Shown: positions 1 through 64,000 of the stretch, piece after piece
How the letters are laid out: every line of letters begins with the position of its first letter
How positions within the stretch are numbered: position 1 is the first letter of the stretch
Assembly (NCBI RefSeq): GCF_012676905.1
Contig: NZ_CP051428.1
Span: 3,186,001 to 3,250,000, forward strand
Source of the DNA: Paenibacillus albicereus
GTDB lineage: Bacteria; Bacillota; Bacilli; Paenibacillales; Paenibacillaceae
Direction: 5' to 3'
DNA length: 64,000 nt
Notes under the pieces: model-generated
Seen by the model: the letters and a program-made list of their open reading frames with translations, nothing else
What the model was told of the DNA's origin: nothing
Databases searched by the model: none
Program-made: the position numbers and the translations under genes

Positions 1-44
1 GAGCGGGTGCGGACGAGCCGCGGTCGCCCCGTAAAACGGCGCAA

Positions 45-110
45 GAGGAGAGCATGCGCTCTCCTCCGCCCGGTTCCGGACCTGCGCGGCCGCAAGGCCG
101 CAGGTCCGGA
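45..110 (-). terminator. Two hairpins downstream of lepA
   Basis: A 10+5 bp stem (arms TCCGGACCTG at 75-84 and CAGGTCCGGA at 101-110, tetraloop GCAA) abuts the lepA stop codon. It is followed on the minus strand by a second stem, GAGGAGAGC/GCTCTCCTC, at 45-66. No good T-run follows either stem, so these may be 3'-end-stabilising or weak termination structures rather than a canonical terminator. Confidence 0.4.
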
Positions 111-1928
111 TCAGTCCTCGTCGATCTTGAGCACGGCCATGAACGCCTCTTGCGGAACTTCGACGTTGCCGACCTGCTTCATCCGCTTCTTGCCTTCCTT
201 CTGCTTCTCGAGCAGCTTGCGCTTGCGGCTGATGTCGCCGCCGTAGCACTTGGCCAGGACGTTCTTGCGCATCGCCTTGACCGTCTCGCGGGCGATGACC
301 TTCTGGCCGATCGACGCCTGCACCGGCACCTCGAACATCTGGCGCGGGATGAGCTCCTTGAGCTTCTCGCAGATGATCCGGCCGCGCTGGTAGGCGCGGT
401 CGCGGTGCACGATGACCGACAGCGCGTCGACCGTCTCGCCGTTGAGCATGATGTCCATCTTGACGAGCTTGGACTGGCGGTAGCCGCTCAGCTCGTAGTC
501 GAACGAGGCGTAGCCCTTGGTGCTCGACTTGAGCTGGTCGAAGAAGTCGTAGACGATCTCCGACAGCGGGATCTGGTACGTGATCGTGACGCGGTTCGTA
601 TCCAGGTACTCCATGTTGACGAACTCGCCGCGCTTGTTCTGGCACAGCTCCATGACCGTGCCGACGAAGTCGTTGGGCACGATGACGGCCGCCTTGACGT
701 ACGGCTCCTCGACATGCTCGATCTTGCCGACCTCCGGATAGTTGGACGGGTTGTCGATGTGGAGCACCTCGCCGCTCGTCAGCGTGACGTCGTAGATGAC
801 GCTCGGCGCCGTCGTGATGAGGTCGATGTTGAACTCGCGCTCGATCCGCTCCTGGATGACGTCCATGTGGAGCAGGCCCAGGAAGCCGCAGCGGAAGCCG
901 AAGCCGAGCGCCGTCGACGACTCCGGCTCGAACGTCAGGGAAGCGTCGTTCAGCTGCAGCTTCTCGAGCGCCTCGCGCAGGTCGTTGTACTCCGTGTTGT
1001 CGATCGGATACAGGCCGCAGTACACCATCGGGTTGATCTTGCGGTAGCCCGGCAGCGGCTCCGCCGCCTGGCGCTTGGCCTCCGTGACGGTATCGCCGAC
1101 GCGGGTGTCCTTGACGTTCTTGATGCCCGCGACGACGAAGCCGACGTCGCCGACGGCGAGCTCGTCCACGATCGTCATCCGCGGCTTGAACGCGCCGACC
1201 TCGATGACCTCGAACTCGGCGCCCGTCGCCATGAAGCGGATCTTCTTGCCGGCCTTGATGCTGCCGTCCACGACCCGCACGTAGACGATGACGCCTTTGT
1301 ACGGATCGTAGTGGGAGTCGAAAATGAGCGCCTTGAGCGGCTCGTCCGGATCGCCGGCAGGCGCCGGCACCTTCAGCACGACCTGCTCGAGGATCTCCTT
1401 GATGCCGATGCCGGCCTTGGCCGACGCCAGCACGGCGTCGCTCGCGTCGAGGCCGATCACGTCCTCGACCTCCTGCTTGACGCGCTCCGGCTCCGCGCTC
1501 GGCAGGTCGATCTTGTTGATGACCGGCAGGATCTCGAGGTTGTTGTCCAGCGCGAGATAGACGTTGGCCAGCGTCTGCGCCTCGATGCCCTGAGCGGCGT
1601 CGACGACGAGCAGCGCGCCCTCGCAGGCCGCGAGGCTGCGCGACACCTCATAGGTGAAATCGACGTGCCCGGGCGTGTCGATGAGATTGAGGATATATTC
1701 CTCGCCGTCGTCGGCCTTGTAGGCGAGACGGACGGCTTGCAGCTTGATCGTGATGCCGCGCTCCCGCTCCAGCTCCATCTGATCGAGCACCTGGGACTGC
1801 ATCTCCCGTGAAGTCAGCGCGCCGGTATACTCCAGGATCCGGTCAGCCAGCGTGGACTTTCCGTGGTCGATATGCGCGATAATGGAAAAGTTCCGTATCT
1901 TGTTTTGGCGGTCGCGTACGTCTGCCAT
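111..1928 (-). CDS. lepA: Elongation factor 4 (LepA), ribosome back-translocase GTPase
   Basis: Translational GTPase that binds the ribosome and promotes back-translocation or assembly. The 605-residue protein has the full family length. The P-loop AHIDHGKST lies at residues 18-26, DTPG at 84-87 and NKIDLP further on. The lysine/arginine-rich C-terminal domain typical of LepA is intact ([20 protein letters not shown]). The ATG at 1928 was chosen because homology starts there and GAGGGG lies upstream; the frame stays open further upstream without homology. Gene order spoIIP-yqxA-lepA is the classical Bacillales order. A good sigma-A promoter sits just upstream, so lepA can be transcribed apart from the sporulation genes. 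Identification is secure. Confidence 0.97.
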
Positions 1929-1965
1929 GCTTTGTGATCCACACCCCTCAATAAATCTACCCTTC

Positions 1966-1994
1966 ATTATACCGCTTAGGAGGATGAGGGGCAA
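1966..1994 (-). promoter_or_regulatory. Sigma-A-type promoter of lepA
   Basis: On the minus strand TTGCCC (1989-1994) and TATAAT (1966-1971) are separated by exactly 17 bp, with the lepA ATG about 37 bp beyond. This gives lepA housekeeping expression independent of the upstream sporulation operon. Confidence 0.7.
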
Positions 1995-1996
1995 TG

Positions 1997-2016
1997 AAAA
2001 CGGCGCATGCGCGCCG
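1997..2016 (-). terminator. Short terminator after yqxA
   Basis: The stem CGGCGC/GCGCCG (2001-2006 and 2011-2016), with loop ATGC, is followed on the minus strand by TTTTC. It lies directly after the yqxA stop and overlaps the start of the lepA promoter region, separating the two transcription units. The T-run is short. Confidence 0.45.
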
Positions 2017-2019
2017 CAG

Positions 2020-2517
2020 CTACTGCGTCATCGAGTCGAACAGCGTCACGAGGAAGCGGATGCCCGAGCTCGATACGCTCTGCAGCATGCCGGCCGTGCC
2101 GTCGGCCAGCCGGTTGACGCCGGTCTCGCCCTGCGGATCGGCGATGCCGGGCAGTCGGGAGCCGGCCTCTCCTTCCAGCCGCCAGTCTTCCTTCTGCGCC
2201 TGGGCGAGCGCCGGCGCGGCCGCCGATTCCTCGTCGCCGAGAAATGCTCCCGCCTCCGGCATGGAGGCCGCGGCCTCGATGCCGTATTTTTTCTGCAGCC
2301 GCTTCAGATCGGCCTCGTACTCCAGCTGCTTCAGCTTGGCCTGCTGCAGCTCCAGCTCCCGGACCGCCTCCGCGTAGCGCCCGATCTCGGCCGGCTCGCT
2401 GCCCTCGACGGGGCCGTAGACGCGGCCGATGCCGGCCGACGTCATCTCCATGCCGAACATCAGCACCGCCGCGAGCGCGGCTCCGACGATCGTCCATTTC
2501 AGCGGTCCTTTCTTCAT
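2020..2517 (-). CDS. yqxA: YqxA-like (DUF3679-type) membrane-anchored protein
   Basis: 165-residue protein with one N-terminal transmembrane segment (about residues 7-27, [18 protein letters not shown]) and a charged extracellular or forespore-facing part. A predicted coiled-coil-like stretch follows ([19 protein letters not shown], about residues 54-72). The assignment rests mainly on position: in Bacillus yqxA lies between spoIIP and lepA, as here. Function is unknown in the family. It starts 45 bp after the spoIIP stop and is probably cotranscribed with it. An AGGGAACC-type ribosome binding region precedes the ATG. The protein sequence alone would not identify it. Confidence 0.6.
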
Positions 2518-2562
2518 CCCAGGTTCCCTCCTCGTTCGATGGTCTGCCGCTTTCGTTTCCGT

Positions 2563-3783
2563 CTACGCCTTCTGGTCGTTGAAGTAGAGGTCGGCGATGA
2601 CCTCCGCGAGCGCGTCCGCCGTCCGATAGCATTCCTCCAGCGTGTTGTCGACGCCGCCGATCTCGATCAGGATGCTCTGGCCCGAGAGCGACTGGTTGTA
2701 CTCGCCGTTGCCCGATTTGCTCGTCTTGCCGAGGATGCCCCGCGACAAGCCGGCATATTCCTGCTCAAGCCGCTCGTGGATCGACTCGGCGAACGCCATG
2801 TTGCGCTTCCAGTCGGGGTTGCCTTTGCCGATGACGAAAAACACCTTGGCGTAATCCTGGCCGCCGATCGACTTCGTCGTGATCTTGCGCTTCTGCGAAT
2901 CGCGGTGGATGTCGAAGAACAGCTTCAGCCGCCCGTTCTCGCTCATCGCCTGCTGCACCGTCTTCTTGGAGTACTTGTAGCTCAGCTCCCAGCGGTAGCC
3001 GGCGACGGCCGTCGGATAGTCCGTCGTGTCGTGCAGCGCGCCGATGCCGCGCTTCTCGAGCTGCTCCGCGAGCCGCGAGCCGACCTGGCCGACGTTGATC
3101 TGGTCCGACTGCGGATCGCTGCTGCCGCCGACGAGCTCCGGCGCGTACGATTCGCGGGCATGCGTGTGGTAAATGAACACCATGTTCTTGCCGGATGCCG
3201 CTTCGCCCGCTGACGGCGGCTCCTGCGCTCCGCCGCCCGGCGGAGACGGCTCGGCGGCGGCCCCGGGCATCTCCCCGACCGGACCGACGCCCGGCTCGTC
3301 CGCTTCGTCCAGCACGCCGGGATCATGAGCGTCCAGATTGTCGGCCTCGTCCCCGGCCGGCTCGTCCGCTTCTCCGCCCGCGCCGGGAGCCGCGCCGTCG
3401 GGCGACGGAGCCGGGCTCGCCGGCGGCGGCTCCAGGCCGGGCAGGCCGGCGGCCAGCAGGCTGCGCGGATCGGCCGGATTGACCTCCGTCAGCGTCTCGG
3501 CCGCCGCTTGCGCCAGCTGCCGGTCGGAGAAGCTGCCCTGGGCCGGACTGTGGTAGACGGGAATCTCCATTCCCAGCATGTCCGCAAAAAAGGCGGTTGA
3601 AACCGTGGACGCAAGTCCCTGAAGCGAGGAGCCTCCCCGCTCCTCCCGCACCATCGCGAGCGCTCCGATCAGCATGAACGCGACCATCGAGCTTAGGCTG
3701 ATCGCCACGAACGTCCTGCCCGCGGTCAGCAGCCTCCGCAGCCGCAGGCTTCCTTCATTCCTTCCTGTTCCCATCCGTATCAT
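2563..3783 (-). CDS. spoIIP: Stage II sporulation protein P (cell wall amidase/endopeptidase)
   Basis: SpoIIP is one of the three engulfment peptidoglycan hydrolases (with SpoIID and SpoIIM) that thin septal wall and drive the mother-cell membrane around the forespore. The 406-residue protein has a basic N-terminus and a transmembrane segment at about residues 27-46. A long proline/glutamate/alanine-rich linker follows at about 115-195. The catalytic domain shows the zinc-site motif HTHARESY near residue 206, DIHRDS, and a C-terminal ILIEIGGVDNTLEE motif. AGGGGGGA lies seven bases before the ATG at 3783. Length matches the family (about 400). A mother-cell sigma-E promoter is expected, but no convincing one was read upstream. 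In this genome an SDR/TetR pair separates it from gpr. Confidence 0.95.
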   Translation of the reverse strand: MIRMGTGRNEGSLRLRRLLTAGRTFVAISLSSMVAFMLIGALAMVREERGGSSLQGLASTVSTAFFADMLGMEIPVYHSPAQGSFSDRQLAQAAAETLTEVNPADPRSLLAAGLPGLEPPPASPAPSPDGAAPGAGGEADEPAGDEADNLDAHDPGVLDEADEPGVGPVGEMPGAAAEPSPPGGGAQEPPSAGEAASGKNMVFIYHTHARESYAPELVGGSSDPQSDQINVGQVGSRLAEQLEKRGIGALHDTTDYPTAVAGYRWELSYKYSKKTVQQAMSENGRLKLFFDIHRDSQKRKITTKSIGGQDYAKVFFVIGKGNPDWKRNMAFAESIHERLEQEYAGLSRGILGKTSKSGNGEYNQSLSGQSILIEIGGVDNTLEECYRTADALAEVIADLYFNDQKA

Positions 3784-3923
3784 GCGCTTGTCCCCCCTGA
3801 TGCCGTCATGGCCTTTCCCTCTTGCGCCTCGCCGAATCTATCACCTGCTATCTACTCTATGAGCGGCCGCAAGAAGGTAGAACCTGTAGAAGAATCCGAA
3901 TCGAGGAACAGAGGGGAGCGCGC

Positions 3924-3953
3924 AAAAAGGCCCGCCTCGGAACGAGGCGGGCC
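3924..3953 (-). terminator. Intrinsic terminator of the SDR gene
   Basis: Perfect 11-bp stem GGCCCGCCTCG/CGAGGCGGGCC with loop GAA. On the minus strand it is followed by TTTTT (A-run at 3924-3928). It lies just past the SDR stop codon. Confidence 0.8.
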
Positions 3954-3966
3954 GGCAAGCGGACCG

Positions 3967-4731
3967 TTACTGGGCGACCATGCCGCCGTCGACGGTATAG
4001 AGCGAAGCGGTGACGAACGAAGCTTCGTCCGAGAGCAGGAAGTTCATGACGGCTGCGACCTCCTGCGGCTCGCCGTAGCGGCCGAGCGGCGTGGAGGCTT
4101 CGTTGGCCGTCTTGAACGCATCCGCCATGCCCGAGTTGGCTTCGATCTTGCGCATCATGGCCGTGTTGATCGTGCCCGGGAGGACGGCGTTCACCCGAAC
4201 GCCGCTCGGAGCGGCCTCGTTGGCCGCGACGCGGGTCAGGCCGATGACGGCATGCTTGGACATGATGTACGGAGACATGCCCGGCGCTCCCATCAGGCCC
4301 GCGAGCGAGGACGTATTGAGGATCGCGCCCGACTGCTGGCGCTTCATGACCGGCAGCACGTGCTGGAGGCCGAGGAAGACGCCGCGCACGTTCACCCGGT
4401 AGACGAGGTCGAGCGCGTCGACGCTTTGCTCCTCGATCAGCCCCATCGGACCTTCGATGCCGGCGTTGTTGGCGAAGTAGTCGATGCGGCCGAACTTGTC
4501 CAGGGCGGCCTGCACGTAGCCCTTGACCTCGCTCTCGACGGATACGTCGGCCGCGACGGCCAGCGAGTTCGTCTCGTTCAGCCCGAGCTCCTCGGCGACG
4601 GCGAGCACCGCCTCGCGCTTCAGATCGACGAGCACCAGATCGACGCCACGCTCGGCCATCCGGCGGGCGAGTTCCTTGCCGATGCCTCCGGCGGCTCCGG
4701 TAATGATGGCGGCTTTGCGTTCAGTTGTCAT
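3967..4731 (-). CDS. Short-chain dehydrogenase/reductase (SDR)
   Basis: Classical NAD(P)-dependent oxidoreductase of 254 residues. It has the Rossmann motif TGAAGGIG near residue 12, the NNAG motif, and a catalytic serine followed by the YxxxK-type motif (YIMSKHAV). A C-terminal VDGGM typical of 3-oxoacyl-ACP reductase-like SDRs is present. The ATG at 4731 was chosen over an in-frame GTG at 4743: AAGGAG lies 11 bases before the ATG, whereas the GTG overlaps it. The gene is divergent from a TetR regulator (5003-5605) across about 270 bp, so it is probably the target of that repressor. Substrate cannot be told. The SDR/TetR pair interrupts the usual gpr-spoIIP adjacency. Confidence 0.88.
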   Translation of the reverse strand: MTTERKAAIITGAAGGIGKELARRMAERGVDLVLVDLKREAVLAVAEELGLNETNSLAVAADVSVESEVKGYVQAALDKFGRIDYFANNAGIEGPMGLIEEQSVDALDLVYRVNVRGVFLGLQHVLPVMKRQQSGAILNTSSLAGLMGAPGMSPYIMSKHAVIGLTRVAANEAAPSGVRVNAVLPGTINTAMMRKIEANSGMADAFKTANEASTPLGRYGEPQEVAAVMNFLLSDEASFVTASLYTVDGGMVAQ

Positions 4732-5002
4732 AAGGGATTGCACTCCTTTATTCTAGGTATGGATTCGATTCCGGACGGCGGCCGCAACGTCTGGAAGCGC
4801 TTTAGAGTGGGAAGACATCCTCAGTGTACGCCCGCTCGATCGGGTCCGCAATAAGCAGCGAAGAGCGATTCGTCGCCTACCCGGCAGTCGGACGCAGACT
4901 GTCGGCCGCAGCCGCGAAGTGGGACATAATCGCGGAGAATGTCGACGAACGATTGAAACGTCCGGGATGCACGCACACTAGATGGAAGGAGGAATGCCGC
5001 TC

Positions 5003-5605
5003 ATGGAAACACCCCTCGACCGCCGGGCCCGGAGGACCCGGGAAGCGCTCCAGCAGGCTTATATCCGTCTCATGCTCGAAAAGAAAGCGGCGACTGCGAC
5101 GATCCAGGAGATCGCCGAAGCCGCCGACTACAATCGCGGAACGTTCTACAACCACTACGCCGGCAAAGAAGAGCTCCTGGAGGAAATCCGCAGCGAGTTC
5201 CTGCGCCGCTTCTCCGAGCTGCTGCTCGCGCCCTATCCGGGCCGCAGCGGCGTAGGCGCGGAGGAAATCTATCCGTCCAGCCTCATGCTGTTCGAGCATG
5301 TCGAGCGCAGCCGCGAGACGTTCCTTGCCCTGCTCGCCACCGATGCCGGCTTGGCCGGGGCGATGTCCCGCGTGCTCCGCGAAGCGATGAAGCGCGATCT
5401 GCGGCTGTCGCTGGAGGGAGAGCATCTGGAGGTCGACCACGACTTCATGCTTCACTATCGGGCTTCCGCCACGATCGGAACGCTGCTGTACTGGGCCGAG
5501 ACGGACTTCAAGTATTCGGCCTCCTACATGGCGCGGCAGCTCATGCTGCAGCTCAACCATCGCCTCGACTACATCGCCTTCAACCCGACGTCGGAGCCCC
5601 GCTGA
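5003..5605 (+). CDS. TetR/AcrR-family transcriptional regulator
   Basis: 200-residue one-domain-plus-effector repressor. The N-terminal helix-turn-helix reads TIQEIAEAADYNRGTFYNHY followed by AGKEELLEEI, the standard TetR_N signature. The C-terminal effector domain is unassigned and its ligand unknown. Three ATGs occur in the first 22 bases. The one at 5003 fits best, because AAGGAGG ends ten bases before it, whereas the first ATG (4982) lies upstream of that site. It is divergent from the SDR gene, the usual arrangement for a local repressor. It ends 21 bp before the end of gpr, which converges on it. Confidence 0.88.
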   Translation: METPLDRRARRTREALQQAYIRLMLEKKAATATIQEIAEAADYNRGTFYNHYAGKEELLEEIRSEFLRRFSELLLAPYPGRSGVGAEEIYPSSLMLFEHVERSRETFLALLATDAGLAGAMSRVLREAMKRDLRLSLEGEHLEVDHDFMLHYRASATIGTLLYWAETDFKYSASYMARQLMLQLNHRLDYIAFNPTSEPR

Positions 5606-5626
5606 GCTGCCACGGACCTCGCCTTG

Positions 5627-6631
5627 TCAATGCGTGTAGGCCGCCACGTTGGACGAGTCGACCGCCTCGTGCAGCGCGGCGTTCAGGCCGCTCGCGATGA
5701 CGTTGGCGATGTCTTCGATGAACTGGTCGATTTCCTTGGGCGTCACGAGCAGGTCATGCTTGAGCGGGGACAGCACTTCCTTGACGAGCGCGAGCCGCTC
5801 CTGCTCGGCGAGCTGGTCGATCAGGCCCATGAGCTGGCTCGTATCGCCTTGCTCCTTGCGGAAATGCTCCTTCATCATGTCGAAGGCGCTGTTGACCAGC
5901 GTGGACGCGTACACGACCGTCGGAACGCCGATCGCGACGACCGGCACGCCGAGGATGTCCTTGGTCAGTCCCTTGCGCTTGTTGCCGATGCCCGATCCGG
6001 GATGGATGCCCGTGTCCGCGATCTGGATCGTCGTGTTCACCCGCTCGAGCGAGCGCGAGGCGAGCGCATCGATGGCGATGACGACATCCGGCTTCGTCTT
6101 CTCGATGATGCCCTGCACGATCTCGCTCGACTCGATGCCGGTAATGCCGAGCACGCCCGGCGCGACCGCGCTGACGGCGCGGTAGCCCGGCGCCACCTGA
6201 TCGGGCATCAGCTCGAAGAACTGCCGCGTCACCATCGTGTTCTCGACGACGAGCGGGCCGAGCGCGTCCGGCGTCACGTTCCAGTTGCCGAGACCGACGA
6301 TGAGCACGCTGGCGTTCGCCGGCACCGAGAGCTGCTGCAGGAAGCGCTCGAACTCCTGCGCGAAGCGCGTCGCCACCTTGTCGCCGAGCTCCGAATCATG
6401 CGTGCGCAGCTCCGGCACCTCGAACGTGACGTACTTGCCGATTACTTTGCCGATCGCCTGCGAGCCGGCCTCGTTCTGCACCTCCAGGCGCGTGACCTTG
6501 ATGCCGTCCGCTTCCGACGTCTCCGTCAGCACGCCGGGAATCGGGTTCCCCGCTTCCTCCGCCATTTCCTTCGCTTCCAGCGCCAGATCCGTATGGACGG
6601 CATACCGGCCCAAATCGACATCATGAGTCAT
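5627..6631 (-). CDS. gpr: Germination protease GPR (SASP endoprotease)
   Basis: Aspartic-type endopeptidase that degrades the small acid-soluble DNA-binding spore proteins at germination. It is made as a zymogen in the forespore. The 334-residue protein matches family length. The N-terminal sequence [15 protein letters not shown] corresponds to the autoprocessing region, and the family core [15 protein letters not shown] is intact. Other GPR hallmarks, such as [12 protein letters not shown] and [16 protein letters not shown], are complete. The ATG at 6631 follows AGAGGAG. A sigma-G-like promoter is visible upstream. It is convergent with the TetR gene and divergent from rpsT. Confidence 0.97.
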
Positions 6632-6660
6632 GCGAACAGCTCCTCTGCCCGTTTTGACCC

Positions 6661-6691
6661 TAGTGTGCGAAAAGGCCTCCGATCTTATGCG
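6661..6691 (-). promoter_or_regulatory. Sigma-G-like promoter of gpr
   Basis: On the minus strand CGCATA (6686-6691) and CACACTA (6661-6667), 18 bp apart, resemble the forespore sigma-G consensus (TGAATA / CATACTA). The spacing to the gpr start codon (about 30 bp) is reasonable. The match is partial, and the call leans on the known forespore expression of gpr. Confidence 0.5.
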
Positions 6692-6720
6692 GAAGCGGTT
6701 CCCTTATCCTTCCGTTATGG

Positions 6721-6749
6721 TTGCAATTTGGGCAGGCCCATGATAAGAT
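6721..6749 (+). promoter_or_regulatory. Sigma-A-type promoter of rpsT
   Basis: TTGCAA (6721-6726) and TAAGAT (6744-6749) with a 17-bp spacer, about 57 bp upstream of the rpsT start codon. The leader between them contains a small GGGG/CCCC stem at about 6773-6785. Confidence 0.6.
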
Positions 6750-6805
6750 ATTTTAAGTTGTGTTGCAGTATGGGGCCTGTACCCCTTGTAGGAGGTGAAT
6801 CACAA

Positions 6806-7078
6806 GTGCCAAACATCAAATCCGCCATCAAACGCGTGAAAACGAGCGAGAAACGCCGCGCTCTGAACGCTTCCCAAAAATCCGCGCTCCGCACGGCTGT
6901 CAAGTCTGCTGATGTCGCTATCGCCGGTACCGATGCAGAAGCAGCGAAGGCTGCCCTGATCGTGGCTTCCAAGAAGCTGGACAAAGCCGTCACCAAAGGC
7001 CTGATCCATAAAAACGCCGCAGCCCGTAAAAAATCCCGCCTGGCCAAGAAGCTGAACGCCCTTACGGCCCAAGCTTAA
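6806..7078 (+). CDS. rpsT: 30S ribosomal protein S20
   Basis: 90-residue, lysine/arginine/alanine-rich protein matching S20 throughout ([17 protein letters not shown] at the start, [16 protein letters not shown] near the end). It binds 16S rRNA early in 30S assembly. The start is a GTG at 6806, placed five bases after an almost perfect AGGAGGTGA (6790-6798); no ATG lies in the right place. It is the only plus-strand gene in the holA-gpr core and is followed by a strong terminator. Position between holA and gpr is the standard Bacillales arrangement. Confidence 0.97.
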
Positions 7079-7093
7079 TTGCCGCCACAGCGG

Positions 7094-7126
7094 AAAGCCC
7101 CGCTCCTTCCGGAGCGGGGCTTTTTT
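7094..7126 (+). terminator. Intrinsic terminator of rpsT
   Basis: Perfect 13-bp stem AAAGCCCCGCTCC/GGAGCGGGGCTTT with loop TTCC, followed by further T residues. It sits 15 bp after the rpsT stop, between the converging rpsT and holA genes. Confidence 0.92.
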
Positions 7127-7175
7127 GGTTGCCCGCTTCAAGCGGGGAAGCGGGAACTGCGTTCAGGAGCGGACT

Positions 7176-8222
7176 CTAAGCCAGCGGCGCGGCGGCCGGC
7201 TGAGCTCCTATCGACAGGAAGAACAGCTGCAGGCCGAGCTCCTTGTCCACCTGGCCGGTCTTCATCCGGTAGTCCAGCTCCGCGAGCGCAGCCAGATGAC
7301 GGCCGAGCACGGCCGTATCGTAGCGGCGCGCCTTTTCGGCCGCGAGCTTGACGGCGTACGGATGCAGGCCGAGCTGCCCGGCCATCTGCTGCGGCGAGTA
7401 GCGGTGACGCTCCAGCTCCTTGATCTGCAGCATGATGCGCAGCTGGCGGGCAACAAGCGCCGCGATGCGGATCGGCTCCTCCTTGCGCAGCAGCAGCTCG
7501 CGGTAGAGCGCGAGCGTGCGGTCCATGCGCCGCTCCAGCGCCGCGTCGACGAGCGCGAACGCATCCTCCTCGACCGTTGCCGCCGTCAGGCGGGCGACGT
7601 CGTCCTGGGTCACCGTGCCGCCCTCGCCCGCGTACAGGCACAGCTTGTCGACCTCCTGCGCCAGCGCCTGCATGCCGGTCCCGAGGCGCGCGACGAGCAG
7701 CTGAGCCGCATCCTCCCCGAGCACGCGCTTCTGGTCGGCGGCGCGCCGGACCGCCCAGGTCGCCAGCTCTCCCTCGCTCAGCTCGGGAAAAGCGACGATC
7801 AGGTTGCGCTCCTTGAGCAGCTTCACGATCTTGCGGCGCTCGTCGAGCTTGTCCGCCTGCACGAGGAACAGGATGACGCTCGTCTCCGACGGCTGCTCCA
7901 TATAGGACAAGAACCGCTCGGCCTTGTGCTCCAGCTTGCCGTTCTCCTTGGCAGCCGCGCACAGCACGGCTCCGTCCCGCACGACGATCAGCTTGCGCGG
8001 CACGAAAAAGGGCGGCGTCTGGGCCTCCGCCACGATCTCCTCCAGCGCCGTCTCCGCCGTATCGAAGCGGACCATGCCGAGCTCCCTTTCGTCCGGCGCG
8101 AGCAGCTTGTCCGCAAGCATGGAAGCGAACTGCCCCATGCGGTACCGGTCCTTGCCGAACGCCGCGTAGACCGGCGCGATGCGCCCCGCCTTGATATCCT
8201 TCCCCACGTCCTTCGCGTGCAT
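7176..8222 (-). CDS. holA: DNA polymerase III delta subunit
   Basis: Clamp-loader subunit that opens the beta sliding clamp. The 348-residue protein matches HolA from Gram-positives (KDIKAGRIAPVYAAFGKDRY near the N-terminus). The AAA+-like fold lacks a working Walker A motif, as expected for delta, and the C-terminal collar domain (LAELDYRMKTGQVDKELGLQ) is intact. The ATG at 8222 is chosen because homology begins there and GAGGAGG lies ten bases upstream; the frame stays open for another 38 codons without homology. It sits next to rpsT as in Bacillus. Its usual left neighbour comEC is 52 kb away in this window. Confidence 0.93.
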   Translation of the reverse strand: MHAKDVGKDIKAGRIAPVYAAFGKDRYRMGQFASMLADKLLAPDERELGMVRFDTAETALEEIVAEAQTPPFFVPRKLIVVRDGAVLCAAAKENGKLEHKAERFLSYMEQPSETSVILFLVQADKLDERRKIVKLLKERNLIVAFPELSEGELATWAVRRAADQKRVLGEDAAQLLVARLGTGMQALAQEVDKLCLYAGEGGTVTQDDVARLTAATVEEDAFALVDAALERRMDRTLALYRELLLRKEEPIRIAALVARQLRIMLQIKELERHRYSPQQMAGQLGLHPYAVKLAAEKARRYDTAVLGRHLAALAELDYRMKTGQVDKELGLQLFFLSIGAQPAAAPLA

Positions 8223-8484
8223 CGATCGTCTCCTCCTCGTCTGTCGTCCCATCATAGGACAGATCGCGGCGCCCGGCAAGCGGCCGGACAGCAAAAGGCG
8301 CTGCCTGCATGTCGCAAACAGCGCCTCGTACCGCACGATCGGACCATCTATATAAACATCGATCCTAAGGCTCCCAGGCGCCTCGGCCGATGGTCATACG
8401 ATGCCAGGGGCTGCGTCCTCCCCGCTGACTGGCTGATGAAGCATCATACGCAGATGCCCCCGATTCGGTGCTTGGCCCGCCCGC

Positions 8485-9564
8485 CTATTCGACAAGCGCG
8501 CCGTCCTGCACGTCGATCCGGTACGGCTTGGAGGTGCCGTCCTTGTCCGTGACGGTCACGCTCAGGTACCGGCTGTCCTCGCTCCAGGCGGGATCGGACA
8601 CGGCGCCGTCGAACGTGTGATCGAACACCTTGCCCCCGTCGGCTTTGGTAATGACGATCCAGCCATGGCTGATCGAGTAGCTGAACTGCTGATTCGGAGA
8701 GTACGTCACCTCCGGCACCGCCGCGATGCCCATGTCGGTATCTCCCATGATGCCCGAGACGACGCCCGGCGAAGGTCCGGCGAAATTCAGGCTTGCTTTC
8801 GGCGGAGCCGATTGGGCGCTTTCGCGGTCGGCATCCGCCCCAGGCGACGGATAGACCGTCGAGCCCTGCCCTCCGCCCGCGGAGACGGACGGGGATTCGG
8901 CTGGCGGCTCCTGCCGCAAGCCCGCGCGAGGCTCCGCCGACCCGCTTTCGGGAGGAGTCGTCGCGGTCGGCACCGTCTGGCCGTCCACGATCTGCTGCTT
9001 GGCGCTCGGAGAACCTTCATTCTTCTGCGACTGCATCGAGTCCAAGCCGCTGGCGGGCGCGGCGGCATCGCCCGCGCTGAACGTGCTGGCTTCCTGTCCG
9101 CCGGTATCGGCCGCGTTGTTGATTTCGGCCGTCAGCGGAGAATCGGGCCCCGTGCCCCATGGGGCCAGGACGAGAATGAGCGCCGCCGCCGCGGCGGCCG
9201 CCACGGAGCCCGTCCAAACGCGGGCGCGCCGGTTGAAGCGGCTCGCTGCCGGCCGGCGGGCCGGCTGTCCGCCGGCCTCGCTCGCTCTCGCAGACGTCGC
9301 TTCGGCCGCCTGGCTGGCGGACGCCTTGGCGTCGCGGTGGGCGTCGATCTCCTCCAGCTGCGGCAGGATCGAATCGACGAGGCTGAACGGCGGGGTGATT
9401 TTGGGAAGCTCCTCGAGCTCTCCGGACAGCCGTTGCAGCCGCTCGAACAGCTCCTGGTCGTCCGGACAATGGCGGAGATGATCCATCAGCTCCTGGCGTT
9501 CCAGCTCGTCAAGATCTCCGTCCAAATATCGGTTCATGTATTCTACCACCTCTTGACAAGTCAT
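8485..9564 (-). CDS. Membrane anti-sigma factor with degenerate zinc site
   Basis: 359-residue protein translationally coupled to the ECF sigma gene (ATGA overlap at 9561-9564), hence its probable anti-sigma factor. The N-terminal ZAS-like domain has Cys3, His29 and Cys33, but the position where the second Cys of the Hx3Cx2C motif is expected is Asp36. One transmembrane helix follows (about residues 112-132, alanine-rich). The extracytoplasmic part is long, low-complexity and serine/glycine/proline-rich. It ends in a beta-rich module (YSISHGWIVITKADGGKVFD... SEDSRYLSVTV) resembling a TolB/WD-type blade. The extracytoplasmic part probably senses an envelope signal; its nature is unknown. Confidence 0.8.
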   Translation of the reverse strand: MTCQEVVEYMNRYLDGDLDELERQELMDHLRHCPDDQELFERLQRLSGELEELPKITPPFSLVDSILPQLEEIDAHRDAKASASQAAEATSARASEAGGQPARRPAASRFNRRARVWTGSVAAAAAAALILVLAPWGTGPDSPLTAEINNAADTGGQEASTFSAGDAAAPASGLDSMQSQKNEGSPSAKQQIVDGQTVPTATTPPESGSAEPRAGLRQEPPAESPSVSAGGGQGSTVYPSPGADADRESAQSAPPKASLNFAGPSPGVVSGIMGDTDMGIAAVPEVTYSPNQQFSYSISHGWIVITKADGGKVFDHTFDGAVSDPAWSEDSRYLSVTVTDKDGTSKPYRIDVQDGALVE

Positions 9565-10109
9565 CCTCGGACACCGCCTTTCTGATAGTCATGGAGCAGT
9601 GTCTGCAGCTGCTGGCGGGCCCGGAACAAGTAAGACTTCACCGTGTTGAGCGGAAGGTCGAGCGAATCCGCGATCTCGTTGTAGGAAAAGTCCTGCAGGT
9701 ACCGAAGCACGACAACCGCTCTGTGGTGATCCGGCAGCTTGTCGATTGCCTCTCGAATATCTTTGGCCGCGTAAGCGGACAGCACTTCCTCCTCCACGTC
9801 CTGCTTCTCCCGGAACACCATGTCATGTTCCTCGATGGAGACGACGGGCTTCGTGCGGCGGAATTTATCGATGCATATATTCGTGACGATCCGCTGGATC
9901 CAGGTTTTGAACTGCGCTTTCTCTTCGTAGGAATTGATCTTGGTGTAGATGCGGATCAACGCCTCCTGCGAAGCGTCCAGCGCGTCCTGCTCGTTGCCCA
10001 GAATGTAATAGGCGGTCCGGTAAACGTGATTCTCTATGTCTCGCAATAGGGACACGAGAGCGTCGCGATCGCCCTGTTGAGCGGCTCGTATGAGACCAGG
10101 CTCTACCAC
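9561..10109 (-). CDS. ECF RNA polymerase sigma factor (SigW-like)
   Basis: 182-residue group IV sigma factor. Region 2 reads NHVYRTAYYILGNEQDALDA then QFKTWIQRIVTNICIDKFRR. Region 4 reads LPDHHRAVVVLRYLQDFSYN and EIADSLDLPLNTVKSYLFRA. There is no region 1 or 3. The start is a GTG at 10109, seven bases after GAGGGGG. The gene overlaps its anti-sigma partner by four bases. An ECF-type promoter (CGCAAC-N17-CGTC) lies about 30 bp upstream, suggesting autoregulation. In related genomes this pair is commonly found next to the comEC-holA cluster, which would mark the left edge of the accessory block. Confidence 0.93.
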   Translation of the reverse strand: MVEPGLIRAAQQGDRDALVSLLRDIENHVYRTAYYILGNEQDALDASQEALIRIYTKINSYEEKAQFKTWIQRIVTNICIDKFRRTKPVVSIEEHDMVFREKQDVEEEVLSAYAAKDIREAIDKLPDHHRAVVVLRYLQDFSYNEIADSLDLPLNTVKSYLFRARQQLQTLLHDYQKGGVRG

Positions 10110-10138
10110 GAAGGTTCCCCCTCTCTTGCACCGTCACA

Positions 10139-10165
10139 GACGCAGGCAGGCTGCAGAAGGTTGCG
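10139..10165 (-). promoter_or_regulatory. ECF-type promoter upstream of the sigma gene
   Basis: On the minus strand CGCAAC (10160-10165), a 17-bp spacer and CGTC (10139-10142). This resembles the -35 AAC / -10 CGTC pattern of B. subtilis SigM/SigX-type promoters. The predicted transcript would start about 20 bases before the GTG start codon. Confidence 0.42.
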
Positions 10166-10270
10166 GCGCGTTCATAATAAATATAAAAAAGTGAGTAATG
10201 GAAAAATTTTTCACGAGGAAGCGGGACGAGAGAAAATTTCTCCGTCCTTCGAGCACTCCCCTACCTTAGC

Positions 10271-10303
10271 AAAAAAAGCTCCCGGCGTATAGACGCCGGG
10301 AGC
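10271..10303 (-). terminator. Intrinsic terminator of the SBP-HK-RR operon
   Basis: Perfect 11-bp stem GCTCCCGGCGT/ACGCCGGGAGC with loop ATAG and seven T residues on the minus-strand side. It lies 28 bp past the response regulator stop. Confidence 0.92.
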
Positions 10304-10330
10304 GGGATAAACTGGAAATCGAGCCGCGAG

Positions 10331-11545
10331 CTAGCCTCCCTGCTTGCGATATTCCTGCGGATTCACCCCGTATACTTTGCGGAACAGCCGCGCGAAGTAG
10401 GAGAAATTGCCGTAGCCGAGCCCCGCGGCGATCTCGCTGACGCTCTCGTCCGTGCCGAGTAGGCGGGAGGCGGCGGCATTCATCTTCTCCTGCAGGATGT
10501 AATCGGTCAGCACTTTGCCCGTCTCCTTGCGGAACAGCCGCGACAGATAGGCCGGGTTGAGGTGAACCTGCTCGGCCAGCTCCTCGCGCGACAGCTCGCG
10601 GTCGAGATGCTCGGCGATGTAGGACTGGACCTGGCGCAGCATCGGACTTCTCGCCCGCCGCGCCTGCTCCAGCACGCCGCGGCATTCGTCGCGCAGCTCC
10701 GCGACCGGGACGGAGCCGCCGATGCGGACGGACATCCGGCAGTAGAAATAATCCCGGCACGTCCGGCGGTAGCGGTCGCACAGCCGCATCAGCTCCTCCT
10801 CGGGGAGCCCGCCCTTTCCTTCGAACAGCAGGACCCAGCCGTTGCCTCGGCCGTCCTCGGCGACCGCGCCGGGCTGCGCCGCGAGCAGCAGCTCCTCGGC
10901 CGCCTTGCGCAGGGCGAACTCCATCACCTGCTCGTCGCGCTCGCTGAACGGCTTTTCCCACTGGTCCACAGCGATGAGGAGCGGGCGCACCCGGCTCAGC
11001 TCCAGCGGATCGGCGTCGGCGGCGCCGGCGGCCAGCTCCAGCCAGCGCCCGTCCGCCTTGGCGCGGCCGGCGAGCAGATCGTTCCAGCGGCGCTCGGCGA
11101 CGAGCGGCTTCTGCATCCGCCACTGCTCCGCCATCTGCTGCTGGCGTTCCGACTCCTCGCCGCCTCGCCGCCGCTCGCCGATGCGCCGCCCGAGGCCGCG
11201 CAGCACCTCCTCCAGCTCGGCGTAGATGACCGGCTTCAGGATGTAGTCGCTGCTGCCGAGCTGCAGCGCCTTTTGCGCGAAGCGGAATTCGGAGTGGCAG
11301 GTGAGGAACACCGTCTCGAGGCGCAGTCCTTCCGCGCGCGTCCATTCGACCAGCTCGAGACCCGTCTGCTCGGGCATCTCGATGTCGCAGATGAGGATGT
11401 CCACGTCCCGTTCGAGCAGCAGCCGGCGCGCCTCTTCCGCGCCGTAAGCCTCGTACACCTCCGAGATGCCGGCCTCCGCCCAGTTCACGCCCGCCCGAAG
11501 GCCTTTGACGGCATAGATTTCATCGTCCACGATCAGCGCGTTCAT
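10331..11545 (-). CDS. YesN-type response regulator (receiver + AraC HTH)
   Basis: 404-residue two-domain regulator. The N-terminal receiver has the phospho-acceptor Asp in ICDIEMPEQTG and the switch lysine in DYILKPV. A middle region of about 130 residues is unassigned. The C-terminal AraC-type DNA-binding domain has two HTH motifs (SREELAEQVHLNPAYLSRLF and VSEIAAGLGYGNFSYFARLF). It starts in an ATGA overlap with the histidine kinase stop and is the last gene of a three-gene operon. It is the best candidate to bind the shared operator-like sequence found upstream of this operon, of both GH87 genes and of the maltose-type ABC operon. That link is inference. Confidence 0.93.
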   Translation of the reverse strand: MNALIVDDEIYAVKGLRAGVNWAEAGISEVYEAYGAEEARRLLLERDVDILICDIEMPEQTGLELVEWTRAEGLRLETVFLTCHSEFRFAQKALQLGSSDYILKPVIYAELEEVLRGLGRRIGERRRGGEESERQQQMAEQWRMQKPLVAERRWNDLLAGRAKADGRWLELAAGAADADPLELSRVRPLLIAVDQWEKPFSERDEQVMEFALRKAAEELLLAAQPGAVAEDGRGNGWVLLFEGKGGLPEEELMRLCDRYRRTCRDYFYCRMSVRIGGSVPVAELRDECRGVLEQARRARSPMLRQVQSYIAEHLDRELSREELAEQVHLNPAYLSRLFRKETGKVLTDYILQEKMNAAASRLLGTDESVSEIAAGLGYGNFSYFARLFRKVYGVNPQEYRKQGG

Positions 11546-13395
11546 GCCATCCGCTCCTTTCCTGCCGCCGGAGCTTCGGGCTCCGGGGACCGAGGCAGCT
11601 CCAGCGCCGCCCTCAGTCCGCCGTCCTCCCCGTTCTCCAGCTCGATCCGCACCGGCGCGCCGTAATACAGGCGGCAGCGCCGGACGACGTTCCACAAGCC
11701 GACGTGGCGCTCGCCCGGCTCGGCCGCGTGAATCCGCTCCAGCAGCGGTCCGAGCGCATCCTCTGCGATGCCCTTGCCGTTGTCCTTGACCTCGATGCGG
11801 ACCGCCGCTCCGCCGGACGCCGTCCTTGATTGTGCCGCGTCGACCCGCCGGACCGTCACGTCGATGCGGAACGGACCGCCTCCGCTGGATTTGAAGCCGT
11901 GCACCATCGCGTTCTCGACGAGCGGCTGCACCGACAGGGGCGGCAGCTGGAACGCCTCCAGACCAGGCTCGACCTCGAAGCCGAATTCCAGCGACTGCGG
12001 AAAGCGGTGCTTCTGGATCGTCAGGTAGTCGCGGATATGCTCCAGCTCGTCGCGCACCGCCACCGACGCCGCGCCGGTATTGATCGTGAAGCGGAAATAC
12101 CGCACCAGATGCAGCGCGATGCTTTGGATGATGTCGTAGCTGCGGATTTGCGCGAGCTGATAGACGATGTTGAGCGAGTTCATGAAGAAATGAGGCTGGA
12201 TCTGCGCCTGAAGATGCTTGAGCTCGGCTTTTTGCGTGCGGATCTTCTCCTCGTAGATGTCGATTTTCAGATGCTGGATCTGCGCCGCCATGCCGTTGAA
12301 CGTCTCGTTGATCGTATCGAACTCCGGAAGCCGGCTGTCCGGCAGCCTCGCGCTCAGATCGCCGGCGCGGATCTTGCGCATGCCGCGGATGAGCCGGTAC
12401 ATCGGCATGACGACGGCCCGCTGGAGGACGTACAGGTACACGCCGAGCAGCACCGCCGCCAGCACCGGAACCGCATAGGTCAGGTAGCGGAAATACGGCA
12501 GTCCCTCCAGCAGCGACTTCTCGGGCATGAGCAGCAGCAGCCGCATGTCCGCCATGCGCGAATCCTTGGCGACAAGCAGATGGGGCTGCGGCACGTCCGC
12601 GATCGCGTAGCCGTCCAGCGCCTCGGCCAGCGCTCCCGGCGTGCCCGCGTCGAGGCCGCGCCGCAGCTCGGGGGCGAGCTCGGTCAGCGGCTCGCCGGCT
12701 CCGCTTGTCAGCACGGCGAAGCCTTTGCCTCCCGTGCCGAGCTCGTGCAGCGGCGCCATCAGCCGGCCGAGATCGACCCAGGCGCCGACCGCCGAGCCGT
12801 AGCCGTTGTCGACGACGCGCAGCAGCGCATGGGAGCCGTCCAGCTCCTCCAGCGTCCAGCCCGTATAGGGCGTATCCGCTCCAGGGCCGGCGCGCAGCAC
12901 GTCCCGCAGCCGCGAGACGATGCGCTCCTTGCGCTCGAACGTGACGTTCTGCTGCTGGGCGAGGAACAGGTCCTCGTAGCGGGAGCTGTAGGCGAACAGC
13001 ACGTCGGCCGCTTCGTAGTAGTTCGTGTTCGCGCCGAGATCGGACGCCGCCTGCGTCTTGGCCCGGTAGTAGTCCCAGCCGCCCCGCTCGTTCTGCGAGA
13101 GCGTCATCAGGTCGCGGTTCTGCTCGGCCGTCTTGAACAGGTAGTTCTGGACTTCCTCCAGCACCTTGTCCATATCGCTCAGGTACATCGTCAGCAGGCT
13201 GCGGTTGGACTGGGCGACCTGGGAGCGGACGACCGACGTCGAGTACAGGTTGTTCCACAGCAGCAGCAGCACGAGCGGCGCCGTCACGCCGACGAAGCCG
13301 ATGATGAGGCGGGTCCGGAGCGTCTTGGCCTGCTTCGGGCGGGCCGAGCCGAGCCCGCTGCGGCGCAGGCGGTTGGACAGCCATGAGGCCGGCAT
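11542..13395 (-). CDS. YesM-type sensor histidine kinase
   Basis: 617-residue membrane kinase. It has a transmembrane helix at about residues 29-48, an extracellular sensor of roughly 230 residues, a second helix near 290-310 and a HAMP region (PMYRLIRGMRKIRAGDLSARL). The His_kinase domain has phospho-acceptor His in LQAQIQPHFFMNSLN, the N-box QPLVENAMVHGF and a G-box DNGKGI. The ATG at 13395 overlaps the preceding gene's stop by one base (TGATG), and the stop overlaps the response regulator start by four. The three genes are therefore tightly coupled. The extracellular domain may receive its signal from the membrane-tethered binding protein encoded just upstream. Confidence 0.92.
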   Translation of the reverse strand: MPASWLSNRLRRSGLGSARPKQAKTLRTRLIIGFVGVTAPLVLLLLWNNLYSTSVVRSQVAQSNRSLLTMYLSDMDKVLEEVQNYLFKTAEQNRDLMTLSQNERGGWDYYRAKTQAASDLGANTNYYEAADVLFAYSSRYEDLFLAQQQNVTFERKERIVSRLRDVLRAGPGADTPYTGWTLEELDGSHALLRVVDNGYGSAVGAWVDLGRLMAPLHELGTGGKGFAVLTSGAGEPLTELAPELRRGLDAGTPGALAEALDGYAIADVPQPHLLVAKDSRMADMRLLLLMPEKSLLEGLPYFRYLTYAVPVLAAVLLGVYLYVLQRAVVMPMYRLIRGMRKIRAGDLSARLPDSRLPEFDTINETFNGMAAQIQHLKIDIYEEKIRTQKAELKHLQAQIQPHFFMNSLNIVYQLAQIRSYDIIQSIALHLVRYFRFTINTGAASVAVRDELEHIRDYLTIQKHRFPQSLEFGFEVEPGLEAFQLPPLSVQPLVENAMVHGFKSSGGGPFRIDVTVRRVDAAQSRTASGGAAVRIEVKDNGKGIAEDALGPLLERIHAAEPGERHVGLWNVVRRCRLYYGAPVRIELENGEDGGLRAALELPRSPEPEAPAAGKERMA

Positions 13396-14978
13396 CAGGA
13401 CTCCCCCTCTCCCGCAGAAGCTCCGCCCGCGGCGAGCCAGGCGTCGAGCTGCCGCTGCTTCTCCGCGATGACCTTGTCCGCGCCGGCGGCCTTCAGCCGC
13501 TCCAGATACATTGGTATGACGGCGTCCGGATCGAGCTCGCCGGTGATGAGCGCGGGCGAGAATTCCTCGTCGACGCGGCTGCAGGCGGCGATCTCGTTGC
13601 TGACCGGCGCCGGGTCGAACACGAAGCCGAGCGCCTTGGACGGCTCCGCCTGCTCGTTGAAGCGGCGGTAGTTGTCCCATTGCTGCGGATCCTCGTTGTC
13701 CCACAAGTAGGAATTGAGCTGGTTGCCGAACATCCAGGGCAGGTTGAAATTGTAGCGGACCGAACGCGCGTCCACTCCCGGCGGATAGGCGATGCGCCCG
13801 TCCGGCCGCACGACGTAATGCTTGCCCTCGATGCCCCAGTCCAGCAGATTGAGCAGATCGCGGTCCGTATAAAGGAGCTCCAGCAGCCGCATCGCCTTCT
13901 CCGGGTGACGGGACGTTCGCGGGATGGCGAACATCGCGCTCGTCACGTCCGCCGTCGTCGTATACGGCTTGGTCAGCTCGACGGCGACCATCGGCATGCC
14001 AGTGTTGCGCGACGCCTGGATCTCGAAGCCCGGCTTCATCGACTCCGCGAAGGCGAAGGCGGCTCCGGCCTTCACCGCCTCGTACTCGCTGTCGCGGGAG
14101 GTGACCGCGTCGGCGTTCAGGTAGCCCTTGAGCTTCCACTCCTGCATGAGCCGCGCGTAGTCCCGATAGGTCTCCGTCGCGGCAAGGTTCACCACCCGCA
14201 GGCTGCCGCCCGCGCGCTCGAGCACGCCAGGGCCGTCGCCGAGCATGTCGAACAGGCCGTATTGGAGCAGGAACGTCAGCGGACTGCGGTCGGCGCGGAC
14301 CTGCAGCGGCGTCAGAGCCGGCTCCCCCCGCTTGATCGTCTCCAGGACCGGCCCGAGATCGGCGAGCGTGCGGACAGTGTCCAGGCGGATGCCGTATTTC
14401 TCCACGAGGTCGGCGCGCAGGACGATGCCCTTGCTCGCGGCGAACTCCTTGTTCGTCGGGATGCCGTACAGCTTGCCGCCGATGCGGCTCGCGCGCAGGA
14501 TCTCCGGATCGAGCACGCGGCTGATGCCCGCGCCCGCGCGCTGCAGCAGCTCGTCGAGCGGCAGGAAGCGGCCGCGCGACACCTCGTCGCCGAAGCGCAT
14601 CCAGCCGGCGGTGAACATGAGGTCCACCTGGCTGCCTGAGGCGTAGACGAGTCCCGTCCGGTCCCACCAGCTGCTCATGTCGACCGGCTTGATCTCGACG
14701 GATGCGTCCAGCTTGCCGAGCAGGTAGCGGTTCATCTCCGCCTGCACGAGCGGCAGGTCCGGCGGCGTGACGCTCGCCGGGAACATGAGCACGAGGCGGT
14801 CGGCCGCCCGGACGGCCGGAACGGCGGCGCCGGACGGCTCTTCGTCCCGGGAGCGCCCGGCGCTCCCGGCCAGCCACGCCGCCAGGGCGGCGAGCAGCAG
14901 CGCCAGCGCGCCGGCGGCAGCCAGCAGGCGAAGGCGGCGGGCGCGCTGCGCGCTCCGTTCGAGGTTGATGTCGGTCAT
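13395..14978 (-). CDS. Membrane-anchored solute-binding-like protein (CUT1/DUF3502-like)
   Basis: 527-residue protein with the fold signature of an extracellular sugar-binding protein (ADRLVLMFPA..., YGIPTNKEFA, HPEKAMRLLELLYTDRD, DWGIEGKHYV). Its C-terminal region resembles DUF3502-type LplA proteins. Unlike the other two binding proteins in this window it has no lipobox cysteine. It has an uncleaved-looking N-terminal hydrophobic helix (about residues 17-40) that would hold it in the membrane. No permease genes accompany it; it is fused in operon with a histidine kinase and response regulator. It is therefore more likely a sensory co-component than a transporter subunit. The ATG at 14978 follows AAAGGGGATT. 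Confidence 0.82.
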   Translation of the reverse strand: MTDINLERSAQRARRLRLLAAAGALALLLAALAAWLAGSAGRSRDEEPSGAAVPAVRAADRLVLMFPASVTPPDLPLVQAEMNRYLLGKLDASVEIKPVDMSSWWDRTGLVYASGSQVDLMFTAGWMRFGDEVSRGRFLPLDELLQRAGAGISRVLDPEILRASRIGGKLYGIPTNKEFAASKGIVLRADLVEKYGIRLDTVRTLADLGPVLETIKRGEPALTPLQVRADRSPLTFLLQYGLFDMLGDGPGVLERAGGSLRVVNLAATETYRDYARLMQEWKLKGYLNADAVTSRDSEYEAVKAGAAFAFAESMKPGFEIQASRNTGMPMVAVELTKPYTTTADVTSAMFAIPRTSRHPEKAMRLLELLYTDRDLLNLLDWGIEGKHYVVRPDGRIAYPPGVDARSVRYNFNLPWMFGNQLNSYLWDNEDPQQWDNYRRFNEQAEPSKALGFVFDPAPVSNEIAACSRVDEEFSPALITGELDPDAVIPMYLERLKAAGADKVIAEKQRQLDAWLAAGGASAGEGES

Positions 14979-15024
14979 GATGCGGCAATCCCCTTTTCGT
15001 TCGATGAGCCGGACCGGATCGGTC

Positions 15025-15101
15025 CGGAAGCGATTTCAATTATACGCCGAACCGGGCCGCGCCACTACCTCGAATCGGACCTCGAATGCCACGATTGTGA
15101 C
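15025..15101 (-). promoter_or_regulatory. Promoter, cre-like site and shared operator of the SBP-HK-RR operon
   Basis: On the minus strand the -10 box is TATAAT (15039-15044). The operator-like block occupies 15061-15101 (plus strand GCCACTACC at 15061, CACGATTGTGAC at 15090-15101). Its promoter-proximal edge is 16 bp from the -10 box. Directly downstream of the -10 lies TGAAATCGCTTCCG (15025-15038), 13 of 14 matches to the CcpA cre pattern. The same layout recurs at 36.3, 43.7 and 51.7 kb. Confidence 0.6.
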
Positions 15102-15103
15102 CT

Positions 15104-15298
15104 CGGAGCAAGTCCGGCAGACGGCGGCCCGGCGAAGGGCCCTTGGGAGCTGCGGAGCAAGTCCGGCAGATGGCGGCCCGGCGAAGCACGTATGGGAGCT
15201 GCGGCGCAAGTCCAGCAGATGGCGGCCCGGCGAGCGCGCTTGGGAGCTGCGGAGCAAGTCCGACAGATGGCGGCCCGGCGAAGCGCGCTTGGGAGCTG
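15104..15298. repeat. Tandem array, four units of 48-49 bp
   Basis: Four consecutive copies begin at 15104, 15153, 15202 and 15250, and a fifth start at 15299 runs into the AraC gene end. Each contains GCAAGTCCGGCAGATGGCGG followed by CCCGGCGAAG and TGGGAGCTG, with scattered substitutions. It lies between the AraC gene end and the operator of the SBP operon. Reading frames run through it, but none has a start site or family match. The unit contains AAGCGCGCTT, a small palindrome. The function is unknown. Confidence 0.85.
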
Positions 15299-15306
15299 CG
15301 GCGCCG

Positions 15307-16143
15307 TCAGCCGCGGAACAGCTTGCGGTACTCGGTCGGCGTCATGCCTTCATGCTCCTGGAACCGCTTGTTGAAATAGCTCGCGCTCGGATACCCCGCC
15401 TCCTCCGCGATCTCGCCGATGTTGGCCTCGCGACGCTCCAGCAGCCACTGCTTGGCCCGCTGCAGGCGGGCCCGCGTGACGAACCCGCTCGGCGTCATGT
15501 CCAGCGCACCCTTGAACAGCCGGCAGAAATAATGGGGGCTGACGCCGGCCCGCTCCGCCCATTCCTGCAGAACAAACGGCTTGGCCGCCTCCTCTTCGAG
15601 CAGGGGCAGCAGGGAAAGGATGCGCTCCTCCGCCGGGCTGGCGGAAGGGGAGCCAAGCGGGACCGCCTGCTGCACGAATTCGGCCAGCACGCCGTAGGCG
15701 AGCGTCGACAGCAGCGCGGGCCTCGTCATGCTGCTCGTCTCCGCTTCCTCGAGCAGCGCTTGGTGCGCCTCGATCCAGGCGAGCGGCTGGCGCAGCTTCC
15801 AAAGCAGGTTCTGATGAAACCCCCGCTCGATCATGTAGTCCCGCAGCCGCCCTCCGTAGAAGTGGATCCAGCGCACCTCCCACGGATCGTCCTTGCTGCT
15901 GCCGTATTGCTGGGCCGAATGCGGAAAATACAGCACCGCCTGCCCTTGCGTCAGCTCCTGCAGGCCCGCCTCCGTCCGTACGTACCCTTTGCCGGAGACG
16001 ACAAAGTGGATGTTGAAATTGTTGAGCGCCCCGCTCTCGCGCACCACCTCATGCTCCGGGTAGTCGCGGTAGGCGCCGACCGATTCCGGCAGGATGAAAT
16101 AAGGCTGCTCCGGGAGCGTGAGCAGATGCGCTTGTCGCTGCAT
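15307..16143 (-). CDS. AraC-family transcriptional regulator
   Basis: 278-residue regulator with an N-terminal AraC-type cupin sensor (NNFNIHFVVSGKGYVRTEAG, a carbohydrate-binding fold) and a C-terminal double HTH (FVLQEWAERAGVSPHYFCRL; IGEIAEEAGYPSASYFNKRF). The final EGMTPTEYRKLF is the family signature. The ATG at 16143 follows GGAGG by seven bases. It is divergent from a Gfo/Idh oxidoreductase and aldo/keto reductase. This suggests it controls that pair, probably in response to a sugar or polyol. A 9-bp direct repeat lies in the shared intergenic region. Confidence 0.92.
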   Translation of the reverse strand: MQRQAHLLTLPEQPYFILPESVGAYRDYPEHEVVRESGALNNFNIHFVVSGKGYVRTEAGLQELTQGQAVLYFPHSAQQYGSSKDDPWEVRWIHFYGGRLRDYMIERGFHQNLLWKLRQPLAWIEAHQALLEEAETSSMTRPALLSTLAYGVLAEFVQQAVPLGSPSASPAEERILSLLPLLEEEAAKPFVLQEWAERAGVSPHYFCRLFKGALDMTPSGFVTRARLQRAKQWLLERREANIGEIAEEAGYPSASYFNKRFQEHEGMTPTEYRKLFRG

Positions 16144-16159
16144 GCTTGAACCTCCATCC

Positions 16160-16232
16160 CAATATCGTGTTAACTCGTATCATATATTTTCATTTTTCAA
16201 AAGTAAATCCTGATGTACAATCGCAATATCGT
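16160..16232. promoter_or_regulatory. Direct repeat CAATATCGT in divergent promoter region
   Basis: CAATATCGT occurs at 16160-16168 and again at 16224-16232, 64 bp apart, inside the 117-bp AT-rich gap between the AraC gene and the Gfo/Idh gene. AraC-type regulators typically bind direct repeats, so these are candidate operator half-sites for the adjacent regulator. Confidence 0.4.
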
Positions 16233-16260
16233 ACTAGATCCCATGAAGGAGGCGTACACA

Positions 16261-17382
16261 ATGACCACTCCAGCCAAGCTGCGCTGGGGCGTGCTCGGAG
16301 CGGCGGGCATCGCCCGCCGCTCCGTCATCCCCGGCCTGCAGCGCTCGCAGCACAATGAAGTGAAAGCCCTTGCAAGCCGAGACGGGGAAAAAGCCCGGCA
16401 GACGGCCGACGAATTCGGCATCGAAGCGGCGTACGGCAGCTACGAGGAGCTGCTGTCCGACCCGGCGATCGAGGCGGTCTACATCCCGCTGCCGAACCAT
16501 CTGCACCGCGAATGGACGATCCGCGCCCTGGAGGCCGGCAAGCATGTGCTCTGCGAGAAGCCGCTCGCGCTCACCGCCGCCGAGGCGGAGGAGATGGCGC
16601 TCGCCGCGCAGAAGGCCGGCCGCCAGCTGGCCGAGGCGTTCATGTACCGGCATCACCCGCGCTACGCGATGATCCGCGAGGTCGTCGCCTCCGGCGAGCT
16701 CGGCGAGCTCCGCAGCCTGCACGCGACGTTCACCTTCAACAGCGCGGGCAGCTCCGGCAACGTGCGCTTCGTCAAGGAATGGGGCGGAGGCGGGCTCTAC
16801 GATGTCGGCTGCTACCCGATCACCGCCGCGCGCCTGCTGCTCGGCGCCGAGCCGGAGGCGGTCACGGCGCGCGCGCTGTTCTCCCCGGAGCACGGCGGCG
16901 TCGACATGATGGCGAGCGGGCTGCTGGAGTTCCCCGGCGGCATCGCCGCGACGTTCGACTGCGGCATGTGGGGCGCGTACCGCAATACGCTCGAGCTGCT
17001 GGGCACGGAGGGCTTTTTGGAGGTGCCGAGCGCGTTCGTCGCCGGGACCGAAGGCGAGACCGGCTTTTACGTGACGACGGGCAGCGGCCGCCGCTACGTC
17101 GAGGTGCCGCAGGTCGACCACTTCTCGCTGGAGGCCGACGACTTCGCCCGCACCGTGCGTCTGGGCGAGCCGCAGCGCTTCCCGCCGCAGGATGCCGTGG
17201 CGAACATGCGCGTGCTGGAAGCATGCCTGCGCTCCGCCGAGCAGCGCGTACGCGTCGAGCTGCAGCCGGTATCGGCCGGCTCGGCCGAGGCTGCCGCGGC
17301 TGTCGAAGCCATGGATTCCGCCGATGGCGCGGGCTCAGTCCCTGCGTCCGATTCTTTCCAATCGAAAGGAGACCCCTCATGA
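16261..17382 (+). CDS. Gfo/Idh/MocA-family NAD(P)-dependent oxidoreductase
   Basis: 373-residue dehydrogenase acting on a sugar, polyol or related substrate. The N-terminal Rossmann fold begins RWGVLGAAGIARRSVIPGL. The EKPL motif with catalytic-type lysine (HVLCEKPLALT) and a YDVGCYPI segment with the usual histidine/aspartate region follow. The last 30 residues are a low-complexity alanine/serine tail beyond the normal fold end. The ATG at 16261 lies eight bases after AAGGAGG. Its stop overlaps the start of the aldo/keto reductase (ATGA), so the two are cotranscribed. Likely a two-step redox pathway for a sugar under the AraC regulator; the substrate is unknown. Confidence 0.92.
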   Translation: MTTPAKLRWGVLGAAGIARRSVIPGLQRSQHNEVKALASRDGEKARQTADEFGIEAAYGSYEELLSDPAIEAVYIPLPNHLHREWTIRALEAGKHVLCEKPLALTAAEAEEMALAAQKAGRQLAEAFMYRHHPRYAMIREVVASGELGELRSLHATFTFNSAGSSGNVRFVKEWGGGGLYDVGCYPITAARLLLGAEPEAVTARALFSPEHGGVDMMASGLLEFPGGIAATFDCGMWGAYRNTLELLGTEGFLEVPSAFVAGTEGETGFYVTTGSGRRYVEVPQVDHFSLEADDFARTVRLGEPQRFPPQDAVANMRVLEACLRSAEQRVRVELQPVSAGSAEAAAAVEAMDSADGAGSVPASDSFQSKGDPS

Positions 17383-18320
17383 TGAAGACGATCGCTGTCC
17401 CTGGAGTCGCCAAGCCGATCAGCGCGCTGATGAAGGGCTCGGATTACTTTACGAACGACGGGTACGAGCACGCGGCGGCCAACCTCGACGCCTTCCTCGC
17501 CGCCGGCGGCAACGCCGTCGATACGGCGCATATCTATAGCGGCGGGCAGAGCGAGGCCGTCATCGGCCGCTACATGGAGGAGCGCGGCAACCGCTCCGAG
17601 CTCGTCATCCTGACGAAAGGCTCCCATCACGACGAGACCGGTCCGCGCGTGAACGCCGAAGCGATCCGCAGCGACCTGATGACGAGCCTCGAGCGGCTGC
17701 GCACCGATCATGTCGAGCTGTACGCGCTGCACCGCGACGACCCGTCCGTGCCGGTCGGCGCCATCGTCGAAGCGCTCCACGAGCATGTCGAAGCCGGCCG
17801 CATCGGCGCGATCGGCGGCTCCAACTGGACGTGGCAGCGGCTGCAGGAGGCGAATGCCTACGCCGCCGCCCATGGCTTGACGGGGTTCACGTTCAGCAGC
17901 CCCAACCTGAGCCTCGCCAAGGCGAAGGAGCCGTTTTGGGCCGGCTGCGTCTCCGCCGACGAAGAGACGCTGCGCTGGCATGAGCGCGAGCAGCTGCCGC
18001 TGTTCTCGTGGTCGTCGCAGGCTCGCGGCTTCTTCACCGGCCGCTTCGGGCCGGAGGACCGCAGCAACGCCGATCTCGTGCGCGTGTTCTACAGCGACGC
18101 CAACTGGGAGCGGCTGCGCCGCGCGGGCGAGCTGGCTGCGGAGAAAGGCGTCAGCACGATCCAGATCGCGCTCGCCTACGTGCTGAACCAGCCGTTCCCG
18201 ACCTGCGCGCTGATCGGCGCGCAGAACCCGGGCGAGCTGCGCTCCTGCCGCGACGGCGTCGAGATCGCGCTCTCCCCCGCCGAGCTGGCATGGCTCGACC
18301 TGCAGGCGGAGACGCGCTAG
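17379..18320 (+). CDS. Aldo/keto reductase
   Basis: 313-residue (alpha/beta)8 NADPH-dependent oxidoreductase. The AKR tetrad is visible: Asp and Tyr in AVDTAHIYSGG, Lys in ILTKGSHHD and His in YALHRDDPSVPVG. The C-terminal cofactor region includes IALAYVLNQPFPTCALIGAQ. The start is the first of two adjacent ATGs (17379), within the Gfo/Idh stop overlap and preceded by AAAGGAG. It probably acts on the same substrate as its partner. It is the last gene before 1.4 kb of non-coding repeats. Confidence 0.92.
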   Translation: MMKTIAVPGVAKPISALMKGSDYFTNDGYEHAAANLDAFLAAGGNAVDTAHIYSGGQSEAVIGRYMEERGNRSELVILTKGSHHDETGPRVNAEAIRSDLMTSLERLRTDHVELYALHRDDPSVPVGAIVEALHEHVEAGRIGAIGGSNWTWQRLQEANAYAAAHGLTGFTFSSPNLSLAKAKEPFWAGCVSADEETLRWHEREQLPLFSWSSQARGFFTGRFGPEDRSNADLVRVFYSDANWERLRRAGELAAEKGVSTIQIALAYVLNQPFPTCALIGAQNPGELRSCRDGVEIALSPAELAWLDLQAETR

Positions 18321-18385
18321 CGAGACGGACCCAGATGCGGCGGCTCCGTATTTTGGCAACGTCGGCGCTCGACGAAGGCGCTTGA

Positions 18386-18860
18386 GGCTCCTTCGTGGAG
18401 CCGACGCGCGGGGGTTTCGCGAATCAAGGCGCTCACGGCTCCTTCATGGAGCCGACGGACCGGGTTTCCGCAACCCAGGGCGCTCTCGACTCCTTCGACG
18501 AGCCGATGCGCGGGGGTTTCGCGAATCAAAGCGCTCACGGCTCCTTCATGGAGCCGACGGACCGGGTTTCCGCAACCCAAGGTACTTTCGACTCCTTCGA
18601 CGAGCCGATGCGCGGGGGTTTCGCGAATCAAGGCGCTCTCGGCTCCTTCATGGAGCCGACGGACCGGGTTTCCGCAACCCAAGGTACTTTCGACTCCTTC
18701 GACGAGCCGATGCGCGGGGGTTTCGTAAACCAATGTACTCTCGACTACTTGACCAAGCCGATGGATCGGGTTTCCGCAACCCAGGGCGCTCTCGACTCCT
18801 TCGACGAGCCGATGCGCCGCCTTTCCGCAGGCCAAGGCGCTCTCGGTTTTCTGACGATTC
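18386..18860. repeat. Tandem array with an exact 51-bp period, nine units
   Basis: Unit starts fall at 18386, 18437, 18488, 18539, 18590, 18641, 18692, 18743, 18794 and 18845. Two unit types largely alternate. One has GGCTCCTTCATGGAGCC (perfect hairpin), the other GACTCCTTCGACGAGCC. Each has a second hairpin or near-hairpin about 23 bp on, such as GGGTTTCCGCAACCC. Since 51 is a multiple of three, long frames are open on both strands, but none has a ribosome binding site. The array lies between converging genes. Confidence 0.9.
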
Positions 18861-18924
18861 CCGTCCTGGCGAGCCGATGGAGCATCGTGCCGTTGTCGTT
18901 CTCGGCGTCCTACTGCTTTTCAGC

Positions 18925-18976
18925 AACCAAAAACGTCCAGCCCAGCGCGAGCGCGCCGAGCTGGACGTTTTTGGTT
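18925..18976. terminator. Bidirectional intrinsic terminator
   Basis: Perfect 17-bp stem (AACCAAAAACGTCCAGC at 18925-18941, complement at 18960-18976) with an 18-nt GC-rich loop. A-run and T-run flanks support termination from both sides. It follows the 51-bp array. Confidence 0.8.
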
Positions 18977-19047
18977 TACTATTTTCGATACCATCTCTGC
19001 CCCAAGTCGAGTCATGCAAGGCGTTCAAAGCGGCGGTGCAGTCACTC

Positions 19048-19230
19048 TAACGAAACTCAGAGACGCTATTCCCGCAAAAAGCGGCTCTCCCCATTTCTAA
19101 CGAAACTAGGAGAGCTTATGGCTGCCTAAATGAGCCCAATGTACGCCAAAAAGCTCGATTAGCGCTCCTGAGTTTCGTTAGAATTGCAAAACATCCCTCT
19201 GCGGCGAAATAAGGCTTCCTAGTTTCGTTA
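19048..19230. repeat. 183-bp four-copy inverted element
   Basis: Two direct copies of TAACGAAAC (19048, 19098) are followed by two inverted copies GTTTCGTTA (19172, 19222). Spacing is 50, 74 and 50 bp. Each terminus continues into a related 25-bp sequence, for example CTAACGAAACTCAGAGACGC. The element at 52331-52513 has exactly the same length and spacing. It contains no supported gene. Confidence 0.88.
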
Positions 19231-19240
19231 GCGAAGCCGG

Positions 19241-19686
19241 CAGCGGCGATGGCAGGCAGCGGCGGCTGCGAGCAGGACACCCGGGGATGACAACGTGGCA
19301 ACCGCGACAACAACCGCGATGACTGGCGCCGCGACGAGAAATGCGATGAGAGCAAGCAGCGTTAGCGGTGTCGCAGCCGTAACGTGATCCGGCGATCACA
19401 GGCAGCGGAGGCTGCGAGCAGGACACCCGAGTATGAAAATGGGCAACCGCGACAACAACCGCGTTGACTGGCGCCGCGACGAGAAATGCGATGAGAGCAG
19501 GCAGCGTTAGCGGTGTCGCAGCCGTAACGTGATCCGGCGATGACTGGCAGCGGCGACTGCGAGCACGACACCCGTTATAACAACGTGGGCACCCGCGACA
19601 ACAACCGCGTTGACTGGCGCCGCGACGAGAAACGTGATGAGAGCAGGCAGCGTTAGCGGTGTCGGCACGGTGACGTCAACCGGCAA
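19241..19686. repeat. Three tandem copies of a 145-146 bp unit
   Basis: Copies start near 19255, 19401 and 19546 and share blocks such as CGACAACAACCGCG, TGGCGCCGCGACGAGAAA and CAGGCAGCGTTAGCGGTGTC. The period is not a multiple of three and the open frames do not look like protein, so the array is taken as non-coding. It ends about 100 bp before the end of the VanZ-like gene. Confidence 0.85.
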
Positions 19687-19790
19687 ACCGTGCGGCGGCG
19701 ACAAAAGGAAGCGGGCGCAGCCCGCCGGTCCATCCGTTCCGCCATCCCTCCCAACTGCCGCCTCTCTTTTCTTGCCGGGATGCCTCCGTC

Positions 19791-20426
19791 CTACGCGCCT
19801 CTGCCCCGCTTCCGCAGGAGACGCGGCAGGAGCAGCGCCGCTCCCGCAGCCATCGCCCCGAACAGCCCGCCTGCCGTATTGAGGATCAAGTCGTCCACGT
19901 CGAACGTACCGATGCCGAACAGCGCCTGGGAGCACTCCAGCGCGAGGCTGGCCGCGAAGCTGACGGCAGCCGCTCCGAGCAGGCGAAGGGCCTTGCGACG
20001 CAGCGCGATCCGCAGCAGCATCCCGAACGGGATGAAGATGAGGAGGTTGCCGAACAGGTTGAGCCGTCCGATCGAGCTGCCTCCGTCCCAGTCGCTGCGG
20101 ATCTGGCTGAACGGCTCCAGATTGCCGCGGCGGACCCGCTCCAGCACGAGTCCCGGCTCGCTCATGGAATGCCTCAGCTGATCCGCGAGGAAGCCGATGT
20201 CGCCCGTGCCGAGCTTGAGCAGGATGACCTTGATGAGGATCCATCCGTACGCCACAAGCAGGACGGATACCGCCATCGTGAACAGGCGGTCGAAGACCGA
20301 ACGTCGCCGTGACGGGCCGGCCTCATGCTTCTTCCATTCTTTCTTCCGCTTCGCCGTTGCGTTCATTCGGCCCGTCGCCCTCAGCGTGCCGCTTCCGGGC
20401 ATCGTCCTCTCTCCTCGCATGCTCAT
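19791..20426 (-). CDS. vanZ: VanZ-family membrane protein
   Basis: 211-residue integral membrane protein with about five hydrophobic helices. It has the VanZ hallmarks: a polar N-terminal part, NLEPFSQI, a loop NLFGNLLIFIPFGMLL, a helix with ALECSQALFGIGTFDVDDL, and NTAGGLFG near the C-terminus. VanZ proteins modestly raise teicoplanin resistance by an unknown mechanism. The start at 20426 overlaps the VanY-like gene by four bases (ATGA), and GGGAGGAGGG precedes it. Last gene of a vanR-S-Y-Z-like cluster. Many environmental Firmicutes carry VanZ proteins unrelated to resistance. Confidence 0.85.
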   Translation of the reverse strand: MSMRGERTMPGSGTLRATGRMNATAKRKKEWKKHEAGPSRRRSVFDRLFTMAVSVLLVAYGWILIKVILLKLGTGDIGFLADQLRHSMSEPGLVLERVRRGNLEPFSQIRSDWDGGSSIGRLNLFGNLLIFIPFGMLLRIALRRKALRLLGAAAVSFAASLALECSQALFGIGTFDVDDLILNTAGGLFGAMAAGAALLLPRLLRKRGRGA

Positions 20427-21433
20427 CCCGCTCCCTCCTCCCGCCGCGACGTCACGATGACGCCGCCGGCATTGTCTCCCGAGCGCGCCGCTGCGCTCCC
20501 TTTGGCCACGGACACCGCTCCGCCGGGTCTCGCTTCTTGCCAGAGAATCGAGTAGGTCTCGCCGAGCGATTCCACGCGAAGCTCCTTCTCCTCCCGGAGC
20601 AGCTCGATGTATTCCTCCAGCGCGAGGCCGCGCTCCTGGATGATCTCGCTATGCGGCAAGCCGACGTAGCGGAAATGCCACGGCTCGTACTGGATGCCGG
20701 TCACCTCGGTCTTGTCTTCGGGATAGCGCAGGATGAAGCCGTGCTGCCAGGCATGCTCCCGCATCCAGCGCCCCTCCTCGGCGGACTCCATCCGGCCGTA
20801 TACGGAGCCGACGTCGAGCGCCAGGCCGGTATTGTGCTCGCTATGCCCTGCAGGCAGCGCATAGTCCGGTCCTTGCTCGCGGTACAGCCGTTCCTGCTCT
20901 TGGACGGAGCGGTAAGCGCTGTTGACGACGAGCCCGTCGACGCCGTCCTCGCGAGCCGCCGCGACCAGCTCCGCGAAGCGGTCCGCCGCCTCGCGCGACA
21001 GCTTGGCATCCTGTGCCCCTTCCGCCAGCCGCAGATCGCCCGGCTGCTTGGACAGGCGGACGAGATCAAGCTCGCCGGCCTCCGGCTGCATGCCGTGGTC
21101 GCGGTTGACGAGCACCAACGTGCCGGTTGAAGCCTCGTCCGGTCCCGCCGCCAGCCGCTTGCCGGCCTCTGCGCCGCCGCTGTCCGCGCCAGCCGCGCCG
21201 GCCGCTCCGTTCGCCTTGCTTGAACCGTCCTTGCGGCTCGCGTCATCCCCCATGCCCGTGCCGGCCGCGCCGCCAGGCGCCTGCGCCGTGTCCGTCCCCG
21301 CGCCTGCCTGCTCTTCCCCTGCGCCGATGCCGGCGGCCAGCCGCTCCGCCAGGCCGCAGCCGTGCAGGCTGCCCGCCAGCGCGACCGCAAGTCCGGCTGC
21401 GACCCCGATCGTACGCCATCGCGTCTTCTGCAT
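20423..21433 (-). CDS. vanY: VanY-type D-alanyl-D-alanine carboxypeptidase lipoprotein
   Basis: 336-residue zinc peptidase that would remove the terminal D-Ala (or D-Lac) from peptidoglycan stem peptides. The N-terminus is a lipoprotein signal ending in a lipobox (GSLHGC near residue 26). About 100 residues of alanine/glycine-rich linker follow. The catalytic domain has SAYRSVQEQERLY, the zinc motif SEHNTGLALDVG and EPWHFRYVG. AGGGCG-type sites are poor, but GGAGAG lies upstream of the ATG at 21433. Downstream coupling to vanZ and upstream two-component genes match the order R-S-Y-Z. The ligase genes (vanH, vanA-type, vanX) are absent, so by itself this is not a resistance operon. Confidence 0.9.
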   Translation of the reverse strand: MQKTRWRTIGVAAGLAVALAGSLHGCGLAERLAAGIGAGEEQAGAGTDTAQAPGGAAGTGMGDDASRKDGSSKANGAAGAAGADSGGAEAGKRLAAGPDEASTGTLVLVNRDHGMQPEAGELDLVRLSKQPGDLRLAEGAQDAKLSREAADRFAELVAAAREDGVDGLVVNSAYRSVQEQERLYREQGPDYALPAGHSEHNTGLALDVGSVYGRMESAEEGRWMREHAWQHGFILRYPEDKTEVTGIQYEPWHFRYVGLPHSEIIQERGLALEEYIELLREEKELRVESLGETYSILWQEARPGGAVSVAKGSAAARSGDNAGGVIVTSRREEGAG

Positions 21434-21507
21434 GCCACTCTCCGCCTTCCTTTTATCCGATAGGCTCTATCCTAGAGAAAGAACCTAAAGACAAGGGGCG
21501 GACAAAC

Positions 21508-22635
21508 CTAAACTTTTTCTAAAACTTGCGCCTTCGGCGTCCCGGTTCCCGGCAGCCTCACCTCGAAGATCGTCCGCACGATGTCGCTGCGGGCAGAGAT
21601 CGTCCCGCCGTGGCGCTCGACGATGTTGCGGGCGATGAACAGGCCGATGCCGGTTCCCCCGGAGCTGCTTTGCCTCGACTTGTCCCCGGTGTAGAACATC
21701 TCGAACAGATGCGGCAGCTCCTCCGGCTCGATCCGGCTGCCGTAGTTGACGATCTGCGCGACCGCCTCGTCTCCCTCCGCGAAGCAGCGGAAGTCCACGT
21801 AGCGTCCATCCCCGCCGTAGCGCGCCGCGTTGACGGCGAGGTTCTCGAAGACGCGCGCGAGCAGGTCGCCGTCCGCCTGCACGGGCAGCGGCTGCGCCAG
21901 CTCCAGCCGGGCCTCGAGGCCGTTTTTTTCGAACAGCGGCTGCATTTCCTCGCTGAGCTGCGACAGCAGCTCCGCCAAATCCAGCTCCGCGCGCTCCAGC
22001 GGAAGCTGCCCGTGCTGCAGGCGAGTCACCTCGAACAGCTCGTCGATGAGCCGTTCGAGCCGCTGCGCCTTGTTCGCCGCGATGCCGAGGTAATGGCGCT
22101 TCTGCTCCGGCGTCAAGCCGTCGTCCTTGAGCACGTAATCGAGGTAGCCGACAACCGAGGTGAGCGGCGTGCGCAGGTCATGCGCGAGATTGAGCACGAG
22201 CTGGTCCTTGCTGCTCTCGGCGAAGTCTCCCCTCTGCACCGCCTGGCGGAGCTTTTCCCCTGCCTGTCCCAGGTCCTCGGCGATCGACTGGAACTCGTCG
22301 CCGGAGCGGATCTCGATCCGGCGCTCGAAGTCGCCCTCCGCGAGCGCGCGGATGCCGCCCGATATCTGCTTGAAATAGCGGGCGTACGGCGAGGAAAGCG
22401 CGTAGAAGAACAGCACGGCGAGCGGGATGAAGAGGAACAGGAAGAAGTTGAAGTCGCCGACATACCGGATGAACTGCCTCAGGCGGACGACCGACTCGTC
22501 CTCAAGCCGCACGGAGGAGGTGTAGTATGCTTGCAGCAGCTTGTACGCGACGTACGTCGCCAGTCCGGCTAGCCCCATGCTGAGCGCGAGCAGCACGATC
22601 ATGCGAAAGCGGAAGCTGCGGGTCGCCCTAGGCAT
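21508..22635 (-). CDS. VanS-like sensor histidine kinase
   Basis: 375-residue kinase with two transmembrane helices (about residues 12-33 and 62-80) around a short, roughly 30-residue extracellular loop. A HAMP region (ALAEGDFERRIEIRSGDEF) follows. The HisKA phospho-acceptor is in LNLAHDLRTPLTSVVGYLDY, the N-box ENLAVNAARYG and the G-box GGTGIGLFIARNIVERHGG. A short sensor loop is typical of VanS-type and other envelope-sensing kinases. The ATG at 22635 overlaps the response regulator end by eight bases. It most likely controls the VanY/VanZ pair; its ligand cannot be told. Confidence 0.9.
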   Translation of the reverse strand: MPRATRSFRFRMIVLLALSMGLAGLATYVAYKLLQAYYTSSVRLEDESVVRLRQFIRYVGDFNFFLFLFIPLAVLFFYALSSPYARYFKQISGGIRALAEGDFERRIEIRSGDEFQSIAEDLGQAGEKLRQAVQRGDFAESSKDQLVLNLAHDLRTPLTSVVGYLDYVLKDDGLTPEQKRHYLGIAANKAQRLERLIDELFEVTRLQHGQLPLERAELDLAELLSQLSEEMQPLFEKNGLEARLELAQPLPVQADGDLLARVFENLAVNAARYGGDGRYVDFRCFAEGDEAVAQIVNYGSRIEPEELPHLFEMFYTGDKSRQSSSGGTGIGLFIARNIVERHGGTISARSDIVRTIFEVRLPGTGTPKAQVLEKV

Positions 22636-23320
22636 GGAACTTGTACCCCACTCCCCATACGGTCTTGATCCACTTGTCCTTGTCCGCCCCGAGCTTGCGC
22701 CGCAGCGAGCGGATATGGACCATCACCGTGTTCGTGCCTTCGTAGTAGCCTTCCTTCCACACCTGCCGGAAAAGCTGCTCGCCGCTGAACACCTGCCCCG
22801 GATGGCGCGCCAAAACGTGGAGCAGATCGAATTCCTTCGGCGTCAGCTCCAGCTCCCGGCCGTACAGCTGAACGCTGCGGCCAGCCGGGTCGAGGACGAG
22901 GCCGGCCGCCTCGATGCGCCCGCTGTCCTCCGCCTTCGGCTGGGCGAGCAGCGCGCTGCGGCGCAGCTGGGCCTTGACGCGCGCGACCAGCTCCAGCGGA
23001 TTGAACGGCTTCGTCATGTAGTCGTCCGCGCCGATGACGAGCCCCGAGATTTTGTCGAAGTCCGACGTGCGCGCGCTCAGCATCAGGATCGGCAGCGCAT
23101 GCGCCGAGCGGATGCGGCGCGTCGCCTCCAGCCCGTCGATGCCGGGCATCATGAGGTCCATCACCGCCAGGTCGATGCCGCCGCCCTCGACCGCTTCGAG
23201 CGCCTCGAGCCCGTCCTTCGCCTTCACGATGCGGAAGCCTTCTTTTTGCAGGTGAAGCTCGATCAGCTCCGCGATCTCGGACTCGTCCTCTGCGATCAGG
23301 ATCGTCGCTTGATTGTCCAT
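22628..23320 (-). CDS. VanR-like OmpR-family response regulator
   Basis: 230-residue regulator. The receiver has Asp in LAVMDLMMPGIDGLEA and the switch region GADDYMTKPFNPLEL. A C-terminal winged helix follows (LTPKEFDLLHVLARHPGQVF; VMVHIRSLRRKLG; WGVGYKFHA). The ATG at 23320 follows GGAAAGG; the frame stays open far upstream, but without homology. It heads the R-S-Y-Z transcription unit. The 50-bp hairpin array and a strong terminator separate it from the sialic-acid operon behind it. Confidence 0.93.
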   Translation of the reverse strand: MDNQATILIAEDESEIAELIELHLQKEGFRIVKAKDGLEALEAVEGGGIDLAVMDLMMPGIDGLEATRRIRSAHALPILMLSARTSDFDKISGLVIGADDYMTKPFNPLELVARVKAQLRRSALLAQPKAEDSGRIEAAGLVLDPAGRSVQLYGRELELTPKEFDLLHVLARHPGQVFSGEQLFRQVWKEGYYEGTNTVMVHIRSLRRKLGADKDKWIKTVWGVGYKFHA

Positions 23321-23370
23321 CGTCGTCACCGCCTTTCCTACTGTTCTACCAGAAATGAGCGCGAAAGAAA

Positions 23371-23419
23371 AATAAAGCCCCCGTGCGGGCAAGCCTGAGG
23401 CTTGCCCGCACGGGGGCTT
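23371..23419 (-). terminator. Strong hairpin terminator after the nan-type operon
   Basis: A perfect 21-bp stem runs from AAGCCCCCGTGCGGG at 23375 to its complement ending at 23419, with a TGA triloop. On the minus strand it is followed by a T-rich run (TTTATTTTTCTTT). It would end transcripts from nanE before the vanR-like gene. Confidence 0.88.
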
Positions 23420-23424
23420 AGAGC

Positions 23425-23605
23425 GCGGCGGAGCTGGAGGGAGCGCCCCCTGCACCGCAGCGAGGACAAGGGAACTGCTTCCCTTGTTCCCGCAAAATCC
23501 AGGGGCCGCTGCTCCTGCAGGGAGCTTCTCCCCTTGCCCCGGCGGAATCCGGAGCCGCTGCTCCGACAACGGAACTGATTTCCCTTGCGGCGAAATCCGC
23601 GGGCC
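23425..23605. repeat. 50-bp array with two hairpins per unit
   Basis: Hairpins GGGAACTGCTTCCC (23470), GGGAGCTTCTCCC (23520) and GGAACTGATTTCC (23571) recur every 50 bp. Each is followed by CTTG, then AATCC, then a second hairpin such as GGAGCCGCTGCTCC. About 3.5 units are present, the leftmost degenerate. It lies between the nanE end and the terminator before the vanR-like gene; 23606-23709 shows nothing further. Confidence 0.75.
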
Positions 23606-23709
23606 GACGCGCCGGGCGCCTTGCGGCGTCGGCATGCCGCCGTTCGGGTTCGGCGTCTCGCCGCCGGAGCCGTCGTCCGGCTTCGGATCCGAGAAGAAAA
23701 CGAACGCCG

Positions 23710-24459
23710 TCACGCCTGCAAAAACCGCTCCACGATGAGCTGCGGCCGGGTGATCGCGCCGCCGACGACGACCGCATGCGCCCCGGCCGCGAGGCAGCGC
23801 CGGTACATATCCGGCGTCAGCACGTTGCCCTCGGCGACGACCGGAATGCCGCACTGCGCCACGAGACGCCGCAGGAACCCGAAGTCGTCGTCGTACAGAT
23901 GGCGGCCGCGCGTCGCCGGCGTGTAGCCGTACAGCGTAGCCGAGACGCAGTCGAAGCCGAGACGTTCGGCCTCCGCCGCCTCCTCCAGCGAGGACACGTC
24001 GGCCATCAGCTGCACGCCGGGGCTGCGCCGCCGGCAATAGGCGACGAGCGCCTCCAGCGTCTCGCCTCCGGGACGCGGCCGGTCGGTCGCATCCAGGGCG
24101 ATCATCTCGCAGCCGGTCGTCAGCAGCTCCTCCAGCTCGCGCCGCGTCGCCGTGATGAACACCTCGCTGCCGGGATAGTCGCGCTTGACGATGCCGACGA
24201 CCGGCAGCGCCGTCGCGCCGCGGATCGCCAGGATGTCCTCGCGGGAGTTGGCGCGGATGCCCGCCGCTCCTCCGCGCTCGGCGGCGGCCGCCATCCTCGA
24301 CATGATGTAGGGGCTGTGCAGCGGCTCGTCCTCCAGCGCCTGGCAGGAGACGACGAGACCGCCGCGAATCCGCTCCAGCATGCCTCCTGCACCGCCTCCG
24401 CTGGACATCCGCTCCAGCTTGCCTCCTGCGCCGCCTCCGCCGGAAATCGGCTCCCGCAT
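23710..24459 (-). CDS. nanE: N-acylglucosamine-6-phosphate 2-epimerase (NanE)
   Basis: TIM-barrel enzyme converting N-acetylmannosamine-6-phosphate to N-acetylglucosamine-6-phosphate. Family motifs: GGLVVSCQALEDEPLHSPYI at the start of the fold, GIVKRDYPGSEVFITAT, MIALDATDRPRP, and ADVSSLEEAAEAERLGFD. The first 26 residues are unusual. Two 13-residue repeats (SGGGGAGGKLERM and SSGGGAGGMLERI) come from a 39-bp duplication. The first ATG (24459) directly follows the nanA stop and has GGAGG nine bases upstream, so it is used here. The homologous start is the third ATG (24381), giving 223 residues, closer to family length. Confidence 0.93.
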   Translation of the reverse strand: MREPISGGGGAGGKLERMSSGGGAGGMLERIRGGLVVSCQALEDEPLHSPYIMSRMAAAAERGGAAGIRANSREDILAIRGATALPVVGIVKRDYPGSEVFITATRRELEELLTTGCEMIALDATDRPRPGGETLEALVAYCRRRSPGVQLMADVSSLEEAAEAERLGFDCVSATLYGYTPATRGRHLYDDDFGFLRRLVAQCGIPVVAEGNVLTPDMYRRCLAAGAHAVVVGGAITRPQLIVERFLQA

Positions 24460-24475
24460 GCTACACCGCCTCCGC
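24363..24475 (-). repeat. Triplicated translation-start segment at the nanA/nanE junction
   Basis: Read on the minus strand, three tandem copies begin GCGGAGGCGG at 24475, 24440 and 24401. Lengths are 35, 39 and 39 bp. The copies carry, respectively, ATG CGG GAG CCG ATT (with the nanA TAG inside), AAG CTG GAG CGG ATG and ATG CTG GAG CGG ATT. Each carries its own GGAGG. The first copy has lost about five bases. Confidence 0.8.
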
Positions 24476-25393
24476 CGCGGCCGTCCATTCGCGGACCGCG
24501 TCCAGGATGTCGGCGTTCAGCGCCTGCAGCGAGTCCGCGTCGGAGGGACGGACCGGGAGCAGCGGCAGCCTCGGCGCGCCGGTCTCGATGCCGCGCAGCG
24601 ACAGGATCGCCTTGCAGGCGCCGTACAGCGACGGATAGCCGAGCAGCTGCACGATGATGCCGTTGATGCGCCGCTGCAGCGCCTGCGCCTCCGCGAGGCG
24701 GCCGGCTCCCGCCAGCCGGTCGAGCGCGGCGAACAGCTCCGGCATGACGCCGTACGTGCCGCCGATGCCGCCGTCCGCGCCGATCGCCTTGCCGGCCACG
24801 TACTGCTCGTCGGGTCCGTTGAACACGACGAAGTCCTCGCCTCCGGCCGCCTTGAGCTGCTGCAGCTCGAACGCGCTTTCGCCCGACATCTTGACGCCCG
24901 CCACCTTCGGCTGGCGAGCCAGCCGCGCGCACAGCGCCGCGGACAGCGTGAAGCCGGTCGTCTGCGGGATGTTGTAGATGAAGAAAGGCAGCGAGGAGGC
25001 GTCGATCATCTGCTGCCAGTGGTTCTCCACGGCCGCTTCGCCGAGCCGGTAGTAGATGGACGGCACGGCCGAGATGGCGTCGGCGCCGACGGCTTCGGCG
25101 TGGCGGGACAGCTCGACGCTGTCGGCGGTGGCGTTCGCCCCGACATGGACGATGACGGTCAGCTCGCCCTTCACCTCGTCCAGCACCGCCTCCAGCATCG
25201 CCTTGCGCTCCTCGACCGACTGCAGCATGCCCTCGCCGGAGCTGCCCCCGACGTAGAGGCCGCGCAGGCCCTTGCCGACGTAATAACGGGCCAGCCGGGC
25301 CGCGCGCTGCCGGTCGACCCGGCCTTCCTCGTCATAAGCGGAATACAAGGCGGCGTACATGCCGCCGAACGTTTCGACATGGCTTGCTTTCAT
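24461..25393 (-). CDS. nanA: N-acetylneuraminate lyase-like (DapA/NanA superfamily) aldolase
   Basis: 310-residue class I aldolase expected to split N-acetylneuraminate into N-acetylmannosamine and pyruvate. GGSSGEGMLQSVEERK carries the family GxxGE motif. The Tyr of FIYNIPQTTGF and the Schiff-base lysine in VAGVKMSGES are in place. Pairing with NanE, a ROK kinase and a YhcH protein favours sialic acid over dihydrodipicolinate. The ATG at 25393 overlaps the ROK stop by four bases, and AGAGGAG precedes it by nine. It is followed at once by nanE. Confidence 0.88.
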   Translation of the reverse strand: MKASHVETFGGMYAALYSAYDEEGRVDRQRAARLARYYVGKGLRGLYVGGSSGEGMLQSVEERKAMLEAVLDEVKGELTVIVHVGANATADSVELSRHAEAVGADAISAVPSIYYRLGEAAVENHWQQMIDASSLPFFIYNIPQTTGFTLSAALCARLARQPKVAGVKMSGESAFELQQLKAAGGEDFVVFNGPDEQYVAGKAIGADGGIGGTYGVMPELFAALDRLAGAGRLAEAQALQRRINGIIVQLLGYPSLYGACKAILSLRGIETGAPRLPLLPVRPSDADSLQALNADILDAVREWTAAAEAV

Positions 25394-26325
25394 CGCGGTT
25401 CGCTCCTCTGAGGTTCAAGTCGTGCTTGCAAGGGGGTCGATCTGTGCTCGTAAAAGGATGCCGCGGCGCCGTACAGCGCCGCGTCGTTGCCGAGCTGCGC
25501 CGCCGCCAGCGGCGGCGGCGTCCAGCCGGGCGGCAGCCAGCGGCGGACGGCGGAATCGAGCCGGCCGGTCAGCTGCTCCTGCTGGGCGGAGACCGCCCCG
25601 CCGATGACGATCGCTTCCGGATCGAACAGGAGCATGACCTGCGCCAGTCCTTGCGCCACGTCGTCCGCCCAGTCGCCCAGCAGCGCCGCGCAGGCGGCAT
25701 CGCCGGAGCTCGCCGCCGCGAACAGCTCGCGCCCTCCGCCGGCGAAGCCGGGCAGCTCGGCCGCCGCCCGCCGCAGCAGCGCGGCGGTCGAAGCCCGCTG
25801 CTCGTAGGTCGTGCCGCTGCCGGGGTCGTAGAGCGAATGTCCGATCTCCCCCGCGCGCTGACCCGCGCCCTCCACCAGCTTGCCGCCCGTCACGAGCGCC
25901 CCGCCGATGCCGGTACCGAGCGCGACGCAGGCATAATGCGAGCGGCCGCGCGCCGCTCCGCGCCAGCCTTCGCCGAGCGCGGCGGCGTTGACGTCGTTGA
26001 GCACGGCCGCTGGCAGGCCGAAGCGGCCTTCCAGCGCGGCCTTGAGGTTCGCGCCTCTGTAGCCGGCCATCGTCGGCCCGGCGTAGAGAATCTCGCCGCT
26101 CGCCGGGTCGACGACGCCGGCCGTGCTGACGCCGAAGCCGCCGATGCCGGCGTGGCGCTCCAGCAGCCCGGCCGCGATCAGAGCCGCCGCCTCCGGCACG
26201 GTCCGGCCGCAGTCGCCGGGCGGCGTCGGCCGCGAGCCGCGCTCGACGATCCGGGCTTCGCCGTCCAGCACGGCGTACTTGATGTCCGTCCCTCCGATGT
26301 CGAGGGCGGCGACGGACGCGCTCAT
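25390..26325 (-). CDS. nanK: ROK-family sugar kinase, probable N-acetylmannosamine kinase
   Basis: 311-residue ROK kinase. The N-terminal ATP-binding motif is ALDIGGTDIKYAVLD, with a second phosphate-binding segment VALGTGIGGALV. A sugar-site region, AGEIGHSLYDP, follows. The zinc-binding cysteine cluster (CxCGxxGC) common in ROK proteins is missing after GEIGH, so it is a ROK variant without zinc. The context (between transporter and nanA/nanE) fits phosphorylation of N-acetylmannosamine. The ATG at 26325 overlaps the permease stop by four bases. Confidence 0.87.
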   Translation of the reverse strand: MSASVAALDIGGTDIKYAVLDGEARIVERGSRPTPPGDCGRTVPEAAALIAAGLLERHAGIGGFGVSTAGVVDPASGEILYAGPTMAGYRGANLKAALEGRFGLPAAVLNDVNAAALGEGWRGAARGRSHYACVALGTGIGGALVTGGKLVEGAGQRAGEIGHSLYDPGSGTTYEQRASTAALLRRAAAELPGFAGGGRELFAAASSGDAACAALLGDWADDVAQGLAQVMLLFDPEAIVIGGAVSAQQEQLTGRLDSAVRRWLPPGWTPPPLAAAQLGNDAALYGAAASFYEHRSTPLQARLEPQRSEPR

Positions 26326-27164
26326 TCCTTGACCGCGCCGATCGAGATGCCGCGCGTGAAGTAGCCCTGGAAGAGCACGAAGATGAGCAGCATCGGGATC
26401 GCGGCGACGGTGGCGCCGGCCATCTTGTAGGCGAAGTTCGGATTCAGGTCCTGCATCAGCGTGGCGATGCCGACCATGAGCGTCTTGCTGTTCTTTTCCT
26501 GGCCGATGACGAGCTGCCACAGATAGTCGTTCCATACCTGCACGAAGTTCAGGATGAACAGCGCTCCGATGCCCGGACGGACGATCGGCAGCATGATCTG
26601 CAGGAACGTGCGGACCTCGCCGGCCCCGTCGATGCGCGCCGCCTCCCGCAGCGCGTCCGGAGCGGAGTCGAAGAAGCCCTTGAGCAGGAACACGCCGAAG
26701 GCGGTGGCGACGTTGGGCCAGATCATGCCGTACGCGCTGTTGACGAGGCCGAAGTCCTGCGCGATGCGGAACAGCGGCACGATCATCACTTCCTTCGGAA
26801 TCATCAGGCTGGAGACGAAGACGATGAAGAAGACGCTGCGGCCCTTGAAGCGCAGCTTGGAGAACGCGTAGGCGGCCATGGAGCTCGTGACGATCAGGAG
26901 CGCCGTCGACAGGCCGGCCACGTACAGGCTGTTGAGCGTCCAGCGCAGCGCGGGCTGGCTGGAGAAGACGTCGGCGTAGTTGGACCAGGTGAACGAACGC
27001 GGCCACCAGTCCGGCGGCATCTTGATGACGTCGGAGCTGTTCTTGAGCGAGCTGGTGAACAGCCAGTAGAGCGGGAACAGGTTCAGCACCGCGAAGACGA
27101 GCACGACGGCGTTGCTGATCCGATCGAAGGCTTCGGGTCTTTTCTTGGTCGTTTCATGACGCAT
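26322..27164 (-). CDS. CUT1 ABC sugar permease (MalG type)
   Basis: 280-residue inner-membrane permease of the carbohydrate uptake transporter 1 family. It has six predicted helices and the EAA loop ALREAARIDGAGEVRTFLQI about 100 residues from the C-terminus. GGTTCG-type spacing to the upstream permease is nine bases. It is part of the nan-type operon (binding protein, two permeases, ROK kinase, lyase, epimerase). No ATPase is encoded nearby; a shared MsmX/MsiK-type ATPase elsewhere is usual for CUT1 systems in Bacillales. Confidence 0.92.
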   Translation of the reverse strand: MRHETTKKRPEAFDRISNAVVLVFAVLNLFPLYWLFTSSLKNSSDVIKMPPDWWPRSFTWSNYADVFSSQPALRWTLNSLYVAGLSTALLIVTSSMAAYAFSKLRFKGRSVFFIVFVSSLMIPKEVMIVPLFRIAQDFGLVNSAYGMIWPNVATAFGVFLLKGFFDSAPDALREAARIDGAGEVRTFLQIMLPIVRPGIGALFILNFVQVWNDYLWQLVIGQEKNSKTLMVGIATLMQDLNPNFAYKMAGATVAAIPMLLIFVLFQGYFTRGISIGAVKE

Positions 27165-27173
27165 GGCGAACCC

Positions 27174-28049
27174 TCACTTGTCGTTGAACATGGCTTTGAG
27201 CTGCGGGACGGACAGGAGCAGCGTCAGCAGGAACATGATGACGCCGACCGCGGACGCGACGCCGAGCTGGTTGTACTTGAAGGCGTTGTTGTACAGGTAG
27301 TACATCATCGTCACGGAGGCGTTGTTCGGTCCGCCTCCGGTCAGCAGCTGGATGACGACGAAGATTTTCAGCACGGCGATGATGTTGATGATCGTGATGT
27401 AGATCGTCGTCGGCTTGACGAGCGGCAGCAGGATATGGAGGATGACGTGGAGCCGGCTCGCTCCGTCCACCTCGGCCGCCTCGAACAGGTCCTTGGACAC
27501 GCCGATCATGGCGGCGATGTAGAGGATGATCGCCTGGCCGACGTTCGTGGCGAAGGTGACGAAGATGACGACCGGCAGGACGGTCTGCTTGCTGCCGAGC
27601 AGGTTGACGGTCGGCAGCTCCGTCTCGCGGGCGAGATAGGAGATGAGGCCGTTGGCCGGACTGAGCAGGAAGCTCCACACCATGCTCATGACGACCATCG
27701 AGACCATGACGGGAATATAATAGCTGCCTCGGATGAACGAGACGTACTTGGCCTTCTTGTCGAACACGGCGGAACCGACGAAAAACGAGAACGCGACCGT
27801 CAGCAGCACGATGGCGACGACGAACACGACGGTGTTCCAGACGGACTTGTAGAACACGGGATCGGAGAACAGGAGCCGGTAGTTGTCCAGCCCGACGAAC
27901 ATCTCGGCCTGGTACTGCACCTTGTACAGGCTGAGGCGGATGCCTTCGAGAATCGGGTAGACGACGAACACGAGGAACAGCAGGAACTGCGGAGCGATGA
28001 ACAGATAGCCGGTCAAGCCTTCTCGAAGTGCGGGTTGGATTCGTTTCAT
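27174..28049 (-). CDS. CUT1 ABC sugar permease (MalF type)
   Basis: 291-residue permease with an N-terminal GYLFIAPQFLLFLVFVVYPI helix and EAA loop DLFEAAEVDGASRLHVILHI. GAGGGGAG lies upstream of the ATG at 28049. An 84-bp gap with a stem-loop separates it from the binding protein gene, the usual way to keep more transcript of the binding protein. It forms a heteromeric channel with the following permease. Confidence 0.92.
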   Translation of the reverse strand: MKRIQPALREGLTGYLFIAPQFLLFLVFVVYPILEGIRLSLYKVQYQAEMFVGLDNYRLLFSDPVFYKSVWNTVVFVVAIVLLTVAFSFFVGSAVFDKKAKYVSFIRGSYYIPVMVSMVVMSMVWSFLLSPANGLISYLARETELPTVNLLGSKQTVLPVVIFVTFATNVGQAIILYIAAMIGVSKDLFEAAEVDGASRLHVILHILLPLVKPTTIYITIINIIAVLKIFVVIQLLTGGGPNNASVTMMYYLYNNAFKYNQLGVASAVGVIMFLLTLLLSVPQLKAMFNDK

Positions 28050-28074
28050 GGCTGCGTACCTTTCTCCCCTCGGC

Positions 28075-28099
28075 GGCAGGCGCCCTCAGGACGCCTGCC
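28075..28099 (-). other. Intercistronic stem-loop between binding protein and permease
   Basis: 8-bp stem GGCAGGCG/CGCCTGCC with a nine-base loop and no T-run. It lies just after the binding-protein gene and probably stabilises its 3' end or attenuates read-through into the permeases. Confidence 0.5.
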
Positions 28100-28133
28100 C
28101 TTGCTTCGGGAACGTGATTTCTTCGGGTCGGGG

Positions 28134-29540
28134 CTAAGGCTGGATGACGGAGCTCTCCCGCGCCTTCTCGAGCACGGCGTTGCCTTTGGCCTGGTAGTCC
28201 TTGACGGCCTGGGCCGGCGTCTTCTCGCCCGTATACATCGCCTGCAGCTCCGGATAGAGCACCTGCCTCAGCTCGCTGTAGCCGGCGACGTTGCCCGTGA
28301 AGGCGAACATATGCGAGGCGTTCTTGTCGTAGGCGGCGAAGAGCGGGTACGACGAGGCCAGCTCGCCGGCGACCGAGCTGCGCACCGGAATGCTGTTCTT
28401 CGAAGCCTTCACGAGCTCGGGATCGGAGGAGAAGAATTGAATGAAGTCCTTGGAGGCTTCCATGCGCGCCTCGTTGCCGGTATTGAACAGGCCGGCGCCG
28501 ATGACGTAGGTGAACGTGAGCGGATCGCCCGCTGCGGACGGGATGTTGGCCAGGCGCATGTCGAACGACGGCGACTTGCCGGCCTTCATGTCCGCCTTGG
28601 CGTTGTTGAACAGGACGGCGTTGGTGAAGCTGATCGCCAGCTGCTGGTTCTGGAACATCGCGTTGGCGTCGTTCGAGGAGACGGACTCCGCGCCCGGATT
28701 GCTGTAGCCGCTGCTGTAGACGTTCTTCATCCACTCCGCCGCCTTGACGCCGTTCGCGTCGTCGACCGCCAGCTTGCCCAGATCGTCGAAGAAGGCGTTG
28801 CCGAACATCCTCAGGTAGGCGAGGTTCCACGTGTCGCCCTGGTTGTTGAGCGCATACAGCGCCATCGGATAGGCGTTCGGGTACTTGTCCTTCGGCAGCT
28901 TGGCCTGGAGCGTCTCGAGGATCGCGTCGTACTCGTCCAGCGTCCATGTCTTGATCTCATCCTCGCCGCCGACCATGGATTCGAGGCCGGCCGCCCGGAA
29001 CATGTCGGCGTTGTACGCCAGCGTGCCGGGATTGTGGGCGAACGGATAGAAGTACACGTCCTTGCCGAACGTGACGTTGTCCCAGTAGCCTGAGGCGATG
29101 TCCTGGCGCGCCTCGTCGTCGACGATGTCCGTCAGCGGCGCGAGCGCGCCCCGATGCACGTAGTCGCCCATCGCGAACACGCTTTCAAAGAAAATGTCCG
29201 GCGGCGTGCCTCCGTTCAAGTTGACGTTGAGCAGCTCGTCGCGCTGGTCGCCGGCGACGACCTGCACGTTCACCTTCACGTCGTACTTGTCGTACTGCGA
29301 ACGGAACTTCTCGGCCGCCTTCAGGAAGAAGCTGTCGTAGTCCGCGCCCTCCTCGGTCGCGTCGAAGACGCCTTTCCACTGCGGGGTGAGCCACAGGTTC
29401 AGCTCCACCTTCTCCTTGCCGCTTGCGGCCGACTCGCCGCCTTCCGCCTGCGTTCCGCCCTCGTTGCCGCCGGAGCAGCCCGCGGCCACCGCCAGAGCCG
29501 TCATGGCCGACAGGACGGCCGTCCATCTGCGCTTGCGCAT
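28134..29540 (-). CDS. Sugar ABC transporter substrate-binding lipoprotein
   Basis: 468-residue CUT1 binding protein with a lipoprotein signal (lipobox LAVAAGC, Cys at about 22) and a glycine/serine/glutamate-rich tether. The mature fold contains GGTPPDIFFESVFAMGDYV and ASKDFIQFFSSDPELV. AAGGGGG lies eight bases before the ATG at 29540. Operon position after the YhcH gene and before two permeases and the nan enzymes predicts sialic acid or an N-acylated amino sugar as ligand. This is context-based; no ligand can be read from the sequence. Confidence 0.92.
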   Translation of the reverse strand: MRKRRWTAVLSAMTALAVAAGCSGGNEGGTQAEGGESAASGKEKVELNLWLTPQWKGVFDATEEGADYDSFFLKAAEKFRSQYDKYDVKVNVQVVAGDQRDELLNVNLNGGTPPDIFFESVFAMGDYVHRGALAPLTDIVDDEARQDIASGYWDNVTFGKDVYFYPFAHNPGTLAYNADMFRAAGLESMVGGEDEIKTWTLDEYDAILETLQAKLPKDKYPNAYPMALYALNNQGDTWNLAYLRMFGNAFFDDLGKLAVDDANGVKAAEWMKNVYSSGYSNPGAESVSSNDANAMFQNQQLAISFTNAVLFNNAKADMKAGKSPSFDMRLANIPSAAGDPLTFTYVIGAGLFNTGNEARMEASKDFIQFFSSDPELVKASKNSIPVRSSVAGELASSYPLFAAYDKNASHMFAFTGNVAGYSELRQVLYPELQAMYTGEKTPAQAVKDYQAKGNAVLEKARESSVIQP

Positions 29541-29568
29541 GTCTGTTTCCCCCTTGTCGTGGATGTGT

Positions 29569-30039
29569 TCAGCCTTGCATCTGGAGCCGGATCTTCACGA
29601 CGACCTTGCGGATCGTGCCCGGCGCGCCTGCCGCTACGCCCGGACGGTGGATGTCCTGCGGGTCCAGCACGACGTACATGCCGGGCCGCAGCGCCAGCAT
29701 CGCCTCGCCGTCCAGCTCGCCGTAGAGCGCGCAGTCGTCCTCGGCATCGTACGGCTGGCGGACGGCTTCGCCGCCCTCGCGGCGCTTCCAGCCGATGCGC
29801 TCCTCGCCCTCGAGCAGGCAATGGATGTCGAGGCAGCGCTCATGGCTCTCCGCGAGCCGGTCCGGGGCCGCCCGGGTGTCCAGCGTCATGACGACGGCGT
29901 GCACCCCTTCTCCGAGCTCGATCCGTCCGTCGGGCGCCGCCCCGAAATCCGTCTTCCGCAGAAACGACAGTGCCTCCGCCACGGCCGGGAGCTGCGGCAG
30001 CGCTTCGTGTTCCCGGCTTGCCAGCGTTCCTGCCATCAT
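29569..30039 (-). CDS. YhcH/YjgK/YiaL-family protein (NanQ-like cupin)
   Basis: 156-residue cupin of the YhcH/EbgC family. E. coli NanQ (YhcH) is a sialic acid anomerase, and family members accompany nan operons. The family features HERCLDIHCLLEGEERIGW and VLDPQDIHRPG (metal-binding His/Glu/Asp) are present. AAGGAGG lies seven bases before the ATG at 30039. It is the first gene of the catabolic operon and 28 bp upstream of the binding protein. It supports the sialic-acid assignment and would speed conversion to the anomer used by NanA. Confidence 0.88.
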   Translation of the reverse strand: MMAGTLASREHEALPQLPAVAEALSFLRKTDFGAAPDGRIELGEGVHAVVMTLDTRAAPDRLAESHERCLDIHCLLEGEERIGWKRREGGEAVRQPYDAEDDCALYGELDGEAMLALRPGMYVVLDPQDIHRPGVAAGAPGTIRKVVVKIRLQMQG

Positions 30040-30104
30040 GGACGCTCCTCCTTCTTGTCGCCTGAAAGCCCTTTATCGGTGTCAGCTTTCCGGTCGATGG
30101 CTCC

Positions 30105-30221
30105 ATTATATCGGCCTCTGGCAACGGCAGACAGGCACGCATTTGTTCAAAGCATTCACTCTTTTTTGTCTTTTTACGGAGGATGTTCACATTCTTTCGA
30201 AATGAAAACGGAATCATTCAC
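30105..30221 (-). promoter_or_regulatory. Promoter region of the nan-type operon with repeated GTGAATG
   Basis: On the minus strand a TATAAT (30105-30110) lies about 66 bp before the YhcH ATG, with no good -35 at 17 bp. Upstream, GTGAATG occurs twice (plus-strand CATTCAC at 30153-30159 and 30215-30221, 62 bp apart). A weak -35 with upstream direct repeats fits activation by the AraC-type response regulator encoded next door. Confidence 0.45.
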
Positions 30222-30230
30222 GATTTTACG

Positions 30231-30272
30231 AAAAAGAGAGGCTTCCTCCATGGAAGGAAACCTCTCTTTTTT
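30231..30272 (-). terminator. Terminator of the nan-side HK-RR operon
   Basis: Long near-perfect inverted repeat centred on TCCATGGA, with outer arms AAAAAGAGAGG / CCTCTCTTTTTT. It lies directly after the response regulator stop and can work in both directions. Confidence 0.85.
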
Positions 30273-30274
30273 CG

Positions 30275-31456
30275 TCATCTCATTCCTTTGCGGAAGCGGG
30301 TCCGGTACTGCTGCGGACTGACGCCTTTGATCTTTTTGAAGATGCGACCGAAATAATTGATGTTCTCGTAGCCGACCTGCTCCGAGATCAGGTAGCTCGG
30401 CTGATCCGTCGCCCGCAGCAGCTCGGCGGCCTTGTCGATGCGCAGCCGGTTCACCCAGTCGGTGAACGTGGAGCCCGTCTCGCGCTTGAACAGCGTGCTC
30501 AGGTACGCCTCCGTCATGCGCAGCCGCCGCGCCGCTTCCTTGAGCGAGATCGGCTCGCGGTAGTGCTCGCCCATATGCTCCAGCAGGCTGCGGATGTCCT
30601 CGCGCGTCGATAGCGCCTGCCTTCCTCCGCCTGCTCTGGCCTCCTGCTCCGCGAACGTCCGGACGGCCTCCCACGACGACAGCGGCGGCGACAGGCGCGG
30701 CGTAAGCGGGATGCCGAGCCAGCGCCCGGCCGCATGGCCGATCGGGGCGATCAGCGCCCGCAGCTCGTCGTCGCCGAGGCCGTCCGCGCGCAGCAGCGCC
30801 CCGGCCGCGCCGTCCGGAGCGGCGGCGACGGCGGCCGCGCGGCTCTGCAGCTCCGCTTGCACGAGATGCGCCAGCCGGGTGCTGCGGGCGCCGTCCTCCG
30901 CCGCCTCGCCCGGCGCGCCGCGCAGCAGCAGCAGCCGGTGCGCGCCCGGCGGGAACGCCGCACTCGGCACGGCGGCAGCGGCTGCCCCGGCCAGCGCCGC
31001 TTCCAGCAGCGCCGCGAGGCCGGGCTCCGCCGCCGGCGCTTCCAGCGGACTCGGAGCGGTTCCGCGGCCGCGCTCCAGCTTGCCCGCCGTTTCCTTCAGC
31101 AGCTCCAGCAGCACGGCCGGCTTGATCGACGTCTTGAGCACGTAGTCCTCGATGCCGAGCTTCATCGCCCGCCGCACGTAGTCGAACTCGCCGTAGCTGC
31201 TGAGCACGAGGATGAGCACATGCGGGTACAGCGCCTTGACCCGCTCGATCAGCTCCAGCCCGTCCATCCGCGGCATGACGATGTCGGTGAGCAGGATGTC
31301 GGGCGGCTGCCGCTCCATGAGCTCGAGCGCCTTCTCTCCGTCCGCCGCTTCGCCGATGAAGTCGAACGAATGGCGCTCCCAGTCGACGAGCGACCGGATG
31401 CCGAGCCGCACGAGCAGCTCGTCCTCGACCAGCATCACCTTAACCTTCTCCCCCAT
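30275..31456 (-). CDS. YesN-type response regulator (receiver + AraC HTH)
   Basis: 393-residue regulator. The receiver has Asp in LLTDIVMPRMDGLELI and Lys in DYVLKTS. A middle stretch of alanine-rich, poorly conserved sequence follows. The C-terminal AraC domain (ISLKEAARRLRMTEAYLSTL; LISEQVGYENINYFGRIF; GVSPQQYRTRF) is intact. The ATG at 31456 follows AAGGGGGAG and lies inside the kinase end (17-base overlap). It is encoded immediately upstream of the nan-type operon on the same strand, so it very likely activates it. Confidence 0.93.
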   Translation of the reverse strand: MGEKVKVMLVEDELLVRLGIRSLVDWERHSFDFIGEAADGEKALELMERQPPDILLTDIVMPRMDGLELIERVKALYPHVLILVLSSYGEFDYVRRAMKLGIEDYVLKTSIKPAVLLELLKETAGKLERGRGTAPSPLEAPAAEPGLAALLEAALAGAAAAAVPSAAFPPGAHRLLLLRGAPGEAAEDGARSTRLAHLVQAELQSRAAAVAAAPDGAAGALLRADGLGDDELRALIAPIGHAAGRWLGIPLTPRLSPPLSSWEAVRTFAEQEARAGGGRQALSTREDIRSLLEHMGEHYREPISLKEAARRLRMTEAYLSTLFKRETGSTFTDWVNRLRIDKAAELLRATDQPSYLISEQVGYENINYFGRIFKKIKGVSPQQYRTRFRKGMR

Positions 31457-33239
31457 CGGGACTCCCCCTTCGTCTCTCGGGCAGCAGGCAGGACACGGCC
31501 GTGCCTGCCCCTTCCCGGCTCTCCACCTCAAGTCCGTACGGCTCCCCGTACTGCAGCCGCAGCCGGTCATGCACGTTCTTCACGCCGATGCGCCCGGACG
31601 GCTCGCCCGCCGCCTCGCCGGACAGGCTGCGCCGCAGCGCCTCCAGCCGCTCCGGTCCGATGCCGGAGCCGTCGTCCCGCACCGTCACGGCGACCGCGCC
31701 GTCCCTCGCCCTCGCCTCGATGCGGACGCTTCCGGCTCCCGGCCGGTCGGCGAGGCCGTGCAGCAGCGCGTTCTCGACGATCGGCTGCAGCATCATCTGC
31801 AGCGCCTCCTGCTCCAGCAGCGCCTCGGGAACGTCGATGTCGAGCCGGACGTCGCCTGCGCTCATCCGCATGAGGCTCACGTAGCTGCGGATGTACTCCA
31901 GCTCCTGGCCGAGCGTCGAGAGGCGGCCGTCGCGGCCGATGCTGCCCTCGAGGATGCCCCCGAGGCTCGACAGCATGTCGCCGACCTCGTTGTCCTGCCG
32001 CAGGTACGCCATCCATTTGATGTTGTTGACCGTATTCAGCAGAAAATGCGGATTGATCTGCGCCTGCAGCGCGCGGAAGCGCATCTCCTCCTTCTGCCGG
32101 TACTCCTGCTTCACCCGCTGCAGCAGCTCGCGAATTTCCCGCACCATCTCATTGTAGGTGCCGATCAGGGAGGCGATCTCCTCCGGTCCCGCCACCTGCA
32201 GGGTGGAGTGGAACTGCTTGCGCTCGAGATCGGCCATCTTGCGGCGCAGCAGCCGCAGCGGACGCGACATGCCGCTCGCGATCGTCAGCGAGACGAGCAC
32301 GAACACGAGGACGATCGCCACCAGGGCGATGACGTTCGTCCGCCGGATGGCGGATATCTCCTCGAACACCTTGTCGTACGGCACGATCTGGACCGTCTTC
32401 CAGCCGTTCGTGCCGACCGTGTCATGGCTGACGATCCACTTGGCGCCGTCCTTTTCGATGATGCGCTGCCCTTGTCCGGTCTGGTGGATGCGGGCGAGCG
32501 CGATCTCCTCCGGCGCCGCCTCGCCGAGGCGCGCGCCGCTCGAGCTGGACACGACCTGCCCGTCCCGGTCGACGAGGTAGACCGTGCCGTCGAGGCCGCG
32601 CAGCATCTTGCGCACGTCCGTCTCCGGCACGCTGAACGTGACGGTCCCGAGATTGTCCCCCGCCGGAAAGTCGTTGATCGTCTTGACGAGCGTCACGAGG
32701 CGGCGCGGCTCCAAGTAGAGCATCCGCGAGTCGGCGGCCATCCATTGCTGCTGATAGGGCCGGCTCATGAGCTCGACGTACCAGTCCGAGCCGATGTAGG
32801 CGCGGATGGCGGGCTCGCTGACGTAGCTCGTGCTCAGCCAGCCTCCCGCCCGGTCGACGAGCGTCACCTCGGTGTTGCTGAAGTAGGAGCTGAACACGCG
32901 GTTGAACGCGGCGTCGCTGAGCCGCAGCCGCTCGAAGCGGGAGTAGCGCCCGGGCTCCTTGAGCATCGCCCGGATGTCGGCATGGAGCGTCATCTCCACC
33001 GACGCCTGCACCATGTCGTCGAGCAGCAGCCGCACGTTGAACGTGACGAGCGACAGCGCGTCCTCGTTGGACTCGCCGATCTTCTGCTCGATGACGCGCT
33101 CGAGCGGCTTGTCCAGCAGGTACATCGTGGCGACGACCGGACCGATGAGGAACACGAGGATGGAGAGAAAGATGCGGTTGCGGATCGAATTCCAGCGGAA
33201 CGCCCGGCGTCGGGCAAAGAAGGATCGCAGGGGCGTCAA
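31440..33239 (-). CDS. YesM-type sensor histidine kinase
   Basis: 599-residue kinase with transmembrane helices near residues 24-44 and 300-320. They flank an extracellular dCache-like sensor of about 250 residues. A HAMP region (SRPLRLLRRKMADLERKQF), phospho-acceptor His in LQAQINPHFLLNTVN, N-box QPIVENALLHGL and DDGSGIGPERL follow. The start codon is a TTG at 33239; no ATG fits the frame near the ribosome binding sequence AAAGGA. It is the first gene of the kinase/regulator pair that precedes the nan-type operon, so its ligand may be an extracellular amino sugar. Confidence 0.9.
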   Translation of the reverse strand: MTPLRSFFARRRAFRWNSIRNRIFLSILVFLIGPVVATMYLLDKPLERVIEQKIGESNEDALSLVTFNVRLLLDDMVQASVEMTLHADIRAMLKEPGRYSRFERLRLSDAAFNRVFSSYFSNTEVTLVDRAGGWLSTSYVSEPAIRAYIGSDWYVELMSRPYQQQWMAADSRMLYLEPRRLVTLVKTINDFPAGDNLGTVTFSVPETDVRKMLRGLDGTVYLVDRDGQVVSSSSGARLGEAAPEEIALARIHQTGQGQRIIEKDGAKWIVSHDTVGTNGWKTVQIVPYDKVFEEISAIRRTNVIALVAIVLVFVLVSLTIASGMSRPLRLLRRKMADLERKQFHSTLQVAGPEEIASLIGTYNEMVREIRELLQRVKQEYRQKEEMRFRALQAQINPHFLLNTVNNIKWMAYLRQDNEVGDMLSSLGGILEGSIGRDGRLSTLGQELEYIRSYVSLMRMSAGDVRLDIDVPEALLEQEALQMMLQPIVENALLHGLADRPGAGSVRIEARARDGAVAVTVRDDGSGIGPERLEALRRSLSGEAAGEPSGRIGVKNVHDRLRLQYGEPYGLEVESREGAGTAVSCLLPERRRGSPDGGEG

Positions 33240-33378
33240 ACGGGCTCACATCCTTTTGTCGTTCTGGCTGCCTGGCGTTCGAGAGGAAAAGAAAGGAAAA
33301 GAAAGCGAATCCACAGGCCTCTTTCGCCTAAGCATACCGGAATTCGCCGCCCCATGAAATACCTTCCGGGAAATGGAA

Positions 33379-33404
33379 CAAGCCCCCGCCGGAGCGGGAG
33401 CTTG
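33379..33404 (-). terminator. Weak hairpin after the secreted GH87 gene
   Basis: Stem CAAGC/GCTTG plus CCCGC/GCGGG with one mismatch and loop CGGA. On the minus strand only a short T-poor tail (TTGTTCC) follows, so termination is uncertain. The remaining gap to the kinase start shows a TATGCT that could be a -10. Confidence 0.4.
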
Positions 33405-33480
33405 GAGACGGAAGGCATGGGAGAGTCGCTGGCGGACCGAGGGGAGCGGCCAGCGAAGCGGGCGGCCGCTTCGTCGGACG

Positions 33481-36171
33481 CTACCAGTTGTTGCCGGAGC
33501 CGCTCGCCGTGAAGCTCGGCGAGTCGTTCACGAACTTGCCGGACGGGGCGCCGTTTACGGTATTGTTCGTAAAGGTCGAGCTGCCCGTCGCGGAGCCGCG
33601 CATGTAGAAGCCGTGCGTGCCGGCGTTCGTGATCGTGTTGGAGCTGTACGTCACCGCGATGCCCGGTGCCGGTTCTTCGATGAAGACGCCGGCGTACGTG
33701 CTGTCCTCGATCGTGTTGCCGGCTACGGATACGCTCAGGTTCTGCGCCTTGCCGTTGTTGTTCAGCCAGTACGCCCAGATCGCGCCGATGCCGTATCCGT
33801 AGTCCTTGTGGAGCGAGCCGGCGCGCGCGAGGCGGTTGTTCTGCACGGTCAGCGTGCCCGTCATGGACGGCGGGTTGAAGTTCGTGCCGAAGCTGATGCC
33901 GGAGCCGTTGACGACCGTGTCCTCGAGCAGGTTGTTCAGCACTTTGTTGTCCTTGCCGCCATAGATGGCGATGTTGTTGGCGAGCGTCGGAATCTGGACC
34001 GTGTTGAAGCTGAACGTATTGTTCGTGTTCAGATACGTGTCCGACCACATCGCCAGCCCGTCGTCGCCGCTCGTGCGGACCGAGTTGTTCGTGACGGTCG
34101 TGTTCGACGTGCCGTAGTGGAGGTTGACGCCGTCCGCCCAGACGTGGCGGATGCGGGAGTTCGAGAACGTCGCCCCGCTGGTCTGGTTCGTCAGCCAGAG
34201 TCCGACCTTGGCATGCGTGATCCACAAGTTCGTGATCGTAGAGTTCGTGCCGTTGCCTTCTACGGCGGTCACGCCGTTGTAGTCGTCGCGGATGCGGTCG
34301 TCCGGCGCGATCTTGAAGTCGGAGATCGTCACGTTGCCGCCGCGCAGGTACAGTCCGGCATACGCCCCGTTGATCTCGGAATGCCAGATGCCCGCGCCGC
34401 GCATGGAGACGCCGCTGTCGAGATACAGGCGGGTGCCGGTGCCGTTGTAGCCGGCGCCCTTCGTGCCGCTGCCGATCGTGAACGCGCCGGACGGAATCCA
34501 GACGCCCTTGAGCGTGCCCCCGGAGTTCTTGACCGCCTGGATCGCGCTGTTGAACGCGGCCGTATCGTCGCTTCCCCCGTTCGCCGTCGCGCCGTAGTCC
34601 GTCACGGAGGCGTAGTTCGCCGGCTTGGAAATGGCGGCAGGAACCGCCTCCGTCTCCACGAGGTCGACCGTGACGTAGGACGTCTGGGCGAAATTCAGGT
34701 TGCCGGAATCGCGCTGCAGCTTGATGACGGTGCCGGCCGGGTAGGATTGGTCGAGCTTGAAGCCGACCTCGTCGTACATATGATGCGGCGTCGTCGGCTG
34801 GGCGTTCGGATTGTTGGACCAGCGGATCTCGCCGCCCTCGGTATTGTAGGAGCCGTAGATCCAGCTGTACTTGGACGTCAGCGGCACCTGCTGCTTGAGC
34901 GTGCCGTTCACGTACAGGCTGATGCCCGCGTCGATGCCGGTGCCGGCGGCGTTGTCCGGAATCGAGTAGCGCACCGTCACGCCCTGCGCCGCCTTGGCCA
35001 GCGTCAGCTGCACGTACTGGCCCGCGCCGGTCAGCCGGACCGCCCTGCGGCCGGACGCTTCCGAGGCGGGATCGCCGAACGTGCGGGACGGACCGATGAC
35101 CGTTCCGTTGTAGGTCAGGCTTTCCGCCTGGTACGTGTCGTACGGCATCGTCGCGCCGAAGGAGCCGGACGGCGCCGGGGTCGGGGTCGGGGTGGCCGTC
35201 GGCGTCGGGGTTGGCGTGGCCGTCGGCGTCGCAGTAGGAGTCGGCGTCGGCGTTGCGCCGCCCTGTCCGTAGACCTCGAGCTCGGCGGCCTGTCCGCCCG
35301 TCGCGCCGCTGTTGGCCGTGAAGCTCAGCCGCACATAACGGGCACTGGAGGCGGAAAAGGAGATCGCCGCCTCGTTGCCCGTCGCCGGATCGAACGTGTA
35401 GCTGGCCGACGCCTTCAGCGTCGAGTAGGACGTATTGTTCGCGCTGCCGAGCACGGCCAGCGTCTGCGAGCGGCTGCCCCAGCCGGACGGCAGCTTGACC
35501 TTCACGCTGGTGATGCTCTGGGCGCTGCCCAGGTCGACGGTCAGCGTGTTCGGGTAGGTCCCGGCCGCGCCTTCATAGTAGGTGGAGACGTTGCCGTCCG
35601 TCGCTGCGGAGGCCGGGAAGCCGCCGACGCTGCTGCTCGCCGTGGCGGTTTTGCCCAGCGCCAGGTTGGCGCCGAGCGACGCTTCCAGCGCCAGATGGTC
35701 GACGTTCACGTTGCCGCTGTCCGACGCGTCGAACTTGTACTGGAGCGTGTTGGAGCCTGCATTCAGCGTCACCGTCTCGCTGGCGGCGGCCCAGCTGTCC
35801 CAGTTCGCCGTGGCGGGCAGCGACAGCTGCTTCAGCTTGGAGCCGTTGACATACAGGCTGAGCGTCTGGGACGAGCCCGTGCCGTTGGCGTACCGGAGCG
35901 CGGCGGAGTAGCTGCCGGCGGAGGCGGCGCTCACGCTGAAGGTGGTGGAGGCATTGCCTTTGTTCGCGTCCGTATAGCCGCCGACAAAGCCGGTGCCGGT
36001 GTATCCGGCATGGTCGCTGGCGACGGACGCGCCGCCGGCCCGGACGGCGGACTCCGCCTCGTAGATCGTCGGAGCGGCGGACGCTTGCGGCGCTGCCGCC
36101 ACGAGCTGCACCGCCAGGACGGCGGTGGCGAGGACAGCGGCGCATCGCCGCATCCATGGGGATCGATTCAT
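33481..36171 (-). CDS. Secreted GH87-like alpha-1,3-glucanase (mutanase/mycodextranase type)
   Basis: 896-residue secreted enzyme. It has a signal peptide (about residues 1-33, ending ASA), then a CBM35/CBM6-like module (YEAESAV ... VDHLALE, about 36-165). A discoidin/F5-8-type module (LGKTATASSSVGGFPASAAT ... AELEVYGQ, about 170-300) and a Thr/Pro linker follow. A second YQAES-type beta-sandwich precedes a right-handed beta-helix catalytic domain. Motifs of GH87 are seen: MRGAGIWHSEI, IRHVWADGVNLHYGTSNTTV, TSGDDGLAMWS (candidate catalytic DD) and TLANNIAIYGGKDNKVL. The ATG at 36171 lies seven bases after AAGGAGG. No anchor is present, so it is released. Promoter shares its operator with the SLH-anchored paralogue. 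Confidence 0.88.
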   Translation of the reverse strand: MNRSPWMRRCAAVLATAVLAVQLVAAAPQASAAPTIYEAESAVRAGGASVASDHAGYTGTGFVGGYTDANKGNASTTFSVSAASAGSYSAALRYANGTGSSQTLSLYVNGSKLKQLSLPATANWDSWAAASETVTLNAGSNTLQYKFDASDSGNVNVDHLALEASLGANLALGKTATASSSVGGFPASAATDGNVSTYYEGAAGTYPNTLTVDLGSAQSITSVKVKLPSGWGSRSQTLAVLGSANNTSYSTLKASASYTFDPATGNEAAISFSASSARYVRLSFTANSGATGGQAAELEVYGQGGATPTPTPTATPTATPTPTPTATPTPTPAPSGSFGATMPYDTYQAESLTYNGTVIGPSRTFGDPASEASGRRAVRLTGAGQYVQLTLAKAAQGVTVRYSIPDNAAGTGIDAGISLYVNGTLKQQVPLTSKYSWIYGSYNTEGGEIRWSNNPNAQPTTPHHMYDEVGFKLDQSYPAGTVIKLQRDSGNLNFAQTSYVTVDLVETEAVPAAISKPANYASVTDYGATANGGSDDTAAFNSAIQAVKNSGGTLKGVWIPSGAFTIGSGTKGAGYNGTGTRLYLDSGVSMRGAGIWHSEINGAYAGLYLRGGNVTISDFKIAPDDRIRDDYNGVTAVEGNGTNSTITNLWITHAKVGLWLTNQTSGATFSNSRIRHVWADGVNLHYGTSNTTVTNNSVRTSGDDGLAMWSDTYLNTNNTFSFNTVQIPTLANNIAIYGGKDNKVLNNLLEDTVVNGSGISFGTNFNPPSMTGTLTVQNNRLARAGSLHKDYGYGIGAIWAYWLNNNGKAQNLSVSVAGNTIEDSTYAGVFIEEPAPGIAVTYSSNTITNAGTHGFYMRGSATGSSTFTNNTVNGAPSGKFVNDSPSFTASGSGNNW

Positions 36172-36314
36172 TGTTGTTCCTCCTTGAGTAGGTTGATTGA
36201 AGTTCATTCGCGGACCGTTTCGGGCGGTCCGGATGACGGTATTCGGATGGCGCTCCTCCCTCCCTTCATGAAGCCGAGCCGGGATGCCGGTTCGGAAAGC
36301 CGCGCCCCCTTCTC

Positions 36315-36398
36315 AGAAAGCGCTTTCCACGATCTCATTATCTCGACAACGCGATGCGGATACTACCATTCTGGTGACCTGTACGGACATTTTGAGCA
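36315..36398 (-). promoter_or_regulatory. Promoter, cre-like site and shared operator of the secreted GH87 gene
   Basis: On the minus strand GATAAT (36337-36342) is a -10. The operator-like CTACCATTCTGGTGACC (plus strand 36363-36379) has its promoter-proximal edge 16 bp from it. GAAAGCGCTTTC (36316-36327), a perfect palindrome matching the CcpA cre core, lies just downstream of the -10. The distal half of the operator (36389-36398) is poorly conserved. Confidence 0.55.
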
Positions 36399-36519
36399 GA
36401 TTTTCGCTGCCATTCATGCGCGATCCGATCCGCATTCACCGTCCCATCGAGCTGCAACCCGAACGAATCGGGCTGCAGCTTGCCGCGAGCGCGTCTTTCG
36501 AGCTGTAACTCGAACTGCC

Positions 36520-37165
36520 GAGTTGCTCGGTTTTTCCGCGCATCTCCGACCGTTCGGCCCTCCACTCGCCCGAGTTGCTCGGTTTTTCCGCGCATCTCCG
36601 ACCGTCCGGCCCTCCACTCGCCCGAGTTGCTCGGTTTTTCCGCGCATCTCCGACCGTCCGGCCCTCCACTTGCGCGAGTTGCTCGGTTTTTCCGCGCATC
36701 TCCGACCGTCCGGCCCTCCACTTGCGCGAGTTGCTCGGTTTTCCCGCGCATCTCCGACTGTTCGGCTCTCCACTCGCCCCAGTTGCTCGGTTTTTCCGCG
36801 CATTTCCGACCGTTCGACCCTCCACTCGCCCGAGTTGCTCGGTTTTTCCGCGCATCTCCGACTGTTCGGCCCTCCACTTGCCCGAGTTGCTCGGTTTTTC
36901 CGCGCATCTCCGACCGTCCGACCCTCCACTCGCCCGAGTTGCTCGGTTTTTCCGCGCATCTCCGACCGTCCGGCCCTACACTCGCCCGAGTTGCTCGGTT
37001 TTTCCGCGCATCTCCGACCGTTCGACCCTCCACTCGCCCGAGTTGCTCGGTTTTTCCGCGCATCTCCGACCGTTCGGCCCTCCACTCGCCCTCCACTTGC
37101 CCGAGTTCCTCGGTTTTTCCGCGCATCTCCGACTGTTCGGCCCTCCACTCGCCCGAGTTGCTCCG
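36520..37165. repeat. Tandem array with a 52-bp period, 12-13 units
   Basis: GAGTTGCTCGG recurs at 36520, 36572, 36624, 36676, 36728, 36780, 36832, 36884, 36936, 36988 and 37040. After an 11-bp insertion it recurs at 37103 and 37155 (the 37103 copy reads GAGTTCCTCGG). Each is followed by TTTTTCCGCGCATCTCCGAC and CGTTCGGCCCTCCACTCGCC. Each unit has a stem CCGAG-TTG-CTCGG followed by TTTTT, like a tiny terminator on the plus strand, and a second palindrome CCGACCGTTCGG. The 52-bp period rotates the frame, so the long open frames are not genes. 36400-36519 holds a degenerate GAGCTG-rich stretch. Confidence 0.92.
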
Positions 37166-37321
37166 ACCCGCATTCCAAACGAACTCGATTTTTTCGACTT
37201 AATGGCTCGACTGCGCACCTCCGGCTGACTCGCTGGCTTGCAAACGTATCGCACAAAGGCGACTGACGTCTCCCATGGTCCCTTGACCGGCTGCTTCGGC
37301 TTGTCGTTCCGGAGACAAAAA

Positions 37322-37364
37322 CAAAAAAGCCGCCCGCATGCCGATGAATCGGCAAACGGGCGGC
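37322..37364 (-). terminator. Terminator of the SLH-anchored GH87 gene
   Basis: Two stacked stems, GCCGCCCG/CGGGCGGC (37329-37336, 37357-37364) and TGCCGAT/ATCGGCA, with TTTTTTGT on the minus-strand side. It lies 30 bp past the stop codon. Confidence 0.88.
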
Positions 37365-37393
37365 CAGAGCTTCCTCTGTGCGGTCAAATGGAG

Positions 37394-40300
37394 TTACGGC
37401 CGCAGCTGCTCCAGAAAACGGAGCAGAAGTATCGCAGCCTCGGCCCGCGTCACGTCCGCCTCCGGATGGAACTTGCCGTCCGGAGCGCCGAGCAGCAAGC
37501 CGCGCGCGGCCAGCTCGCGTACCGAGTCCGCCGCCCAAGGGCGAATCGAGGCGGCATCTGCAAACGGAGGCGCCGAGGACGATGCCGCTGCTGCAACGGA
37601 ACTTCCGGCAGTCCCTTCTGCTTGCGCGCCGCCGCCTGCCTCCAGGCCGGCGCTCGCAGCGGCCTCGGAAGCGGCGGCTCCGCTCGTTGCCGAAACGCCC
37701 GCGAACGCCAGAAGGCGCGCGGCGAGCACCGCCAGCTCCTGCCGGCTGAGCGCGTCATCCGGCCGGAAGCGTCCGTCGGCATCGCCTTGCACGATGCCGG
37801 CCGCCTGTACGGCGGCCAGCGCCGCAGCCGCGTCCGGCCGGCTGGCCGCATCGCTCCACGACGCCGGAGCCGCAGGCATCGCCTCCAGCCCGAACGCGCG
37901 GGCCAGCAGCAGTGCGATCTCCGCGCGGGTCACGCGGCGCGAAGGCTCGAACGAGCCGCCCGGCACGCCGGCGGCGACGCCTTTGGCCGACAGCGAGCGG
38001 ATCGCCTCCGCAGCCCAGTGGCCGTCCGCCACGTCGCGGAAGGCTTGCGCCGGCATCTGCGCCGCCGCGAAGCTGCCGGCGCCAAGCGCGAGCACGGTCA
38101 CGACGCTGCCGCTGCCGTCCGGCGAAGCGAAGGCCGGTGCGGAAAGCCGCTTACCGCTGCCTCCCGCCACGCCGACCGCCGCTGTCCGCGACGTCTCCAG
38201 CGGCTCCGCGACGCGGAAGCGCAGGGACACATAGCCGAGCGAGCCGGCCGGCACCGGCAGCGTCCGGCCGCCGGCGCCAAGCTCGGCGCTCCAGCAGATC
38301 GAGCCGGAGCCCGTCCGTCCGCCTCGCTCCGCAGCCGCAGCGGCCAGCTGCGCCTTCTGCGCGTCCGACGCCTCGCCGAGCTCCAGCTTCAGCGCCGCCT
38401 CGGCGCCGCCTGCCGCGATCAGCGCGGCCAGCCGGGCCGCCTGCGGCGCCGCGAGCTCCAGCGAGCGCCCGTCGCCTTCCAGGCGCAGCGCCGCGCGCGG
38501 CTCGCCGGCGAGCGCCTGCAGCGCCGCGAGCGGCACGAGAGCGGCCAAGCCGCCGTCCGCCGCGCGGTAAGCCTGCAACCGCACAGAGAGCTGTCCCGTG
38601 CGGACGGCTTCCTTCAGCAGCAAGCCGTTGGCGGCGAGCGAAGCGTCCGCATCCAGCATTGGCGTCGGCGTCGGGCTGGCTGTCGGAGCAGGCGACCCGC
38701 CGCTTCCTCCGGAAGGAGCCGGGGTCGGATCCGGCGTCGCCGTCGGACCGGATGTCGGCGTCGGCGCCGGGGTCGGCGACGATCCGCCCGGCTCCTCCGG
38801 CTGTCCGGGCTCGGACGGCTCGGCCAGTCCTTCGCCCGTCGCCGCGCCGTCGACCGGCAGCGGCCCGGACGGCACGCCTGCCGCCTCCTGCAGCTCGACC
38901 GTCGCGCCGCCGGCCCGGAAGCGGCTGCCGAGCTTCGCTCCGCGCTGCTCCAGCCCTTCCAGACGCAGCAGTCCGGCCGCTCCCGGTCCGGCATGGATGC
39001 CCCACGTGCCGGAGCCGTCCAGCACGAGGTCGCGGATCGTGATCTTGCCTCCGGCCGCGCCCAGCGGCTGATTGCCGCTGACGTACAGCCCGGAGTACGT
39101 GCTGTCCAGCACGTTGTTGTCGAGGATGTCGATGTCGGCCTCGATCGGCAGGCTGTCCGTGAACAGCCAGATGCCGCCGAAGTCCTGCTTCCAGTTGGCC
39201 TCGCGCCCGCCGGTGCGGATCAGCGTGTTGCGCTCGACGACGGTGCGGCCGCCGAACGGAACCGGATTGAAGCGGGTCGACACGGCGATGCCCGCGCCGA
39301 AGCCGACCGTATCGCTCAGCACGTTGTCCTGCACCTTGTTGTCCGAGCCGCCGAACACCGCGATGTTGTCGGCGAGCCAAGGCAGCTGCACCGTGTTGTA
39401 GCGGACCGTGTTGCCGGACACGCGGGCATCGTCCGCGCTGACGCCTTCCGGCCGGGCCGACCAGAGCGCGATCGAGTCGTCGCCGCTGTTGCGGACGTGG
39501 ATCTGCTCGGCCATCGAGTTGCGCGTTCCGGTCGAGAAATTGATGCCGTCGGCATATGTGTCGCGGATGCGCAAGCCCGCCGCGTAGAGCCCGTCGGTGA
39601 CGATGCCGCCGTCCTCGTCGTCGCTGCGCACCGACCAGATGCCCGCCTTGGCATGCTCGACCCAGACATGCTGGATCGTCGAGCCGGCGCCGAACGTGCC
39701 GTCGAAGGCGGCTTCGCGCCGCTCGTCATGGCGGGCCGTCACGCCGACGTCGATCATCAGGTCCTGGACGGCAATGCCGCCGCCGACGCCCATGAAGCCC
39801 GCGCCCTGCAGCTTCGCCTGCCACATGCCCGCTCCGCGGATCGCGATGTCCTTCAGCTCGATCGGCCCTTGAGCAAGGTCGAACGTGCCGGCCGGGATCC
39901 AGACGCCTTCGCCGGCCTTGCGGGCGTCCTCGATGGCGGCGCGAAGCGCGTCGGAATCGTCCTGCCCGTCATCCGGCGCCGCGCCGTAGTCGACGATGGA
40001 CCGATAGCCGTCCGGCCGGGCATAGGCCGCCGGGGCCAGCTCCAGATCCGCGCTGTCGAGCACGACGTACTCGGCTCCGTCGTCGGCGCCGAGCTGCAGG
40101 CGCAGCAGCGAGCCCGCCGGAAGCGTCCTTCCGAACCGCAGCTGCGACTCGTCGTAGAACCGGTGCGGGTCGCCGTCCTCCGGCTCATTGGACCAAGGGT
40201 ACTTGCCGTACACCCAGCTGTGCTTGCTGGACAAAGGAATCTTGCCCGCATCCTTGCCGTCCACCGTCACGCTGAGCGTCGCGTCCAGCCCTTGACCGTC

Positions 40301-43300
40301 CGCGCTGTCCGGGAGGATGTAGCGCAGCGCCATCGCGCTCGCGGGCTTGTCGAGCCGGAACTCCACATGCCGCCCCGGCTCGTCCAGCAGCACCGCGCGG
40401 CGCCCTGAAGCCTCCGACGCGAACGTCATGAACGTCCGGTCCGGCCCGAGAATGGTGCCGTCCGTCGACGCATGCTCCGCCTCGTACGTGACGAAGGGCA
40501 GCGTCGCCCCGCGATAGGCGCGGCTGACCGCCCGCTTCACCGTCAAGCGGTCGACGAGCAGGCCGCCCTTCGCCCCCTCCGCGCCCTCCGCGAAGCTCAG
40601 CTCCACCGAGTTGTACCCTTCGCGCAGCGACAGCGCAAGGGATGCGTCCGTCCAGCCTGCAGGCCCGTCCACGACCAGCTCGCCCTGAGGCAATCCGTTC
40701 ACGGATACGGCCGCGACCCCGGCGCCGCCCTCGGCGGCGATCCGGAACGACGCCTCGTAGTCGCCGGCCGCCCCGGCGGCCACCGCGAGGATGAGGCGGT
40801 TGCCGGGACGGCCGAGTCCGGCCGCATAGCCCTTGCCGCTATGCCCTTCCCGCTGCGACGCGGCTGCCGCGCCGCCGCTCATGAAGCCGTTCTCGGCTTC
40901 ATAGCGGATGTCGCCCGGCTGTTCCTCCAGCGTCCACCGGATGCTCTCCGGCGCCGGACCTGTCTCGGCGGCAGCCTCCAGCCTCAGCTGTCCGCCGCTC
41001 AGCGCCAGCGCCCGGCCGGGCCACGCGGCGCTCTCCAGCACGAACCGGCCGCCGCGCGCCGCGAGCGTCCACTGCGCCTCGGCCGATGCGGCGTCTGCGG
41101 CGCTTGCGGAGCGGATCGAGCCGTCCGCTCCGGCCGCCAGATAACGCTCTCCCGCCGCGCTGCTCAGCCGCTGCCGTCCATTGAAGTCCTCCAGCCGCCA
41201 CAGCGCGTCCGCTCCGGCCGCATCGCCTGTCAGGGCCGTCACCGCTCCGTTCCGGTCCCAGCCGACATAACGGCCGGCCACGGCGTTCGCCAGCCGGTAC
41301 AAGCCACCATGCGGCGCGGCCGGCGTCGAGCCGTCGCCGGCCGCATCGGCTTCCTCCGGCACGAAGCTCTCTTCCGGCGCGGCTTCCAGCCGCCACTGCA
41401 CCCCGGCCTTGTCCACCGAGCGCAGGCCGAGCTGCGCATAGCCCTGGCCGTCCTCGATGTGCACATATTCGTCGGAGCGGCCGTCGGACAGGCTTCTCAC
41501 CAGCACGACGCCGGAAGCCGCGCCGCGCTCCAGCGCCCACTCCGCGCCATGGAGCGCGGCGTCAGGCTCAGCAGCCGAGGCCGTCAAGTACGGCTTGCCC
41601 TCGTTCCAGCGCAGCCAGCCGCCTGTCGCGCGGTTCTGCAGCCGCCAGCCGCCTTCGTCCGCTGACGGCAGCCAGTGGGAGCGCGCGTCGCCCGGCTCCG
41701 GCGAGCCGTACAGCACCGCGCCGCGCCCGTTCGCCAGCAGCGCCGCACCGCCGCTGCCGACCAGCCGCACATAGCCGTCCGGCAGCTCGACCGGCTGCTC
41801 CGGCTGCGGCTCGCCGCCTTCCGCGAACGTCTCGAAGCGCCATTTCGGACTGCCCCAGCTCGGATCGATCGGGTTGTACTCCGCCGTCTTGAGCTGATGC
41901 TCGACGTTCAGGTAGCCCGACGCGGACTCCGGCCGGACGTCCGCCGCGCTGCGGATGAGCCGCAGCCCCTTCGTCTCCTTGACGATCCATTCATCGAGCG
42001 CGGAGCCCTCGGTGCGCTCCGCGACCCGCACCGGCTCGCGCGAATCCGGCTTGACGCCTTCCAGCGTCATGTAGTGCCCGGTCGCCCGGTTGCGGATCGT
42101 CTGCACGCCTTCCTTGCCGGCCGCCCCCTCGACGAGCCACATCGCGGCTTCATCCGCCGCCGCGGCATTGCCGTAGGCGAGCTTGCCGTCCTTCTCGAAC
42201 AGATACAGCTCCAGGTAATCGTTCTTGATGCGCACATAGGGCGAAAGCTCCGCATCCGGAGCCGGATCCTTGACCGCCCACGCGGCAAACGCCACCTCGC
42301 CGGACGCGACCGCTCCCGCGCGGACCGTGCCGTCGCCTGCCGCCGCATGAAGCCTCATCGCCGGGTCGTCCCAAGCGGCGAACGCCGCCTTGATGCCAGC
42401 GCCGAGCTCGTCCCTAGCCGGCGCCATGCTCCATCGCGCGGACGCTCCAGCATCCGCCGCTGCCGCCAGCATGAGCGGGCCGCCGTCCGCCGGACGGCTC
42501 ATGTAGCGGCCGTCGGCGACGCTCCGCAGCCGCACGGCCATGCCGTCATCCTCGATCGCCCAATACGACGACGGGTCCTGGTAATCGGCCGCGAGCGAGG
42601 CGACCGCTCCGCCGCGCGCGGCCACATACAGCCCCGCGCCGCCGTCCTGCAGCCGCTTGGCCGGCGCGTCCGTCGCCGCCTCCAGCCGCCAGCTCGAGCT
42701 GCCCCAGCCGGGCTGCGCCCAGTCGCTGATCTGCAGCCAGCCCGTCTGCTGCTGCACATGCAGGATATACGACGGATGCTCCGCGCTGCGGAGCGTCAGC
42801 TTGCCGCCGGCCTGGACCTCGACGAGCAGGTCGCCCGCCGAGCTGCCTTCCGGCAGCTCGGACGCTTTCGCCGGCGCGTTCAGCGCGTCGCCGTCGTTGC
42901 CGAGCCGGTTCAGCACATGGCCGGTCGCCCGGTTGACGAGCCGCTCGCTGCCCGCCGCCGCTCCCGGCATGCGGATCCAGTGCGAGGCCGGGTCGTTCGC
43001 CGCCGGCGTGCCGTACTCGACTTTGCCGTCCTTTTCGAACAGGGCCATGCCCTTCCAGTCGTCTACGAGCCGCACCGGCTCGGCGTCCAGAGCCGGCTCC
43101 AGATGCCAGGCCGCCGAGCCCCAGGACGGCTGCGCCCAGTCGCTCGCATTGGCGAAGCCGGTGAGCATCTGAATGTTCAGCACCTTGCCCGGCGCTCCCG
43201 GCACGGAGACGTTCACCGCATCCGCGCCGTAGCTGCCGCCGGCCGGCGCGACCGTCCAGGCGGCAGCGGCATCGTCCTCCGCTGCGGGCGATACGCCCAG

Positions 43301-43636
43301 CGCATCGAGCGGATTCGGCGATCCAGCGCGCGTGAGCGCATGACCCGTCGCCCGGTTGACGAGCCTTTTCGCGCCATCCGGCCCGGCCTGCACGCTCCAC
43401 TGCGCCGAGCGGTCGGCGATCGCCGGGAAGCCGTAGCGCAGCTTGCCTTCCGCTTCATACAAGTAGTAGCCCTTCCAGTCATTCTTGAGCCGCATGTACA
43501 CGGACTCCCCGACCGTCGATGCCGATCCGCCCCCAGCGCCTGCGCCCGGCTCCGCCGCCGCAGCCGCCGACAGCGGCGGCAACAGCAGGATCAGGCTGAG
43601 CAGCGCGGCGAGCATCCGGCTGAAGCTGTTCCTCAT
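37394..43636 (-). CDS. SLH-anchored multidomain GH87-like alpha-1,3-glucanase
   Basis: 2080-residue surface enzyme. A signal peptide (about 1-29) precedes roughly 900 residues of repeated beta-trefoil-like units. Each unit has a VRLKND-type start, FEKDGKVEYG, and NRATGH (for example SERLVNRATGHVLNRLG). A CBM6/35-like module (YEAENGFMSGG ... LLVDRLTV) follows. A YEAEHASTDGTILGPDRTF beta-sandwich and a beta-helix GH87-like domain come next, with IAIRGAGMWQAKLQGAGF, IRDTYADGINFSTGTRNS and NSGDDSIALWS (candidate catalytic DD). A Pro/Thr linker and an unassigned domain lead to three C-terminal SLH repeats (VTRAEIALLLARAF; LSRQELAVLAARLL; VTRAEAAILLLRFL). The ATG at 43636 follows AGAGGGGG. It would be held on the S-layer or wall pyruvylated polymer. 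Confidence 0.88.
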   Translation of the reverse strand: MRNSFSRMLAALLSLILLLPPLSAAAAAEPGAGAGGGSASTVGESVYMRLKNDWKGYYLYEAEGKLRYGFPAIADRSAQWSVQAGPDGAKRLVNRATGHALTRAGSPNPLDALGVSPAAEDDAAAAWTVAPAGGSYGADAVNVSVPGAPGKVLNIQMLTGFANASDWAQPSWGSAAWHLEPALDAEPVRLVDDWKGMALFEKDGKVEYGTPAANDPASHWIRMPGAAAGSERLVNRATGHVLNRLGNDGDALNAPAKASELPEGSSAGDLLVEVQAGGKLTLRSAEHPSYILHVQQQTGWLQISDWAQPGWGSSSWRLEAATDAPAKRLQDGGAGLYVAARGGAVASLAADYQDPSSYWAIEDDGMAVRLRSVADGRYMSRPADGGPLMLAAAADAGASARWSMAPARDELGAGIKAAFAAWDDPAMRLHAAAGDGTVRAGAVASGEVAFAAWAVKDPAPDAELSPYVRIKNDYLELYLFEKDGKLAYGNAAAADEAAMWLVEGAAGKEGVQTIRNRATGHYMTLEGVKPDSREPVRVAERTEGSALDEWIVKETKGLRLIRSAADVRPESASGYLNVEHQLKTAEYNPIDPSWGSPKWRFETFAEGGEPQPEQPVELPDGYVRLVGSGGAALLANGRGAVLYGSPEPGDARSHWLPSADEGGWRLQNRATGGWLRWNEGKPYLTASAAEPDAALHGAEWALERGAASGVVLVRSLSDGRSDEYVHIEDGQGYAQLGLRSVDKAGVQWRLEAAPEESFVPEEADAAGDGSTPAAPHGGLYRLANAVAGRYVGWDRNGAVTALTGDAAGADALWRLEDFNGRQRLSSAAGERYLAAGADGSIRSASAADAASAEAQWTLAARGGRFVLESAAWPGRALALSGGQLRLEAAAETGPAPESIRWTLEEQPGDIRYEAENGFMSGGAAAASQREGHSGKGYAAGLGRPGNRLILAVAAGAAGDYEASFRIAAEGGAGVAAVSVNGLPQGELVVDGPAGWTDASLALSLREGYNSVELSFAEGAEGAKGGLLVDRLTVKRAVSRAYRGATLPFVTYEAEHASTDGTILGPDRTFMTFASEASGRRAVLLDEPGRHVEFRLDKPASAMALRYILPDSADGQGLDATLSVTVDGKDAGKIPLSSKHSWVYGKYPWSNEPEDGDPHRFYDESQLRFGRTLPAGSLLRLQLGADDGAEYVVLDSADLELAPAAYARPDGYRSIVDYGAAPDDGQDDSDALRAAIEDARKAGEGVWIPAGTFDLAQGPIELKDIAIRGAGMWQAKLQGAGFMGVGGGIAVQDLMIDVGVTARHDERREAAFDGTFGAGSTIQHVWVEHAKAGIWSVRSDDEDGGIVTDGLYAAGLRIRDTYADGINFSTGTRNSMAEQIHVRNSGDDSIALWSARPEGVSADDARVSGNTVRYNTVQLPWLADNIAVFGGSDNKVQDNVLSDTVGFGAGIAVSTRFNPVPFGGRTVVERNTLIRTGGREANWKQDFGGIWLFTDSLPIEADIDILDNNVLDSTYSGLYVSGNQPLGAAGGKITIRDLVLDGSGTWGIHAGPGAAGLLRLEGLEQRGAKLGSRFRAGGATVELQEAAGVPSGPLPVDGAATGEGLAEPSEPGQPEEPGGSSPTPAPTPTSGPTATPDPTPAPSGGSGGSPAPTASPTPTPMLDADASLAANGLLLKEAVRTGQLSVRLQAYRAADGGLAALVPLAALQALAGEPRAALRLEGDGRSLELAAPQAARLAALIAAGGAEAALKLELGEASDAQKAQLAAAAAERGGRTGSGSICWSAELGAGGRTLPVPAGSLGYVSLRFRVAEPLETSRTAAVGVAGGSGKRLSAPAFASPDGSGSVVTVLALGAGSFAAAQMPAQAFRDVADGHWAAEAIRSLSAKGVAAGVPGGSFEPSRRVTRAEIALLLARAFGLEAMPAAPASWSDAASRPDAAAALAAVQAAGIVQGDADGRFRPDDALSRQELAVLAARLLAFAGVSATSGAAASEAAASAGLEAGGGAQAEGTAGSSVAAAASSSAPPFADAASIRPWAADSVRELAARGLLLGAPDGKFHPEADVTRAEAAILLLRFLEQLRP

Positions 43637-43658
43637 CTGTCTTTCCCCCTCTTGAGAT

Positions 43659-43734
43659 AGCAACCGCTTTCAGTTTACGCAGAGGCGGACGGGCCCTCTA
43701 CCAGAAAGGGGACCTAGAAGGGTAAAATGGTGAC
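43659..43734 (-). promoter_or_regulatory. Promoter, cre-like site and shared operator of the SLH-anchored GH87 gene
   Basis: On the minus strand TAAACT (43672-43677) serves as -10. The operator-like block 43694-43734 (plus strand CTCTACCAGAAAGGGGACC, then AAAATGGTGAC) begins 16 bp away. TGAAAGCGGTTGCT (43659-43672), close to the cre consensus, follows the -10. Layout matches 15.0 and 36.3 kb. Confidence 0.55.
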
Positions 43735-43756
43735 TTTCTCATCAAAAACGGAACGC

Positions 43757-43787
43757 AAAAAAGCCTCCCGCACTTATGTGCAGGAGG
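43757..43787 (-). terminator. Intrinsic terminator upstream of the GH87 promoter
   Basis: Stem CCTCC-C-GCAC / GTGC-A-GGAGG with loop TTAT, and TTTTTTGCG on the minus side. No gene ends here. It either insulates the GH87 promoter or ends a short untranslated transcript from 43900. Confidence 0.75.
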
Positions 43788-43912
43788 AGACAGAAAGGTT
43801 ATGCTGCGGCCCGGAGCCCTCATCCGCGCCCACTCTCACATAAGCGCTCTGGGAAGGAGGCCGAGCGGACCGCAGCGCCTCGGAGTTTCGTCCTTGGCTC
43901 CGCCTAGTATAC
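43764..43912 (-). ncRNA. Possible small untranslated RNA or leader
   Basis: On the minus strand TATACT (43906-43911) could be a -10. Downstream, about 130 bases fold locally (GGAG...CTCC; TTATG...CATAA) and end at the terminator at 43757-43787. There is no convincing reading frame and no match to a riboswitch consensus I could recognise. The -35 is poor. The rest of the gap to 44077 shows nothing supported. Speculative. Confidence 0.25.
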
Positions 43913-44077
43913 CGCATCGGGCGGCCGGCCGCCTTAGGGAGCGGGAGGCAGCGGAGGAAAAAAGGGGCAGGCCCGCCGGACGGCGTTCGCCGCAGCGCTC
44001 GGTCAGCGGCTCGGCGAACGGCCCCTCCTCTTCCAGCCGGATCTATTTCGTTCACAATACATGCACAAAAGGCAAAC

Positions 44078-44107
44078 TTGCACAATGGGCAATGAATGAA
44101 GTACGAT
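44078..44107 (+). promoter_or_regulatory. Promoter of the TetR-MMPL operon
   Basis: TTGCAC (44078-44083), an 18-bp spacer and TACGAT (44102-44107). TGCACAA occurs twice nearby (about 44062 and 44079), a possible repressor half-site overlapping the -35. Confidence 0.5.
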
Positions 44108-44152
44108 GAGCACAGCCATTTTTCATCAGCTTATTCAAGGAGGTGAACCTTC

Positions 44153-44770
44153 ATGCGGCCGCACAGCCTGCGGGACATGAAAAAAGAAGCGACCGCCCAT
44201 GCCCTGGCGACCGCCGCCTTCGAGCTCGCGCTCGAAAAAGGGCTGGACGGCTTCGTCGTCGAGGACGTCGTCCAGCGCGCCGGCTATTCGCGGCGCACGT
44301 TCGCGAACTACTTCTCGTGCAAGGAAGAGGCGGTCGCCATGATCGCCATGACGTTCGACGGCAGCGTGCACGAGGACGGGGAGCTCAACTTCGACCTGTC
44401 CGAGCGGCTCTCGCCGGTCGACGTGCTGCATCGCTGGCTCCAGGCCCGCTTCACGACCGACCTGCTGCGCAAGATCCGCGAGCTGTTCTCGCTCTCGCGC
44501 CGCCACCCCACGCTGGAGCCGTTCATCCTGAGCGTGCTCAAGCGGCTCGAGGCCGGCGCGGAAGAGGAGCTGCGGCGGTTTTCCCGGGACGGCCAGGACC
44601 TCGTCTATTCGCATCTGCTTATCGGCGCCGTGTTCGGCGCGGTGCTGCCGATCCTCGACGGCACGCTGCAGGTGCGGCTGCCCGGCGACCCGGAGGAGCG
44701 CGCGCCGGGCGCCATTCCGTTCGAGCAGCATCTGGCGGCGACGTTCGCGTACTTGAGGAACGGCTTCTGA
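44153..44770 (+). CDS. TetR-family transcriptional regulator
   Basis: 205-residue regulator with the N-terminal HTH VVEDVVQRAGYSRRTFANYF followed by SCKEEAVAMIA. The C-terminal half is a ligand domain without recognised specificity. AAGGAGGTGAA, nearly the full anti-16S sequence, lies six bases before the ATG at 44153. It is cotranscribed with, and 73 bp upstream of, a large MMPL-type exporter. It is therefore a likely self-controlling repressor of that efflux pump, released by the exported compound. Confidence 0.9.
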   Translation: MRPHSLRDMKKEATAHALATAAFELALEKGLDGFVVEDVVQRAGYSRRTFANYFSCKEEAVAMIAMTFDGSVHEDGELNFDLSERLSPVDVLHRWLQARFTTDLLRKIRELFSLSRRHPTLEPFILSVLKRLEAGAEEELRRFSRDGQDLVYSHLLIGAVFGAVLPILDGTLQVRLPGDPEERAPGAIPFEQHLAATFAYLRNGF

Positions 44771-44843
44771 CGGCCTTCCTCCACGACCTCATCCCGCTTC
44801 ATCCGCTTGCATCTTGCCCCATCAAAGGAGAATGCATTCCATC

Positions 44844-47261
44844 ATGTCCAAATTATTCTACAAGCTAGGCAAGACCGCCTTCGACAAGCCGTGGGCGTTC
44901 ATCGCCGCCTGGATCGTCATCCTCGGGGCCGTCGTCGCCCTGATCGCGTCCAACGGCGTGAGCGTCAGCTCCGAGATGAAGATCGAAGGCACCGAGTCGC
45001 AGAAGGTGCTCGACAAGCTGCAGCAGGAGCTGCCGCAAGCGGCCGGCGACCAGGGCAGCGTCGTGTTCACCGTGCCGGACGGCGAGCGGCTCGACACGCC
45101 GGAGCGCCAGCAGGCGATCCTCGCGGCCATCGCCGACATCTACAAGCAGGAGTATGTCATCAATCCCGCCGACCTGGCGGCGGCCGCCGGCGCGCAAGCG
45201 CAGCAAGGCGCAGCTCAAGGCGCCCAAGGCGCGGCCCAGAGCGGCCAGGATGCCGCAGCCGGTCAAGGCGCCGGTGCCCAGGACCAGGCGGCAGGCGCCG
45301 CCCAAGGCCAGGGAGCCGCGGGCGCGGCGGCGGCGATGCCGTACGGCCCGCTCCTCGTCGACGGCCAGCCCGTCCCGGGCGCGCTGATCGCCTCCAACGG
45401 CAGCGTCGCGCTGTTCCAGTTCCAATTCACCGTGCAGAAGACGTCCGTGCCGGCCGACGTGCTGAAGGACATCATCGCCACCGTTGAAAAAGCCGAGAGC
45501 GGCACCGGCATCGACGCGCTGCCGAGCGACTCGCTGCTCATGCCGGAAATCCCGATCGGGATGAATGAAGTGTACGGCCTCATCGTCGCCGTCCTGGCGC
45601 TGCTCGTCACGCTCGGCTCGCTCGTCGCCGCGGGCCTGCCGATCCTGACCGCCCTCATCGGCGTCGGCATCGGCGTCGGCGGCGCGTACTCGATCTCGAG
45701 CTTCGTGCCGATGACGTCGTTCACGCCGATCCTCGCCCTCATGGTCGGCCTCGCGGTCGGCATCGACTACGCGCTGTTCATCGTCAACCGCCAGCGCCGG
45801 CTCATCCTCGACCAGGGGCTGACGGCGCGCGAGGCGGCCGGACGCGCGGTCGGCACGGCAGGCAGCGCGGTGTTCTTCGCCGGCCTGACCGTCATCATCT
45901 CGCTGTGCGGCCTGCTCGTCATCGGCATCGCGTTCCTGAGCACGATGGCGCTCGTCGCTTCCGTCACGGTGCTCATCAGCGTGCTCGTCGCGCTGTCGCT
46001 GCTGCCGGCATTGCTCGGCCTCGTCGGCGAGCGCATCTGCTCGGCCAAGGCGCGCGAGAAGAGCCGCCAAGCGGCGGGCACGCAGAAGCACGGCTTCGCC
46101 AAAAGCTGGGTCCGCTTCATCATCCGCTTCCGCTGGATCGCCATCCTCCTCGTCATCGTCGCGCTCGGCGCGGCCGCCCTGCCGGTCCGCGACATGCAGA
46201 TGGGCATCCCGTCCGGAGCGACGGCCAACCTCGACTCCGGCCAGCGCCAGAGCTACGATGCCATCGCCAAAGGCTTCGGCGAAGGCTACAACGGCCCGCT
46301 GCTGCTCGTCGCCGAGCCGCGCGAAGCCGGCGGCGCGATCGCGCCGGAAGCGCTCGGCAAGCTGGCCGCCGAGCTGCAGCAGGTGAAGGACGTCTCGATC
46401 GTCACGCCGATGGGCCTCTCCGAAGGCGGCAAGATGGCGATCCTGAGCATCATTCCGAAGTCCGGCCCGACCGACGAGGCGACCAAGGACCTCGTCGAGA
46501 CGTTGCGGGACAGCGACTCCGCCTTGGCCTCCGGCAACGGGGTCACGATCGGCGTCACCGGCTTCACGGCGATCAACATCGACATGTCGGCCCGTTTGGC
46601 CGAGGTGTTCCCGCTGTACATCGGCATCATCGTGCTGCTGTCGCTCCTCATCCTGCTGCTCGTCTTCCGTTCGATCCTCGTCCCGATCAAGGCGACGGTC
46701 GGCTTCCTGCTCAGCGTGCTCGCCACGTTCGGCATCACGACCGCCATCTTCCAATGGGGCTGGATGAAGGACCTGCTCGGCTTCGATACGGGCGGACCGA
46801 TCATGAGCTTCATCCCGATCCTCGTCACCGGCATCCTGTACGGCCTGGCGATGGATTACCAGGTATTCCTCGTCTCGTCGATGCGCGAGTCGTACGTCCA
46901 CGGCCATCGCGGACGGGACAGCGTCGTGCACGGCTACGAGCAGGCGAGCCGCGTCGTCGTCGCGGCGGCGGTCATTATGGTGTCCGTGTTCGCCGGCTTC
47001 ATCTTCACCCATGACATCATGATCAAGCAGATCGGCTTCGCGCTGGCGCTCGGCATCCTGCTCGATGCCTTCCTCATCCGCATGACGCTCGTGCCCGCCG
47101 TCATGGCGCTGTTCGGCGACAAGGCGTGGAGCCTGCCGCGCTGGCTCGACCGCATCCTGCCGAACCTCGACGTCGAGGGCGACAAGCTGATCGCCGAGCT
47201 GAACGCGGCCGGCGGCGAGCGCGAGCAGGTGGCGAAGGTCGCCTCCGCGCGGAAACCGTAA
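44844..47261 (+). CDS. MMPL/RND-superfamily membrane exporter
   Basis: 805-residue transporter with two halves, each one helix plus a large extracellular loop followed by a block of five or six helices. The family core, LALMVGLAVGIDYALFIVNR in the first half and GILYGLAMDYQVFLVSSMRE in the second, carries the proton-relay Asp-Tyr pairs. Relatives (YdfJ type) export lipids, antibiotics or siderophores. The first loop has an unusual 60-residue insert (about 105-165) of Ala/Gln/Gly with little else. The ATG at 44844 lies 13 bases after AAAGGAG; an ATG at 44832 lies too close to it. A terminator follows. Confidence 0.92.
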   Translation: MSKLFYKLGKTAFDKPWAFIAAWIVILGAVVALIASNGVSVSSEMKIEGTESQKVLDKLQQELPQAAGDQGSVVFTVPDGERLDTPERQQAILAAIADIYKQEYVINPADLAAAAGAQAQQGAAQGAQGAAQSGQDAAAGQGAGAQDQAAGAAQGQGAAGAAAAMPYGPLLVDGQPVPGALIASNGSVALFQFQFTVQKTSVPADVLKDIIATVEKAESGTGIDALPSDSLLMPEIPIGMNEVYGLIVAVLALLVTLGSLVAAGLPILTALIGVGIGVGGAYSISSFVPMTSFTPILALMVGLAVGIDYALFIVNRQRRLILDQGLTAREAAGRAVGTAGSAVFFAGLTVIISLCGLLVIGIAFLSTMALVASVTVLISVLVALSLLPALLGLVGERICSAKAREKSRQAAGTQKHGFAKSWVRFIIRFRWIAILLVIVALGAAALPVRDMQMGIPSGATANLDSGQRQSYDAIAKGFGEGYNGPLLLVAEPREAGGAIAPEALGKLAAELQQVKDVSIVTPMGLSEGGKMAILSIIPKSGPTDEATKDLVETLRDSDSALASGNGVTIGVTGFTAINIDMSARLAEVFPLYIGIIVLLSLLILLLVFRSILVPIKATVGFLLSVLATFGITTAIFQWGWMKDLLGFDTGGPIMSFIPILVTGILYGLAMDYQVFLVSSMRESYVHGHRGRDSVVHGYEQASRVVVAAAVIMVSVFAGFIFTHDIMIKQIGFALALGILLDAFLIRMTLVPAVMALFGDKAWSLPRWLDRILPNLDVEGDKLIAELNAAGGEREQVAKVASARKP

Positions 47262-47284
47262 GCCAGACAGCATGCTTCCCGTTC

Positions 47285-47333
47285 AAAAAGCGTCCCGATC
47301 CGCAGCCATGCGGACGGGACGCTTCTTTTTTTT
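47285..47333 (+). terminator. Intrinsic terminator of the TetR-MMPL operon
   Basis: Stem AAGCGTCCCG plus TCCGCA paired with TGCGGA plus CGGGACGCTT, one bulged A, loop GCCA, followed by CTTTTTTTT. Confidence 0.93.
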
Positions 47334-47465
47334 GCAAAGTGGCAACCATAAGCCCGAATCCATGACAACATGAGGTTGCGGAGCCGTGCAACCCATGCGT
47401 TCTTTACATTTGAATTCGATTCGACAAACAATAGCTTATAAACGGATAGAAAGGCAGCTGCTGCT

Positions 47466-47918
47466 ATGATCTTCAGCGAGAAATTAAAAACGGAGAGAAC
47501 CAAGAAGGGCTGGTCGCAAGAAGAATTGGCCGAGAAGCTTTTTGTCAGCAGACAATCGGTTTCAAAGTGGGAGAAAGGTCAAAACTATCCCAGCATTGAA
47601 ACCTTGATTAAATTGAGCGATTTATTTCAGGTGACCCTGGACGACTTGTTAAGGAGCGACGGTGAGTTAACCAAAAAGGTGATTCGCGAAAGCAAGCAAT
47701 TGGCTTATCCGAAAGCAACGTTCGCGTTTGACCTGTTGTTCTCACTCGGACTTGTCCTGCTGGGAATCAAGCTTGCTGTTTTGCTTTTGAACCAAGCGAC
47801 GCCTCTTGACATCAAGCTGTATGGCGGATCTTTTTTATGGAATTTCGGATCTGCCCTGCTCCTGATCGGCGCCGGAATCGGGTCCCGTATCCTGAAGGGC
47901 AAATTCAAACAAGATTAA
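47466..47918 (+). CDS. XRE-type HTH regulator with two C-terminal membrane helices
   Basis: 150-residue protein. An N-terminal XRE/Cro helix-turn-helix (WSQEELAEKLFVSRQSVSKW) opens it, then a linker and two hydrophobic segments (about residues 85-105 and 118-140). Membrane-tethered XRE proteins of this kind are common in Firmicutes; their signal is unknown. The ATG at 47466 is preceded by a weak AAAGG. The gene is much richer in A/T than every neighbour, with AAA/TTA-type codons, which suggests recent acquisition. It stands alone between the MMPL operon and the maltose-type transporter. Confidence 0.85.
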   Translation: MIFSEKLKTERTKKGWSQEELAEKLFVSRQSVSKWEKGQNYPSIETLIKLSDLFQVTLDDLLRSDGELTKKVIRESKQLAYPKATFAFDLLFSLGLVLLGIKLAVLLLNQATPLDIKLYGGSFLWNFGSALLLIGAGIGSRILKGKFKQD

Positions 47919-47947
47919 GGACGTTCAGCTCGTTCCATGCCGAACCA

Positions 47948-47978
47948 GAAAAACCGCCTTGCACCAAGGCGGTTTTCT
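47948..47978. terminator. Bidirectional terminator between XRE gene and ABC operon
   Basis: Stem AAAACCGCCTT/AAGGCGGTTTT with loop GCACC and A/T flanks on both sides. It serves the plus-strand XRE gene and the minus-strand ABC operon that converge here. Confidence 0.85.
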
Positions 47979-48076
47979 CAGGTTCAATTAGCCTTTGCCG
48001 AAAGGAACGGAACGGCTGCCGAAGCACGGACGGCTCCATCACGCGCCTCCGGCTGCGCCGCCCCTGCCCTCTCCGA

Positions 48077-48919
48077 TCACCCCTTCGTCGCTCCGTCCGC
48101 GAGGCCGGAGATGAGGAAGCGCTGCAGCAGCAGGAACACGGTGGCGATCGGGACGGCGATCAGGATCGTGCCCGCCGCGAAGATCGTGAAGTTGTTGGAG
48201 AACTTGTCGTTGATGAAGTTGTACAGCCCGAGCGCCAGCGTGTACTTCTCCGGCGAGCGCAGGATGATGCGCGGCGTCAGGAAGTCCATGAACGGCGCCA
48301 TGAACGTGAACAGCGCCACGACGGCCAGGATCGGCCGCGCGAGCGGCATGAGGATGCGGAAGAACACCGTCAGATGCCCGGCTCCGTCCATCGTCGCGGA
48401 CTCGTCGAGATCGCGCGGGATCGTGTCCAGGTAGCCTTTGACCAGGAAGACGTTCATCGGCAGCCCGCCGATCGAATAGATCAGGATCAGCCCGGTGAAC
48501 GTATCGAGCAGGTTCACGAGGTTCAGCAGCAGGTAGATCGCCACCATGCCCATGAGCACGGGGAACATCTGCAGCAGCAGGAACGTGTAGATGCTGTGCT
48601 TGCGCCCGGCGAAGCGGAAGCGCGAGAACACGAACGCCAGGATCGAGACGAGCGACACGCTGATGAGCGCGTTGAACGAGGCGACGATGAGCGTGTTCTT
48701 GTACCACAGCCCGTACTGGCTCAGCGGATCGGCGAACAGCCAGCGGTAGTGGCCCAGCGTCAGGTTGTCGGGAATCAGCTTGGCGCTGAACAGGGTGCTG
48801 CCGGGGTTGAGCGAGATGCTCACCGCCCACAGCAGCGGATACAGGATGACGGCGAACATGACCAGGACGATCAGATAGATGCCGGATACTTCCAGCCGGG
48901 AACGCAGCGTGCGGCCCAT
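48077..48919 (-). CDS. Maltose-type ABC permease (MalG/MdxG-like)
   Basis: 280-residue CUT1 permease, six predicted helices, with the EAA loop PRDLDESATMDGAGHLTVFF followed by RILMPLARPILAVV. It starts in a one-base TGATG overlap with the MalF-like gene and ends the operon. It pairs with the MalF-like protein as the channel for an oligosaccharide. No ATPase gene is nearby. The operon promoter carries the shared GH87-type operator, so the cargo may be an alpha-glucan oligosaccharide. Confidence 0.93.
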   Translation of the reverse strand: MGRTLRSRLEVSGIYLIVLVMFAVILYPLLWAVSISLNPGSTLFSAKLIPDNLTLGHYRWLFADPLSQYGLWYKNTLIVASFNALISVSLVSILAFVFSRFRFAGRKHSIYTFLLLQMFPVLMGMVAIYLLLNLVNLLDTFTGLILIYSIGGLPMNVFLVKGYLDTIPRDLDESATMDGAGHLTVFFRILMPLARPILAVVALFTFMAPFMDFLTPRIILRSPEKYTLALGLYNFINDKFSNNFTIFAAGTILIAVPIATVFLLLQRFLISGLADGATKG

Positions 48920-50214
48920 CAATATCCCTCCTCGCGGAACGAGCGCGTCCGCCGGAACTGGTACAGGGCGAAGGCGGCGACGACGATGCCCATGATGATG
49001 CTGATGGCCGCGGCCATCTTGTAGTTGTTGTCGGTGAACGTCAGGTTGTACACCCAGGAGATGAGGATGTCCGTCGCCCCCGCGCTCTGCCCCGGCACCG
49101 GCGGCCCGCCTTTGTTGAACAGGAAGATGAGGTTGAAGTTGTTGAAGTTGAACGAATACTGCATGATGAGCAGCGGCGCGGTCGCGAACAGCACATGCGG
49201 CAGCGTGATGAACCGGAACTTCTGCCAGCGGCTGCCTCCGTCGACGTCGGCGGCCTCGTACCAGTCCTTGGAGATGCTCTGCAGCACGCCGGTGAACAGC
49301 GTGAACACGTACGGGAAGCCGAGCCACACCTGGATCAGGATGATCGCGGTCCGTGCCCAGCCGGCGTCCGTCAGCCACGGGATCTGGATGCCGAAAGGCG
49401 CCAGCAGCTGCGTGTTGATCGCCCCGAACGTGTCGTTGAACATCGCCGCGAACACGAGCACCGTCATGAACGACGGCACCGCCCACGGCAGGATGAGCAC
49501 GGTGCGGATCAGCTTCTTGAAGCGGATGCGGCTGTCGTTGACCAGCACGGCGAGCAGCATCGCCAGCGCGATCTGCAGCGTCGTCGCGACGAGCGTCCAG
49601 ACGACCGTCCACGACAGCACCGACAGCAGGCTCTGCGTCCACAGCGGATTGACGAACAGCTCCTTGAAGTTGGCCCAGCCGACCCAGTCGAGCAGCTTCG
49701 CCGGCGGCGAGTTGTACAGGCTGTAGTTCGTGAACGCCAGCGCGACCATGAACAGCAGCGGGAAAATGACGACCATCGCCAGCAGGATGAAGCTCGGCAC
49801 GACGACGAAGTACGGAAAGCCCTTGTCGTAGCTGTCGTGGAACGCCTGCCGCACGGACGGGATGCGCTCGCCTTCGCGGCGGCGGACCGCGTCGCGCCAG
49901 GCGTCGCGGATGTTCAGCCCGTAGGCGCACAGGAGCACGACGCTGAGCAGCGCCGCCAGGATGCCCTCGGTGAGCAGCGTGCGGCTGTCGTCGACGTTCG
50001 GGTCCTCGCCGAGCGTGACGAGTCCTTGCAGCCCGCCGGCCGTCCACGGTCCGAGCGACGCCGCCAGCGACAGCGCCAGCAGCAGCAGGATGCCTCCCTT
50101 GATGTAGCGCCGGTTGTACAGCTGGCCGAGGCCGGGCACGACCGACAGCCATGCCGCCGTCTTCGGCGACGGCGCCGAGGTCGGCGACGGCCCGGTTTGC
50201 AGCGCGTTTTGCAT
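48919..50214 (-). CDS. Maltose-type ABC permease (MalF/MdxF-like)
   Basis: 431-residue permease. It is longer than ordinary CUT1 permeases, owing to an N-terminal TM2-like segment (SVVPGLGQLYNRRYIKGGIL) and an extra helix before the core. This is typical of Bacillus MdxF-type maltodextrin permeases. The EAA loop reads DWYEAADVDGGSRWQKFRFI. GAAGGAGAG lies before the ATG at 50214. A 107-bp gap with a stem-loop separates it from the binding protein gene. Confidence 0.93.
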   Translation of the reverse strand: MQNALQTGPSPTSAPSPKTAAWLSVVPGLGQLYNRRYIKGGILLLLALSLAASLGPWTAGGLQGLVTLGEDPNVDDSRTLLTEGILAALLSVVLLCAYGLNIRDAWRDAVRRREGERIPSVRQAFHDSYDKGFPYFVVVPSFILLAMVVIFPLLFMVALAFTNYSLYNSPPAKLLDWVGWANFKELFVNPLWTQSLLSVLSWTVVWTLVATTLQIALAMLLAVLVNDSRIRFKKLIRTVLILPWAVPSFMTVLVFAAMFNDTFGAINTQLLAPFGIQIPWLTDAGWARTAIILIQVWLGFPYVFTLFTGVLQSISKDWYEAADVDGGSRWQKFRFITLPHVLFATAPLLIMQYSFNFNNFNLIFLFNKGGPPVPGQSAGATDILISWVYNLTFTDNNYKMAAAISIIMGIVVAAFALYQFRRTRSFREEGY

Positions 50215-50266
50215 GATGACTCTCCTTCCTCTCCTTGCTCTAGGCTGTCTTGATCTGCTTCAAAAG

Positions 50267-50310
50267 AAAGCCCGCGGAGCGTGCCGGTCGCCCGGCGGCC
50301 CGCAGGCTCG
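50267..50310 (-). other. Intercistronic stem-loop between binding protein and MalF-like gene
   Basis: Outer stem AGCCCGCGG/CCGCAGGCT (one mismatch) and inner GCCGG/CCGGC, with TTTCTTTTG following on the minus strand. It probably gives partial termination, so that more binding protein than permease is made. Confidence 0.55.
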
Positions 50311-50321
50311 TGCTTGCTGCC

Positions 50322-51662
50322 TTACTTGCCGGACATCGCCATCTTGTCCTGCACCTGCTTGACGGCGTCGTCGAGCGACTGCTGCACGTCGCGTCCCTCG
50401 GAGGCGAACTTCAGCGCGTTGGCCATCGGATCCCAGACGTAGTCCAGCTCCGGCACGGTCGGGAACGGCTGGCCGTACTGCACCTGCTCGGAGAACCCGG
50501 CGACGAGCGGGTCGCTCGTCAGCTTCTCGTTGTTCAGCACGCCTTTGACCGGCGGCACCTGGCCCGTCTTTTCGTAGTACTCCAGCGCGTTCTCCTCGTT
50601 GGTGATGAACGCCGCCAGATCGCTCGCCCACTCCGGGCTCTTGGAGAACTTGGAGAGCATCCAGCCCTTGACGCCGATGAAGGACGTCGGGTGCTTGCCG
50701 TTCTCCAGCGTCGGCAGCGGCGCTACGCCAAGGTCGTCGCCGAGCTGCTTCTTGTAGTCGGTGATCGCCCACGGTCCGTTGATGACCGCGCCGACCTGGC
50801 CTGCTCCGAACAGGCCGCCGACGACGTCGCCGTTCACGCCTTTGGGCAGGTAGCCCTTGTCGAACCAGCTCTGGATCAGCTTCACGCCGGCGACGGCGCC
50901 TTCCTTGTTGAGGCCGATGTCGGCGGTGTCGTAGCCGGTGTCGGTCTTCTTGAAGATGTAGCCGTCGTTGCCGCCCATGAACGCCCACGCGTAGTAGAAG
51001 TTCAGGCCTTCCAGGAGGAAGCCGTACTTCTGCTTCTTCGCGTCGGTCTGCTCCGCCGCCAGCTTCTCCAGGTCCGCGACCGTCGCCGGCGGCGTCGGCA
51101 CGAGCTTCTTGTTGTAGAACAGCGCGTACGTCTCGGTGACGAAGGGCAGGCCGTACAGCTGGCCGTCCTGGCTGAGCGCGGTGAGCGACTCCGGCGTGTA
51201 CGCGTCCAGCACCGGCTGCTCGGCCTTCACCGGCTGCACGAGTCCTTTGAGCACGAGGTTGCCGATGCCGGGCTGGAAGAACAGGTCCGGCCCTTTGCCG
51301 CCCGGTCCGTCGAGGGACAGGATCTGCTGCTGGTCGTTCATCTTGACCGGCTTGACGCTCACCTTGATGCCGGTCTTCTCCGTGTACTTGTCCGTGATCG
51401 CCGTGATGGCGGCGACGCTCTCGGCGTTGTCGTCCGGCCAGATCGTCAGCTCGGCCGGCTTCTCCGGCATGCCGCTCGCCTCGCCTCCGGCTGAGGCGTC
51501 GTTCGTCGGCGCCGCCGTGTTCGCCGGCGCAGCGGCGTTCTCGTTCGCGGCGGAGCCGCTGTTGGTGTTGCTGCTGCCGTTGCCGTTGTTGCCGCAGGCT
51601 GCCAGGCTCGTCAGCGAGAGCGCCAGCATCAGCGCCGCCGCGGCGGTCGTTTTTCGGTTCAT
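50322..51662 (-). CDS. Maltose/maltodextrin-type ABC substrate-binding lipoprotein
   Basis: 446-residue CUT1 binding protein. A lipoprotein signal has lipobox LTSLAAC, and a long Asn/Ser/Ala/Thr tether of about 45 residues follows. The mature fold starts AELTIWPDDNAESVAAITAI and matches the MalE/MdxE pattern (LYGLPFVTETYALFYNKKLV; GAVINGPWAITDYKKQ). The ATG at 51662 has GGGGAGGA eight bases upstream. It heads the operon. Specificity beyond maltose-type oligosaccharide cannot be read. The shared operator with two GH87 genes suggests nigero-oligosaccharides or mixed alpha-glucans. Confidence 0.93.
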   Translation of the reverse strand: MNRKTTAAAALMLALSLTSLAACGNNGNGSSNTNSGSAANENAAAPANTAAPTNDASAGGEASGMPEKPAELTIWPDDNAESVAAITAITDKYTEKTGIKVSVKPVKMNDQQQILSLDGPGGKGPDLFFQPGIGNLVLKGLVQPVKAEQPVLDAYTPESLTALSQDGQLYGLPFVTETYALFYNKKLVPTPPATVADLEKLAAEQTDAKKQKYGFLLEGLNFYYAWAFMGGNDGYIFKKTDTGYDTADIGLNKEGAVAGVKLIQSWFDKGYLPKGVNGDVVGGLFGAGQVGAVINGPWAITDYKKQLGDDLGVAPLPTLENGKHPTSFIGVKGWMLSKFSKSPEWASDLAAFITNEENALEYYEKTGQVPPVKGVLNNEKLTSDPLVAGFSEQVQYGQPFPTVPELDYVWDPMANALKFASEGRDVQQSLDDAVKQVQDKMAMSGK

Positions 51663-51707
51663 TGTTGTATCCTCCCCTGTATGTCGCGATCCAGCTTGCA
51701 TGATGTC

Positions 51708-51771
51708 ATTGTAGTGGCTGCAGGGATTCAGCCACTACCAACCTGGTGACCGCGTTGAGCACGATTGTGAC
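51708..51771 (-). promoter_or_regulatory. Promoter and shared operator of the maltose-type ABC operon
   Basis: On the minus strand TACAAT (51708-51713) is the -10. The operator-like block 51731-51771 matches 15061-15101 base for base at its two ends (GCCACTACC; CACGATTGTGAC) with the same internal spacing. It also contains CTACCAACCTGGTGACC, 15 of 17 identical to the site at 36363. A perfect 10-bp inverted repeat (GTAGTGGCTG / CAGCCACTAC, 51711-51738) spans -35 to -10. No cre-like site was seen here. Confidence 0.6.
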
Positions 51772-52130
51772 ATGGTGCGGGAGGTCCGCTTGCTGCCCCG
51801 CGAAACGGCTTGGGGATCCTGCATGGAGGCTGGCGCTCGGAGGAGAGAGCAACGAGGAAGCCCGCCGCCTCTCCCTAGTTCAACTGCCGAGCCTGCCGCC
51901 TCCGCTATGCGGACGGATTCTTCTTGCGATACCGCTGAAGCCCCGACTCCTCTGATTCCCCTTTTCAAAAAGGCGGGAATCCGGCCTTCCAGGGTACCGC
52001 TGCCGCTTCTCCAGAAGGCATCCGCCCTCTCCCGCTCTCCATCCCCTGCGCCGCTCTGCAGGCAGCTTGGCCTTCGATTTTCTGGCTTTCGGTTCAATCC
52101 CCCGCTGCCGCCACGCATCTCCAGCTGATC
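51772..52130. other. Intergenic stretch without supported feature
   Basis: About 360 bp of GC-rich sequence between the operator of the maltose-type operon and a 15-bp repeat. Frames are open, but none has a start site or protein-like composition. Confidence 0.5.
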
Positions 52131-52243
52131 CGCTCTTCGACAAGCCGCCCTTGGACAAACCGCTCTTCGACAAGCCGCTCTCCGACAAGCCGCTCTCCGA
52201 CAAGCCGCTCTCCGACAAGCCGCTCTCCGACTGGCCGCCCTCT
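52131..52243. repeat. 15-bp tandem repeat, seven to eight copies
   Basis: The unit CGCTCTCCGACAAGC (earlier copies CGCTCTTCGACAAGC, CGCCCTTGGACAAAC) is repeated head to tail. It reads as five-residue repeats in frame on both strands but has no ribosome binding site. The array probably grew by slippage. Confidence 0.85.
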
Positions 52244-52330
52244 CAGGTCATCGCGTTCTGCCCTTCAACTAGCTCGCTTTAGTTCTTCCGCTCGCTGCCC
52301 GCTCGTTGAACCTAAGTCTGGCTTCAGCTC

Positions 52331-52513
52331 TAACGAAACGAGGAAGCGCTATTCGTCCAAAAAGCAGCCATTTCAACATGTAACGAAACTCACACGCGCT
52401 ATTGCGGGTTAAACCCGCGATTATGGCCCCCTAGAGGCTTAATAGCGCTTGTGAGTTTCGTTAGAAATTTCAGAGTGCCGTTTTGAGCGAAATAGCGTCT
52501 CTGAGTTTCGTTA
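52331..52513. repeat. 183-bp four-copy inverted element
   Basis: TAACGAAAC at 52331 and 52381 and GTTTCGTTA at 52455 and 52505: spacing 50, 74 and 50 bp, total 183 bp. This is exactly as in the element at 19048-19230. The inner pair forms a long palindrome (TAACGAAACTCACACGCGCT against its complement). The outermost right arm is identical over more than 20 bases to the first arm of the 19-kb element. 52514-52759 shows no clear promoter. Confidence 0.88.
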
Positions 52514-52759
52514 GATTTGTTGGAGCGACCAAATGGCGCGAAGGAGCTTTTTTCTTGTCTTCAATCGGACAAACATCCGTGATTACTATCACAAATCGTT
52601 GATGAATGACATACCAAGGCTTGCCGAAAACCGCTAAGATAAGGGTGCAAAGCAACTCCCTTACTCCTAAACCAATTCGCCCGAAGGGAGGATTCAGCTC
52701 CGGTTCAAGCAAGAGGAAGCCCGTTCTCTACCTACTCCCCAAGCAAAGGATGAGATGTT

Positions 52760-53077
52760 ATGAAAAGAAAAGCCATCAGCCTGCTCCTTCTGACCCTCGT
52801 GCTGTTCGTCCTCCCTGTCGCGACCGCTTCCGCCTACACCAGCTCCCAGATTACGGGACAAGGCACGCTTGTCATCTCCGGCTCGTTCTCCGGCTCCACA
52901 GCCGATCTCTGGGTGACGAACCAAAGCGGACAAGTCGTCTTCTCCCGTGCTTACGGCTCTTACGGCGGCTCGGGCACGATCAGCGCATCGGTGCCTAACC
53001 TCCCTTACGGCACGTACACGATCTCGATCGGCGGGCCTGCGTTGTCCGTCAACCAATTGAACTACTCGTTCCAGTAA
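52760..53077 (+). CDS. Small secreted protein of unknown function
   Basis: 105-residue protein with a clear signal peptide (about residues 1-25, ending ASA) and a mature part of about 80 residues. The mature part is rich in Ser/Gly/Thr/Tyr with alternating hydrophobic residues (LVISGSFSGSTADLWV; YGTYTISIGGPALSV), consistent with a small beta-sandwich. No cysteines and no recognised family. Its nearest upstream purine-rich stretch, AAAGGATGAGATG, can serve as ribosome binding site. It stands alone with its own terminator. Confidence 0.7.
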   Translation: MKRKAISLLLLTLVLFVLPVATASAYTSSQITGQGTLVISGSFSGSTADLWVTNQSGQVVFSRAYGSYGGSGTISASVPNLPYGTYTISIGGPALSVNQLNYSFQ

Positions 53078-53092
53078 CGCATCATCCAGACG

Positions 53093-53142
53093 AAAAAGGA
53101 GCTGCTCCCGCGATCAATTCCGATCGGGAAGCAGCTCCTTTT
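53093..53142. terminator. Bidirectional terminator
   Basis: Stem GGAGCTGCT/AGCAGCTCC with an extended GATCG inner stem and A/T runs on both sides. It lies between the small secreted protein and the converging aminopeptidase. Confidence 0.85.
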
Positions 53143-53166
53143 CCATACCAATATGATCGCGATCGA

Positions 53167-54399
53167 TCAAAAAGCCCAGTTGCCGCCGCGGAAGATCGGC
53201 TCCACCGAGCCGTCCTGCGTCACGCCGTCGATGTCCATCTCGGCCGAGCCGATCATGAAGTCCTCGTGGACGAGGCTGCGGTTGGCGCCGCGGCTCGACA
53301 GCTCCTCCGGCGACAGCTCCGTTCCGCCCTCGAGGTTGACCGGATACGCTTGTCCGAGCGCCAGATGGCAGGAGGCGTTCTCGTCGAACAGCGTATTGTA
53401 GAACGTCACGCCGGAGTTCGAGATCGGCGAGTCGTCGGGCACGAGCGCGACTTCGCCCAGTCGCACGGCGTTCTCGTCCATCGCGAGCAGCTTGGAGAGC
53501 GCCTCGTAGCCTTGCTCGGCCGAGAACTCCGTCACCTTGCCGTCTTTGAACGTGAGCGAGAAGTTCTGGATGAGCTGGCCGCTGTAGTTGAGCGGCTTGG
53601 TGCTGCGCACGGTGCCGTTCACCCGGTCCTTATGCGGCATGGTGAACACTTCCTCCGTCGGCATGTTCGGATTGAACAGCACGCCGCGGCCGTTCTTCTT
53701 GCCGCCCCCGAGCCAGAGATGACCTTCCGGCAGGCCGATCGACAGCTCCGTGCCCGGCGCGGTGAAGCGGAGCTCCGCATAGCGCTTGGCGTTGAGGCGT
53801 TCCACCATGTTCAGCAGCGTGGCGTTGTGACCGCGCCAAGCTTCTACCGGATCTTCCAGGCCGATGCGGGTCGCATCGATGATCCGCTCCCACAGCTTCT
53901 CGACCGCCGCTTCGGACGGCTCGTCCGGGAATACTTTCGCCGCCCATTCGGCCGTCGCCCAGGACACCAGCGTCCAGGCGTTCTCATGGTTCATGAGCGC
54001 GTTGCGGTAAGGCGCAAGCGCCGTGGATGCGGCTTTGGAGCTGGCGGCGACACGCTCCGGATCGACGCCGTTCAGCAGGTCCGGATCGGGGGAATAGATC
54101 TGGATGAAGGCGGCGCCTTCGGCGACGAAGCCTTGGAACGCTTCCGCGCGCCACATCGGATACTTGGAGAAGCTCTCTTCCGGCGCTTGGCGGAAGCGGA
54201 TGCGGGTGAGCTGCTCGTCGTTGTACTCGACGAATACGTCGCTCGCTCCGGCGCTGTAGGCGCGGGAGACGATCTGCCGCGCCAGCGGGGCGGCGGCGAT
54301 CGGGGCCATGACGACGACCTTCTGGCCCTCCTGCACGTTCACGCCGACGCGTACGATCAGCTCGGCGTAGTTTTCCAGTTGCTGCTGAGTCGGAATCAT
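53167..54399 (-). CDS. M29-family aminopeptidase (AmpS/PepT-II type)
   Basis: 410-residue metallo-aminopeptidase matching the M29 family over its length. Key residues lie in MPTEEVFTMPHKDRVNGTV and GEVALVPDDSPISNSGVTFY. The C-terminal motif LGQAYPVNLEGG and HEDFMIGS (metal ligands) is intact. The ATG at 54399 follows GGAGGT by seven bases. Such enzymes release N-terminal residues from peptides in the cytoplasm. It is alone on its transcript. Confidence 0.92.
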   Translation of the reverse strand: MIPTQQQLENYAELIVRVGVNVQEGQKVVVMAPIAAAPLARQIVSRAYSAGASDVFVEYNDEQLTRIRFRQAPEESFSKYPMWRAEAFQGFVAEGAAFIQIYSPDPDLLNGVDPERVAASSKAASTALAPYRNALMNHENAWTLVSWATAEWAAKVFPDEPSEAAVEKLWERIIDATRIGLEDPVEAWRGHNATLLNMVERLNAKRYAELRFTAPGTELSIGLPEGHLWLGGGKKNGRGVLFNPNMPTEEVFTMPHKDRVNGTVRSTKPLNYSGQLIQNFSLTFKDGKVTEFSAEQGYEALSKLLAMDENAVRLGEVALVPDDSPISNSGVTFYNTLFDENASCHLALGQAYPVNLEGGTELSPEELSSRGANRSLVHEDFMIGSAEMDIDGVTQDGSVEPIFRGGNWAF

Positions 54400-54542
54400 G
54401 GTCAAACCTCCATCAGGTAGGATTGTAGTCTTGATCTCTCCAGTATAAGGAACGGGGCGGAAAGTTCCAAGGGCAGGCTTGCGCGGCGAAGCGGCGCTTG
54501 CACGCGAAAAAAAGGGCCGCCCTCGAGGCAGCCCTGAACCGG

Positions 54543-54941
54543 TCACTCTTTACGGAAAGCCGCTTCCAGCGCTCCCGAATCTTCGAACACTCGGAAATGC
54601 TTGATCTTGCCGTCCTCCACCTCGCATGCGACCGCCCAAGAGCTCGCAAAAATGCGGCCGGTCGAGCGGACCCGGTGCCGGAACTCCCCCCAGGCGAAAA
54701 CCGACCCTTCATCGGTCAGCATCCGATGCAGCTTGACCTCCTGCGGCTCCAGCTCCCGCTGAAGCTTGGACAACAGCGTCCGAGCCCCTTCGACTCCGCG
54801 ATAAGTGCCATAAAAGGGATGCCGCTCCGACTCATGCTCGCAGACCGCGATGAAAATCGCTTCCGGGTGGACGTACTCGAGAGCCGGGTCCACCTCCCTC
54901 ATCTTTTCCATATAGCTCAGCAAGACTTGGTCCGCTTTCAT
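54543..54941 (-). CDS. NTF2/SnoaL-like protein
   Basis: 132-residue protein with the length and pattern of the NTF2-like superfamily (LLSYMEKMREVDPALEYVHP... GTYRGVEGARTLLSKL... VEDGKIKHFRVFEDSGALEA). It has no obvious catalytic residues. The family includes polyketide cyclases, dehydratases and stress proteins; function cannot be told. Its start overlaps the DinB-like gene stop (ATGA), so the two are cotranscribed and divergent from a LysR regulator. Confidence 0.8.
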   Translation of the reverse strand: MKADQVLLSYMEKMREVDPALEYVHPEAIFIAVCEHESERHPFYGTYRGVEGARTLLSKLQRELEPQEVKLHRMLTDEGSVFAWGEFRHRVRSTGRIFASSWAVACEVEDGKIKHFRVFEDSGALEAAFRKE

Positions 54942-55423
54942 GGAAGTCGCTCCCCGCTCGTTCGGGTCGCTCTCAGCAGGCTCATCACGACGCCGAGGTG
55001 GATGCCCTCGTGGACGAGAGCGAAGTTGAACAGCTCGGCTGAGGTGTGGAACGAGAACGGCCACATCTCCAGCGGCGGCTTCAACTCCGCCTCCCATTTC
55101 TCCGGAGCGATCTCCGACAATCGGCCGAGCTGAGCGGCCAGATGCTCCAGCAGCTCCGCCTTGGTCGGGGGAGCCTCCGTCCAATCCGCAGGCTTCGTGC
55201 CCGAGTCGAAGAGCGCCGCATAATGGCCGGGAATGGCCGACGGCACGCCGAAGCACAAGGTGGCATATCGATCCCTCCAGTACACGATATGCCCGATATT
55301 CCAGCGGATCGTGTTGGCGAAGCCTTCCGGCTGCCGGTCCATCTGCTCCTCGGCTGCCGCCTGGACCTGACCGAGCACGATCTGGCGCACCACTTGACTC
55401 GTATGGACGATGGCTTGATCCAT
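54938..55423 (-). CDS. DinB-family four-helix protein
   Basis: 161-residue DinB/YfiT-type protein. The three-histidine metal triad is suggested by HTSQVV near the N-terminus or NIGHIVYWRD, and by LVHEGIHLGVV near the C-terminus. Members act as thiol-dependent transferases or stress proteins. The ATG at 55423 was chosen since AAGGAGG lies nine bases before it. It is coupled to the following NTF2-like gene and divergent from LysR, which may regulate it. Confidence 0.87.
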   Translation of the reverse strand: MDQAIVHTSQVVRQIVLGQVQAAAEEQMDRQPEGFANTIRWNIGHIVYWRDRYATLCFGVPSAIPGHYAALFDSGTKPADWTEAPPTKAELLEHLAAQLGRLSEIAPEKWEAELKPPLEMWPFSFHTSAELFNFALVHEGIHLGVVMSLLRATRTSGERLP

Positions 55424-55567
55424 GATTGAATTCCTCCTTGATTTCGAGTGGCTTCCTTGATTCAAGAATAACGAAATGGCGGAAACCCAACCATCCCGCA
55501 ATTCCGATGCCATCGATCGGTTTCGCTACTCCAAGGGGGGCACGATGCGGGCCGGCCGGCTTTGCGG

Positions 55568-55573
55568 TATAAT
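55568..55573 (+). promoter_or_regulatory. -10 box of the LysR gene
   Basis: TATAAT about 57 bp before the LysR start; no good -35 at 17 bp. It lies in the 206-bp divergent region in which a LysR binding site is expected. Confidence 0.45.
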
Positions 55574-55629
55574 GGAATAAACTGGACCATCCGTGCCTGA
55601 CCACTTCATTCGATGAAGGAGCCCATGAC

Positions 55630-56541
55630 ATGGAACTTAGGCAGCTCCACTATTTCGCGGCCATCTGCAAGGACATGCATTTTTCCAAGGCGGCGGAAGC
55701 TCTCTGCACCACCCAATCCAACCTCAGCCAGCAAATCAAGTTTCTGGAGAACGAGCTGGGAACTCCGCTGTTCGACCGCATGGGGAGGCGGATCGCGCTC
55801 ACCGAGGCCGGACGGATCGTTCTGGAGCAGAGCCGGCTTATCTTTGAACGAGTCGATACTATTCAAGCGGCGATCTCGGATTTGAAGCGAATGGAGGGCG
55901 GCCAGCTCGATATCGGCATCCTTCCCGGCGACGGAGATCTTCTGTTCGATGCGCTGCTGATCGACTTCCACCGCTCCTATCCGAAGCTGTCGATTCAAGT
56001 GACGGAGACGACGGAGGTGTACGGGCAGGTGCTCGAAGGAGTCCGGGACATCGGCGTGACGACGACGCCGGACGATCCGGATGACCGCATCGCGGTCATC
56101 CCGCTTTTTCATGAAGAATTCGTGCTGGCAGTCCGGTCCGACCATCCCGCCTCCAAGGCCAAGGCGATGGCCTTCGAGCAGCTGCAGCAGCTGAAGCTGG
56201 TCGCCTTCGGAGACGAGCACCAGATGACCAAGGTCATTCGGGAGAGCAGTCGAAAAGCCGGAATCCTCCTCGATCGCCCGATTGTCGCGCCCTCGCTGTC
56301 GACCCTTCTCGCCCTGGTCGAGCAAGGCGTCGGAGCCTGCATCCTGCCGCGGCTGCTCGTAGACAATCTCGGCCGCGATTCCATCGATGCCGTGACCCTC
56401 TTGAACCCGACTCCGAGTCAAGACATCTGCATCCTCTACCGCAAGGACCGGTTCATGAGCCAGGCGGCGAAGCTGTTCATGGAGCTTTTGCAAGACTATA
56501 TCCACAAGGCGCAGGAGGCGAGCCGCCGTTCGTTAGGGTGA
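55630..56541 (+). CDS. LysR-family transcriptional regulator
   Basis: 303-residue regulator. The N-terminal winged HTH (LRQLHYFAAICKDMHFSKAA; TQSNLSQQIKFLENELGTPL) is followed by a periplasmic-binding-fold effector domain (GQLDIGILPGDG; LVEQGVGACILPRLLVD). It resembles the CynR/HcaR-type subgroup. AAGGAGCCC precedes the ATG at 55630. It is divergent from the DinB/NTF2 pair. The effector is unknown. Confidence 0.93.
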   Translation: MELRQLHYFAAICKDMHFSKAAEALCTTQSNLSQQIKFLENELGTPLFDRMGRRIALTEAGRIVLEQSRLIFERVDTIQAAISDLKRMEGGQLDIGILPGDGDLLFDALLIDFHRSYPKLSIQVTETTEVYGQVLEGVRDIGVTTTPDDPDDRIAVIPLFHEEFVLAVRSDHPASKAKAMAFEQLQQLKLVAFGDEHQMTKVIRESSRKAGILLDRPIVAPSLSTLLALVEQGVGACILPRLLVDNLGRDSIDAVTLLNPTPSQDICILYRKDRFMSQAAKLFMELLQDYIHKAQEASRRSLG

Positions 56542-56546
56542 AAAGG

Positions 56547-56595
56547 AAAAGCGTTCCGATCCGCGCTCGTATAGGCGGATTGGAACGCTTTTTTT
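56547..56595 (+). terminator. Intrinsic terminator after LysR gene
   Basis: Stem AAAAGCGTTCCGATCCGC paired with GCGGATTGGAACGCTTTT (one mismatch), then TTTTTC. It lies directly after the LysR stop, and the TM2-module gene converges from the other side. Confidence 0.92.
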
Positions 56596-56635
56596 CTCCG
56601 GACGAAGGCTGGTCTTGGACGCCCCGGGACCCCGC

Positions 56636-57820
56636 TCAGCCGAGCGGCTCGGGGCGGCGGATGCTGTCCGGAGCTTCATGCAGCGGCATCGGCTCCGGCG
56701 GATTCGGGCGGCCGAGCAGCATGCGCAGTCCGAGGGCCAGCAGCAGGAACGCCGTCACGGCGGCAGGCAGATTGTAGCGGATCGTCTGGTACAGGGAGTA
56801 GATCCGCGGCGCATGCTCGGCGGCCAGCGGCATGACGAACCGGTCCGCCAGGAAAAACGCGCCGACGGCGATCAGCGCCGCGCCGATCCAGCGGTGATAG
56901 GCCGACAGCTCCGTCATCACCGGCACGTCGGCCAGCTCGCCGCGCTGGAAGCGGCCATGCTGCTGGATCGCATCGAAGAAGGCGTACAGCCAGACGAGCG
57001 GCAGCAGGAACAGGAACAGCGTCATCCGCAGGCTGTCCATCAAATAGATGGACACGAGGAACAGCCCCATCAGCTGCAAGCCGCGCTTCTGCAAGCCGAG
57101 GTACAGATGACCCGCTCCGGGCAGGAACGAGAGTGCCGCCGCGGCCATCTTGTTTTTGTGGCCGGAGGCGAAATGCCCCTCCAGCTCCTCGAACAGCGAG
57201 CGGTCGGCCAGCGGCTCTCCCGCGTGCTTGCGCTGCACGAGATGCACGGCGTCGAACATGGCGTAGATCCAGAGAATCGGCAGGAGCAGCAGGAAGAGCA
57301 GGAACGCCGGCGCCGACAGCACGATGGCGACAAAGACGACGAACACGCCCAGGCCCACGAACGAGATGAGGAAGGCGACGCCGCGCTGCATGAGGCCCAA
57401 GTACATGTGGCCGAGGCCAGGCACGAGGGCGAGCAGGATCGCGGCCGTCTTCTCGCGCTGGCGCTCCGCCGCCATCGTCGGCACGAGACGCGCGGACGGG
57501 ATGCCGATGCCGTCGATCGGTCCCGGCTCGTAGGCATGCGACGAAGCAGATGGCGCAGACAGCGTCGTGCCGAGCAGGTCGATCATGCTGACGACCCAGA
57601 TAAGCAACGGGAACAGCACGAGCAAGACTTCGTTGCCTCCCAGGTTGCCGCTCACGGCGACCAGCAGCAGTAGAAGCGCCGGTCCCCAGAACGACAGGCC
57701 GTACAGCACCATCCTTCCGAACTTGCGCAGATAGGCGTGGCCCGCTCCGGGCAGGAAGCCGAGCAGCAGCGCCAGCAGCGGATGCGGCGCGGGGGCGGGA
57801 GGCGCGGGGTGATTCATCAT
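56636..57820 (-). CDS. Multi-pass membrane protein with three TM2-like modules
   Basis: 394-residue integral membrane protein. A motif is repeated three times: GFLPGAGHAYLRKFGRMVLY (near residue 20), ALVPGLGHMYLGLMQRGVAF (near 132) and SFLPGAGHLYLGLQKRGLQL (near 235). Each is followed by two hydrophobic helices. This is the PGxGHxYLG pattern of TM2-type domains, normally present once. Two final helices close the protein. AAAAGGAG lies six bases before the ATG at 57820. It lies downstream of an ECF sigma/anti-sigma pair and may be a regulon member. Function unknown. Confidence 0.75.
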   Translation of the reverse strand: MMNHPAPPAPAPHPLLALLLGFLPGAGHAYLRKFGRMVLYGLSFWGPALLLLLVAVSGNLGGNEVLLVLFPLLIWVVSMIDLLGTTLSAPSASSHAYEPGPIDGIGIPSARLVPTMAAERQREKTAAILLALVPGLGHMYLGLMQRGVAFLISFVGLGVFVVFVAIVLSAPAFLLFLLLLPILWIYAMFDAVHLVQRKHAGEPLADRSLFEELEGHFASGHKNKMAAAALSFLPGAGHLYLGLQKRGLQLMGLFLVSIYLMDSLRMTLFLFLLPLVWLYAFFDAIQQHGRFQRGELADVPVMTELSAYHRWIGAALIAVGAFFLADRFVMPLAAEHAPRIYSLYQTIRYNLPAAVTAFLLLALGLRMLLGRPNPPEPMPLHEAPDSIRRPEPLG

Positions 57821-57990
57821 AAGTCGCTCCTTTTATCGAAATTGATACAGGCTTGGATTGATAGAGGCACGCCGGATGAGAACCGGCTCGCCAGCTTCTC
57901 CAGCGTGACGAATGGGGAGTCCTTCCGTTCTCTCCTCGTTTGCGGCAGCGGCCGGAAGCTCTGCTCTGCCAGCGAAGCCGCGGACGAGCT

Positions 57991-58554
57991 TCAGCTCGCG
58001 CCGCCGTCCCGATAACGAGCCGATTGCCATTCGTTCAGCAGCCTCGACGTCCGGTCGACCACGCGGGACGACCAGCTTGCCTCAGCCCTGGGTGCGGAGC
58101 GTCCATCGGCCGAAATGGAGGGCGGCTTCTGCGGCTGGACTGCCGATGCGTGCTCCAATTGCCGTCCGAGCTCGCCGAGCGCCCCGCTGCCGAGAAGCAG
58201 CAGCGTCAGCGCTGCCGCCAGGCCATAGTGGAACGCCGGATGGCGCGTCCAGCTCCGGCGGCGTTGTTGTGGACGCGCCGGGGGAGCCTGCTCGCGGGCC
58301 AGCTCTCGGGCCAGCTCGCTCAGCACCGCGCCGCGGACGCGTTCCAGCGCCGCGCTTTGAGCTTTCGCGGCCTCGGCAGCGGACGTCAAAGCCACCTCGC
58401 AGCCATCGCCGGCCGGCTCCGCCAGAGCGGCCATGAACGGATTCAGGCAGCCTTCGCAGCTCTCCAGATGCCGCTCCATGGCGAGCCGCTCCGGCACGTC
58501 TCCTAGCCCGGCCGCATAGCGGGTCCATGACTCCGTCGAGGGATGCCTATTCAT
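57991..58554 (-). CDS. Zinc-type anti-sigma factor
   Basis: 187-residue single-pass protein with the canonical ZAS zinc motif, His29-x3-Cys33-x2-Cys36 (RHLESCEGCLN). A transmembrane helix lies at about residues 107-127, followed by a short extracytoplasmic tail. The ATG at 58554 overlaps the sigma stop by four bases (ATGA). It is therefore the likely membrane anchor and inhibitor of the coupled ECF factor. Unlike the pair at 8.5-10.1 kb it has an intact zinc site and a short sensor domain. Confidence 0.88.
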   Translation of the reverse strand: MNRHPSTESWTRYAAGLGDVPERLAMERHLESCEGCLNPFMAALAEPAGDGCEVALTSAAEAAKAQSAALERVRGAVLSELARELAREQAPPARPQQRRRSWTRHPAFHYGLAAALTLLLLGSGALGELGRQLEHASAVQPQKPPSISADGRSAPRAEASWSSRVVDRTSRLLNEWQSARYRDGGAS

Positions 58555-59186
58555 TCGAAGTCCTCCTTTCGCCAATGCCGCCTCATCCAGCTGCGGGCCC
58601 GATAGAGCTTGGACTCCACGCTCTTGGGGCGCAGTCCCTGCTCCTGCGAGATCTCCTCCTGCGTCCGGCGGCGAAAATAAAAGTCGCGGACCATCGTCCG
58701 GTATTCCGGAGGCAGCTCGGACACCTTGCGCCGAACCTCGCGCCTCCGCTCTCCTTCGATCAACTGCTCGACGATCGGCTCCGCCTCAGCGCCAGGCTCC
58801 ATCCACGGAGCCGCCGATATGAACTCGTTATCGGAGCCCAGCTCCGCCGGCTCCTCGCGCCGGGCCCTGCTCCGCTTCCAATCGATGGCGCGGTTGACCG
58901 CGATGCGGGTGATCCACGTCTTGAAGCCGTCCAGACGGCATTCCGGCAAGGCGCGGCTGATGGCGATCAGCGCCTCCTGCAGCACGTCTTCCGTATCGTG
59001 GGGGGAGCGCAGGATCGCATAGATCGTGCGGTACAGGTAGTCTCCGTATTCATCGATGATCTCTCCGAACCGCTCCGTCCCGCTGTCCCGGACGGCTCGA
59101 AGCCATGCTTCGTCCTGCCTGATCGTCTGCGCCCCCCTTCCCCATCCTTGATATAGACGAGCGAAGAGGGCCTTGTCCCTGCGCAA
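58551..59186 (-). CDS. ECF RNA polymerase sigma factor
   Basis: Group IV sigma factor with region 2 (YGDYLYRTIYAILRSPHDTE, FKTWITRIAVNRAIDWKRS) and region 4 (LPPEYRTMVRDFYFRRRTQE, GLRPKSVESKLYRARSWMR). It is followed by its anti-sigma gene in an ATGA overlap. The start is uncertain. The only in-frame standard start codon near the domain is a TTG at 59186 with no ribosome binding site. An in-frame ATC at 59123 lies eight bases after GGAAGGGGGG and would give 190 residues beginning where ECF proteins normally do. Coordinates use the TTG. Confidence 0.85.
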   Translation of the reverse strand: MRRDKALFARLYQGWGRGAQTIRQDEAWLRAVRDSGTERFGEIIDEYGDYLYRTIYAILRSPHDTEDVLQEALIAISRALPECRLDGFKTWITRIAVNRAIDWKRSRARREEPAELGSDNEFISAAPWMEPGAEAEPIVEQLIEGERRREVRRKVSELPPEYRTMVRDFYFRRRTQEEISQEQGLRPKSVESKLYRARSWMRRHWRKEDFE

Positions 59187-59314
59187 GCTTGAAAAAAAGT
59201 TTCCGAGGCGCGGTCATGCACGCGGGAATGGGCTAGCGGCATGGAGAAAGAGTCCATTCGGAGCTAGCGCAGCGTACAGGTCAGTGGGCGATTTAGGAAG
59301 GGAGGATCGATTTC

Positions 59315-59899
59315 ATGGCATCAAACCCGGCTTATCTCCCCTATACCGTCTTGCTCGTCGCCGCCTTGGCGGTGCTGCTGGGCATCGGATGGGCGAAAAG
59401 AAAAAAGCGGCTCGGGCGCGCGGCGCTGCTCCTGTCGCCGCTCGCGGCCGCCTTGATGCTGCTCTATTACTGGCATCCGCCCTTTCATGACGCGGCTCGA
59501 AGCCTTCTCGCTCCGAGCCGTTCCTACAGCTGCGAGCACGAAGGCGATGCAAGTCGGTCGCTGGAGCCGTTCTCCATTCCGTTGCCGAAACGGACCGTCT
59601 TCCTAGGGAAGTCGGACGCCTGCTCCCCGTTTTACCGGACGTATGCGACTGTCGACGAATTCAACCGGCTCTACGAATCGGAGCTGAAAGACGGGAAGCG
59701 ATCCGGCGCCATATCCGGCTGGACCCGGATCGAGCCTGAGATTGCAGAAGACGGGAGCGGCTGCGTCTCGGAGGGGTACGGCTTGCGGCTGCGCGACGGC
59801 CGGACGGTCACGATCCGGATGTCTGCTTATGCGGGAGAGAGGGAAATGAGGATGATCGCCATCGAGGTTCCCTTGACAGCGGAGGGGAGCTCAAAGTGA
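59315..59899 (+). CDS. Unrecognised two-helix membrane protein
   Basis: 194-residue protein. Two hydrophobic helices (about residues 8-26 and 36-52) are separated by a basic cytoplasmic loop. About 140 residues follow with three cysteines (SYSCEHEG, DACSPFY, GSGCVSEG) and beta-strand-like ending (YGLRLRDGRTVTIRMSAY). The soluble part lies outside the membrane by the positive-inside rule. AAGGGAGG lies nine bases before the ATG. No family recognised. It is divergent from the ECF operon and could belong to its regulon. Confidence 0.7.
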   Translation: MASNPAYLPYTVLLVAALAVLLGIGWAKRKKRLGRAALLLSPLAAALMLLYYWHPPFHDAARSLLAPSRSYSCEHEGDASRSLEPFSIPLPKRTVFLGKSDACSPFYRTYATVDEFNRLYESELKDGKRSGAISGWTRIEPEIAEDGSGCVSEGYGLRLRDGRTVTIRMSAYAGEREMRMIAIEVPLTAEGSSK

Positions 59900-59934
59900 A
59901 TTCGTGGCCATGGAGGGAGCGCGGACTGATTCCA

Positions 59935-60170
59935 TAACGAATCCCAAAAAGCGATCAGGCATCGCAGCCATAGCGCGCTAACGACGAATTAGCTCGCTAC
60001 GAGGCCGAATTCAGCTAGTCCTATATGGCAACGACTCCTGAGACGCTTAGACCTAGAAATCAAGCCACCAACAGGTAAAAGATTGAGTTTGGGAACGTTT
60101 AAGCGTCTCAAGAGTCGTTAGCGAAAGGGAACGACATAATACGGGCTTCTAAGCGTCTAAGGAGTCGCTA
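59935..60170. repeat. Diverged four-copy inverted element
   Basis: CAACGACTCCTGAGACGCTT (60029) faces inverted copies at 60112-60120 (GAGTCGTTA, preceded by TTTAAGCGTCTCAA) and 60162-60170 (GAGTCGCTA, preceded by TAAGCGTCTAAG). Left-hand copies at 59989 (TAACGACGA) and 59935 (TAACGAATC) are weaker. The right spacing is again 50 bp. The core TAACGA and the GAGACGCT block link it to the elements at 19.0 and 52.3 kb. Confidence 0.65.
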
Positions 60171-60314
60171 GAGCCTAAAAGGCTACCGGGCCGGACGCCA
60201 CGACAAGACGCGGGCCTGACCCAGCCTGGCCAAGATATCCTCATTCCCTTGAAGCTCTGCACATGAGTTTCATAGGTACAGAAGGGTTCACAGTCGTTTC
60301 CGGCTTGGCCCGCT

Positions 60315-63092
60315 TTATTCCATAGCCTTCCCTTCTTCCCGCAGCAGCCTCATCTCCATCTCTCCATCCCGATGAATCCGGAACTCGATCTCCCCGTTAT
60401 GGTCCGTGCGAAGCGCCCGGGAGCCGGCGCGCTCAAGCCGCTCCAGCACTTCGTCCGCCGGATGGCCGTACCGGTTGCCGAGACCGGCGGACAGCACCGC
60501 CATCGACGGGCGCCAGGCCGCCAGCCAAGCCGGCGACGTGGAATGCTTGCTGCCGTGATGCCCGGCCTTGAGCACGTCGATCGGGCCGGACAGCCCGAGA
60601 CTGCGCGCCAGCGCAAGCATGGACGGCTCGCTGACGCTGCCGACATCGCCCGTCAGCAGAAACGTGCGGCCGGACAGCGTCAGCAGCAGCACGACGCTGC
60701 GCTCGTTCTGCTCCTCCAATGGCTGCAGCGACTCCTGCTGATCCGGCCACAGCACGTCCAGCCTCGTCTCGCCGTCGAGCTGCCAGGACTGGCCGCCTTG
60801 CGCGCCGTACAGCGGAATGCCGAGCTCGATCGCTTCCCGCAGGAACGGCGGCGGCTCGCCTTCGGCGTCGAGGCTGCCGTTCCAGAGCAGCCGCCGCACC
60901 GGCAGGCTGTCGACGACGGCCTCCAGACCGCCGATATGGTCCTGGTCGAGATGCGTCGCGACGAGCAGGTCGATGCGGTCGACGCCGCGCTTCATCAGCA
61001 GCGGTACAAGCAGCTTGCGGCCGATCTCGTACGGATCGCGCCTTTCGCGCCAGGCTTCCTTCTGGAACGGGATCGTCCCGCCGCCGTCGATCAGAATCGT
61101 CTTGCCCGAGGCGGTGCGGATGAGCGTCGAATCGCCCTGGCCTACGCTTAGGAAGGACACGGTCGCAGGGCGTCCGCTCCAGTCCGGATGGGCGGCATGC
61201 AGCAGCAGGGCCAGCAGGGAAGCTCCTGAGGCGACAGCTGCCGAACGGGCACGAAGGCGGGGCATTCCCCGCGTTCGAGCGAAGGCCGCTCCCGCAAGAG
61301 CGCGCATGAGGCGCAAGACGAGCGTCCGGATCGAGGCCGGTCCCGAAGCGTGTAAGCCTGAGGGGACACGTGCTCGAACGGAGGCCGGTCCCGATCCCGC
61401 TGCAGCCGCCGCAACGACGCCGAGCGGCTGCGTATCCTCATCCCCGGCCTCGGCGGCGGCTGCCGCCTCGTTTTGCCGGAGGCTTTTCCAGCGGGCCAGG
61501 CTCGCCAGCAGCCCGAACGCCGCCCCGTAATAGGCGCCGATCCACCAAAGCGGAGGCGTCGCCCACACCGTCGCTCCCTGCCGCCAGCTTCCCATCCTCT
61601 CGATCAGGCGGAACGTCCACTCGTTGCCGACAGCGGATACGGATGCGATCGCCTGCGCCGCCCAAGGCCACAACGGCTCCAGCAGCATCGCCGCCGCGCC
61701 GGCCGGCATGATGAGGAAGCTGATGAACGGCACGAGCAGCAGGTTGGCCGGCAGCGACAGCAGATGGAGCTGGTTGAAGTAGAAGATCGTCACCGGAAAC
61801 GACGCCGCCTGCGCGACGATCGTGACGACGACGGCATCGTACAGGAAGCGCGATCGCCCGCGCGGGCGAGGCCGGACGCGCTGCACGGCCGGCACGCCGA
61901 GGATGAGCCCGGCGGTGACGATGTAGCTGAGCTGGAAGCTGACGCTTTCGATGAGCCGCGGCTCCCACAGGAGCAGCAGCACGGCGGAGGCGGCCAGCAG
62001 GTGAAGGCCGTCCTTCAGCTTGCCGGCGCGGGCGGCGGCGAGGCCGAGCAGCGCCATCAGGCCGGCGCGCAGGATCGACGGAGAGGCGCCGGTCAGCAGC
62101 ACGTAAGGCGGCACGGCGAGCAGGAGCAGCACGAGGATGCGCTCCCGCGACAGCCGCAGCAGGCGCAGCAGGCCGGCGAGCAAGCCGAGCATGACCGCCA
62201 CATGCATGCCCGATACGGCCATGATGTGCGTCAGGCCGAGCCGGGCGAAGCGGCGGTACAGCTCCGGGTCCGTCTCGTCCTGGCCGCCGAGGACGAGCGC
62301 CTGCATGTATCCGGCCTGCTCCGCCGGATACAGCCGCGTCAGCGCGCCGCCGAGCGACGCGCGCGCCGCATCCATGCGGCCGAGCAGCGCGGCGGCGCTC
62401 CAAGGGCTGCCTGGCGCGGCCTCGACCGCGCCGGCGCCCTGCACCTGCAGCTGCCAGGCGATGCCCTGGCTGCGCAGGTAGCGGCGGTAGTCGAAGCCGC
62501 CGCGATTGGCCGGCGGAGCCGGCACCTCCAGCGTGCCGCGCAGCCGCACGCGGTCCCCGCGCCGCCAGCTGCGGGCGGCGGCAAGCTCTTGCTCGTGCAG
62601 CAGCTTCACGCGCACGAGCAGCGTCTCGCGCAGCGGCATCGCCTGCTGCGCGTCCCCCGCGCGGAGGCGATGCGCCTCCACGCGCAGCTGCGCCACGTCG
62701 CCGTCGAGCCGGACCGGCGACGCGATCGTCCCCGCCGCCTCGGCGCGCAGCTCCGGCGGCTCCAGCTGCGCCGCAGCGGCGGCGTATTCGGCGGCGAGCG
62801 CGGTCACCGACCGCGCCTCCGCCCATTGCCGCTCGCCTGCGGCAAGCGCATAGGCCGCCAGGCAAGCGGCGGCCAGTCCGGGCCTGGCCTGGCCGGCGAG
62901 CGCGAGCGCAGCCAGGACCAGGCCGAGCCCGAGCCCGGCGGCGAGCATGCCGCCGGGAGTGGCGTACGCGGCCGCCGAGCTGCCCGCGACGAAGCAGACG
63001 GCCGCCCAGACGAGCGGCCGCCCGTCCAGCCATCCCCTTTTGCGCCGGGGCGGCTCGATCGGCCAGCCCCTCCCTTGCATCGGGTCGATCAT
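60315..63092 (-). CDS. comEC: ComEC/Rec2 competence DNA channel
   Basis: 925-residue membrane protein that forms the channel for single-stranded DNA during transformation. It has an N-terminal OB-fold-like extracellular domain (DUF4131; LVRVKLL... GDRVRLRGTLEVPAPPANRG) and a central multi-helix competence domain (LTHIMAVSGMHVAVMLGLLA). A C-terminal metallo-beta-lactamase domain carries HLDQDHIGGLE, LLTGDVG and KAGHHGSKHSTSP, with the metal ligands intact. About 100 residues between channel and nuclease domains (roughly 600-700) are Ala/Gly/Arg-rich and probably disordered. The ATG at 63092 follows GGAAGGAGG by nine bases. A terminator and a repeat array separate it from comEB. Confidence 0.95.
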   Translation of the reverse strand: MIDPMQGRGWPIEPPRRKRGWLDGRPLVWAAVCFVAGSSAAAYATPGGMLAAGLGLGLVLAALALAGQARPGLAAACLAAYALAAGERQWAEARSVTALAAEYAAAAAQLEPPELRAEAAGTIASPVRLDGDVAQLRVEAHRLRAGDAQQAMPLRETLLVRVKLLHEQELAAARSWRRGDRVRLRGTLEVPAPPANRGGFDYRRYLRSQGIAWQLQVQGAGAVEAAPGSPWSAAALLGRMDAARASLGGALTRLYPAEQAGYMQALVLGGQDETDPELYRRFARLGLTHIMAVSGMHVAVMLGLLAGLLRLLRLSRERILVLLLLAVPPYVLLTGASPSILRAGLMALLGLAAARAGKLKDGLHLLAASAVLLLLWEPRLIESVSFQLSYIVTAGLILGVPAVQRVRPRPRGRSRFLYDAVVVTIVAQAASFPVTIFYFNQLHLLSLPANLLLVPFISFLIMPAGAAAMLLEPLWPWAAQAIASVSAVGNEWTFRLIERMGSWRQGATVWATPPLWWIGAYYGAAFGLLASLARWKSLRQNEAAAAAEAGDEDTQPLGVVAAAAAGSGPASVRARVPSGLHASGPASIRTLVLRLMRALAGAAFARTRGMPRLRARSAAVASGASLLALLLHAAHPDWSGRPATVSFLSVGQGDSTLIRTASGKTILIDGGGTIPFQKEAWRERRDPYEIGRKLLVPLLMKRGVDRIDLLVATHLDQDHIGGLEAVVDSLPVRRLLWNGSLDAEGEPPPFLREAIELGIPLYGAQGGQSWQLDGETRLDVLWPDQQESLQPLEEQNERSVVLLLTLSGRTFLLTGDVGSVSEPSMLALARSLGLSGPIDVLKAGHHGSKHSTSPAWLAAWRPSMAVLSAGLGNRYGHPADEVLERLERAGSRALRTDHNGEIEFRIHRDGEMEMRLLREEGKAME

Positions 63093-63120
63093 CCGACAAT
63101 GCCTCCTTCCGCACGCAACG

Positions 63121-63170
63121 AAAAAAGCACCTCCCGGCCATCGCGAACACGCGATGCTCCGAGAGGTGCT
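63121..63170 (-). terminator. Terminator between comEB and comEC
   Basis: Stem GCACCTC/GAGGTGC, with an inner ATCGCG/CGCGAT stem and TTTTTT on the minus strand. It would end comEB transcripts before comEC, so comEC needs its own promoter. Confidence 0.85.
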
Positions 63171-63259
63171 TCCTCCCTGCCTGATATCCAATCTTTCCTT
63201 GCCATCATTCGGTCTTGACCCGAACAGCCGTATGCCGAAATCCATGCGGCCCGCATGGT

Positions 63260-63440
63260 CTCATCCAGGCCTTCCAGACGCCATTATCTGCCCTGGCTGC
63301 CGCTCTCGTCCAGGCGTTCAGCCGCCCTCATCGAGCCTGCAGCCGTTCTCGTCCAAGCCATCCAAACTCTCTCATCCGCCCGACAGCCGCTCTCATCCAG
63401 GCCGTCCGGCCGCGCTCATCTCGACAGGCAGCCGCCGCTC
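63260..63440. repeat. Degenerate 20-25 bp tandem repeat, about seven copies
   Basis: Units beginning TCTCATCCAGGC, TCTCGTCCAGGC, TCTCGTCCAAGC, TCTCATCCGCCC or TCATCTCGACAG, most ending CAGCCGC, follow each other between comEB and comEC. Spacing varies, so it is an old or irregular array. No gene is supported in it. Confidence 0.65.
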
Positions 63441-63445
63441 CGTCC

Positions 63446-63988
63446 TCAATCGACCACCGCGGCGCCCGCTTGCGGAGGCGGCGCGTAGCCGTCCAGCCGG
63501 CGGAACACGATGCCCTTTTGCGCCATCAGCTGCTCCACCTTGGCGGCGTCCTTGGGATAGCCCCGGTGGAACACGATCTCCACGATGCCGCTGTTGGCGA
63601 GCATGTTCGCGCACGTCCAGCAAGGCTGGTCCGTCACGTACACCGTCGAGCCCTCGCGGTCGATCCGGTCGGTGAACAGCAGCAGGTTCTGCTCGGCATG
63701 GATCGTGCGGATGCAGCGCTGCTTCTTGACCATCTCCGGCTCGCCGGCGACGCCCTCGCGCTGCTCCCATTCCTCCACGATCATGCAGCCCGCCTCCGAG
63801 CAGTCGGCGACGCCCATCGGAGCGCCGTTGTACGCCGTCCCGAGCAGCTTCTTGCCCTGGACGAGCAGCGCGCCGACATGACGCCGCGAGCAGCGGGAGC
63901 GGGTCGACACCATGTAGGCGATGTCCATGAAATACGTATCCCAGTCCTTGCGGACCTCATCTTGCTGTCCTGGCATCCGGTCGGGCAT
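63446..63988 (-). CDS. comEB: ComEB-type dCMP deaminase
   Basis: 180-residue zinc deaminase. Zinc motif HAEQN (IRTIHAEQNLLLF) with PCWTCANMLANSGI holds the histidine, catalytic glutamate and two cysteines. An additional cysteine/histidine set (CSRRHVG; CSEAGC) matches the dCMP deaminase subgroup. In Bacillus it lies in the comE operon though it is not needed for DNA uptake. The ATG at 63988 follows GGAGGGG by five bases. comEA, if present, would be further right. Confidence 0.93.
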   Translation of the reverse strand: MPDRMPGQQDEVRKDWDTYFMDIAYMVSTRSRCSRRHVGALLVQGKKLLGTAYNGAPMGVADCSEAGCMIVEEWEQREGVAGEPEMVKKQRCIRTIHAEQNLLLFTDRIDREGSTVYVTDQPCWTCANMLANSGIVEIVFHRGYPKDAAKVEQLMAQKGIVFRRLDGYAPPPQAGAAVVD

Positions 63989-64000
63989 CGAAGCCCCTCC

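Follow-up and report, generated by a model that had tools for sequence, protein, structure and literature searches.

Four promoters in the 64,000-nucleotide stretch of the Paenibacillus albicereus genome analysed here (hereafter the window; NZ_CP051428.1, positions 3,186,001 to 3,250,000) share an operator. To judge from their sequences, these sites are very probably the operators of a single alpha-1,3-glucan regulon, controlled by the response regulator RR1 of an SBP-kinase-regulator system that would also activate its own operon. Alpha-1,3-glucan is a sugar polymer of fungi and dental plaque, and P. albicereus is a soil bacterium. The operator, its regulator and a short, apparently complete list of targets make up a directly testable circuit.

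Operator sequence and geometry

A sequence-only reading of the window had proposed four blocks that align without gaps, and we confirmed both their positions, on the minus strand, and the ungapped alignment (Table 1). The block is laid out as GTCAC-N15-GGTCM-N7-GGTAG, followed by 20 bp to the -10 box (21 bp at the SBP2 promoter). The operator consists of two direct half-sites, GTCACAAT and GTCAC, and its 3' end, GGTAG, lies 20-21 bp ahead of the -10 box. The half-sites, described earlier as repeating about every 21 bp, do form a repeat, with a spacing of exactly 21 bp, and the -10 boxes stand 16, 16, 16 and 17 bp past the block edges, as first stated.

Using the pattern GTCACMATNNTN9GGTCMN7GGTAG, exact matches were obtained at 15065-15101, 43698-43734 and 51735-51771. 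The notion of an operator common to all four promoters thus holds for these three in full, whereas in the GH87a site only the proximal half matches (36363-36379) and the distal half is degenerate. This degenerate half is identical in P. pasadenensis, as is a block of ~50 bases in the GH87a operator region. The GH87b operator was found in P. pasadenensis too, and that of the SBP1 promoter is also present in orthologous SBP1-HK1-RR1 operons.

Table 1. Coordinates of genes, operators and cre-like sequences in the window
Feature	Positions	Strand	-10 box	Description
RR1	10331-11545	-		Receiver + AraC-type HTH response regulator, 404 aa; probable operator reader
HK1	11542-13395	-		HAMP + His_kinase + HATPase sensor kinase with extracellular domain; H-box QPHFFMNSLN
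SBP1	13395-14978	-		SBP_bac_1 + DUF3502 solute-binding protein; N-terminal membrane anchor, no lipobox cysteine
GH87a	33481-36207	-		CBM6, F5/8 type C and alpha-1,3-glucanase catalytic domains
GH87b	37394-43663	-		Large alpha-1,3-glucanase with ricin-type lectin and SLH domains
MalG	48077-48919	-		MalG-type permease
MalF	48919-50214	-		MalF-type permease
SBP2	50322-51701	-		Transport solute-binding lipoprotein, lipobox LAAC
SBP1-HK1-RR1 operator	15065-15101	-	TATAAT, 15044-15039	GTCACAATCGTGGCATTCGAGGTCCGATTCGAGGTAG
GH87a operator	36363-36399	-	GATAAT, 36342-36337	Intact proximal half GGTCACCAGAATGGTAG
GH87b operator	43698-43734	-	TAAACT, 43677-43672	GTCACCATTTTACCCTTCTAGGTCCCCTTTCTGGTAG
SBP2-MalF-MalG operator	51735-51771	-	TACAAT, 51713-51708	GTCACAATCGTGCTCAACGCGGTCACCAGGTTGGTAG
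cre-like, right after SBP1 -10	15025-15039	-		TTGAAATCGCTTCCG; 1 mismatch; kept in G070 (P. pasadenensis) and G060
cre-like, after GH87a -10	36315-36329	-		TGGAAAGCGCTTTCT; 1 mismatch; kept in G070
cre-like, after GH87b -10	43659-43673	-		CTGAAAGCGGTTGCT; 1 mismatch; kept in G070

Moreover, 51 further sites from other genomes could be aligned without gaps, the position of the -10 box being nearly fixed. In the sites from other genomes, half-sites of the GTCAC type occur at positions 1 and 22 (a direct repeat of ~21 bp); in nearly all sites GGTAG is separated from the -10 box by 20-21 bp, and the proximal half overlaps the -35. No conserved -35 hexamer was found in the aligned sites besides the operator's own GGTAGT. 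The AraC-type repeat spacing and the placement of the site over the -35, both proposed from the window alone, are thereby borne out. This geometry of half-sites, -35 and -10 fits tandem binding of an AraC-type activator at a class II position.

Directly upstream of the SBP1 operator, at 15104-15301, a 49-bp unit is present in about four tandem copies.

Specificity of the operator

Since the four blocks had themselves supplied the pattern, it was tested with other data. Shuffled windows gave no match to the full pattern. The 5.17-Mb genome was searched both by patterns and by a sequence model; after the three exact pattern matches, the next ones need 3 mismatches. The model is independent and sequence-only, and was made from 42 sites, aligned without gaps, of genera other than the window's own. 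Its matches 1-4 in the P. albicereus genome were the four named promoters, with 30.6, 20.3, 18.1 and 15.4 bits (51735-51771 being the genome's best match, E = 1.2e-6), while the fifth reached 12.1 bits (E = 0.77). Within the window, a weight matrix based on those 42 sites gave scores of 36.2, 28.6, 24.2 and 11.4 to the four sites and -7.5 to the next best. A genome-wide scan, the check suggested with the sequence-only reading, thus returned the four named promoters as the best four matches, and neither the pattern nor the model placed the motif at random genome positions. Given that model and matrix isolate these four promoters, they appear to be the whole regulon in this genome. A second GH87 locus of P. 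albicereus, outside the window (L200; G000:C1:1751069-1752604), is without such an operator.

Distribution of the operator and of RR1

Among 247 Paenibacillaceae genomes, 24 were matched by the pattern at no more than 1 mismatch, compared with one match for a reversed-pattern control, and most of the matches in these 24 genomes stand ahead of the genes that follow the operator in the window. The matches in G111, G117 and G161 were attributed to chance, as they have neither a following -10 box nor related genes. RR1 orthologs were distinguished by score in a search of the same 247 genomes. Operator and RR1 ortholog coincide in 21 of 21 genomes (Fisher p ~1.5e-29, with one orphan site elsewhere, in G034); because these genomes are related, they do not amount to 21 independent events. 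Within three genera, the presence of RR1 and operator is patchy. Two apparent exceptions were discarded: G207, with an operator and no strong RR1 match, does possess RR1, its matches being split over two frames, and G080, with an RR1-like protein and no operator, falls outside the RR1 clade and its SBP is only 38% identical.

Whether the operator goes with the regulator or with the enzyme was examined on a list of GH87a orthologs. The GH87a promoter carries the operator in 17/17 genomes with RR1 versus 0/8 genomes lacking it. Among the GH87a sites, those of P. albicereus itself and of P. pasadenensis are half-degenerate; those of G060, G134 and G236 are weaker and were found by the matrix. The operator thus goes with the regulator and not with the enzyme, a result that, together with the co-occurrence in 21 of 21 genomes, supports the earlier proposal that the response regulator at 10331-11545 is the one in control.

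Counting against RR1 as the reader, the GH87a site has lost its distal half, and G034 has a strong site without an RR1 or GH87 gene nearby. At this place (G034:C14; L130 9966-10031), a strong operator and a -10 box are followed within ~100 bases by a hairpin and a T-rich run; the site may belong to a short RNA gene or else be a relic.

Alternative explanations

Other regulators might read the operator. The response regulator at 30275-31438 also combines a receiver with an AraC-type HTH and adjoins GH87a, its kinase gene coming immediately after that enzyme gene. However, only 3 of the 21 genomes with the operator contain an ortholog (18 do not), P. pasadenensis has none although all four operators are retained there, and nine genomes have an ortholog without the operator. 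On this distribution it was rejected, and we hold such a role to be extremely improbable. The one-component AraC regulator next door to the SBP1 promoter (15307-16143) has an AraC-type HTH and the right location; its involvement is nevertheless highly unlikely, as operator-bearing loci beyond P. pasadenensis contain no close copy, only matches of 24-27% typical of any AraC protein, and it is disfavoured by this gene neighbourhood. It is likewise very doubtful that one or more different YesN-type paralogs are responsible. A sister clade of SBP-linked regulators does use the same half-sites at 22 bp; however, those regulators are served by separate sites at the operons that encode them, and in the P. 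albicereus genome there is no 22-bp site and no other regulator of comparable closeness to RR1 (one match at E<=1e-40).

Alternatively, RR1 could bind the operator and repress the promoters until a ligand is present. We leave this a small chance, given that the operator overlaps the -35, where repressors can act too; against it, the only conserved -35 hexamer is the operator's own GGTAGT, and where AraC-type two-component regulators have tandem-repeat sites upstream of the promoter, they are interpreted as activators (PMC8579813). As to whether the similarity is due to chance or to a common core-promoter feature, the -10 boxes and their spacing are indeed ordinary, but nothing was recovered from the shuffles, the reversed control matched once in 247 genomes, and the independent other-genera model, picking only the four promoters, refutes this explanation, whose probability we take to be practically nil. 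The preferred reading remains that of RR1 as an activator acting through the operator.

Target genes and their arrangement

The sequence-only reading had linked the four units as one alpha-glucan regulon, and this link is supported, as in other genera the operator stands before transcription units of the same three kinds, namely SBP2-MalFG(-GH87), GH87a and SBP1-HK1-RR1. It stands ahead of SBP2 in all 21 operator-bearing genomes. In other genera, SBP2, MalF, MalG and GH87b form a single cluster behind a single operator, and SBP1-HK1-RR1, with an operator of its own, is often found downstream of this importer-GH87 cluster; the latter arrangement points to autoregulation of the SBP1-HK1-RR1 operon. 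In P. pasadenensis, GH87b has its own operator, as in the window, and the same MMPL/HTH_3 region is present. No separate site ahead of GH87b was found in the other loci, so that the GH87b operator probably arose after the split. The true start of GH87b is probably an internal ATG. The calibrated operator model predicts which GH87 genes are co-regulated.

Several neighbouring genes should be mentioned. Between MalG and GH87b, the opposite (plus) strand carries an MMPL transporter gene and an HTH_3 regulator gene (44814-47918). GH87a is followed immediately, on the same strand, by the genes of the second kinase and AraC-type response regulator (30275-33239, minus strand), and read-through from the GH87a promoter could extend into them. 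In Cohnella endophytica (G043) and in G241, an operator was seen ahead of a methyl-accepting chemotaxis-like gene just behind RR1 (L113 8261, L111 3868).

RR1, HK1 and SBP1

The SBP1, HK1 and RR1 genes are adjacent, in the same order as in orthologous loci, and display the features of a three-component system: adjacent genes for SBP, kinase and regulator, a regulator with receiver and AraC-type HTH, and an SBP held outside at the membrane. HK1 is a LytS/YesM-type kinase. A membrane helix without a lipobox cysteine was found in 11 of the 12 SBP1 sequences read (the window and 10/11 orthologs), the G212 ortholog having a cysteine within its anchor helix. SBP2, unlike SBP1, has a lipobox. By analogy, this fits a role of SBP1 in sensing and of SBP2 in transport, and SBP1 is probably the sensor.

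RR1 comprises 404 aa here compared with 530-568 aa in its orthologs, owing to a clean in-frame loss of ~125 linker residues, a segment kept in 19/19 orthologs compared. The receiver and the HTH are intact despite this loss. Given the shortened linker, which likewise weighs against the RR1 reading, the activity of RR1 may differ in P. albicereus.

Proposed mechanism

In the circuit that we propose, the GH87 enzymes would release alpha-1,3-gluco-oligosaccharides, which the membrane-anchored SBP1 would bind outside the cell; alpha-1,3-glucan is put forward as the signal because two of the targets are GH87. SBP1 would then signal via HK1, and HK1 would phosphorylate RR1. Two RR1 monomers are predicted to bind the half-sites in tandem, 21 bp or two helical turns apart, and to recruit RNA polymerase to the -10 box placed 20-21 bp on. 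Since the proximal half ends at GGTAGT, where a -35 would be, RR1 may substitute for the missing -35. In this scheme, RR1 would switch on both secreted GH87 alpha-1,3-glucanases, the SBP2-MalF-MalG importer and, as positive feedback, SBP1-HK1-RR1. In the presence of better sugars, three of the four promoters might be damped by CcpA.

cre-like sequences

Three cre-like sites had been reported after the -10 boxes. They are indeed present, each one mismatch from the consensus and within ~30 bp downstream of the -10 box at 3/4 promoters; the pattern itself occurs in the window at chance frequency, the consensus tested (WTGNAANCGNWNNCW) giving 12 matches versus 11.7 expected. No cre-like sequences were seen at the corresponding place in the promoters of other genera. 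CcpA control via these sequences is plausible within the genus only.

Relation to known systems

In Ruminiclostridium cellulolyticum, CuaDSR is a three-component system with separate SBPs for sensing and transport (PMC10384115). It resembles the present system in its adjacent SBP, kinase and YesN/AraC-type regulator, in a second SBP that belongs to an importer, and in its regulator of 538 aa, which has a long linker like the RR1 orthologs (PMC10384115). In contrast, CuaD is a lipoprotein that binds cellobiose (PMC10384115), whereas SBP1 is anchored by a membrane helix and the targets here are alpha-1,3-glucanases. According to the same source, XylFII-LytS-YesN of Clostridium beijerinckii and the three-component sugar system of Geobacillus stearothermophilus also have an SBP-assisted kinase and separate SBPs for sensing and transport (PMC10384115); they concern other sugars, and the likeness lies in the components. 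Similarly, the predicted AraC-type activators of Caldicellulosiruptor bescii have tandem-repeat operators upstream of promoters of carbohydrate transporters and enzymes; the genes and substrates differ, and the likeness is one of operator layout (PMC8579813). A described regulator for GH87 genes or for bacterial alpha-1,3-glucan use was not found in the open-access literature searched. We regard the present circuit as a new and well-supported case within a known class of sugar-sensing systems, backed by comparative evidence that is unusually clean.

Sister operators at 22-bp spacing

The other-genera model also detected weaker sites, which fit it only with one additional base inserted between the half-sites. 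These 22-bp sites precede permease-SBP-HK-RR operons of Paenibacillaceae (L131, L133-L136, L139 and L145) and lie, among others, at L131 9995, L133 5309, L134 4881, L135 9863 and L136 4297. The corresponding pattern matched 18 sites in 16 genomes, with no match for the reversed control and none in the P. albicereus genome. The sister regulators form a clade (B22) with a support of 100/100, separate from the RR1 clade (94/100). The two systems are alike in their related SBP, kinase and regulator (~33-50% identity), GTCACAAT half-sites, GTAG end and -10 position; the sister systems differ in the 22 bp between their half-sites, and in an SBP that is a lipoprotein (two read) and shares an operon with permeases of its own.

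The first recognition helix, NPAYLSRLF(R/K)KE, is nearly identical in the RR1 and sister clades. It is possible, although we think it rather unlikely, that the spacing of 21 versus 22 bp insulates paralogous YesN-type regulators, once the SBP of one clade had given up transport to become a dedicated, helix-anchored sensor of alpha-1,3-gluco-oligosaccharides. Spacing by itself cannot make up the entire code, since in a third group (G058 and relatives) related half-sites also stand 21 bp apart. Sister operators at 21 and 22 bp provide a natural test of the means by which bacteria keep their many paralogous YesN-type regulators apart, and both kinds of operator coexist in some genomes.
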